Source: a virus. Taken from it: a stretch of 29,718 nucleotides of DNA. Of this stretch, positions 1-29,718 are shown one piece after another; position 1 is the first letter of the stretch; each line of letters starts with the position of its first letter. The position numbers were made by a program, and so were the translations under genes. The stretch covers positions 1-29,718 of the IMG/VR virus record IMGVR_UViG_3300013132_000183; one strand, given 5' to 3'. The notes beneath the pieces were generated by a model. The model searched no databases. It was not told the DNA's origin and saw only the letters and a list, made by a program, of their open reading frames with translations.

Positions 1-628
1 CCGTGTTCGTGTTGTAAGGAAGCCAAAAGGGCTCGAGAATCGTTCCCACGTCTCGGGTCGCCTCTTTCCAGGGTGGGAAGTGTGTGAGAATGTACACTGT
101 CTTATGAGACTCAAGCGCCTCTTCGAGCCTCTCTTCGATCAGATGCGCGCTGACATGTGCCATCGATCTCCACATGTCCAGACGCTCGGCGTGAGTTTCC
201 AAATGTAGGAAGTCGAACGTGCGAAACCAATCAGTCGTCAACTTCAAAAGCTCAGGGTCCCCCAGCGCGGCGTCATACCAGCCCTCTGCGCCGATGACTG
301 CGACGTCCTCCGTGAGACTCACAATTCCAGCGTCGGTCATCCACACGAGATTTGGGTGTTCACGACAGAGACGCCTAACGTCTGAGTGAACAGAAGCGAT
401 GTGTCGTCCATGGTAGTCGTGGTTGCCTAGAACGAAGTAAATCGGACCAGGAAAGTTGCGTGCGAGGAAACTCAGGTCAGACTCGAGCCATCTGCCTGAT
501 GACACATCACCTGTTATGAATATTCCATCGGCAGCCGCTTTTCTGAGCCCAAGCAGATGGAGTCGCTTGAGGAAAGGCAGAGCCGACAGGTTCATATGTG
601 TGTCACTGAGCCAGGCGTATTTTCGCAT
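1..628 (-). CDS. Calcineurin-like metallophosphoesterase, 3' end cut by window edge
   Basis: The ATG is at 628 and the frame stays open to the left edge, so about 209 residues are visible and the C-terminus is missing. The reading shows the ordered metal-binding motifs of the calcineurin-like phosphoesterase fold: an N-terminal SDTH (D-x-H), then FITGDVSSG (GD), then FVLGNHDYHG (GNHD), and later LTHFPPW. The final GHxH motif should lie beyond the edge. Such enzymes hydrolyse phosphomono- or phosphodiesters with a dinuclear metal centre. The substrate here cannot be told. Phage members include protein phosphatases and nucleases. The gene lies downstream of the HAD-fold gene with an 80-base gap and reads in the same direction. 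Confidence 0.88.
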   Translation of the reverse strand, partial: MRKYAWLSDTHMNLSALPFLKRLHLLGLRKAAADGIFITGDVSSGRWLESDLSFLARNFPGPIYFVLGNHDYHGRHIASVHSDVRRLCREHPNLVWMTDAGIVSLTEDVAVIGAEGWYDAALGDPELLKLTTDWFRTFDFLHLETHAERLDMWRSMAHVSAHLIEERLEEALESHKTVYILTHFPPWKEATRDVGTILEPFWLPYNTNT

Positions 629-664
629 GCGACTAAGTAATCGAAGTCCATGCAGGGATCTGTA

Positions 665-685
665 CCAAAGCCGTTACAGCTTTGG
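665..685 (-). other. Intergenic stem-loop between the HAD and phosphoesterase genes
   Basis: CCAAAGC (665-671) and GCTTTGG (679-685) form a perfect 7-bp stem with a 7-base loop in the 80-base gap. No run of T follows on either strand, so it is not a convincing intrinsic terminator. It could be an RNA processing or attenuation structure, or chance. Confidence 0.3.
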
Positions 686-708
686 CAGATGGGAGTTACA
701 ACGCCGGG

Positions 709-1698
709 TCAGCCCTTAATACCAGCCAAGTGAAGGATGCGCCTGAGTGTGGGATCCAGCGATTCCTTCTTGACTGCGGATTCTTTTTCCTGCTCGAGCT
801 CGGGGTTCGCAGGCGTCGCCTTGCTGGGACTCTCAGGATCGGCCTCGCCATGTGCAAATTCACCGGGCCCATAGATGAAGGTCTCGGCTGGAACTTTACC
901 GCTCACTGCAGTGTCGACTTCCTGTGTGTTCTTAGAGAGGTCGTCATAAAAGTGAACCTCGCCCGGCTGCTTATCTGGCGATCGACCCTTGAAGAACTTC
1001 TTCACGATCTCATCACCCTTGTTCGCGCCCTGGACGCCGAGAACGCCCTGGGTTGGTCCCGCTCCCTGTGATGAGAGGAACTTCTCCATGTCCTCGGCGT
1101 TCGAGGGCTCGACAGGTTGGCCGGAGAAGCTGACACCGGGCTTGCTCTTGTCTGAGGCGCGGGCCGTAATCACCATCGTTTCGGACCCCTGTGAGTTCGC
1201 CTTCTTGAGCTTTCCTATCGTCGAGCCGATCGGATCCGTCGTGTTGACGTCCACAAAAGCTGAAGGTGTAAAGTCGATGTAGAGAGAGTCTCCCTTCTTA
1301 TCAGTGGGAGCCTTTGGACTGACTGACTGCTGTTCACGCGGAATCTGCTTCTGGAGCTTTGCGAGGCCCGCGGAGTCGATGTATGCTGCCGTGCCGTCTA
1401 GGCCTGAAGGCTGCTCAAACGGCTCTCCTCCGGGTCCCTTGAGCATGTTCTTGTCCGACACGCCCATCGACTTGAGCCAGGCTGCTGCTTCCTTGGCGGA
1501 CTTGTGGGCGGGCTTGCCGTCCTTGTAGAGCATCACTCCGTTGGCGTTCTTTGTGAGGCCCAGTGTGTCGTCGAAGTCGAAGACGTGCGCTTGTTTTTCA
1601 GGCGCTACATCGCCTGGAACAGGCGATCCTGAGGTCATGACACCCTCCTCTTCGTTGAGGATGGCCCTGATAGTCTCTCTCAATAGGCGCTCTGACAT
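709..1698 (-). CDS. HAD-superfamily protein with N-terminal capsid-targeting-like peptide
   Basis: 329 residues from the ATG at 1698, which has AAGGA 7 bases upstream. A slightly longer start at 1704 lacks spacing for a ribosome site. HAD motifs are visible: DFDDT at residues 41-45 (nucleophile and acid/base Asp), VITAR with the motif II Thr near 178, a Lys in NKGDEIVKKF near 227, and FYDDLSKN with the motif IV Asp pair near 252-253. A phosphatase or nucleotidase role is likely but the substrate is unknown. A long Gly/Ser/Pro-rich insert lies between motifs I and II. The N-terminus, MSERLLRETIRAILNEEE, matches the peptide shared by the 21-27 kb virion block, so I infer packaging in the virion. 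The C-terminus TLRRILHLAGI echoes the start of the protein at 23246-24025. Confidence 0.8.
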   Translation of the reverse strand: MSERLLRETIRAILNEEEGVMTSGSPVPGDVAPEKQAHVFDFDDTLGLTKNANGVMLYKDGKPAHKSAKEAAAWLKSMGVSDKNMLKGPGGEPFEQPSGLDGTAAYIDSAGLAKLQKQIPREQQSVSPKAPTDKKGDSLYIDFTPSAFVDVNTTDPIGSTIGKLKKANSQGSETMVITARASDKSKPGVSFSGQPVEPSNAEDMEKFLSSQGAGPTQGVLGVQGANKGDEIVKKFFKGRSPDKQPGEVHFYDDLSKNTQEVDTAVSGKVPAETFIYGPGEFAHGEADPESPSKATPANPELEQEKESAVKKESLDPTLRRILHLAGIKG

Positions 1699-1724
1699 GT
1701 ACATTTCCTTAAGTATTTGACTGA

Positions 1725-4700
1725 TCAGTAATCAGCATTGCCGACCCACGACAAAACTCGAGTGTACGAAGGCGGTTGGGGCAGGTCGAGGTTGTAGAGA
1801 GAAACAGCGGTACCAGTGGCTCTCGTCGCTCGGGGACCAGACAGTTGCGACACGAGCCTGAAGTCGCCTCCGCCGGCCTCAGTGACTGAGAATCTAGAGC
1901 CCAAGTAGGGATCCATGGTTGTCGTACCAACGACACATGTGGGCGTCGCAGCGATCGCCACTCCCATTGCGATCGAGTTTAGGGACATGTCTGTGAAGTG
2001 TCGATCGAAGACGCCGCTGTTCGGGGTAGACTCGAGCGCGGCAAGAGGGAATGGAGACGTGATCGTTCCGACTGGATCATATCCCGTCGCGTGAGGTCCG
2101 GTCCTAAGATAGTCCACGCCCCAGATCTTGCTACCACCCCACTGACATGCGTCAGTCGCCGAGGAGGTCGAAGAGAATGTGCTAAAGTAGACCCGCGACA
2201 TGAAGAGCTCCATGGGTCCGGTCACCTGCTCTCCAGGCTTCAGGCGAATTTCCCAGTTGAGCACCGGTGCATAGGACGCGACGCCGGTCGCAGACCATGT
2301 AATTCTGTCGGTCACTGACACCACACGAAAGAGGTCCTGCCCTTCGAGGTCATCGATATTTCCTGTGCCCACGATCACAACGACCTGGCCCTCGTTGTCG
2401 ACACTGAGGATGGGAGGCTCCTGGGAGCTAGCACCGTCCAGCGCGCTGTCAGCCCAATAGAGATCGTGGATCGTCTCAAGAGACCATGCATCGGGGTCTC
2501 TGCTCGACATGTCCAGGCGCCAGAGTGCGCCATCGGCGTCGACTGTGTAAGCGCGGTTTGCGATCGTACCAGTGTCTCCAGTGTATAGAGAAACACTGCC
2601 CACCATCGGAGAGGTAATGATGTCAGCCCCAAACTCTCTGATCACTTCGCCGGTCGCGATATCGACGACATAGAGTCCTCGACCCTGATCGTTGAGCCAG
2701 CACCTTCGGGCTGATCTTCCTGGGTAGGCTACGATACCCCGGCGCGAGGCCCCTGGAGGGATCGAGCAAGACCCCCAGCCCCGTGAGGGTCCAGATCCTG
2801 TGACGACTAGTTCGCCTCCGCCGGCTCCAAAGACTGCCACAGCCCTTTCCTGGAGCACACCTTCGATCTCCACCAGGACTTGCCCAACGCCTGCCCTGCC
2901 AATTGTGGGTCCCATCTCAGGTCGCGTGAACTGCCACAGGAACTTCGGGTCCAAGGGGTCCGACACATCCATCGCGATGTAGAAGGGACCGCCGCCCCTG
3001 AGACCCTGGACGAGGACGGTGTGATATGAGTTCGCGCTCGGGACGTCGCCTGGGCGTCGACGATAGAACACATTGCGAATAACCGGGGTCCCATCCAATA
3101 GGAACTGGTGACTGTTCCTGGCAGACTCGACACGAGAGAGTATGGCAGGAGGAACGAAGCCCCACAGTTCATCGCCGGCACGAATGTTTCGACCGCTGAG
3201 CGTAGAAAAGTTCTCGACTGCGAACGCGTGCAGGATGCCATCATTGGTGCCAACGTAGATGACCGGCGGACGGTCGATGACGCTCTCGGTCTGGCGCCAG
3301 AGGTTGAATGACTCATCTGCAATATCAGCGACGGGAGGCGAGCTGATCACAGGATTCGAGTGATAGATGTCCCCCATCCTCGCTCCGGGCCGTGTGATGC
3401 CGTGAAGCCAATTTAGGGTTGTGGTTCTGCTGGCCTCGCGTGTCGAGGCGGACCCTGTAAAGAACCCCAAGTGCGCTGCGGTCACCTCTGTCGTTGATAA
3501 CACTCGAGTAATATTCTCGTCGGTCAGTCTCCTGGACCCCCGCGTGGGAGATGTAGGGATCGCATACACAGGGTCGTACTGTCCGATGATCACCCCGGTC
3601 GAAGAGTTCCAGTCGGCGCCGACGACGGTGATCAAGTCTCGGGGGCGGATCGCCAGATCTCTCGTGTTGAGCAGCTCGTGGAACTGGTCTTCAGGCGCGA
3701 GGTCTTCCATTGTGGGCGGCGTTCGGGGGCCCGTGCACGTGTATCTGGTCCTCTCGAGGATCCCGGTCCATGGAGACCCTATCCTAAATCCTGAAGTGAA
3801 CTCGTATTGTTCTCCAACGGTCGACGCCCCGGGCCTGTAGACTCGACTCGTGCCGATGTACGCAGTCGTCGTGCGGGTCGTCGTGCCTGTGGCCGAGCGA
3901 TCGAGAGCAGCTGAGAGCGAATCGAGGAGCGCCGCAGTATTCGAGGCCTCATAGGCAGACCCGGTACCGCCGACTGAAGCGAGGTCGTTCATGAAGCTGC
4001 GACCGGCAGGAGACGAAGAGGCATAGCTCACAGCGTAGAAACCGTCGAGCAGACCGGTGCACTCGGTGCCATTGTAGGCACACAGCTCGCGGACAGTCTC
4101 TGATGACCTGTCATAGGGACATACAGAACCTGATGCTTCGCATCCAAACCTTCGATATAAATCATCTCCCTCTCCATCAGAGATTAGGATCGCATATCTC
4201 GACCTGCATGCCGCAAGGGGATCTGATCCAGATCGCACGTCGTCGTCCTGCTCGAGCCACACCTGAAAGTCGCCCAGCAGAGCGTCGATCGTAGAGCCGC
4301 CGTATGGCCGCAGGGCGAGCAGGGTCGACTGGATCTCCGCGTTCGTGACTCGATAGTCTGCTGAGTCGGCGCCGACAGAGATCAATCCGCCCAGAATGGC
4401 CTCACCGGATCCGGCGGCACGTCGCGCGCCGCCATTGACGACGTAGCTAGTACCACAGCCGGGCCATGAGACAGGCTGGCGATCTCCATAAGAATAGCCT
4501 CCTGGTGCACCAATAATATCTCGAATTCGTGCGGTGTAGATCGAAGAGGGAATGAGATAGTCAAGTGTGCCTGATGTATTCGCGATCCCATACGTCGAGT
4601 CCATCGTCATCAGGCCAAACTTGATCCTGTCGAGATAGGTGTCGAGGAGCCCGTTCGTCGCCTGGGTTCCATAGGCTTGGTAGTGTGCGAGATGGTAGTA

Positions 4701-5003
4701 CTGGTCGGCCGCATCCCTGAAGATCCTGCGATTGACCGTGGAGCAGAAGTAGTTCGAGCCGTAGGTGCCTGTCAGCGCCTCGACGAGAGCAGTCCACCGG
4801 CTCCTCGTGTTTCGAGGGTTGACGTTGTTCAGGCACACAGGCAGTCTCGAGGGCGCCGACACGTCATACTCCATAGAGCCTGATGTGTCGAGGATGAGCA
4901 TCACCGCCGGACGAATCTCCCGGATGTCAGGTTCCTGGCCGTGAGCGGGAGCAGAGAAGAATAGAAGGGCGAGAAAAATGAGGGTAGTAACGAGTGATCG
5001 CAT
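1725..5003 (-). CDS. PilY1-like secreted protein with VWA domain and C-terminal beta-propeller
   Basis: 1092 residues from the ATG at 5003, chosen because GGAG lies exactly 6 bases upstream (5010-5013). A signal peptide is clear: MRSLVTTLIFLALLFF followed by APAHGQ. A von Willebrand A domain starts at once with LILDTSGSM (MIDAS Asp39, Ser41, Ser43), and ISDGEGDD follows later. From about residue 550 the sequence has PilY1 propeller signatures: VIYVGTNDGILHAF, ELWGFVPPAIL, LLDGTPVIRNVF, VQGLRGGGPFYIAMDV and KFLWQF. PilY1 is a bacterial type IV pilus tip adhesin and assembly factor of about 1100-1200 residues, so this copy is close to full length. Its presence among phage genes is very unusual. 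It may alter pilus function or adhesion in the infected host, or act as a host-derived receptor-binding factor. Family assignment is firm; role is inference. Confidence 0.9.
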   Translation of the reverse strand: MRSLVTTLIFLALLFFSAPAHGQEPDIREIRPAVMLILDTSGSMEYDVSAPSRLPVCLNNVNPRNTRSRWTALVEALTGTYGSNYFCSTVNRRIFRDAADQYYHLAHYQAYGTQATNGLLDTYLDRIKFGLMTMDSTYGIANTSGTLDYLIPSSIYTARIRDIIGAPGGYSYGDRQPVSWPGCGTSYVVNGGARRAAGSGEAILGGLISVGADSADYRVTNAEIQSTLLALRPYGGSTIDALLGDFQVWLEQDDDVRSGSDPLAACRSRYAILISDGEGDDLYRRFGCEASGSVCPYDRSSETVRELCAYNGTECTGLLDGFYAVSYASSSPAGRSFMNDLASVGGTGSAYEASNTAALLDSLSAALDRSATGTTTRTTTAYIGTSRVYRPGASTVGEQYEFTSGFRIGSPWTGILERTRYTCTGPRTPPTMEDLAPEDQFHELLNTRDLAIRPRDLITVVGADWNSSTGVIIGQYDPVYAIPTSPTRGSRRLTDENITRVLSTTEVTAAHLGFFTGSASTREASRTTTLNWLHGITRPGARMGDIYHSNPVISSPPVADIADESFNLWRQTESVIDRPPVIYVGTNDGILHAFAVENFSTLSGRNIRAGDELWGFVPPAILSRVESARNSHQFLLDGTPVIRNVFYRRRPGDVPSANSYHTVLVQGLRGGGPFYIAMDVSDPLDPKFLWQFTRPEMGPTIGRAGVGQVLVEIEGVLQERAVAVFGAGGGELVVTGSGPSRGWGSCSIPPGASRRGIVAYPGRSARRCWLNDQGRGLYVVDIATGEVIREFGADIITSPMVGSVSLYTGDTGTIANRAYTVDADGALWRLDMSSRDPDAWSLETIHDLYWADSALDGASSQEPPILSVDNEGQVVVIVGTGNIDDLEGQDLFRVVSVTDRITWSATGVASYAPVLNWEIRLKPGEQVTGPMELFMSRVYFSTFSSTSSATDACQWGGSKIWGVDYLRTGPHATGYDPVGTITSPFPLAALESTPNSGVFDRHFTDMSLNSIAMGVAIAATPTCVVGTTTMDPYLGSRFSVTEAGGGDFRLVSQLSGPRATRATGTAVSLYNLDLPQPPSYTRVLSWVGNADY

Positions 5004-5062
5004 GCAGGTCTCCATAGACAACTATAATAGTAGAAGCTCTAATTGATCGCAGTCGACTTCTT

Positions 5063-5602
5063 CTACTCCCAGTAGACTTCCTCGCCGCGGCTGTAGTGCT
5101 TTAGGTTCTCTCGCGCAGGGGCATTGGTGAAGTGCTTGTCCTGGTATGTGGCGAAATTATTGGGCAGGAGTGCAAACTGCCCACTCTCCAATTCAATCAG
5201 GTTCAGGGGCTTGTGTTCCTGCGGGTAGCGACTGTAGCCATCGGACCAGTCAATCATGATGCCCGTGTGCCTGCCAGATCCCGTGAATGGCTTGTGAATC
5301 GAGCAGGACAGCCCCTCGAGGTACTTGGCGAAATAAGTCTCGGTCGCCTCGCCCATGCAGAACCACGGCATCAACAGGTCCATGGGCATGCTGAAGTCCT
5401 CGGAGGTCGAGAGGGCGTGCAGGGGCATGCCGCTCCAGTGGGCGCCGGACTCGAGGAGTATGTGACAAAGGAGGACTTGGTGCTCACGGGCATACACCCC
5501 GTGCCAGATCCCCCTCGTAACTCCCGCAGGCATGTTTGGACCCAGGAACTTGTTACTCACATTGACGTACAGGTGAAAAGGCAGGTTCGAGTGTCGGCCC
5601 AT
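5063..5602 (-). CDS. Hypothetical phage protein, His/Trp-rich
   Basis: 179 residues starting MGRHSNLPFHLY with a weak GAG ribosome site directly upstream. I do not recognise a named family. The sequence is rich in aromatic residues and His, with segments GIWHGVYAREHQVLLCHILL and SGAHWSGMPLHAL, and Cys-containing CHILL and LSCSIHKPF. It has no signal peptide or membrane segment, so it is probably a soluble cytoplasmic protein. A 60-base gap separates it from the PilY1-like gene. That gap holds a TATTATAG-like A/T-rich stretch that may be a promoter for the PilY1-like gene. Confidence 0.75.
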   Translation of the reverse strand: MGRHSNLPFHLYVNVSNKFLGPNMPAGVTRGIWHGVYAREHQVLLCHILLESGAHWSGMPLHALSTSEDFSMPMDLLMPWFCMGEATETYFAKYLEGLSCSIHKPFTGSGRHTGIMIDWSDGYSRYPQEHKPLNLIELESGQFALLPNNFATYQDKHFTNAPARENLKHYSRGEEVYWE

Positions 5603-5629
5603 CTCAACTAAGTATGATGGTGATTAAGC

Positions 5630-5827
5630 TCAGTATCCCACCAGGTGCCGATCGCCCCTGAACTCCGTGGCCACCTCCCATAGTAGGGGCAACAGGCTCC
5701 GGTTCGTGTGGAGCCAGCCTGGGATCCCACCGTACGAGCACACCCAGCAGGCCCCGGGGCTGATCACGCCCGGGCGCTCACGGAGCAGGGTGATCCCGAA
5801 CAGGCTGAACCGCATCACATCACTCAT
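5630..5827 (-). CDS. Small hypothetical protein, 65 residues
   Basis: The start MSDVMRFSLF at 5827 is chosen because AAAGGAG lies 6 bases upstream; longer in-frame starts lack this. The protein has GACWVCSYGGIPGWLH in the middle and is moderately hydrophobic, with no convincing membrane helix. No family recognised. It sits in the run of small genes that are translated together between 5.6 and 8.8 kb. Confidence 0.6.
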   Translation of the reverse strand: MSDVMRFSLFGITLLRERPGVISPGACWVCSYGGIPGWLHTNRSLLPLLWEVATEFRGDRHLVGY

Positions 5828-5856
5828 CGGCATCTCCTTTCGCGCAGAGCTCCAAA

Positions 5857-6132
5857 TCACTCCCGGATCTCCTCGAGTGTGGCCGCGAAGCTCGAGTTGA
5901 ACACTTCCACCACACCCATCTCCCGTAGGAAGCACCACGAGTCCGGATCGCCCCCAGATCCCCGGTCCTTCACCACCGCGCTGCCCCGGCCCAGGTACAG
6001 AAGCACCTCACCTAATCCAGGTCGACCCTCGGAGTAACTCGCGCCGGGCTTGAACCAGGCCACCCAGGCACTAATCTCATCTCTCGCCTGCCGGTACAGT
6101 GAGCCGGCTCGAAGGTCACGCAGGTCGGTCAT
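5857..6132 (-). CDS. Small hypothetical protein, possible GDLV/SH3-like family member
   Basis: 91 residues from the second of two adjacent ATGs (6132; 6135 is also possible), with AGGGAG just upstream inside the preceding gene. The two genes overlap by 17 bases. The N-terminal LRAGSLYRQ and central GEVLLYLGRG resemble the 'xxGDLVxx ... GxVLxLG' layout of other small proteins in this window. It ends in an acidic FAATLEEIRE. No named family recognised. Confidence 0.65.
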   Translation of the reverse strand: MTDLRDLRAGSLYRQARDEISAWVAWFKPGASYSEGRPGLGEVLLYLGRGSAVVKDRGSGGDPDSWCFLREMGVVEVFNSSFAATLEEIRE

Positions 6133-6475
6133 CATCTCCCTCGTGCTGCTCCTCCTCGAACTCCTGGTCCTCTACATCCACAGATTCAGATCCCCATCGA
6201 TCTGAGCCCTTCTTGAGCTGCACTCCCTCGAGTTCGATCCAGAAGTTCTCGATGTGGTAGCCCCAGAGGGTCTGACCCGTTTTCTGGTCCACGAAGGTGC
6301 CGTGGCCCGGCATGTTCGAGATCTCACCGAGGTAGAGGTACCCCTCGCCGGGAACGAGCTTCGTGCCCTCGTACGCCTTGCGGGCGTGCTCTGGGGGATC
6401 GAACACCACCGTCACATTGGTGAGGCGCAGGTTTCGGGTGTTCCTCTCATCGAGGTTCAGACGCAGGGTTGCCAT
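6116..6475 (-). CDS. Hypothetical phage protein with acidic tail
   Basis: 119 residues from the ATG at 6475, which overlaps the stop of the upstream gene as TGATG. The body contains GEGYLYLGEISNMPGHG and QTLWGYHIENFWIELE, a beta-rich pattern. The last 25 residues are strongly acidic (VEDQEFEEEQHEGDDD). No named family recognised. The TGATG overlap implies coupled translation with the gene at 6475-6768. Confidence 0.7.
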   Translation of the reverse strand: MATLRLNLDERNTRNLRLTNVTVVFDPPEHARKAYEGTKLVPGEGYLYLGEISNMPGHGTFVDQKTGQTLWGYHIENFWIELEGVQLKKGSDRWGSESVDVEDQEFEEEQHEGDDDRPA

Positions 6476-6768
6476 CACTTCTTCTCCAGGATCGGGTTGT
6501 GGGGCACACGTGGGAGCGGGTGGTGCTCCACGAGCTCGTAATCGTTGAACTCGCGAAGGAGTGAACCCTTACGGAACCGGTGCTTCCCACGCTGGATATC
6601 CCAGTATGCGCCCTTCCCGCTCGCCTTCAGCTCGGATTCTCGCACGTAGCTCTTTGCCTCGGCCTCCAGGGTGAAGGTTGCCAGGAGCTCGCGGATCACT
6701 TCACGCTCGAAGCTCCCACCAATCTGGTGCTGGTGCCACTCATACCGGATGCCCCACAGTTCGATCAT
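6475..6768 (-). CDS. Hypothetical phage protein
   Basis: 97 residues starting MIELWGIRYEWH. The ATG at 6768 follows GAGGGG with 9-base spacing; a GTG two codons earlier overlaps the upstream stop. Charged and soluble, with a helical centre (ATFTLEAEAKSYVRESEL). No family recognised. It is placed between the PolX-like gene and the acidic-tail protein, with start/stop overlaps on both sides. Confidence 0.65.
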   Translation of the reverse strand: MIELWGIRYEWHQHQIGGSFEREVIRELLATFTLEAEAKSYVRESELKASGKGAYWDIQRGKHRFRKGSLLREFNDYELVEHHPLPRVPHNPILEKK

Positions 6769-6770
6769 GT

Positions 6771-7354
6771 TCACTTGCCCCTCGCGTACTTCTTGATCGC
6801 CTTCCGGTCGCCGCGCTCCTCGGGCGGCACGAAGTCCATCTTGAGCAGGTCGAAGAAGTCCTGCTCCTCGCGGAGGGGAAGCTGCTCGCCCTTGGGAGTG
6901 GTGGGCTGGGCGCCGGTCATTCGGCCACCACCACTCAGCTTCTTGAAGCGCGCAAATATCCCGGGCACGAAGCCGGTGAAGGGGCTGCCATCGGGCCCCA
7001 CGGCGCCGCCGGTGCGCATGAGGTAGAGGCCGCCCCAGTTGAGCTCCGAGGCGATGAACACATCCAGGTTGGCGCCGGAGGGGAGCCGCATGCGGAGGTA
7101 CCGGGCATCCGGATTCGGGTCCCAGGGCACCGCGCCGGGCACGCCGGGCTTAATGAACTGCCCCACCTCGCCCAGGAGCGCCACCATCCGCTCGCGGTCC
7201 GAGGGCAGGGCCACCAGCTCAATGTCTCCCACCACGGGCTGCGGCGCCGGATGGAGCCGGCCACCTCGATGCGGGCCATGGAGGGCCGCACGTGGGAGAG
7301 GATGTCCAGGGCGATGCCCTCAGCTTGGTCCAGATCGATCTTGCCGATTCCCAT
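6771..7354 (-). pseudogene. PolX-like nucleotidyltransferase, split by a one-base frameshift near 7226
   Basis: The N-terminal part starts at the ATG at 7354 (GAGGAG upstream) and reads to IEVAGSIRRRSP. The next frame continues at once with VVGDIELVALP, NLDVFIAS, LYLMRTGG and the C-terminal FFDLLKMDFVPPEERG. Together they give the pol beta palm motifs: GS...GDIE and the third Asp in LDVF. They also give the C-terminal signature of short PolX-like proteins common in phages, about 194 residues with palm and thumb only. The codons AGC CCG TGG must be read as AGC CCx GTG GTG. This means a missing base or a -1 shift; no canonical slippery heptamer is present. Family role: template-directed or terminal nucleotide transfer, perhaps in repair. 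As written the gene is broken. Confidence 0.8.
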
Positions 7355-7364
7355 GATTCACTCC

Positions 7365-7595
7365 TCAGCGGTACAGGTCCACGATGTGGCCGAACTCTCG
7401 GTCGAAGGTCTGCAGCAGGCACTCGTAGTCAGCCAGCCGCATCTCGTCCAGGATCAAGTCGATGTGACGTCGGTCATAGCCGAGCCTCCGACCCAGTGAC
7501 TCTGCGGTTGCGAGGAGCGCGAAGGCATTGCCTTGGGGGCCAGTGAGGTCGACCTCGATCTTGCCAGTGCGCTTGGTGAGTTGTTTGATTGCCAT
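7365..7595 (-). CDS. Conserved small phage protein (GPQGNAFALL family)
   Basis: 76 residues starting MAIKQLTKRTGK. The pattern DLTGPQGNAFALL ... DYECLLQTFDREFGHIVDL is one I recognise from many phage genomes, where it is annotated only as hypothetical. It has no membrane segment. It lies 10 bases upstream of the PolX-like gene, whose ribosome site overlaps this gene's stop. The 85 bases upstream (7596-7680) hold no gene; the strongest element there is a TATGGTATCC stretch of uncertain meaning. Confidence 0.75.
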   Translation of the reverse strand: MAIKQLTKRTGKIEVDLTGPQGNAFALLATAESLGRRLGYDRRHIDLILDEMRLADYECLLQTFDREFGHIVDLYR

Positions 7596-7680
7596 AGTGT
7601 TAGGATACCATAGCGAGAGACCAAATGCACGAGGAGGTGTTCTGTGTCACATAGCTTCTGTGCCTGAGATGTACAGCCGC

Positions 7681-7938
7681 TTAGGCATCGGGGCACACCT
7701 CGAAGCAATCGAGCAGATCCCGAGTGCGCCAGAGCTGCACCTCAGCCTCGCCCTCGGCGTGGGTGATGAGCACCTGGAAGTACTTGAGCCCGTGCAGGCG
7801 GGTGGCGCCGAGCACGAGAACGGTGCAGGGCACCCTGAGCCCGAGGCGGGCGTCTGCGACGGCGTCTCGACCACGTGCGCGCTCGTGGATGGGAGTGAGC
7901 AGGCACCCGGCCCGCACGAGCCTGTGATCGCCCTGCAT
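7681..7938 (-). CDS. Small GDLV/SH3-like family protein
   Basis: 85 residues from the ATG at 7938, which overlaps the upstream stop as TGATG; the longer open frame is a shadow of the neighbour. The layout VRAGCLLTPI ... CTVLVLGATRLHGLKYFQVLIT ... AEVQLWRTRDLLDCFEV follows the pattern of the small GDLV proteins in this window: an N-terminal turn, a GxVL strand, a Y-x-V-L strand and a terminal hydrophobic strand. Function unknown. Confidence 0.65.
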   Translation of the reverse strand: MQGDHRLVRAGCLLTPIHERARGRDAVADARLGLRVPCTVLVLGATRLHGLKYFQVLITHAEGEAEVQLWRTRDLLDCFEVCPDA

Positions 7939-8150
7939 CAGGCGCCCGCTTCCAGCGGCTCGAGGAATCGCAGGTTGGTGATGAATATGCGCCCCTCGCC
8001 GAGCACGAGGGTATCGAGGTGTGATCCCTCGCGGGGCAGCTCGAGGAGCATGAGGAGCAGATCCGATCGGCATTCGTGGGGCCACGGGCACCGGCAGGCC
8101 CACCGTTGGTGGGCGAGCGCGTTGAAGCGCACGAGATCTCCCTCACGCAT
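7938..8150 (-). CDS. Small GDLV/SH3-like family protein, Cys-containing
   Basis: 70 residues starting MREGDLVRFN, the typical start of this family, with GAGG about 10 bases upstream. It contains RWACRCPWPHECRSD, with three cysteines and a histidine that could bind a metal. It then has DTLVLGEGRIFITNLRFLEPLE. It overlaps both neighbours by a few bases. Function unknown. Confidence 0.65.
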   Translation of the reverse strand: MREGDLVRFNALAHQRWACRCPWPHECRSDLLLMLLELPREGSHLDTLVLGEGRIFITNLRFLEPLEAGA

Positions 8151-8314
8151 ACTGCAGCACCTCGAGCTCATCCGCAGTGTCCCCACCGAACACGAAGCCC
8201 CACCCACGTAGGAAGAGTTGAATCGAACTTCGAGTCCCACGTTATCCATTCGGATCCATTGGTCATGATCCAACCATATCCAGTGATCCCAGATTTACAC
8301 AGGAGACACATCAT
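8143..8314 (-). pseudogene. Small CxxC ORF, probably one gene with a one-base frameshift
   Basis: The ATG at 8314 has GGAG exactly 6 bases upstream (8321-8324), inside the end of the preceding gene. It reads MMCLLCKSGITGYGWIM, then SEWITWDSKFDST. Without correction it stops at 8168 after 48 residues. A +1 shift near 8230 moves into a frame reading LFLRGWGFVFGGDTADELEV and ending LQYA at 8143. That end overlaps the next ATG by 8 bases, as real genes here do. The 172-base length is one more than a multiple of three. G/C-rich third positions in the second frame support it. I cannot exclude that only the 48-residue product is real. Confidence 0.45.
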
Positions 8315-8600
8315 CGTCTTCTCCGATGGTCAACAGGGTGAACAGGGAAGTGTTCAGGAGGATCATTCTGTTGTTCATGAGGACCCTGTAGTGCCACACT
8401 GTGGGTATCGCGTAGAAGAACTTATCACCAACAAGAATGCCCTGCTGATAGTCCTGCAGCTCCTCGTAAGTGACGCCTTCATCCTCGGGGACCGCAGTGC
8501 CCAAGTAGACAGCAACGCCCAAGTGATTGCTGTCCTCGTCGAGGACCTGCACGAGGTCACCCTCACTAAATCTTTGTAAGCTCACTCTCGAGGTAGTCAT
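8295..8600 (-). CDS. Small GDLV/SH3-like family protein
   Basis: 101 residues from the ATG at 8600; a TTG at 8609 or GTG at 8585 are alternative starts. The start region overlaps the end of the upstream gene by about 35 bases. It reads FSEGDLVQVLD ... LGVAVYLGT, then WHYRVLMNNRMILLNTSLF and an acidic IGEDDDVSPV tail. The Y-R-V-L-M-N-N segment matches the YEVLVEGR / YNTLVEGK strand of its paralogues at 10.2-10.7 kb. Function unknown. Confidence 0.7.
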   Translation of the reverse strand: MTTSRVSLQRFSEGDLVQVLDEDSNHLGVAVYLGTAVPEDEGVTYEELQDYQQGILVGDKFFYAIPTVWHYRVLMNNRMILLNTSLFTLLTIGEDDDVSPV

Positions 8601-8829
8601 ATTCAACAACGTGTCCGTCCATCATGATCGACACGTACCTGTCTCTCACATCATCGTCGCCCTCCTCAAATCCGAGGACAATGGCGAACTTACTGCACGA
8701 CTGCCACTCCATCTGTGTCTCGTCGAAGATCACGTGAACAGTCACAAGATCTCCCACAGACAGCCGATTAGGAAAAGAGAGACGGCGTCCCACTCTCGCA
8801 GAACGCCGTCTCAATTTCTCAGTGCCCAT
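8566..8829 (-). CDS. Small GDLV/SH3-like family protein with basic N-terminus
   Basis: 87 residues from the ATG at 8829 (GAGG about 10 bases upstream). The core LSVGDLVTVHV ... KFAIVLGFEEGDDD ... YVSIMMDGHVVEYDYLESEL fits the family. The N-terminal 20 residues are basic (LRRRSARVGRRL) and are encoded across a perfect 10-bp inverted repeat followed by TTTT. If that hairpin is a terminator, the real start could be the GTG at 8757, giving MGDLVTVHV. The start is therefore uncertain. Confidence 0.65.
   Translation of the reverse strand: MGTEKLRRRSARVGRRLSFPNRLSVGDLVTVHVIFDETQMEWQSCSKFAIVLGFEEGDDDVRDRYVSIMMDGHVVEYDYLESELTKI
8772..8812 (-). terminator. Candidate intrinsic terminator after the lipoprotein gene
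   Basis: On the minus strand GAGACGGCGT (8812-8803) pairs perfectly with ACGCCGTCTC (8788-8779). The loop is 14 bases and TCTTTTCC follows (to 8772). It lies 32 bases after the lipoprotein stop codon, a usual place for a terminator. It also falls inside the predicted 5' end of the next gene, and the T run is short. Confidence 0.4.
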
Positions 8830-8843
8830 TTCAGGGCCTCAGA

Positions 8844-9095
8844 TCAGTGTGACTCGGTCACAACAGCGCTAGCAGCAGGCTCAACGGCTGCTGGCTCAAC
8901 GCTCTCAACAACTGGTGCCACTTCAGCAAGAGCCTCAGCAGGGGCCGCCTCAGATACAGCTGCTGTCTCAGAAGCAGGAGCCTCAGCAGCGGGAGCGCAA
9001 CAAGCAGCAGATCCTGCATCAACTGCCTCATCGCCTCCACCACAGCCGATGAAGAGAGCAACAACAAACGCTACAAAAAAACTGAACTTCTGCAT
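8844..9095 (-). CDS. Small Ala-rich lipoprotein
   Basis: 83 residues from the ATG at 9095; AAAGGAAGG lies about 9 bases upstream. The N-terminus MQKFSFFVAFVVALFIGC is a lipoprotein signal peptide with the lipobox F-I-G-C. The mature part starts CGGGDEAVDAG and is a low-complexity Ala/Glu/Val/Ser/Pro chain with two further cysteines (ACCAPA). It would be anchored in a membrane facing the periplasm. Phage lipoproteins are known to act in superinfection exclusion or as outer spanins. The low complexity gives no specific clue. It has its own candidate promoter and terminator, unlike most genes here. Confidence 0.8.
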   Translation of the reverse strand: MQKFSFFVAFVVALFIGCGGGDEAVDAGSAACCAPAAEAPASETAAVSEAAPAEALAEVAPVVESVEPAAVEPAASAVVTESH

Positions 9096-9137
9096 AATCA
9101 ATGCCCTTCCTTTTGTCCCTCTTTGAGGGGTGTGAAC

Positions 9138-9169
9138 ATTATAGTCAAATGTGTTCAGATGTATTTATG
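9138..9169 (-). promoter_or_regulatory. Candidate promoter upstream of the lipoprotein gene
   Basis: The minus strand carries TATAAT (9143-9138), 42 bases before the lipoprotein ATG. A CATAAATA (9169-9162) lies further upstream and resembles the TATAAATA late-promoter element of T4-type phages. No good -35 box is present. Either element could be the start signal for this single-gene unit. Confidence 0.35.
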
Positions 9170-9188
9170 CGCCGACTAGAAATCGTTC

Positions 9189-10151
9189 TCAGACACCGGG
9201 CGGAACTTCAAGCTTCAGAGCGGCTAGGCTCTCCTTGAACTTCTGCATCACCCTCTCGCGCACTGAGGAGTCGAACTTAAAGTTTGTTCCCACGATCTGT
9301 GACATTAAGTCCTCATATGAGTCTATCGCTGACCATGACACAGGCTTTTTTAAGAAGTGCCCAGAGATCTCATTCGCATTCTCTGTGACCTTCTCCTTCA
9401 CAATTATCACAGCGGGTGATGCAAGGGGCTTTCCCTTCTTGCCCATCACCTGCTCCTCGTAGTAGAGCCGGTCAATTAGACCGCGCCTAAAGTTCACCAG
9501 GTACCTCTTCTTTAGAACGCCCTTCGGTGCGGACTTCATTTCCTCGTCTGTGATCTCAGCAGGAATCACAGAGAACAGCGCGCCCATGAGCGCGTTTCTG
9601 TACACAGCCTTGTACGAGCTTCGTGGAGGCGATCCTGAAGAGGTGTCGACCATCCACTTGAGGCTTCCAACAAACACGTCGAGCTGTGCCATGCCCTCAG
9701 TGTCTTCCTCCTCATATGTCTCAGCGTTCACCGCGTTTGTGGGTCGTTCTTTCTTGTCAACAAGCGGAATGAGCATGTGAAACTGGCTCAGTCCTGGAAT
9801 GATTCTAAATGTCATGTCCTTTTTGGTTAGATGCGCTTCGAGAGCCTTCCAGAGTCCCTTCGAATCAACGTCATCTTCCACTTTCAACGCGCGCCGAAGC
9901 TCAGACTCATCCACTGCAGTATCGATGTCACCAAAATAGTCCTTTGTCTTATTTCCCACAATCTCGTACTTCATTCCTTCAAGTCCGCTCATCTTGAAGG
10001 CATTTTCAATACTTGATTTAAGAAGCTCTTTGGGAACAACAGTGTTGACCTCAGGAAATGCATGTCCTCCCTCAGTGAGAACGGTTCTTACGATTCTTCT
10101 CTCAAGTTCTTCTCTTATGAGACGTCGAAGTGACTTTTCTAGAATTTTCAT
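9189..10151 (-). CDS. Nucleotidyltransferase-fold protein with N-terminal capsid-targeting-like peptide
   Basis: 320 residues; AGGAG sits 6 bases before the ATG. The N-terminus MKILEKSLRRLIREELE is the shared tag peptide. Catalytic-type motifs of the pol beta nucleotidyltransferase superfamily follow: GNKTKDYFGDID (residues 66-77, Asp75 and Asp77) and QLDVFVG (Asp158). The family transfers nucleotides to proteins, RNA or small molecules; the substrate is not visible. The C-terminal half is basic and helical, ending MQKFKESLAALKLEVPPGV. A tagged nucleotidyltransferase suggests delivery into the host with the DNA, as T4 does with Alt (an unrelated ADP-ribosyltransferase). That role is inference. 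Confidence 0.75.
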   Translation of the reverse strand: MKILEKSLRRLIREELERRIVRTVLTEGGHAFPEVNTVVPKELLKSSIENAFKMSGLEGMKYEIVGNKTKDYFGDIDTAVDESELRRALKVEDDVDSKGLWKALEAHLTKKDMTFRIIPGLSQFHMLIPLVDKKERPTNAVNAETYEEEDTEGMAQLDVFVGSLKWMVDTSSGSPPRSSYKAVYRNALMGALFSVIPAEITDEEMKSAPKGVLKKRYLVNFRRGLIDRLYYEEQVMGKKGKPLASPAVIIVKEKVTENANEISGHFLKKPVSWSAIDSYEDLMSQIVGTNFKFDSSVRERVMQKFKESLAALKLEVPPGV

Positions 10152-10194
10152 TTATTCTCCTGAGACTTAACAGGTAACTATTTTATACAGTGCA

Positions 10195-10446
10195 CTAGCT
10201 TCTTGAGATTTTACTCAGGTACTTGTCATCATAGAACATTATGAATCTTCCCTCAACAAGCACCTCGTACGACTCCTTCATCGGACGCCCGGTGTCGAAG
10301 GGCACGACAGAGATGCCCATCTCACTCACGTGCGTCACAACGCCTGATTTCCCCTCGAGGTCCTCTCCAAGGCGCTTGACGTGAAATTCTGGAGTGCTTA
10401 TGAGCACGAGATCACCGCGCCTGATTCGCTTTGTTGCATTTTTCAA
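10195..10446 (-). CDS. Small GDLV/SH3-like family protein, TTG start
   Basis: 83 residues starting at TTG (10446), supported by AGAGG 6 bases upstream; no ATG or GTG in frame precedes the conserved IRRGDLVLI. It continues LEGKSGVVTHVSEMGISVVPF and YEVLVEGRFIMFYDDKYLSKI. The last segment is closely like its neighbour at 10462-10689. The fold is probably a small beta barrel. Function unknown. Confidence 0.75.
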   Translation of the reverse strand: MKNATKRIRRGDLVLISTPEFHVKRLGEDLEGKSGVVTHVSEMGISVVPFDTGRPMKESYEVLVEGRFIMFYDDKYLSKISRS

Positions 10447-10461
10447 GCACTGCCTCTGTTG

Positions 10462-10689
10462 TCAAACACGACGTGTTATAGTGTAGTCGCCGTAGCGTGT
10501 CTCAAATATTCTAACAATCTTTCCTTCAACAAGGGTGTTGTATGACCACACGCCTCCCACGTGGTTTATCCACTCCCTGCTCGCCCCCACAATGATTCCC
10601 GTGAGATCAGACTGATTCCTGCAATTTACAAAAACCAGGTCCCCGGTGCGCCACATAGGGGGCGCTACCTCGCAGCTGGGCTCGAACAT
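10462..10689 (-). CDS. Small GDLV/SH3-like family protein
   Basis: 75 residues from 10689, three bases after the upstream stop; an internal ATG at 10656 directly before WRTGDLV is also possible. It reads WRTGDLVFVNCRNQSDLTGI, then YNTLVEGKIVRIFETRYGDYTI. It is a clear paralogue of 10195-10446, probably a tandem duplication that has since diverged. Confidence 0.75.
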   Translation of the reverse strand: MFEPSCEVAPPMWRTGDLVFVNCRNQSDLTGIIVGASREWINHVGGVWSYNTLVEGKIVRIFETRYGDYTITRRV

Positions 10690-10692
10690 CTC

Positions 10693-10866
10693 TCAGGTGC
10701 CCAGTAGATCTGAGTCCGGGTTGCCCCAGATCTGTATAACAGTACAACCGCAGGAGGACTCTTGATTTACCTGGTTATTTGAGTGTGACACGGGAATGAT
10801 TGCTTTTCTGAGGACGACTGTGCCGTCCCCTTGAATCTCCTCAAATGTCTTCTCTACGTAATTCAC
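10693..10866 (-). CDS. Small hypothetical protein, 57 residues, GTG start
   Basis: GTG at 10866 with GGAG 7 bases upstream (10874-10877) opens a frame reading MNYVEKTFEEIQGDGTVVLR, then KAIIPVSHSNN, SSCGCTVIQIWG and a TGA at 10693-10695. The next gene starts three bases later. The ribosome site, spacing and tight fit to its neighbour support a real gene. No family recognised; the CGC pair is the only distinctive element. Confidence 0.65.
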   Translation of the reverse strand: MNYVEKTFEEIQGDGTVVLRKAIIPVSHSNNQVNQESSCGCTVIQIWGNPDSDLLGT

Positions 10867-10919
10867 TCAAGATCTCCTACAGACTATAAGTATCCAAGTG
10901 ACAAGTGTTGTATATTTCT

Positions 10920-11279
10920 CTAGAGGGATGACCCTAACTTTTTAAGTGCTCCATGGGAGCTATTGGTGAGCTCTCCGTTGCTCCACAAGATTGCAGCCTC
11001 AGGAGCGTAGGACCACTTACTTGGGTCTCTCGATGTGCCTTTCGAGTCCCAGTCCATGAGCATCCACCTTGAGTCTAGCACTAGACCAACCGGATTTTGA
11101 CCGAATCTCTGAGCAAACCAAGAATCCTTCTTGTACCAAGTGACGAGGTCTCCGATCTTGACCTTGGGTGTGTTGACAGATGGAAGTCTAAGGCTTTCCT
11201 GATGCTCAATAGGTACCCGTCGTGGGTAACCGAACTGATCGTCTTCGTACACATCCAGATGCCGATCAAGATCATTCAT
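10920..11279 (-). CDS. GDLV/SH3-like family protein
   Basis: 119 residues from the ATG at 11279, which overlaps the upstream stop by 8 bases and has GGAG 10 bases upstream. It reads MNDLDRHLDVYEDDQFGYPRR, an N-terminal extension, before the family core VKIGDLVTWYKK, NPVGLVLDSRWMLMDW and PEAAILWSNGELTNSSHGAL. The A-I-L-W-S-N-G segment matches the IIWQNG and VLWHDG strands of paralogues. A 53-base A/T-rich gap lies upstream of the gene at 10693, and no terminator is seen here. Confidence 0.7.
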   Translation of the reverse strand: MNDLDRHLDVYEDDQFGYPRRVPIEHQESLRLPSVNTPKVKIGDLVTWYKKDSWFAQRFGQNPVGLVLDSRWMLMDWDSKGTSRDPSKWSYAPEAAILWSNGELTNSSHGALKKLGSSL

Positions 11280-11487
11280 CTGACACGTGCTCCAGATCCC
11301 CATGCCATTCCCATGACTCATCACCATCGTGCCATAGTACCCTGTGATCTGACCACTCTGTGTCATCCTTCATGGGATACTTGGTCTCCAGAACGGTACC
11401 ATATCGATACATGCTTACCCTTATTATACCAGGATGGTGAACAAGAGTTCGAACGAGGGCACCGTCATCGATCTTCTTCTTTTCCAT
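11272..11487 (-). CDS. Small GDLV/SH3-like family protein
   Basis: 71 residues starting MEKKKIDDGALVRTLVHHPG. The ATG at 11487 lies inside the 3' end of the preceding gene (23-base overlap). The core RYGTVLETKYP, HRVLWHDGDESWEWHGDLEHV fits the family pattern (G-x-V-L, then V-L-W-x-D-G). Function unknown. Confidence 0.7.
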   Translation of the reverse strand: MEKKKIDDGALVRTLVHHPGIIRVSMYRYGTVLETKYPMKDDTEWSDHRVLWHDGDESWEWHGDLEHVSDE

Positions 11488-11905
11488 CGTCGAACTCTCG
11501 ACCCTGCTCTTCGGCGTGCTTCTTGCACAGTGTCTTGATCCAGCCGCCCTTTGTTCTCTTCCCAGGAGCGCCGCACACCTCACACACATGCGCAGTGAAG
11601 CTCTCTGCCATCTCGATCATGCCCGCGATCTTCTCGTCGCCACCGTAGGCATAGAACCTGAGAGTGCTGAACTTCTCCTTGATCTGTTCGGCCACCAGCT
11701 GCGGCACCGACTCGCCCTCCTTGCGGCCATACTTCGCGTACTTGCCCTCGCCATTCTTCCAATCGATGTGGTGCTGGATCTGGCCGCAGAGAGAGTCGAG
11801 AATGTCATACCACCCGTCTCCCACATCCAGGTAGACTTCGACGCCGTTATTGGTGAGAATCTTCGGGTATTTCAAGTACAGGTCGCGTGCGAGTGCTTCG
11901 TTCAT
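11465..11905 (-). CDS. Conserved phage protein with C-terminal Cys/His cluster
   Basis: 146 residues from the ATG at 11905 (AAAAGGA with 6-base spacing). The order MNEALARDLYLKYPKIL, GDGWYDILDSLCGQIQHHID, QIKEKFSTLRFYAYGGDEKI, MAESFTAHVCEVCGAPGKR, GGWIKTLCKKHAEE is one I recognise from many phages and prophages, usually annotated as hypothetical. The C-x-x-C plus C-x-x-x-H arrangement is a likely zinc site. Function unknown. Confidence 0.8.
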   Translation of the reverse strand: MNEALARDLYLKYPKILTNNGVEVYLDVGDGWYDILDSLCGQIQHHIDWKNGEGKYAKYGRKEGESVPQLVAEQIKEKFSTLRFYAYGGDEKIAGMIEMAESFTAHVCEVCGAPGKRTKGGWIKTLCKKHAEEQGREFDDGKEEDR

Positions 11906-11952
11906 GGGAAATCCTTTTCTAAATGATAACATGGACTCGCGCAGCTTTACAC

Positions 11953-12672
11953 TCACATTGAGCTGTCAGCAACACGAAGATCAGTGTCTGTCTCTTCGAT
12001 CACAGGTGCATCTTCAATTTCTGGAAGTGACCAGAAGTCATTGAGAGTCTCACCGCAGCTAATGAGCCTCCAGCCATTGCTCAAGTGTAAATTTCTTCTA
12101 AATCCTCTTGCGCCCCAGTGATCAATTCTCATGCTGCAAGGATTGTCGGGACGCGTTCGAAGAAGAGTGCCAACGTGCTCATACACAGCTTGAAATCCGG
12201 GTCTTCGCGCGCTCCATGGAATTGTAACCGTCTCTCGCCAGCCTCGAGGCTCACTGAAGTTGTGGTTCAGGTGAGGAATCCACCGGTGATTGTCAGTGCG
12301 TTCAGTGTCAAAAGATCTACCTGAGTAAGCTCTCATTATGCCAATTGTGATCTCACCTGTGCGGCTTCTTGTTCTAAGTGCGTGGTAGATGAGAGTGCAA
12401 TCGTTCGTGCGAACCTGAAAGCCTGACTCACTCACACAAATTCTTGCAAGTGCAAGTTGAATTCTTCGAGGCGGCGGCGTGATCGTCTCCTGATTTGGTG
12501 CACTCAGCGGCATATTCTGAAAAAAACTGGGCACATAATCATTATCTACGCTTGGTGCGATCCACCCGATGGGCGGTGAAGGTGGCTCACTTAGCGCATG
12601 CGAGAAACAGCAAAAAATGACAGTAATAATCGACAGAATAAGAACAACCAATTTCTTGGAAAACGACCTCAT
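11953..12672 (-). CDS. Secreted protein, possible cell-wall hydrolase-like
   Basis: 239 residues from the ATG at 12672 with GGGAGAG upstream. The N-terminus MRSFSKKLVVLILSIITVIF is a signal peptide. The mature part has LARICVSESGFQVRTNDCTL, IYHALRTRSRTGEITIGIM, WIPHLNHNF, DHWGARGF and paired cysteines that could form disulfides in the periplasm. The layout (E after the first Cys, an aromatic/Arg-rich middle, HWG near the end) resembles a family of phage virion or lysis-related hydrolases. I cannot assign a catalytic residue with confidence. It is an unusual exported phage product. Confidence 0.65.
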   Translation of the reverse strand: MRSFSKKLVVLILSIITVIFCCFSHALSEPPSPPIGWIAPSVDNDYVPSFFQNMPLSAPNQETITPPPRRIQLALARICVSESGFQVRTNDCTLIYHALRTRSRTGEITIGIMRAYSGRSFDTERTDNHRWIPHLNHNFSEPRGWRETVTIPWSARRPGFQAVYEHVGTLLRTRPDNPCSMRIDHWGARGFRRNLHLSNGWRLISCGETLNDFWSLPEIEDAPVIEETDTDLRVADSSM

Positions 12673-12696
12673 CAATCTCTCCCGGTATTAACCAGG

Positions 12697-13440
12697 TCAG
12701 CTAGATGCCTTCTCGAGGACGTCAATTGCGTCCCACGGTAAACTAACCAGGTTTTTATTGTAAAGCACTGTAAGGCCAATAGGTATGCCCTCAACGCACT
12801 TAATGGAAAGAAGGGTACCTACAGCATTAGCGCCAGATAACTTGAAAAGGTCGCCGCCTTTCCATGAATCGCCACTCATAGTCTCTCGATTGAACATACT
12901 AAGGCGCGAGCCTTTACACGCACGGCTCGCGCGCTGTGTCGCGCGGACAAAGTCCTCAGTTGGGCTCATGTACTCAGTGTCAGTCACTGCGTTATCGTAC
13001 AAGCAGAGATCGTATAATCTTCCAGAAATGACTGCTGGATTTTTAGCAACTGCGGTCAAAGAGTGAATGCTGATAATACTCTCTTCACCTTTTCGTCGTC
13101 CAAGAATCTCAACACCGCCGCCTGCGTAAACATGTCCTGCCGTAGGAATACGGACCTGTTGCATCCATTCTGACAGCTTTAGCTCAAGGGTCCGCGCGGC
13201 GAGAGAATCTTCTGCTATGATCAGCGTTCTCATGCCGCTGTAGGCCGCCTCGAGCGCCTTGAGAAGCACCCTGAATGTTCTACCTGTCTGTCGCTGGTAT
13301 CCGCACTCTCTCAGGTCTCCAATTACATTTTGCTCAACACGTCGTCGAGCAAAGTCAATGGGATCCTCGAGGCGACATGTCCCCCACCTGACGTGTGTGA
13401 ATGAAATATCACGCCAGAGCGGGTGGACTGACGGCGTCAC
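12697..13440 (-). CDS. P-loop NTPase-like conserved phage protein
   Basis: 247 residues starting at GTG (13440), which overlaps the upstream stop as GTGA. RQTGRTFRVLLKALEAAYSG resembles a degenerate Walker A (T-G-R-T instead of G-K-T) followed by a helix. TLIIAED and LYDLCLYDNAV give strand-plus-acid segments like Walker B. Proteins with an 'R-x-T-G-R-T-x-x-x-L' start are common in phages and are usually called hypothetical. ATP binding is plausible but not shown. No helicase motifs beyond these are visible. Confidence 0.55.
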   Translation of the reverse strand: MTPSVHPLWRDISFTHVRWGTCRLEDPIDFARRRVEQNVIGDLRECGYQRQTGRTFRVLLKALEAAYSGMRTLIIAEDSLAARTLELKLSEWMQQVRIPTAGHVYAGGGVEILGRRKGEESIISIHSLTAVAKNPAVISGRLYDLCLYDNAVTDTEYMSPTEDFVRATQRASRACKGSRLSMFNRETMSGDSWKGGDLFKLSGANAVGTLLSIKCVEGIPIGLTVLYNKNLVSLPWDAIDVLEKASS

Positions 13441-13613
13441 TTGTATCCGTCCTTATACCATCCAGACCCCTTAAGAATAAAGGCGGGCGCGCCTGAGATA
13501 AGCCGTGTGACATTGCCGCCACACTTCTCGCATTTCTCAAGTGGTGGGTCTGTCATCTTCTGCTCTTCCTCAAACTCTCTGTCACAGTGATTGCATTTAT
13601 ACTCGTAGAGCAT
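13437..13613 (-). CDS. FmdB-type zinc-ribbon protein, 58 residues
   Basis: The ATG at 13613 has a strong GAAGGAGG site 6 bases upstream that overlaps the end of the preceding gene. The product reads MLYEYKCNHCDREFEEEQ, then EKCEKCGGNVTRLISGAP and GSGWYKDGYK. Two C-x-x-C knuckles and the Gly-Ser-Gly-Trp-Tyr end are hallmarks of the FmdB/CxxC zinc-ribbon family. These are short putative regulatory proteins, common in bacteria and phages. Its stop overlaps the next GTG. Confidence 0.85.
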   Translation of the reverse strand: MLYEYKCNHCDREFEEEQKMTDPPLEKCEKCGGNVTRLISGAPAFILKGSGWYKDGYK

Positions 13614-13615
13614 GT

Positions 13616-13834
13616 TTAGCCTCCTTCTTCAATGGTGTCCAGATATGACTCAGGCTCTGTTGTGGTGGATCCATTCTGCCAAATGATGTGCAGGCGATCC
13701 ATGTGCTGTTCTCTGTCGGCTGAAAGATTATAGAAGCCTTCATCAATAGAAAGGACAAGTCCAATCATCCGATTGGTGTTTTCGATTGTGGGACCATAGC
13801 GTGGACGCACTAGAGACCCAACCTGGATTGACAT
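13616..13834 (-). CDS. Small GDLV/SH3-like family protein
   Basis: 72 residues from the ATG at 13834, which overlaps the upstream stop as TGATG. It reads MSIQVGSLVRPRYGPT, MIGLVLSIDEG, LHIIWQNGSTTTEPESYLDTI. This is one of the cleanest copies of the pattern: G-S/D-L-V, G-L-V-L, I-I-W-x-N-G, then S-Y-L. It is likely a compact beta barrel. Function unknown. Confidence 0.75.
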   Translation of the reverse strand: MSIQVGSLVRPRYGPTIENTNRMIGLVLSIDEGFYNLSADREQHMDRLHIIWQNGSTTTEPESYLDTIEEGG

Positions 13835-14160
13835 CACTTCTCTTTTTCTTTTAGTTTAGCAGCATGAGCTGCATCCTGTCTTCTAACTTTTGAGATGATT
13901 TTCTCAACTCCTGACCGAAGCTTGCTGTCAGGCTCAGAAGTCGTTGTCGTGAACAGTGCCTTTCTAAACTGGCCTGTTGCATCGCAGATAAATGTGTGAT
14001 ACGCGCCGACAGACTCGCCTAGGTGAATTTTTGTGATCACACCTCTACTGGGCGCGTTATCGGGAAATCTAAGGCAGTAGACTGTGTCGCCCAGCTTAAA
14101 GCCCTCATGCTCCTTGACTTCATTGGGATCAGTCTCGACTTCAAACTTTTTTCGCTGCAT
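13834..14160 (-). CDS. GDLV/SH3-like family protein with basic C-terminal helix
   Basis: 108 residues starting MQRKKFEVETDPNE directly after the upstream TAA. The core FKLGDTVYCLRF, SRGVITKIHLGE, ATGQFRKALF fits the family. A Lys/Arg-rich helix follows (KIISKVRRQDAAHAAKLKEK), suggesting nucleic-acid or acidic-partner binding. Function unknown. Confidence 0.7.
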   Translation of the reverse strand: MQRKKFEVETDPNEVKEHEGFKLGDTVYCLRFPDNAPSRGVITKIHLGESVGAYHTFICDATGQFRKALFTTTTSEPDSKLRSGVEKIISKVRRQDAAHAAKLKEKEK

Positions 14161-14541
14161 TTAGTTCTTCTTTCTCTGGCGCTTAATGACTCTACCCTGT
14201 TCAAATGCATTTTCAGACATTGACTTCACGTCTTCGGATTGAATTTTATTAGGAGCTTCTGGTGGTTTAAATGCCAGCGCAGGTCTAGGCGCAGGAATCT
14301 TAACGGTGTCCTTCTTTCCTAGACCTTTCTCTCTATCCAGCCTGGCGAGCCGAATTAGCTCCTGGCCCACAGACTCGGCAAGATCAATTGGAACGTGAAC
14401 CTTCCAGGTTGGGTTCTGCATATCGGCTTTTAGCGTGCAGCCCACGGACACCACCTTGCCCGTCTCCTCACCGTATGCGTCATCAAGTGCAACGACGGTG
14501 ATGTAGGCCTTTGGCCTGTTGCTGTACTTAAAGCACTTCAT
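14161..14541 (-). CDS. Hypothetical phage protein
   Basis: 126 residues starting MKCFKYSNRPKAYITVVALD. The N-terminal half looks globular (VVSVGCTLKADMQNPTWKVH, VPIDLAESVGQELIRLARLD). The C-terminal third is basic and Pro-rich, ending GRVIKRQRKKN. No family recognised. It is followed at once by the next ATG (TAAATG). Confidence 0.65.
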   Translation of the reverse strand: MKCFKYSNRPKAYITVVALDDAYGEETGKVVSVGCTLKADMQNPTWKVHVPIDLAESVGQELIRLARLDREKGLGKKDTVKIPAPRPALAFKPPEAPNKIQSEDVKSMSENAFEQGRVIKRQRKKN

Positions 14542-14596
14542 CTAGTTCCTCTTGGTCGTGCGGCAGGTGTTACCCTTCAACGACGACATTGTAATT

Positions 14597-14860
14597 TTAG
14601 CTTTGTGTTTGTGACTGTACACTTGAAGATGCAACGCAGATAGGACACATCAGAGTCATGCCGCTAGGGCCGACTGTCACGTTCCATGTGTCTAGTGCGC
14701 CTGGTGATTTTGGATCAAATCCCTTGTAACAGTTGCTGCAGGAGCGGGGCATGCTGTTGAGCGCTTTTTCCATTGCTCTCATTGACTTGCTAGAAGCCTT
14801 TCTAATTTGAAGCTCCTGCCGGCGCTTGATCTTTCTCTCAATATTAGACACGTCATTCAC
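14597..14860 (-). CDS. Small phage zinc-finger-type protein
   Basis: 87 residues starting at GTG (14860), just after the stop of the HlyIII-like gene. A basic helical N-terminus (IERKIKRRQELQIRKASS) precedes MPRSCSNCYKGFDPKS and TLMCPICVASS. The C-x-x-C pair of pairs spaced by about 30 residues is a zinc-ribbon pattern. Similar 'mPxSCxxCxxxFD' proteins occur in many phages. Nucleic-acid binding is likely but unproven. Confidence 0.7.
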   Translation of the reverse strand: MNDVSNIERKIKRRQELQIRKASSKSMRAMEKALNSMPRSCSNCYKGFDPKSPGALDTWNVTVGPSGMTLMCPICVASSSVQSQTQS

Positions 14861-14864
14861 CTCA

Positions 14865-15518
14865 TCAAATCATAAAGTAGTTCCACACAGCGCAGAAGTG
14901 AATCACATTTCCTGCCATAACAAGAACATGCCATGCTGTGTGAAAGAATCTCTTGTAGTGCCACATGTAGAACACAAGTCCAAAAACATCAAGGGCACCA
15001 GAGACAATAAAAAGATCTCTAGAGTTAGCGATAGGACCCGTGCTGAAAGTTAGAAACAGCAGCGCACCGGCGACTGAAAATGCTACATAAGACGTGAGCG
15101 AACCACGCTCAGGCTGATTTCTATTTCTAGCCTTGTACGCAATTCCCCAGATGCACGCAGCCCAGACAAGAGCCAAAAGAACAACATTCCAGGGACTGGG
15201 CACACCAATCGCAAGCACAGGTGTGTAAGTTCCTGCAATTGCTGCATAGATTGCAGACTGATCAAGAAATCGAAATCTCGACTTTAGGGGTGGGCTCTCT
15301 GTGTAGTGGTAGGCAACAGAAAACAAATAGACCAAAATGTGTGCGATGCCATAAGCGAGGCCTGAGAACATGTGTGTGTCAGAGAGCGAGGCTGCCCTCC
15401 AGCACAGGGCAGACGTCATTGACACAGCGAGACCCAGCCCAAACACGTGTGTAAGGGCATTGAGAATTTCCTCGTCCCGATCACGAAGGAAACGATTTGC
15501 GAAGAAAGAGAGTCTCAT
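14865..15518 (-). CDS. HlyIII/PAQR-family seven-helix membrane protein
   Basis: 217 residues starting MRLSFFANRFLRD. Seven hydrophobic segments can be counted. Family residues are present: NALTHVFGLGL in helix 1, FSVAYHYTES after helix 2 (S-x-x-x-H), RFLDQSAIYAAIAGTYTP in helix 3, and HTAWHVLVMAGNVIHF in the last helix (H-x-x-x-H). PAQR proteins are membrane metal-dependent hydrolase-like proteins; bacterial members (YqfA, hemolysin III) have poorly known roles, perhaps in membrane lipid homeostasis. A phage copy is unusual and could alter host membrane properties. Length is normal for the family. Confidence 0.88.
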   Translation of the reverse strand: MRLSFFANRFLRDRDEEILNALTHVFGLGLAVSMTSALCWRAASLSDTHMFSGLAYGIAHILVYLFSVAYHYTESPPLKSRFRFLDQSAIYAAIAGTYTPVLAIGVPSPWNVVLLALVWAACIWGIAYKARNRNQPERGSLTSYVAFSVAGALLFLTFSTGPIANSRDLFIVSGALDVFGLVFYMWHYKRFFHTAWHVLVMAGNVIHFCAVWNYFMI

Positions 15519-15540
15519 CTAATTTTTACATTTTCTTGCT

Positions 15541-16251
15541 TCAGTGTCCGCTGTGAATCTCTCGGTAAGCGCCCACCGTGATGGGCCACAGGTCCGTGGC
15601 GATCTCCAGGCATGCCTTCGCAACCTGCTGGATCTCCCACTGCGCCCCCTCATGGGTGCGGAGATCAATGAACTTCAGGAGGTTTTGCAAATTTGTGCTC
15701 CCGTAGTACTCGGTGTAGAGGCAGTTGGGCAGCACGCCCCTTGCCTGTTCCCGGCACACACCGGCTTCAGTGAGCGCGTTGTAGAGCTGGACTGCCGAGA
15801 GGTTGTGCTCCAAATAGGCCGAGCTCGCATCGAGCTTCGAGTGCCCGTGCACGATGTGGGGATTGATGCGCTCGTTGGGATTGCTTGCCTGCCGGTTGCT
15901 CGTGTGCTGGGTGCGGAAGGCGGCAGGCTCGTAGAACCTGATGTTCTCACTCGAATATCTTTTCGAAGTTTCATTGTAGCTCCACGTGCGATGTCGATGA
16001 TGTTGACTTCGAACATACAAGGGTACTATGAATCTAAAGGTCACGACATTGTGCTCAAGTGTAGATGTGTGTTTATGAGTAATGAGATATTTGATGAGCT
16101 TCTCGTCCCGCTCGTCCAGTACATCCTTGTGTTTGCCGAAGCTCACCCGGGCGGAGTTTACCACGGTGAGGTCGGTGCCCATGTGTTGGACGTACTCGAC
16201 GGCGCCGATCCCATCGCTGTAGAGCTCGATCCGACGGGAGTACGGGGTCAC
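15541..16251 (-). CDS. thyX: Flavin-dependent thymidylate synthase ThyX
   Basis: 236 residues from the GTG at 16251, which overlaps the thioredoxin stop. It makes dTMP from dUMP using methylene-tetrahydrofolate and FAD. The ThyX motif RHR-x7-S is exact at residues 86-96 (RHRTWSYNETS), followed by KRYS. The early SARVSFGK and HTSTLEHNVVTFRF segments and the C-terminal FIDLRTHEGAQWEIQQVA also fit. It is grouped with thioredoxin and dUTPase, which supply related steps in DNA precursor synthesis. Confidence 0.96.
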   Translation of the reverse strand: MTPYSRRIELYSDGIGAVEYVQHMGTDLTVVNSARVSFGKHKDVLDERDEKLIKYLITHKHTSTLEHNVVTFRFIVPLYVRSQHHRHRTWSYNETSKRYSSENIRFYEPAAFRTQHTSNRQASNPNERINPHIVHGHSKLDASSAYLEHNLSAVQLYNALTEAGVCREQARGVLPNCLYTEYYGSTNLQNLLKFIDLRTHEGAQWEIQQVAKACLEIATDLWPITVGAYREIHSGH

Positions 16252-16562
16252 ATGTGCTCCGTGATCTTCGCCGCGAGGACCCTCTCGTTGGAGACGCCGG
16301 TCATCGTGTGGACCACCTCGCCGCCCTTGTAGAAGAGGAGGGTGGGAATGCTGCGAATCCCGCGCTCCCGGGCGAAGTCGGCGTTGTCATCCACATTGAG
16401 GGCCACGAAGTTCACGCTAGCGAACTCCTCGTCCTTTGAGAGCCCCTCGAGCCGGGGGGTCAGCATGCGGCAGGGACCGCACCAGGGCGCCCAGCAGTCC
16501 ACAATAGTCAGGTTGCTCGACGCTGCGAGCGTCTTTACATCATCGGCGTTCACATTTCTCAT
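16248..16562 (-). CDS. Thioredoxin
   Basis: 104 residues with AAGGAG before the ATG. The active site WCGPC is at residues 27-31 and the cis-proline is in SIPTLL (Pro73). Length is typical of a single-domain thioredoxin. It reduces disulfides such as that of ribonucleotide reductase; phage thioredoxins can also act in replication complexes. It overlaps the ThyX start by four bases, so the two are co-translated. Confidence 0.95.
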   Translation of the reverse strand: MRNVNADDVKTLAASSNLTIVDCWAPWCGPCRMLTPRLEGLSKDEEFASVNFVALNVDDNADFARERGIRSIPTLLFYKGGEVVHTMTGVSNERVLAAKITEHM

Positions 16563-16576
16563 GATTTCTCCTTTTG

Positions 16577-17017
16577 TCAGCTTCCCGTTGATCCAAATCC
16601 GCCGGCGCCGCGCTCAGTCTGATCCAGCGCGCTGACAGTGTCAAATGCCGCCCTTGCGACAGGTGCAAAAACAAGCTGAGCGATTCTGTCACCTCGCTTG
16701 ATTCTGAACAGTCCCTCGCCGTGGTTGAACAGGATCACCTTGACCTCACCGCGGTAGTCTGAGTCGATGGTGCCGGGCGCATTCAGTACTGCCACGCTGC
16801 TCTTTGCAGCCAGTCCAGATCGAGAGCGGACCTGCGCTTCGTATCCTTCTGGGATCGCGATCGCGATTCCGGTGCGTACCATTGCCGACTTTCCCATCCA
16901 GATTTCAACATCTTCAGCGGCATGAAGATCCATGCCGACAGATCCAGGCGTCTGGTATCGGGGAATCACAGCGTTTTCGTGCAGCTGCACAATGCGCACG
17001 CTCAAAGGACTGCTCAT
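16577..17017 (-). CDS. dut: dUTP diphosphatase
   Basis: 146 residues from the ATG at 17017, chosen for GGAG with 6-base spacing. It hydrolyses dUTP to dUMP and pyrophosphate, keeping uracil out of DNA and feeding ThyX. All five trimeric dUTPase motifs are present in order: GSVGMDLHA (25-33), RSRSGLA (64-70), [11 protein letters not shown] (82-92, catalytic Asp85 and Tyr88), RGDRIAQLV (108-116) and [10 protein letters not shown] (136-145). The 14-base gap to thioredoxin suggests one transcript. Confidence 0.96.
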
Positions 17018-17063
17018 GTCTTTCTCCGTTCTTGATATATTATTGACGTCTAGGTCAAGCTGT

Positions 17064-17342
17064 TTACAGACAGCGCTCACTACTGATGATCACTTGCTCG
17101 TAGAGATTATGAAACAGACTGTGCGAGTCTCCCGTGTTGGGAGCGTCCGCCAGCACCCTTAGACTTCCTGTGATATCAAAGTACCCAATCGTCACAAAGT
17201 CTGGACGGTACAGTGCAAAAGCGCCCGATGTCACACTCGACTGTGCGTAAGACACAAGGCACTTTAGCTGCTCCTCAAAAGTCTGGGCCTCACCAGACAG
17301 AGATGCGCCGCACTCACCGCAGACCACGTGCTCTTTAGTCAT
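17064..17342 (-). CDS. Small hypothetical protein with N-terminal CxxC
   Basis: 92 residues starting [17 protein letters not shown]; the ATG overlaps the UvsE stop as ATGA. The single C-x-x-C could be half of a zinc site, with the terminal RCL Cys too far to judge. The middle ([20 protein letters not shown]) is beta-like. No family recognised. Confidence 0.65.
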
Positions 17343-18286
17343 GCCGCCAAAACTCCCTTCGCGCCAAAGTCCTTGATGTACTTAAATAGCGCCCTCTCCT
17401 TCGCTTTTGCCTCGAGCATCACGTCGACGCCGCTGGCAAACTCAGGGAAGGGCTTGAAGTAGTAGTCGCTGTGCGCGTTCTCTGCGACAGTGCTGTCCTC
17501 GTACAGCCGCTTGGAGTTCGAGTGGTGGCACACGGGCCGGATGCCCTTGGGCCAGGAAGCCTTGGCCATCTCGAACGCCTCCTGGGGCGTGCTGTCCTGG
17601 GGACCGAGCTCGTCGTGGTGGGAGTCCCAGACGATGGGCACACCGACGCGCTTGAAGACGCCCTCGTACAGCATCTTGGAGGAGTAGAGGCTGCGCTTGT
17701 CGTCGTTCTCCACGGTGAGCCGGGAGCGGACGGACTCGGACAGGCCCTCGAAGTTGCGGCACCAGCGCTCCATGCTGGCCTCGGGTGAGCCGTAGGAGGC
17801 GCCGATGTGGATGTTGATCTTGCTCCAGTGATCGCGCGGCATGCCCAGCAGGTCGAAGATCTTGCCGTGCATCTCGAGGTCTACGTAGGAGTTGTCCACC
17901 ACCTTCTGCTTGGGGGAGGTGAGGATGTTGAAGGGGCCGGGGTGGAACGAGAGCCGTTGGCCACCGTCGCGTGCCAACTTGCCGGCGTGTGCGAGGGCCT
18001 TGGCGATCCGCTCGAAGTCCGGGAGCTGCTCGAGCGCGTACTCGGAGCCCCAGGGGAACAGGCATGAGGTGATGCGGAACGCCTTGATCCCCATGCTGTT
18101 GTTCCACTTGATCACCCGGGCGAGGTCGGTCACGTTCTGCAGGGCGAGCTTCGAGGCGCCGGGGAGGCCCTGCTTGTCGAAGGTGCGGCGGATCATGCCA
18201 CGGGAGCACTGCACCTTGTCCTTGGACTCCTGCAGTTCCATGTTGATGCACGCGTAGCCGAGCCGAATGTCGTTGTTGCTTGTCAC
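17339..18286 (-). CDS. uvsE: UV damage endonuclease UvsE/UVDE
   Basis: 315 residues from the GTG at 18286 with GAGGG upstream. UVDE nicks DNA 5' of UV photoproducts and starts an alternative excision repair. Family features: N-terminal RLGYACINMEL, FRITSCLFPWGSEY, RLSFHPGPFNILTSP, KINIHIGASYGSPEASMERW, RLTVENDDKRSLYSS, VPIVWDSHHDEL, IRPVCHHSNSKR. The His, Glu and Asp residues in these TIM-barrel segments are the metal ligands. Length is normal. It could protect virion or replicating DNA in sunlit waters. Confidence 0.95.
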   Translation of the reverse strand: MTSNNDIRLGYACINMELQESKDKVQCSRGMIRRTFDKQGLPGASKLALQNVTDLARVIKWNNSMGIKAFRITSCLFPWGSEYALEQLPDFERIAKALAHAGKLARDGGQRLSFHPGPFNILTSPKQKVVDNSYVDLEMHGKIFDLLGMPRDHWSKINIHIGASYGSPEASMERWCRNFEGLSESVRSRLTVENDDKRSLYSSKMLYEGVFKRVGVPIVWDSHHDELGPQDSTPQEAFEMAKASWPKGIRPVCHHSNSKRLYEDSTVAENAHSDYYFKPFPEFASGVDVMLEAKAKERALFKYIKDFGAKGVLAA

Positions 18287-18293
18287 AGTGCCC

Positions 18294-18539
18294 TCAGATC
18301 CTGCTCATGCGAATTGCTTGAGCAAGGTTTTGTGTGTAGAATGAGTTGAAGTCGTCCACCTCGGGCCTGTCAGGCCGGCTGCCGTGCACCTTGAAGGTGT
18401 CAGTGGTGTCACCGCTCTTGTAGAAAGAGATCGTGCCGCGCCCGGAGATGCTAATCCAGCACTCATAGTCTTCCGATTGGGTCTGGGGAAGAAAGCCGCT
18501 CTTGAGCAGCTTATTTTGTGCACGACTGACAGAAAACAT
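18294..18539 (-). CDS. Conserved small phage protein
   Basis: 81 residues starting MFSVSRAQNKLL; the ATG overlaps the upstream stop as TGATG. The centre DYECWISISGRGTISFYKSG is beta-rich. The end, DRPEVDDFNSFYTQNLAQAI, is a pattern I recognise from other phages with no assigned role. Confidence 0.7.
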   Translation of the reverse strand: MFSVSRAQNKLLKSGFLPQTQSEDYECWISISGRGTISFYKSGDTTDTFKVHGSRPDRPEVDDFNSFYTQNLAQAIRMSRI

Positions 18540-18766
18540 CAGTTCATCTCATGCTTATCGAGCGATCCGCCGTTGAGGTGCCACAGGCGCTCCTGGCCCA
18601 CCCTGCTCAGGAGAAGCCAGGTGTTCCCGTGCTCGTCTCGGGTCTTGATCAGGTCACCCCGGTCGAACAGGGCGTGGGCGAGAAGGCGTTCATCCTCGCT
18701 AAAGTTTCCCTCGTTCACGCGAGTGTGACACCCGATCATCCGAAGAATTGTGTGCTCTGTGCTCAT
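18539..18766 (-). CDS. Small protein, possible winged-helix
   Basis: 75 residues from the ATG at 18766, chosen for GAGGT 6 bases upstream. It reads MSTEHTILRMIGCHTRVNEG, FSEDERLLAHALFDRGDLIK, and DEHGNTWLLLSRVGQERL. The helix-turn-helix followed by a two-strand wing is suggestive of a small winged-helix DNA-binding protein, but this is a judgement from pattern only. A 77-base gap upstream (18767-18843) has no gene; it holds TAAGAT and a short CACAC/GTGTG inverted repeat. Confidence 0.55.
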   Translation of the reverse strand: MSTEHTILRMIGCHTRVNEGNFSEDERLLAHALFDRGDLIKTRDEHGNTWLLLSRVGQERLWHLNGGSLDKHEMN

Positions 18767-18843
18767 GTTGTTACCTCTCTTTGTGGGGGCGAAGTTGCGC
18801 CACACACCACAATCTTACCACACTCGACGGTGTGTTGCACGGC

Positions 18844-19113
18844 TCAGAAGACCTTTGTGCTTCTCCTCGTCTTCTTCTCCCTGACCTTCCGCCTCGTCTT
18901 CTTCTTCACGTCCTCAATCGGCTTCTTTGACAGCTGCTCGCCTGTCATGAACCTGTGCTTCTGATCAGTTGAGTCGTACACATCAATTGCGGTGTCGAAC
19001 CCCTCCTTCTCGAAGAAGCCCACAACCCTACCCATCCTGGACAGGCCGTCCTTGAGCACAAACCACACGGTGTCACCAACGCTAAAGTCTCCAAGCTTCC
19101 CAGATTCAGACAT
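18844..19113 (-). CDS. GDLV/SH3-like family protein with very basic tail
   Basis: 89 residues from the ATG at 19113, supported by a strong GGAGGA site; the long upstream open frame is a shadow of the hydroxylase gene. The core FSVGDTVWFVLKDGLSRMGR, VVGFFEKEG, HRFMTGEQLSKKP fits the family. The last 22 residues are nearly all Lys/Arg (KKKTRRKVREKKTRRSTK), typical of nucleic-acid binding. It overlaps the hydroxylase stop by 8 bases. Confidence 0.75.
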   Translation of the reverse strand: MSESGKLGDFSVGDTVWFVLKDGLSRMGRVVGFFEKEGFDTAIDVYDSTDQKHRFMTGEQLSKKPIEDVKKKTRRKVREKKTRRSTKVF

Positions 19114-19912
19114 TGTCTCTCCTCCGGAGGTCACTAATGCACCTCCTAATCTCGCTGTACATGTGATGGACTGAGTCTGCCTTGAACAGGCGACGATGCA
19201 TGTGCATCGTGTCGTATTGAGCCCGCACCACAGCGTCGGGGGAAAAGGGCTCACACGGAATTTTATCGATCCCAGACAGCTCACCTGCGGAGCTGAGAAG
19301 CCCTGCACCGAAGGCCCTGGTTTGTCCCTGTTCGCACACGAGCCCGAACTCAACCGAATACCAATACAACCTCTCAAGACAGCACAGAGACTCATCTGGG
19401 AGCACCCGCGCTGCTTCTCCGATCTCTCGGTTCAGAGCACAGTAGTCACTATCAAAGAACATCACAACGTGGCCAATGAGCTCGTGCACAATGTCTGGCT
19501 CCGGAGTGTACAGCGGCACAGAGTGGTGCCTGATGTACTGCGTGCACAGCATGCGGCCCTCGGCGAGGGCGGACAGGAACACTCGCGGTGAGACGAGACC
19601 CTCGACCGGAACAAGTCTAAAACCTGTCTGGCGCTCAATTCTTCTGCTCACGTCTGACAACTGTGGAATCCTTGTGGTGCTCAGCTGGGCTATCGGCCTC
19701 GTCTGAAGAAACACATCACACGCAAACTCAGCGTGGAGGGGAGCTAGAATTCTATTCACATCCTGCCACACTTTGTGCTCGTCAGATGTGTACTCGACAG
19801 TGGGAATAGGGCTGGATTCGCGCCAGGTTTGAGCTTCTGCCGCTATCTTGTCCCTGCGCTGCCGATACTCTGGATCGTGAAATCCAGGATGGTCTACATC
19901 AAGCACGCACAA
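19106..19912 (-). CDS. phhA: Phenylalanine-4-hydroxylase-like aromatic amino acid hydroxylase
   Basis: 268 residues, close to bacterial PhhA (about 260-300). The family converts Phe to Tyr with O2, a pterin cofactor and one Fe(II). The iron triad is intact: His143 and His148 in PDIVHELIGHVVMF and Glu188 in YWYSVEFGL. Other family segments: HPGFHDPEYRQRRDKIA at the N-terminus, GFRLVPVEGLVSPRVFLSAL, GRMLCTQYIRHHSVPLYTPE, and AFGAGLLSSAGEL. The start is uncertain: the first in-frame codons are TTG (19912) and GTG (19906), with no ATG and only weak ribosome sites. A phage copy is rare. It could change host amino acid pools or supply Tyr. No pterin synthesis gene is nearby. Confidence 0.92.
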   Translation of the reverse strand: MCVLDVDHPGFHDPEYRQRRDKIAAEAQTWRESSPIPTVEYTSDEHKVWQDVNRILAPLHAEFACDVFLQTRPIAQLSTTRIPQLSDVSRRIERQTGFRLVPVEGLVSPRVFLSALAEGRMLCTQYIRHHSVPLYTPEPDIVHELIGHVVMFFDSDYCALNREIGEAARVLPDESLCCLERLYWYSVEFGLVCEQGQTRAFGAGLLSSAGELSGIDKIPCEPFSPDAVVRAQYDTMHMHRRLFKADSVHHMYSEIRRCISDLRRRDNV

Positions 19913-19941
19913 GTGTACTCAGAGATCTCCCACTGTACAGC

Positions 19942-20634
19942 TCAGTACTTCGCTTTGGCGGCCGGATCCCAGGCGCTGGGAATGGGCTTACCATCTCGCC
20001 ACGTCTTATCGCACTCGGTCTTCAGGCCCAGCTGAGTGCAGCCGTACTCGAGGACGACGTGCTTCCAGATCTGGTACCCAGGATCGCTGGGCTTCTGCCC
20101 GTTGGTCTGCCTATGGGCCCAGATGTGCTGGATTGGCATGCCCCGCTTTCTGCCCTCCTCGACGAGGTACTTGAGTGCAGCCCGTGAGGTCTCAATCGCG
20201 AGATCGTCAAAGGGTGTGGGAGTGCCTCCCCACGTGCTCTTGATGTCCTCCCTGATGGGAGTTGTGGGATCATCGGCCCTGCCTGGGTACTGCCCCTCGA
20301 TCTCGAGGCCCAGGGTGAACGCGTTGAGCTCATTCCCATGGTACATGTACCACTCAAGAGGAAATGCGGTCGCGAAGACACCGTCCCTGAAGGCGACTGC
20401 GTGGCAGGGCACACCCAGCGCGCGGCGGTGGCGCTTGTTCAGGTCGTTGGTAGGTCCGAACACGCAGGCTGTCTGATGAATTCCGATGCCCGTCACTGTC
20501 TTTGGATCCCTCACGACGACCTTGCCCGCCTTCACCAGCGCGATGTTCACACGCTTGCCGTCTGCGCCTGTCTTCGGTGCCGGTGGGTTCTTCTGCTCTC
20601 CGCAGAGGTCTAAGTGTCTAATTGCTGCTGTCAT
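19942..20634 (-). CDS. N-acetylmuramoyl-L-alanine amidase, probable endolysin
   Basis: 230 residues with AGGAG before the ATG. It cleaves the amide bond between muramic acid and the stem peptide of peptidoglycan. The amidase_2/PGRP zinc ligands and catalytic residues can be placed: His53 in GIHQTACVFG, Glu111 or Glu113 in LGLEIEGQ, His174 in IWAHRQTNGQKPSDPG (with Lys181 and Asp184-Pro185). No signal peptide is present, so it needs a holin-like partner to reach the wall. The next gene downstream of its promoter side encodes a one-helix membrane protein that may serve in lysis. Confidence 0.88.
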   Translation of the reverse strand: MTAAIRHLDLCGEQKNPPAPKTGADGKRVNIALVKAGKVVVRDPKTVTGIGIHQTACVFGPTNDLNKRHRRALGVPCHAVAFRDGVFATAFPLEWYMYHGNELNAFTLGLEIEGQYPGRADDPTTPIREDIKSTWGGTPTPFDDLAIETSRAALKYLVEEGRKRGMPIQHIWAHRQTNGQKPSDPGYQIWKHVVLEYGCTQLGLKTECDKTWRDGKPIPSAWDPAAKAKY

Positions 20635-21119
20635 GGTGTCTCTCCTGGTGAGGTTTCAGTCGACATCTCAACTGGGTGTCTACTGGAAATTCTGCCAAGT
20701 GCCTCATTGAGGGGCACTAGATCGGGCATTCTTGAACTCCCGAGGGTCCTTGTGCCGCCAGAGATTGAACTCGGCCGAGAGCGCTCTGCTTCCATGACTC
20801 GACCGGTGTAGTCCAGACGTGCCTGTATGACAGACAGCACAATCCTGATGTCGTTCATGTCCTCTGCCGCCCTCAGCTCCGCGGAACGCGCCATGCGGTC
20901 TGCCTCAAGGACACGATCCCTGAGAGCTGTGATCTCTGACTCAAGGCTCTCAACCGAACCCCTGATCTCCCGTGCATCACGGTCGCGATCTGTCATGGCA
21001 AAAGTGAATGCCCAGCTCAGCGCGCCTGAGAGCATGCCTATGATTCCGGCGAGGGCGACGAGGGTCTTCCAGATCTTGTCGATCTTCTGGGAGAAGTCTG
21101 GGCTCGAGGTCTTGGTCAT
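20631..21119 (-). CDS. One-helix membrane protein with coiled coil, possible spanin or holin
   Basis: 162 residues starting MTKTSSPDFSQKIDK. One transmembrane helix at about residues 17-42 (LVALAGIIGMLSGALSWAF) is followed by a long coiled coil (DRDAREIRGSVESLESEI onward to about 112) and a Ser/Pro-rich tail. The single N-terminal membrane helix with a periplasmic coiled coil is the layout of inner-membrane spanins. It overlaps the amidase gene by four bases, which supports a lysis role. No outer spanin was found beside it. Confidence 0.6.
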   Translation of the reverse strand: MTKTSSPDFSQKIDKIWKTLVALAGIIGMLSGALSWAFTFAMTDRDRDAREIRGSVESLESEITALRDRVLEADRMARSAELRAAEDMNDIRIVLSVIQARLDYTGRVMEAERSRPSSISGGTRTLGSSRMPDLVPLNEALGRISSRHPVEMSTETSPGETP

Positions 21120-21643
21120 CTGACGACCCTAAGCGACCTCTTTCTCCCCTCAGACATTGATTCATCTGCCTTTTGACGCCAAGAGTCCGACATGCTGTCA
21201 GAGGTGATCGGTCCGCCAGCCGCCCACGTGTAGCAGCTTCGAGCGCTGTGGCACTTGAAGTGGTGCATCCAGCAGTATCCGAGGCTCTGCCACGGCTTTC
21301 CCTCCGATATCGCTGCAGAGATCTCATCTTGGGGCATAATCTCACCGGGCATGCACTCCTGCATCTTTGGTGAGATGTCGAATGCCGCGCAGGAGCCGCA
21401 CCTTGACTGCTTCGCAACATCAGGAGTGGTGCCCCAGTGATCGGCGAGGTGCTCCCAGTACTCCTCGTCCGCGAGATTAAGAGGACCGTACTCAATGTGC
21501 TCGGCCTTGATTGCAGCATTTCGATTTCTAGTGTTGAGCTCTAAGTTCTGAGTGGCAGCTGGGCAAGCTCCCTCCATCTCCTCCGCCTCACGAATGATCC
21601 GCTTGATGGCCTCCCTGAGGAGCTTGGCGTCCTTTGTGCTCAT
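21116..21643 (-). CDS. Conserved Cys-rich phage protein with tag-type N-terminus
   Basis: 175 residues from the ATG at 21643. The N-terminus STKDAKLLREAIKRIIREAE is the shared tag peptide. The body has GACPAATQNLELNTRNRNAA, YGPLNLADEEYWEHLADHW, RCGSCAAFDISPKMQECMPG, LGYCWMHHFKCHSARSCYTW and AAGGPITSD. I recognise this Cys-rich order from many marine phage genomes, where it is hypothetical. Seven cysteines plus histidines suggest metal binding. Its place at the end of the virion block and the tag suggest a packaged protein. Confidence 0.75.
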   Translation of the reverse strand: MSTKDAKLLREAIKRIIREAEEMEGACPAATQNLELNTRNRNAAIKAEHIEYGPLNLADEEYWEHLADHWGTTPDVAKQSRCGSCAAFDISPKMQECMPGEIMPQDEISAAISEGKPWQSLGYCWMHHFKCHSARSCYTWAAGGPITSDSMSDSWRQKADESMSEGRKRSLRVVR

Positions 21644-21668
21644 GTTTAACACTCACGTCTCCACGCAG

Positions 21669-21694
21669 CCTGCAGCCGCGACCTGCAGCCGCGA
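21669..21694. repeat. Two tandem 13-bp repeats in the 5' leader
   Basis: CCTGCAGCCGCGA occurs twice back to back, with no gap, in the untranslated leader of the gene at 21116-21643. It may be a regulatory site or a recent slippage event. Each unit contains a PstI-type CTGCAG palindrome. Confidence 0.7.
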
Positions 21695-21699
21695 CATGA

Positions 21700-21711
21700 G
21701 TAAATATGTTG
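21700..21711 (-). promoter_or_regulatory. Candidate promoter element, 12-bp motif shared with 27.9 kb
   Basis: The plus-strand 12-mer GTAAATATGTTG here is repeated exactly at 27873-27884. Its core TAAATATG recurs at 25418-25425. On the minus strand this reads CATATTTA. All three lie upstream of genes of the virion block, 25-60 bases before a start codon. A late-promoter role is inferred. Confidence 0.4.
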
Positions 21712-21735
21712 AGCAGTGTCAGTGTTATAAAAGCA

Positions 21736-21764
21736 TTTCGGCCCGGTCAAAGACCGGGCCGAAA
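21736..21764 (-). terminator. Strong intrinsic terminator after the gene at 21800-22009
   Basis: TTTCGGCCCGGTC (21736-21748) and GACCGGGCCGAAA (21752-21764) form a perfect 13-bp stem with a three-base loop. On the minus strand it is followed by TGCTTTTATAAC. It lies 35 bases after the stop of the gene at 21800, and ahead of a fresh promoter-like motif for the lysis segment. It is the clearest transcription boundary in the window. Confidence 0.85.
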
Positions 21765-21799
21765 CCTCTAACACAAGAGAATGTTAGAACTTACCTGAT

Positions 21800-22009
21800 T
21801 CAGTCCTCGATGGTCTCTGCGAGGAAGCTCTGGAGCGCGCGCGCCTCCTTCACGGTGAGGGTGAGCGACACCGACGGCACACTGTAGCCACTCTCATCCC
21901 GGCGCGTGTTGATCGTGACCGAGTTGCAACCTGCCTGCTTCGAGACGTTGTCACGACGAACGGTGTAGCTGTAGCGCGAGATGTTCTTGGTACGGGTGAA
22001 GTTGTTCAT
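21800..22009 (-). CDS. Small conserved phage protein
   Basis: 69 residues from the ATG at 22009 (AAAGGAG with 7-base spacing). It reads MNNFTRTKNISRYSYTVRRD, CNSVTINTRRDESGYSVPSV, SLTLTVKEARALQSFLAETI. The 'VSLTLTVKEARALQSFL' end is a pattern I recognise in other phages, without a known role. The gene stands alone between the terminator and a 95-base leader. Confidence 0.75.
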   Translation of the reverse strand: MNNFTRTKNISRYSYTVRRDNVSKQAGCNSVTINTRRDESGYSVPSVSLTLTVKEARALQSFLAETIED

Positions 22010-22104
22010 TCTGTATCTCCTTTGATTTCCAGGTTTGTTTTCCTGTCCTGGTTGAATCAATATTAGTCAAGGAGCCCCCCATGTACAAGGATTTTTTCGT
22101 CGTA

Positions 22105-22270
22105 TCAGCGTTTACGACCCCGACGCGCTTTCATGAGACGGTAGCCAAACAGACTGTCAAGGCGCGGCTTTATTTCTTTGATCCAGTCTCCCTTTTCAGG
22201 TGTCTCATCTGGATCAAACTTCTTGTTCTGATTAGTGTCAATTAAATTATGTGTAAAGTGCGTGCTCCAT
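22105..22270 (-). pseudogene. Small basic-tailed protein gene with a one-base frameshift
   Basis: The ATG at 22270 overlaps the upstream stop as TGATG and reads MEHALYT before a stop. Skipping one base at about 22249 continues in a frame reading NLIDTNQNKKFDPDETPEKG, DWIKEIKPRLDSLFGYRLMK, ARRGRKR and a stop at 22105. This second frame has no ATG, GTG or TTG start before its core. It follows in frame after the TGA of the upstream gene, so read-through is an alternative. Protein-like composition and the TGATG join make the frameshift reading the best one. Confidence 0.55.
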
Positions 22271-22767
22271 CACAGGCCCTTGAGGACTGACAGAGGGTCT
22301 GTGTCCTCCTCTTCCTCGGGTGGCTCGGGAGTGGGTGCAGGAGTGGGCTCGGATGCCTCCGCATCGTCCGCCGCCTCAGCAGCGGGAGACGCAGATGCGG
22401 AGGCCTTGGGACTGTATGGGATGCCGTCGACTGTGAGGATCTTCACCATGTCAACAGTCTGCAGCCCCATGAGCACATTTCTGAGGTCCTCAACCCTCAT
22501 GCCGCTTGAGGGATCGTACCCGATGTTGAGGCTCACCATGTTCTTGTTCTCAGGAGCGTCGATCATGGGCTCAGACTGGCGCACAGTGATCACGTTCTTA
22601 GCGCCCCTCAGGTCTGTGAGAATGTCCGCCATCGAGGGATCGTTGGGCCGATTGATCTGAACACGGAGGCGCACCTTCACGTACGTGATGTCAGAGAAGT
22701 CCTCGTTGAGGGCACGACGCAGCGTCCTCCGAACGATCTCCCTAAGCTTTGACTCACGCATGAGCAT
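22270..22767 (-). CDS. Probable virion protein with tag-type N-terminus and acidic Pro-rich tail
   Basis: 165 residues; the ATG follows the upstream TAA directly. The N-terminus MRESKLREIVRRTLRRALNE is a variant of the shared tag. The middle (residues 26-115) is an alpha/beta domain: ITYVKVRLRVQINRP, AKNVITVRQSEP, NMVSLNIGYDP and LRNVLMGLQTVDMVKILTVD. It ends in a low-complexity Ala/Pro/Glu chain (SEPTPAPTPEPPEEEEDTD) like tails of phage core or scaffold proteins. No family recognised. Confidence 0.7.
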   Translation of the reverse strand: MLMRESKLREIVRRTLRRALNEDFSDITYVKVRLRVQINRPNDPSMADILTDLRGAKNVITVRQSEPMIDAPENKNMVSLNIGYDPSSGMRVEDLRNVLMGLQTVDMVKILTVDGIPYSPKASASASPAAEAADDAEASEPTPAPTPEPPEEEEDTDPLSVLKGL

Positions 22768-23208
22768 TTATGGCCTCAAAGATACTCTAATAGTAGGTAT
22801 AATTTCTCCAACTTTTGTAACAAGTAAAGCAACTAGGTCTGATTCAGAATACCCATTTGATAGAGCGGTTTCAAGATCTCTCTGGTAGCCTTGAGCAGTC
22901 TTTATAGCAGAAACAGAAGCTCTTCGTGCATCATCATTGACCAACAAGTGTCGTTTATGATCAAGAACCAGTTTACTTATTTCATTCTTAAGTTCATCCT
23001 CAAGCGACACCATCGAGGCCGGATTAAATCCCAACAGCTCATCAAGCTGATCAATCGGATCTTGAGATGCTAAGAGTGTGGTGTCATCAGGGCCCTCAAA
23101 GTCATCAGGGTCCTCAATAGTAGCACGAGGATTGTATTCATCGCCTACAAGACGTCCGATCTCTTCTGAGATGAGCCTTCGAAGCTGTGTCTGTGTGAGT
23201 CTAGGCAT
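22768..23208 (-). CDS. Probable virion protein with tag peptide
   Basis: 146 residues starting MPRLTQTQLRRLISEEIG, a clear copy of the shared tag. An acidic stretch follows (IEDPDDFEGPDDTT), then a helical region with DELKNEISKLVLDHKRHLLV and QGYQRDLETALSNGYSESDL. No enzyme motif is visible. The base composition here (22.78-23.45 kb) is clearly more A/T-rich than the flanking virion genes, which may mark a separate origin. Confidence 0.7.
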   Translation of the reverse strand: MPRLTQTQLRRLISEEIGRLVGDEYNPRATIEDPDDFEGPDDTTLLASQDPIDQLDELLGFNPASMVSLEDELKNEISKLVLDHKRHLLVNDDARRASVSAIKTAQGYQRDLETALSNGYSESDLVALLVTKVGEIIPTIRVSLRP

Positions 23209-23245
23209 TTAGAACTTTCTATTTCTTTCTTGATACACAATTATT

Positions 23246-24025
23246 TTAGAAAGGCGTTCCATCTGGATTTTGCACTTTTTCAAGCTGCATTTCAAGAGCA
23301 GCCATCACATTCGTCCATACCTTGGCTTCTTCTGACGTGATGCTGGAAGTCGTTTCTTTGGCCATTTTTTCGTATTGAGCTTTAAGACTTTTTAATTCTC
23401 CTTCATCTTGAATTGCCTTAATTTGCTCAATTGACTTAAGTGACTTAAGACGCGCTTTCAGAGGAACCGGAGGCGGACCCTCATTCAGCAGTGCAGCAAG
23501 GTCGACTGTGAAGACCCGCTCCTTCACTGTTGGGCGGGCCTTCCTAGACTCACGCTGCCACATGGGAGCATTTCCTCCGCGGCCGTATGGGTCTGTGTCG
23601 TAGATGTCCTCCGGCGCAGGACCGATGTCTGACGCCATGACAGCCTCTTCGGATCCAGGCTCATCAGCGACATTGTATATGAGCTCCTTGGCAGCCTCAT
23701 GGGCGGCCTCGGACGCGAGCTCCTCCTTGAACTCGTCGAACGTCCTCACACCCGAGTCCCAGTAGGCGCGGGGATCGGGCACGATCGCAATGTCCCGAAG
23801 GAGGTCGAGCTCCGCTGTCATTCGCCGGTTGAAGTCGTCCACGGCTGCCTTGAAAGCCTCCCACTCGGGACCCTGCGGATCTCCGCTCGGGAGGGCGCCC
23901 GAGCCGCCTGGGACCGGCCCCATCTGCATGGGAGGCTCAGGAGATAGGTCGTCGCCGGCAGCCTCCCTGAGGAGGCCTGCGAGCTTAAGCATTCTCTTCT
24001 CGTTGTACTCTCTCATTCCGCCCAT
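23246..24025 (-). CDS. Probable virion protein, helical, variant tag
   Basis: 259 residues; GGAG lies 8 bases before the ATG at 24025. The N-terminus REYNEKRMLKLAGLLREAAG is a divergent tag (it ends L-R-E-A). Then come a Gly/Pro-rich linker (MQMGPVPGGSGALPSGDPQG), a helical segment with FKEELASEAAHEAAKELIYN, and a second module after residue 165 (ERVFTVDLAALLNEG). The C-terminal 75 residues are Lys/Glu-rich helix and more A/T-rich in DNA than the first two thirds, suggesting a mosaic join near 23460. No family recognised. Confidence 0.65.
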   Translation of the reverse strand: MGGMREYNEKRMLKLAGLLREAAGDDLSPEPPMQMGPVPGGSGALPSGDPQGPEWEAFKAAVDDFNRRMTAELDLLRDIAIVPDPRAYWDSGVRTFDEFKEELASEAAHEAAKELIYNVADEPGSEEAVMASDIGPAPEDIYDTDPYGRGGNAPMWQRESRKARPTVKERVFTVDLAALLNEGPPPVPLKARLKSLKSIEQIKAIQDEGELKSLKAQYEKMAKETTSSITSEEAKVWTNVMAALEMQLEKVQNPDGTPF

Positions 24026-24027
24026 GA

Positions 24028-24606
24028 TCAGCTCTCCTTCACTCTCTGCTGTAGCAGGTAGATGTATCTGGTGTAGTCGTTCGCCGCTGAGGCGAGGAAG
24101 TCATTGAGTCCCAGCGGAAGGTCGCCCGCTGCCTCGAGGTCACCGAACAGCGTCTCAACGTGGTCGTTGAGGTCCCGAACGATCTGGAGCGCTGTTCCTG
24201 CGATCATCGCTGGGCTCGCGCCGGCGGGCGAGGGGTAGGTCAAAAGCTTCTCGAGCGCAGCGGCGGTCACAGTCTGTGGGCACGCGACGCCCTCGTCCTC
24301 TGTGATGCCGATCGCCTTCTCTGCGGCGCCGTCGTAGTCCTCGATGAGGGCCTCATAGATCTCGCCGTAGATGTTGACGTGGTCTCCCGCAAAGCCCGTG
24401 CCCTTCGTGAGCTGGTGGGCGGCGTGAAACCAGATTCCCGCGCACCGGAGGCAAGAGAGCAGGCTGCTCATCCCGTCCTCAACTGATGTGTGCTCGCTCA
24501 CCTCAACCTCGTCGAACAGGGGCACAACCTGAATTGCTCCCCCGCCGAGCGCAGCGCCCAGCTCTTCCTTGATGATCCTGTTTAGCTGTCCCTTTGTAAG
24601 CTTCAT
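24028..24606 (-). CDS. Dps/ferritin-like protein with N-terminal tag peptide
   Basis: 192 residues with AGGA before the ATG. The first 17 residues, MKLTKGQLNRIIKEELG, are the best copy of the tag. The rest reads as a four-helix Dps-like bundle: LRCAGIWFHAAHQLTKGTGF, AGDHVNIYGEIYEALIEDYD, GAAEKAIGI, LTYPSPAG and RDLNDHVETLFGDLEAAGDL. His64 and His76 are 12 residues apart and Asp92 and Glu96 are four apart, the spacing of the Dps ferroxidase ligands. Dps proteins oxidise and store iron and can bind and protect DNA. Packaged in a capsid, it could shield the genome from Fenton damage. The fold call is by pattern; the packaging is inference. Confidence 0.72.
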   Translation of the reverse strand: MKLTKGQLNRIIKEELGAALGGGAIQVVPLFDEVEVSEHTSVEDGMSSLLSCLRCAGIWFHAAHQLTKGTGFAGDHVNIYGEIYEALIEDYDGAAEKAIGITEDEGVACPQTVTAAALEKLLTYPSPAGASPAMIAGTALQIVRDLNDHVETLFGDLEAAGDLPLGLNDFLASAANDYTRYIYLLQQRVKES

Positions 24607-24618
24607 ATCTTGTTCCTC

Positions 24619-25386
24619 TCAGGTCCTGCGCCCAGCGCCTCGAACTGTCTCTCTCACAATCCTGCGGAGTCCGCCGCGAGCCTCGTAGACCGGCTCACCG
24701 CTGTCGTACCTGGTCATCTTGTAGTCCATGTAGTCGCTTATTGTGGAAATTGTCTGGTAGGCCATAGTCACCTTCGCCTGAAGCCACTCTGGGAGCGTGT
24801 CCTCGTCGGTGAGCCTGTCGTGTAGCGACTGGGCCTTTCTTGCGATGTTGAAGAGCTGACCCTTCGCCATCTGGGAGTCGCCGCCCGCGCCAAAATTTCT
24901 TCCCACGCCCTCGGGGGGCTCGAGGTGGGCGACCATCGCGTCTGCAGGCTCACTCATGTCAACGGGCATGGGATCTCCGCACTCGCGCATCATGTCCTGC
25001 TCGTGGTGTGCGGGATTAAAGTCTCGCTTGAGGACACTGTACATGATGTAGTCGTGGATCGCGTCGATGTGCTCAGCGGCAGAATTGATCTTGCTCTCTA
25101 TCCAGGGCTCCGCGTCGTCCCAGGGAGTTGCGAGTCCCGCGAGGTCCTCCGCCTTTGCTGCGAGCTTCTTCAGGTTGCCCAACAGCATGTAGCCGGGATG
25201 CTCCTCGTCGGGGGCGTCGAAGGGACCGCTCTCCTCTGTGCCCTCCCACTCCTCCTCATGGTCCATCACGTCGTCAGAGTGCTCTGGCTCGTCATCCCAG
25301 TCACTCTCGTACTGGACGTCGTCCATTCCGCACTCATTGAGCGACTCCTCGATGATGCTCTTTAACATTTCTCTAGTGATCTTCAT
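24619..25386 (-). CDS. Probable virion protein with tag and two internal repeats
   Basis: 255 residues; GGAGC 7-8 bases before the ATG. Tag MKITREMLKSIIEESLNE, then an acidic linker. Two copies of a helical repeat follow: residues 65-125 (MLLGNLKKLAAKAEDLAGLA ... WIESKINSAAEHIDAIHDYI) and 173-232 (MAKGQLFNIARKAQSLHDRL ... WLQAKVTMAYQTISTISDYM). Both share L-x-x-(I/L)-A-x-K-A, (E/P)-W-(I/L), K-(I/V) and D-Y-(I/M). I recognise this repeat from many marine phage proteins of unknown role. The C-terminus GGLRRIVRETVRG looks like a second tag copy at the other end. Confidence 0.75.
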   Translation of the reverse strand: MKITREMLKSIIEESLNECGMDDVQYESDWDDEPEHSDDVMDHEEEWEGTEESGPFDAPDEEHPGYMLLGNLKKLAAKAEDLAGLATPWDDAEPWIESKINSAAEHIDAIHDYIMYSVLKRDFNPAHHEQDMMRECGDPMPVDMSEPADAMVAHLEPPEGVGRNFGAGGDSQMAKGQLFNIARKAQSLHDRLTDEDTLPEWLQAKVTMAYQTISTISDYMDYKMTRYDSGEPVYEARGGLRRIVRETVRGAGRRT

Positions 25387-25417
25387 ATTAAACGCTCCGA
25401 GCGCTAATGAACATCAC

Positions 25418-25425
25418 TAAATATG
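25418..25425 (-). promoter_or_regulatory. Candidate promoter core upstream of the repeat protein gene
   Basis: TAAATATG on the plus strand (CATATTTA on the minus) lies 32 bases before the ATG at 25386. It matches the core of the motif at 21700 and 27873. Only 8 bases are shared, so this copy alone is weak. Confidence 0.3.
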
Positions 25426-25444
25426 AGTCTGCCCCGTGAAAGTG

Positions 25445-26056
25445 TCACATTTTGAGCAGAAATTCAGGCGGAATCATCTTAAAAGGCATGCTGATAAGGG
25501 ATCGAAGCGAGGGATCAGTCACACCAGCGGCATCTAGGGCGGTCTCTATCATGCTGCTGTAATCATCTTTACTTGCAGGCATTCTCTGCTTGACAAGCCT
25601 AACGAGCTCCGCCTCAAATCGACGCTTGGGTGCCTCCTTCTCCGCGACGTAGGACTTGCTAGCGGAGGCAGTGCCCTTCCAGGACCACGTGAGGCCGCCC
25701 ATTTGATCTGAGTCTCCTGGCCCCAGGGTCCTCCAGTCAAACTTTGAGTCAATTGCGTTAAAGACCTCCTCGATCTCAGGGTACATCACTCGAACTTCCT
25801 CGTGCGGCACATACCAGTGTGTGTCTGTGGTGCGCACGAGATAAGGCCGGTCAGGCCCATCAGTCACGTAGATGGGTGCAGCAGCAAGCCTGCGTCCTGT
25901 CGTGCTGTCAGACACGAGAATGTATCCCGAGTACGTGTCGGGGCCGTTCACAAAGTTGGGCTCTGTGGGTGTCGGACGTGGGTCCTCGTCGCCATCCCAG
26001 GAGGTCTCTAGTTCCTCTCTAATCAGGCGACGGAGCTGAGAATGTGTGAGTCTCAC
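25445..26056 (-). CDS. Probable virion protein with tag peptide
   Basis: 203 residues from the GTG at 26056 with AGG 8 bases upstream. The N-terminus MRLTHSQLRRLIREELE is a near-perfect tag. The body reads YSGYILVSDSTTGRRLAAAP, THWYVPHEEVRVMYPEIEEV, GGLTWSWKG and a basic helical end. No enzyme motif recognised. The 58-base gap downstream holds one copy of the TAAATATG motif. Confidence 0.72.
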   Translation of the reverse strand: MRLTHSQLRRLIREELETSWDGDEDPRPTPTEPNFVNGPDTYSGYILVSDSTTGRRLAAAPIYVTDGPDRPYLVRTTDTHWYVPHEEVRVMYPEIEEVFNAIDSKFDWRTLGPGDSDQMGGLTWSWKGTASASKSYVAEKEAPKRRFEAELVRLVKQRMPASKDDYSSMIETALDAAGVTDPSLRSLISMPFKMIPPEFLLKM

Positions 26057-26068
26057 AGTGTCAACCTA

Positions 26069-26884
26069 TCACTTTCTGTGCTTTTGAACTCTGCGCCACT
26101 CAGACTTGTCGACGCTGCGGGTCTTGCCGCCTCGTATGAAGCTGTTCACTCTCGCCATCGCCCAGGCGTGCTGTGGAATTCCCTGGCGGTGTCCAGTGAG
26201 CCAGGCGGCGAGACCCTTTCGATAGACAGATGTGAGAGCCCCAAGGGGCATGTTTGCGTTGTCTGCCTTCTTCTTAAGAGTCTCACGGGTCTTGCTGCCC
26301 AGGCCACCCTTCTTTTTCTTCTTCGCCTCGTCCAGGACCTCAGCTAGGAGCTTGTCGAGCTCAACTTCCAGTTCCTCATTTGTCCTTGCCTTGCGAGACT
26401 TATTATAGGTCTTGTCTGCAGTCCACTCATCGTAGCATCGGGCTGGAGGATTGGGCTCAGAGCAGATCCCTATCTCATAGGACATTTGCTTATTGCTCTT
26501 TCTCGTGCCCTTGTAGTAGTTTGGGTTTCCTGGGCGTCGTCGTCGGCGTCGACCCTCATCAACGTCCTCCGCAAGGAGGCTTATGACGGCTGACGCCATC
26601 GTGTCCTCGTCGACAGACACGATCTCGACAACAAGGTCGGACGCGTCGGCGTCTGCGTGAAGCCTGTGCCACACCTCAGCGGGAATAGGCTCAACTGATC
26701 CCACCTCAAGCACAACTGGGAGGCTATTGTCCACTTGCAGGGACCAGCCCTGCCCCTCGACAACACGCACGAGCCTGTGGTCCCTGTCTCTGTGCCACAC
26801 AAGCTCCTCGTGCGTGAGTCCCGATGAAAAAGTCCTCAGGCGGGCGCCGCTGGGGAGCTGGGTCTCACTAAACGGCATCATCAT
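26069..26884 (-). CDS. Multi-module phage protein: mini-cupin-like domain plus conserved C-terminal module
   Basis: 271 residues; three ATGs in a row (26884, 26881, 26878) follow GAGGTG, so the exact start is open. Residues 25-90 look like a small cupin: VWHRDRDHRLVRVVEGQGWS, LQVDNSLPVVLEVGS and PAEVWHRLHADADASDLVV, with His in VWHRD and VWHRL. A basic RRRRRRPGNPNYYKG linker follows. The C-terminal module (LGALTSVYRKGLAAWLTGHR ... HAWAMARVNSFIRGGKTRSV) is one I recognise from many phages, function unknown. The gene overlaps the small tagged gene before it by 17 bases and probably encodes a structural protein. Confidence 0.72.
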   Translation of the reverse strand: MMMPFSETQLPSGARLRTFSSGLTHEELVWHRDRDHRLVRVVEGQGWSLQVDNSLPVVLEVGSVEPIPAEVWHRLHADADASDLVVEIVSVDEDTMASAVISLLAEDVDEGRRRRRRPGNPNYYKGTRKSNKQMSYEIGICSEPNPPARCYDEWTADKTYNKSRKARTNEELEVELDKLLAEVLDEAKKKKKGGLGSKTRETLKKKADNANMPLGALTSVYRKGLAAWLTGHRQGIPQHAWAMARVNSFIRGGKTRSVDKSEWRRVQKHRK

Positions 26885-27035
26885 AGTTCACCTCATCTGC
26901 CTCATCACACCCAAAGTCCTCAGTGTCGTGATCGGGCACAGTGGACTCAGGAGGGCCGTAGTATGCGGCATCCAGCCACACCTTTCCCAGTTCCTCCCTA
27001 ATAAGACGCTGCAGCGCTGCCTCTGTTATCCTCAT
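26868..27035 (-). CDS. Mini-protein made mostly of the tag peptide, 55 residues
   Basis: The ATG at 27035 lies three bases after the upstream stop (GGTG nearby) and reads MRITEAALQRLIREELG, then KVWLDAAYYGPPESTVPDHD and an acidic end (DEADEVNYDDAV). The TAG stop is at 26868-26870. The tag match and tight fit between neighbours show it is real although very short. It could be a free tag, a core peptide, or the first exon-like remnant of a protein that once continued into the next gene. Confidence 0.75.
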   Translation of the reverse strand: MRITEAALQRLIREELGKVWLDAAYYGPPESTVPDHDTEDFGCDEADEVNYDDAV

Positions 27036-27038
27036 AGA

Positions 27039-27848
27039 TCACCACCAGCCGGGAATGTTTCGGCCAAAGAACTTTGTGGCGCGGCAGGCCCAGTATCCCG
27101 CCTGCGTCCGGTCCTTCTTGTCTGCACAGTTGTGCCTGTTGCCAAAGGACTTGCGGCGCTTTTTAGCAGCGTCAGAGTCGCCCATCGCATCGGGCATCGA
27201 TGATCCGAAAGAAACCTTCTTCACGTTGCCTGTCTTGGGATCTCGGACGTAGACATAGGCCTTGCCGCCGCCCCCGTGCTTCGGCTTTCCCAGCTCAACG
27301 CTCTTGCCCTTGTACTTCGCTTCTGGGATGACAGACTCGCAGATCTCACAGGGAGACTCCCAGTCTCCCGTCTCAACTAAGAAAGGAAAGTCGAGAGGAA
27401 CGCGTTTGCCCTCGTATAGTGCGTACTCACCCAGATCGGTCTGAAGGAGCTCCCTCTCCCACTCAGACCTTGGGCTGTAGGCACCCCCGCTGTGCAATCG
27501 CCGAACCTCATAGACAAGATCGAAGAACTCAGGAGTTCCTGGCCTGTAGATGGGCCTGTCTATTCCCACACCCTGACGCAGGTGGTAAGATGTTCCCTGG
27601 GAAAGTCCCATGCCAGACGGAGACATCTGGTCCATTGTCTTTGTGAGGGTCTGGCCCTTCTTCCAAGTGGGCCCACTGTTCGTGCAGTAGTACTTCACCG
27701 CAGTGCCCGTGTCAGACGGAAGCGAGATGAGATCTACGACAATTCCACGCGATCCCTTGTGCTTACATCCAGGGTTCGTGTTGACCACCGCGTCACCGAG
27801 CTGGGGCTCCCAGGTGTGGGACTGAAAAGTGTTATCAGAATGATGCAT
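27039..27848 (-). CDS. Multi-module phage protein: SH3-like module plus C-terminal Cys/His module
   Basis: 269 residues. Module 1 (LGDAVVNTNPGCKHKGSRGI, VVDLISLPSDTGTAVKYYCT, GQTLTKTMDQMSPSG) is a relative of the GDLV group. Module 2 (YRPGTPEFFDLVYEVRRLHS, LLQTDLGEYALYEGKRVPLD) and module 3 (YVYVRDPKTGNVKKVSFGSS, KRRKSFGNRHNCADKKDRTQ, AGYWACRATKFFGRNIPGWW) are both patterns I recognise from many phage genomes. Module 3 has Cys and His residues that could bind metal. No tag is present at the N-terminus. Start is supported by GAGAG and by a promoter-like motif 26 bases upstream. Confidence 0.75.
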   Translation of the reverse strand: MHHSDNTFQSHTWEPQLGDAVVNTNPGCKHKGSRGIVVDLISLPSDTGTAVKYYCTNSGPTWKKGQTLTKTMDQMSPSGMGLSQGTSYHLRQGVGIDRPIYRPGTPEFFDLVYEVRRLHSGGAYSPRSEWERELLQTDLGEYALYEGKRVPLDFPFLVETGDWESPCEICESVIPEAKYKGKSVELGKPKHGGGGKAYVYVRDPKTGNVKKVSFGSSMPDAMGDSDAAKKRRKSFGNRHNCADKKDRTQAGYWACRATKFFGRNIPGWW

Positions 27849-27872
27849 GTGACACTCTCTGCGAGAATACTG

Positions 27873-27884
27873 GTAAATATGTTG
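27873..27884 (-). promoter_or_regulatory. Candidate promoter element, second copy of the 12-bp motif
   Basis: GTAAATATGTTG on the plus strand is identical to 21700-21711. It lies 26 bases upstream of the ATG at 27848, in an 84-base intergenic gap after the cytidylyltransferase gene. This is the first gene of the virion block in transcription order, a natural place for a late promoter. Confidence 0.45.
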
Positions 27885-27932
27885 CTAGCACACCAGTGAT
27901 TCTGACAATGTTGTGGTGTCACAGGTGTGATT

Positions 27933-28391
27933 TTACAGTGCCTTTATCACATTGTCAATGTAAGGCAGCAGTGCAGCATCGGCGCGTCGGCGCATCTCTG
28001 CCTCAAAGACCCTGTCGCGCAAAGCTGAGGAAGAGTACGCGTGCCCTCGAGTGTTGAAGATCACGCGAATAGGCAGCTGCCATCCAGTGAACTGCTTGCC
28101 CTTCCAGTCAGCACCGACAATTCTGACATCTGGCTTCACAATGTCGAGAAGTGTGAGAAGACCCGCTTCAGTCTCGTAGGTGTGAACAGCGTCCACCCAT
28201 CGCATTGATCGCACCATGATGAGTCGCTCATCGAGAGACATGATGGGCTTGTTTTTCTGCGGCCTATCGATTGTGGGATCAACCTGCACGCCCACAACGA
28301 GCTTGTCACAGTGACTTTTGGCCTCCTCGAGCATGAGCGCATGCCCAGGATGCAGCAGGTCGAAGGAGCCACACGTGAAACCGACGGTCAC
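27933..28391 (-). CDS. Cytidylyltransferase-like nucleotidyltransferase (TagD/RfaE type)
   Basis: 152 residues from the GTG at 28391 (GTGA overlap). The HxGH motif is at residues 14-17 (FDLLHPGHALML), with RLIMVRSMRWVD after it and a C-terminal YSSSALRDRVFEAEMR like the S-S-T-x-x-R motif of this family. Members activate glycerol-3-phosphate, heptose or ethanolamine phosphate with CTP or ATP. A phage copy could make a sugar-nucleotide precursor or modify surface polymers. The exact substrate cannot be read. Confidence 0.85.
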   Translation of the reverse strand: MTVGFTCGSFDLLHPGHALMLEEAKSHCDKLVVGVQVDPTIDRPQKNKPIMSLDERLIMVRSMRWVDAVHTYETEAGLLTLLDIVKPDVRIVGADWKGKQFTGWQLPIRVIFNTRGHAYSSSALRDRVFEAEMRRRADAALLPYIDNVIKAL

Positions 28392-28648
28392 GGAACCTTC
28401 CTCGTGTACTCAAACGGATCGATAAATTGGGTCCAGTCCCTCTCGCTTGTCCCCTCGCTCTCGTTAAATACGAAGAAATTTCTTGCGTTGTGACCCGGCA
28501 CAAGAGCGATGACTTGAGAACCCTCGCCTAAGTTGGATTCAATCTCTCGCCTCGCAGTCTCAGATGAGAAACTGCCAAAGTGGTTCATAACAGCAAATCT
28601 GTCGTGGTGAGACACGACTGCTGTCCAGCACTGGTTTCCAGTTGTCAT
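28388..28648 (-). CDS. Small hypothetical protein
   Basis: 86 residues starting MTTGNQCWTAVVSHHDRF; ATGA overlaps on both sides. It reads ETARREIESNLGEGSQVIAL, VPGHNARNFFVFNES and DWTQFIDPFEYTRKVP, an alpha/beta pattern. No family recognised. Its tight overlap with both neighbours suggests one translational unit. Confidence 0.65.
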   Translation of the reverse strand: MTTGNQCWTAVVSHHDRFAVMNHFGSFSSETARREIESNLGEGSQVIALVPGHNARNFFVFNESEGTSERDWTQFIDPFEYTRKVP

Positions 28649-28938
28649 TCTGTCTGATCCTTTGCATCATTTGCGACACCCAAAATGGCGTATCCGCAGA
28701 TATCTTTCCACGGCGACTCTCCAAAAGCATCCTTCTTGTTTGACAGGCGAAACAGCTTGTCGATCACTCTTGTAATAGCTAACGCATCCCTGTACTGTGG
28801 GGGCTGAATGCCATTGGGATACAGCACCTCGAGGATCCTGCATGCCTGGCCGAAGGAGTCACCGTAGGCCTCGTTCTTCTCCTGGACGAGGCATCCAATC
28901 TCCTTTCCGATCTCCTCGTACTTCTTTCCTGCGCTCAT
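28645..28938 (-). CDS. Nucleotide-modification-associated type protein (DUF1599/Nmad1-like)
   Basis: 97 residues from the ATG at 28938, which overlaps the upstream stop as ATGA. The order YEEIGKEIGCLVQEKNEAYG, DSFGQACRILEVLYPNGIQP, YRDALAITRVIDKLFRLSNK, GESPWKDICGYAILG matches small phage proteins linked to DNA base modification and the all-alpha NTP pyrophosphatase fold. The conserved E-K-N-x-x-Y-G-D and D-I-x-G-Y are visible. A role in nucleotide pool control is likely. Confidence 0.72.
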   Translation of the reverse strand: MSAGKKYEEIGKEIGCLVQEKNEAYGDSFGQACRILEVLYPNGIQPPQYRDALAITRVIDKLFRLSNKKDAFGESPWKDICGYAILGVANDAKDQTE

Positions 28939-29627
28939 ACAGGCGCCATCACATTCTTCTTGTACCAATCGAGGATAGTCTTGTAGATCGCCTCTTCCTC
29001 ATGCGAGAAGTCGAGCAGGCGCTTCGAGGTCCAGTCGAAAAAGGGCATCATGAAGTAGTAGTTCGCTGAAGTGAAGTTCGACTTGATGATGCTGTAGGAC
29101 GTGAGGGCAGGATCCCAGCCCTTTAGGCGACCGAGGGATACATTCGTCTTGTAGCCGCGGACCTCGATCCACGCGCGTCCGAGCGCAGGAAGGGGCGCGA
29201 GGAACAGCAGAAAGAACAGGCACAGGAGCCAATGGAGGTTCCAGATCGCGAAGATCGAGAGGAGCGAGAGCACTGCGAGGATCTGGGGGAATAGGTACGC
29301 TAGTGTGAAGGGCACAGTGCCCAGACGCTTGCGATCGTGCTCGTGCACCGTCTCATGTGCTAGGATCTCGATCACGGAGTGACCGTCCTCGAGAAACTCA
29401 GTGCCCTCAGCGTTGAAATAATCTGCAGGGAACCAACACTGGCCGTTAATCACTGTGATAAAACGGGTGTCTATCTCCTTGTTGAAGAGACCCACCACCT
29501 TGCTCACGATCGAGTACAGCCCATCAGGCTCCGCCTTGTTGCGAATCGTGAAGTCTGGATTCACCTTCCACACGACTTCTTCCATAAACTTCTGGACGTT
29601 ACTGGGTAGCTTGATTTCCTGTGCCAT
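28935..29627 (-). CDS. Membrane zinc metallopeptidase-like protein
   Basis: 230 residues from the ATG at 29627 (AAGGTG just upstream; a GTG two codons earlier is possible). The HExxH motif is ILAHETVHEHD (His91, Glu92, His95, with Asp98 close by). Two strongly hydrophobic segments follow (LAYLFPQILAVLSLLSIFAI and WLLCLFFLLFLAPLPALG), then RAWIEVRGYKTN, whose Glu155 is a candidate third zinc ligand. This HExxH, membrane hairpin, then Glu order occurs in membrane-bound gluzincins. It could process host or virion proteins at the inner membrane. Confidence 0.78.
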   Translation of the reverse strand: MAQEIKLPSNVQKFMEEVVWKVNPDFTIRNKAEPDGLYSIVSKVVGLFNKEIDTRFITVINGQCWFPADYFNAEGTEFLEDGHSVIEILAHETVHEHDRKRLGTVPFTLAYLFPQILAVLSLLSIFAIWNLHWLLCLFFLLFLAPLPALGRAWIEVRGYKTNVSLGRLKGWDPALTSYSIIKSNFTSANYYFMMPFFDWTSKRLLDFSHEEEAIYKTILDWYKKNVMAPV

Positions 29628-29645
29628 GTTCACCTTTTCTTTCGC

Positions 29646-29718
29646 GTCCCCAGCAGGATTCGAACCTGCATAATCCTATTACGGTACCGCGATTTAGGAA
29701 ATCGGGCCGGTATGGGGA
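29646..29718 (-). tRNA. tRNA gene at the window edge, probably Arg (CCT), 5' end uncertain
   Basis: The minus strand has an intact T arm (GCAGG-TTCGAAT-CCTGC, complement of 29653-29669) and the acceptor 3' strand TGGGGAC (29646-29652). An anticodon-like arm CCGAT-TTCCTAA-ATCGC (29705-29689) gives anticodon CCT, which would read AGG (Arg). Between it and the T arm are 19 bases that can fold as TAAT-AGG-ATTA, like a long variable arm. TCCCCA at the very edge can pair with the acceptor, but then no D arm fits. Either the true 5' end lies outside the window or the tRNA is D-armless. No CCA is encoded. Confidence 0.7.

Follow-up and report, generated by a model that had tools for sequence, protein, structure and literature searches.

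The window analyzed here, a 29.7-kb virus fragment (29,718 nt; IMG/VR record IMGVR_UViG_3300013132_000183), contains a series of minus-strand genes whose products begin with forms of a short peptide, M-K/R-I/L-T-x-x-Q-L-x-x-I-I-x-E (the tag). The start sites cited in the original prediction, which counted about ten tagged proteins, are all present on the minus strand; six of them are clear copies, with scores of 21-32 bits (starts at 24606, 26056, 23208, 10151, 27035 and 25386) in a 15-residue tag profile built from three other contigs alone, while the remaining four are weaker or of a second tag type. The same profile gives a best internal score of 14.5 bits among 8,591 internal window positions, and six genes reach at least 14 bits, compared with 0.003 per round with shuffled N-termini. 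Unsupervised comparison of the N-termini in the window yields the tag cluster alone.

The highest-scoring tag, MKLTKGQLNRIIKE (24565..24606, 31.8 bits; this and all features below are on the minus strand), heads the Dps-like protein encoded by gene 24028-24606. In its structural model the tag forms a separate helix (residues 5-19), followed by a linker (pLDDT about 54-56) and a four-helix bundle, with Dpr/Dps as the top PDB fold match, confirming the predicted Dps-like identity. Tag MRLTHSQLRRLIRE (26015..26056, 27.8 bits) heads gene 25445-26056, for which a pattern scan of IMG/VR found no relatives of the cargo; in sister contig L001, a homologue without the middle part has retained the C-terminal domain as well as a diverged tag (LRQLIREEL). 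Tag MPRLTQTQLRRLISE (23164..23208, 26.1 bits) belongs to gene 22768-23208, and MRITEAALQRLIRE (26994..27035, 22.0 bits) to the 55-aa gene 26868-27035. The nucleotidyltransferase encoded by gene 9189-10151 carries MKILEKSLRRLIREELERRIVRTVLTE (10071..10151, 26.0 bits); this identity is supported, although the structural model is poor. Its homologue in contig L324 reads MNILKE/GGHAFPEVN, and the nucleotidyltransferase homology therefore begins at LxE. Gene 24619-25386 has an N-terminal tag MKITREMLKSIIEESLNE (25333..25386, 21.4 bits) and, near its C-terminus (24649..24669), a further copy of the tag core, LRRIVRE, where residues 240-246 of the protein fit the core pattern. The cargo domain of this protein is common to a tagged protein of another contig (G008 14656) and to cyanophage proteins starting MKTFKQLREE.

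The weaker members include the protein of gene 709-1704, with a variant tag MYMSERLLRETIRAILNE (1651..1704; 6.9 bits for the start at 1704/1698). This protein was predicted to be a HAD protein, in line with its DxDxT motifs and a DUF2608 match under the cut-off; no sequence match was found in phage records or the PDB. Its orthologue in the 147-kb sister contig G001 (79% identical) retains RLLRETIRALLRE. Gene 22270-22767 carries a variant MLMRESKLREIVRRTLRRALNE (22702..22767, 2.1 bits) with LNE at residue 22. The start at 21643 is not recovered by the tag profile, and the variant tag MSTKDAKLLREAIKRIIRE of gene 21116-21643 (21587..21643) was recognized by eye, with IRE at residue 19. The start at 24025 cannot be counted as a carrier of the same tag: gene 23246-24025 begins with a different one, MGGMREYNEKRMLKLAGLLRE (23963..24025), an LAG-type N-terminus bearing the motif RMLKLAGLLRE, and its sister orthologue begins MSISDYIHKRMLKHAGLLSE.

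An (L/I)xE motif lies within residues 1-27 in 10/10 of the originally noted genes, compared with residues 1-30 in 12/49 other window genes (p=8e-7, a post hoc value as the ten genes were picked for such motifs). The prediction that the tag end fits the (L/I)xE rule holds across contigs, with 51/62 tagged proteins having the motif in the core and conservation stopping at (L/I)xE. The same 62 proteins, from 8 contigs, include only two similar within-contig pairs, in agreement with the claim that the cargoes are unrelated after the tag. The exact tag is found at the start of 87 distinct proteins, which belong to 68 cargo families and lie on 43 contigs; tagged genes number up to 40 per contig, as much as about 12% of the genes called. 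Over the 68 unrelated families, conservation is 1.71 bits at Glu22, which closes an (L/I)xE site, and 0.29 bits at residue 23, a step rather than a slope. LxE ending at residue 21 or 22 occurs in 38/68 families, compared with 1.3 expected.

These features bear on the possibility that the repeat is a DNA element, such as a recombination or regulatory site, translated by accident. Identical codons are used in the tag more often than expected (54-60% compared with 35-43%), but different codons encode 40-46% of identical tag residues, all of the exact matches (115/115) start open frames, and one cargo bears tags of unrelated sequence at the same position and in the same register. Selection is thus found at the peptide level without conservation at the DNA level; a DNA element is rejected as the main explanation, and we assign this reading almost no probability. 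The excess of shared codons means that the tag segment itself is in part of common descent. Together with the frequent occurrence of tagged genes in tandem runs, it also agrees with a single old gene family whose remaining parts have diverged beyond recognition. However, the conservation profile drops stepwise at residue 23, and the cargoes have homologues of their own that bear other tags or none, with the junction at the same position. Paralogy as the main explanation is rejected on account of the unrelated cargoes and the conservation step, and is very improbable.

The exchange of tags is seen in one cargo that occurs with three different 14-residue tags in the same register, joined after Glu14 (IIAE/AIDLDI, YMKE/NIDLDI and ILLE/SISLDV). 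One of the three interchanged tags is the MKLLREYIRE type, of which 92% lie above the background 99th percentile for similarity to T4 MKTYQEFIAE in gapless alignment. Homologues bearing unrelated tags or none are known for the Dps-like protein, the nucleotidyltransferase and the GDVILTGRFKNKR cargo. Suspected ADP-ribosyltransferase-like cargoes, suggested by YRG motifs, gave Pfam matches below the cut-off, and this identity is therefore not claimed.

A further motif is found at the opposite end of some proteins. RWxxLAG(I/L), the own C-terminus of the scaffold protein (gp22 position), lies at the extreme C-terminus in 36/38 occurrences in the set (some loci overlap), and 18 such C-termini were observed compared with 0.1 expected after shuffling. 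Two tagged cargoes also end in this motif, a protein of G001 (121315) and the HAD protein of the window, through its C-terminal LRRILHLAGIKG (712..747). The scaffold-type LAGI terminus of gene 709-1704 and the C-terminal tag-core copy of gene 24619-25386 were both missed in the original prediction.

The tag is carried by uncultured T4-like phages that make up a large group. The window contains no head genes, and a head module with gp21 was found neither in the window nor in G001, both of which are fragments; G001 carries sheath, tube and UvsX. A 9.7-kb part of the window gave no megablast match in phage records. The tag consensus, searched by tblastn in INPHARED, matched only the uncultured megaphage LR756508.1; a 23-residue query being insensitive, this is not taken to mean that cultured phages lack the tag. 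A PF03420 search had no match in the window and the two first relatives, which is not taken as absence because a 14-genome control had none either. The relatives of the window are T4-like. By Pfam and gene order, Mel-JY01 and contig L091 have a T4-like Gp23 capsid protein, Gp20 portal, gp21, sheath and tube arranged much as in T4, which places them among far-T4-like myophages; the window has none of those genes. The prohead protease that the original prediction called for is present in the relatives: 14/14 sheath-related records contain an S77 (gp21) match that exceeds the Pfam cut-off. Among contigs of at least 100 kb, gp21 occurs in 12/13 tagged and 0/16 untagged ones, a contrast inflated by kinship among the tagged contigs. 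In the records read, the two genes directly downstream of gp21, placed between it and the scaffold gene, themselves bear the same tag (MAKxxxxLKGxVKECLxEILxEG and RKLTPSLLRKMVxxERKR), and the predicted major-capsid cleavage sites share the form of the tag end (QVLRE/A, QMLKE/A).

As a short cationic amphipathic helix, hydrophobic at positions 3, 8, 11 and 12, the tag resembles many localization signals. It might accordingly serve targeting to the membrane, host polymerase or a phage compartment, unrelated to the head. Arguments against such a role, which we regard as quite improbable, are the tagged head genes beside gp21, the (L/I)xE at which the tag ends, the co-occurrence with the S77 protease, the replacement of the tag by a type resembling that of T4 and the scaffold-type C-terminus of tagged proteins. 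Another alternative holds that the tag marks parts of the prohead core rather than cargo for the host, in the manner of T4 gp67 and gp68, small scaffold-like core fillers destroyed during maturation. Many tagged proteins are indeed about 70-140 aa (median 95), two tagged genes lie between gp21 and the scaffold gene, and the same motif is the cleavage site of T4 core proteins (PMC9026906). On the other hand, folded cargo domains with untagged homologues (Dps-like, nucleotidyltransferase, HAD) and mature regions that are not LxE-rich (LxE in 16% of downstream windows) make this alternative unlikely.

The best explanation is that the tag is a prohead-targeting propeptide of the type of the T4 capsid-targeting sequence (CTS), cut by gp21 and movable among cargoes (probability about 0.87). 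The original proposal of a modular signal that recruits new cargo is thereby supported by the protease of the relatives, the head-operon tags, the (L/I)xE boundary and the homologues with other tags or none. Weighing against it are the lack of a head module and gp21 in the window and G001, the dissimilarity in sequence between the window tag and the T4 CTS, and the partly common descent of the tag. The amphipathic helix would bind the scaffold core during prohead assembly, and the cargo would therefore be enclosed in the head. A gp21-type protease would then cut after the (L/I)xE at the tag end, around residue 14 and often at a second site near 21-22; the exact site is uncertain because about half of the tagged proteins lack the second LxE. 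Cleavage would free the cargo inside the head, so that tagged proteins would be present in the virion, probably for ejection into the host. The tag is a movable module that many unrelated genes have acquired, and tags of different types take each other's place on a given cargo. The odds seem about even for a broader cargo-loading code, in which at least three interchangeable N-terminal propeptides and a C-terminal mimic of the scaffold tail bring dozens of proteins into the head. If so, the injected arsenal would be far larger and more plug-in than that of T4.

The tag offers a sequence handle for head-packaged, probably injected proteins straight from metagenomes, each tagged protein being a candidate. 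The T4 internal protein IPI is an anti-restriction factor, so lists of tagged proteins may hold many counter-defence and host-takeover functions that are beyond the reach of homology. With the interchangeable tags and the scaffold-like C-terminus, it also becomes testable what the prohead core recognizes in a CTS. In the open-access literature, we found neither tag peptides or shared tags in environmental phages nor virion proteome or cleavage results for tagged phages.

Among known systems, the giant phages SPN3US and phiKZ have head proteins with N-terminal propeptides removed by a diverged gp21 homologue, and SPN3US gp53 and gp54 are identical in their first 15 residues (PMC5694885). These propeptides differ from the tag in having an A/S-x-E motif, in exceeding 100 residues in several cases and in being restricted to few proteins (PMC5694885). 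In phage P1, a reporter is brought into the capsid by the first 30 residues of DarB (PMC9024508), an N-terminal packaging signal of the kind proposed for the tag. The P1 signal concerns one protein, its head system lacks a separate scaffold, and PMC9024508 describes no shared tag family. The closest parallel is T4, where the CTS of IPI-IPIII, acted on by gp21, is likewise a short N-terminal peptide on unrelated proteins ending in (L/I)xE, its first 10 residues being enough for packaging (PMC9026906). The relatives share with T4 the S77 protease and a gp22/gp23-type head module, and the start of T4 gp24, MAKINELLRE, is similar to the MAK(I/L) tag of the protein encoded next to gp21. Processing of T4 Alt takes place at its two ends (PMC9026906), matching the expectation for gene 24619-25386 with its tag core at both ends. 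The parallel with the T4 CTS is thus supported as to the kind of signal, a modular head-packaging one, but not as to sequence: of 469 window-type tags, none is more similar to MKTYQEFIAE than the 99th percentile of the background. The window tag also differs from the T4 CTS in its length (14-22 residues), in its spread to as many as 40 genes on a contig and in its co-existence with other tags and a C-terminal one. On this reading, these phages display the known principle of the T4 CTS in a much expanded form.

The tag, a short N-terminal peptide (consensus M-K/R-I/L-T-x-x-Q-L-x-x-I-I-x-E), was originally predicted on about ten unrelated window proteins. The motif is borne out by a 15-residue profile trained only on tags of contigs G003, G005 and G008, which then scored 21-32 bits at six window N-termini and 14.5 bits at the best of 8,591 internal windows; with shuffled N-termini, 0.003 genes per round reach at least 14 bits. 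The profile gives the variants at 1704 and 22767 low scores (6.9 and 2.1 bits) and misses 21643, and 24025 has another motif, RMLKLAGLLRE. A motif-free comparison of all window N-termini recovers the same cluster and no other.

Eight contigs hold 62 genes scoring at least 14 bits, and the tag is carried by 40 of 344 called genes in G020 (201 kb) and 25 of 471 in G015 (293 kb); gene calls were mechanical (longest ORF) and the contigs are metagenomic. A degenerate DNA search of IMG/VR for the exact consensus of 14 codons found 115 matches on 43 contigs; applied to 85,000 bacterial and archaeal genomes, it found three stretches. Including these three, each match starts an open frame of 30 codons or more, yielding 87 distinct proteins in 68 cargo families. 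Two of the three genome stretches lie on one 306-kb MAG contig, perhaps of viral origin: assigned to the Methylococcaceae MAG TMED69 bin (NHDW01000006.1, loci L292 and L294), it carries the third tag type (described below) beside the two exact tags, and is probably a phage contig in a bacterial bin. Codons within tags are identical in 54-60% of cases versus 35-43% expected, which shows shared descent as well as peptide-level selection. In a 484-kb uncultured phage (L158; LR756508.1, 180000-229999), about nine genes carry a tag of the window's type and at least eight an additional short one, M(K/R)(F/L)KxLLxE; close to its tagged genes, L158:33947-34402 (+) gives sub-threshold RNA 2'-phosphotransferase/PARP-like matches. 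T4 Alt is an injected ADP-ribosyltransferase.

With a single protein taken per cargo family (68 in all), information content drops from 1.71 bits at Glu22 to 0.29 at the next residue, 23, and is flat beyond. The exact-tag search pattern covered residues 1-14 only, so the boundary at residue 22 was not imposed. T4 gp21 cleaves after L/I-x-E (PMC9026906), and 38 of the 68 families have an (L/I)xE whose last residue is 21 or 22 (1.3 expected). Of the tagged genes in the eight contigs, 53% have another (L/I)xE after the core, versus 19.5% of untagged genes with one at the equivalent place (p=1.3e-8).

The tag behaves as an exchangeable module. The cargo GDV(I/L)LxG(R/K)(F/Y)KNKR is found behind MKITKLQLRRIIAE, MKLLLENWRKYMKE and MKHLREYIRQILLE, all in one register with the junction at residue 14. 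The Dps-like cargo (24028-24606) appears behind the window's tag, behind LAGLLTE or untagged, and the nucleotidyltransferase (9189-10151) reads ...VRTVLTE|GGHAFPEVN where a homologue reads MNILKE|GGHAFPEVN. Cyanophages S-H9-1 and S-WAM2 share the cargo domain of 24619-25386, there in proteins that begin MKTFKQLREE. The main tag of G014 is MKLLREYIRELLTE, and G020 and G015 use both this type and the window's. When the Dps-like protein is modelled with AlphaFold2 (mean pLDDT 90), the tag forms an isolated helix (residues 5-19), and a linker at a pLDDT of about 55 leads to a four-helix bundle that mostly exceeds 95; Dpr/Dps structures fill the top of the Foldseek list, where the highest TM-score, by target length, is 0.85. 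For the nucleotidyltransferase, a poor model (mean pLDDT 63, two sequences) best matches nucleotidyltransferases of the polymerase beta/lambda type, at low global TM-scores of about 0.25.

The window, a virus fragment, spans a whole IMG/VR record (29,718 bases); all its likely genes are on the minus strand, and no head or tail module and no tRNA were recognised in it. Its other genes include UV endonuclease UvdE (17339-18286, -), ThyX (15541-16251, -) and dUTPase (16577-17080, -), each above the Pfam cut-off, and a HlyIII/PAQR-like membrane protein (14865-15518, -; Pfam E=3e-26) that the sister contig also has. A biopterin-dependent aromatic amino acid hydroxylase of the phenylalanine hydroxylase type (19106-19912, -; Pfam E=1e-76), to our knowledge unusual in phage, is kept in sister contig L001. 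Adjoining the tagged HAD gene (709-1704) is a 1,098-aa protein (1725-5021, -) that combines a PilY1 beta-propeller domain with a start resembling a signal peptide, which we would not have expected in a phage. An untagged cupin-like + DUF5824 protein (26069-26884, -) lies among the tagged genes, and its internal SLLAE and KLLAE fit the protease motif.

The nearest relative found is the syntenic 147-kb contig G001 (IMGVR_UViG_3300035670_000028), with UvsX, tail sheath, tail tube, T4_baseplate and DNA ligase matches; it opens with counterparts of the genes that immediately follow the capsid gene in relatives, and the head module is missing from it as from the window. By tail sheath, the closest isolate is Microcystis phage Mel-JY01, which has Portal_T4, Peptidase_S77 and Gp23 in T4-like order; Rhodothermus phage RM378, the reference Far-T4 phage (PMC4360716), is also a match. 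The prohead protease to be sought under the original prediction is present in the sheath relatives (S77 above the Pfam cut-off in 14 of 14 sheath-related records tested). Among contigs picked for the exact tag alone, S77 occurs in 12 of 13 of at least 100 kb and in none of six smaller ones. It is absent from all 16 large contigs with a Dps-like cargo homologue and no tag (large tagged versus untagged, Fisher p=2.5e-7, the tagged contigs being mutually related). Two further Dps-bearing contigs have S77, one of them, L163, with a different tag, MSNKLRWKKLAGLLTE.

In the gp21 neighbourhoods read, the first or second gene after gp21 begins MAK(I/L)(S/T)xxxLKGxVKECLxEILxEG and the following gene K(K/R)LTPxLLRxxV, both consistent with the tag. 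In the same contigs, capsid proteins carry LRE|A or LKE|A near the T4 gp23 cleavage position (FLTE|A). The portal-position ORF of G005 (101179-106833) is 1,884 aa against the usual 640 or so, suggesting an insertion such as an intein.

The gene immediately preceding the capsid gene holds the scaffold (gp22) position, and in this clade its product ends RWAxLAG(I/L), unlike T4 gp22, whose C-terminus has no ending of this type. In the gene sets examined, where some loci overlap, 36 of 38 occurrences are at the extreme C-terminus, and ten contigs give 18 versus 0.1 expected from shuffled C-termini. The window HAD protein ends in the same motif (LRRILHLAGIKG), as does its G001 orthologue, and G001 121315 has the N-terminal tag at its start and the scaffold motif at its end. 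We infer that scaffold mimicry gives proteins another way to the same prohead core.

The tag is best read as a prohead-targeting propeptide. Its helix would bind the prohead core, so that the cargo would become enclosed in the head; gp21 would cleave at (L/I)xE, the tag fragment would exit, and the mature cargo would remain with the DNA and likely be ejected. Of this scheme, what has been observed is limited to how the tagged sequences are built, the exchange of tags, their head-operon setting and their co-occurrence with the S77 protease.

In the open-access literature we found nothing on the window's tag, on tag types that replace one another, on genomes with tens of tagged genes or on the C-terminal RWAxLAG(I/L) motif. 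The kind of signal is known from T4, where variable internal proteins follow a conserved capsid targeting sequence (CTS; PMC3012670; PMC9026906). The predicted likeness to this signal holds in part: the window's own tag is not similar to the CTS of the T4 record, MKTYQEFIAE, but the third, MKLLREYIRELLTE-type tag resembles it and shares cargo with the window's tag. The argument is therefore a chain, from the proven T4 signal to a similar sister tag, and from there to the window's tag by a swap on one cargo.
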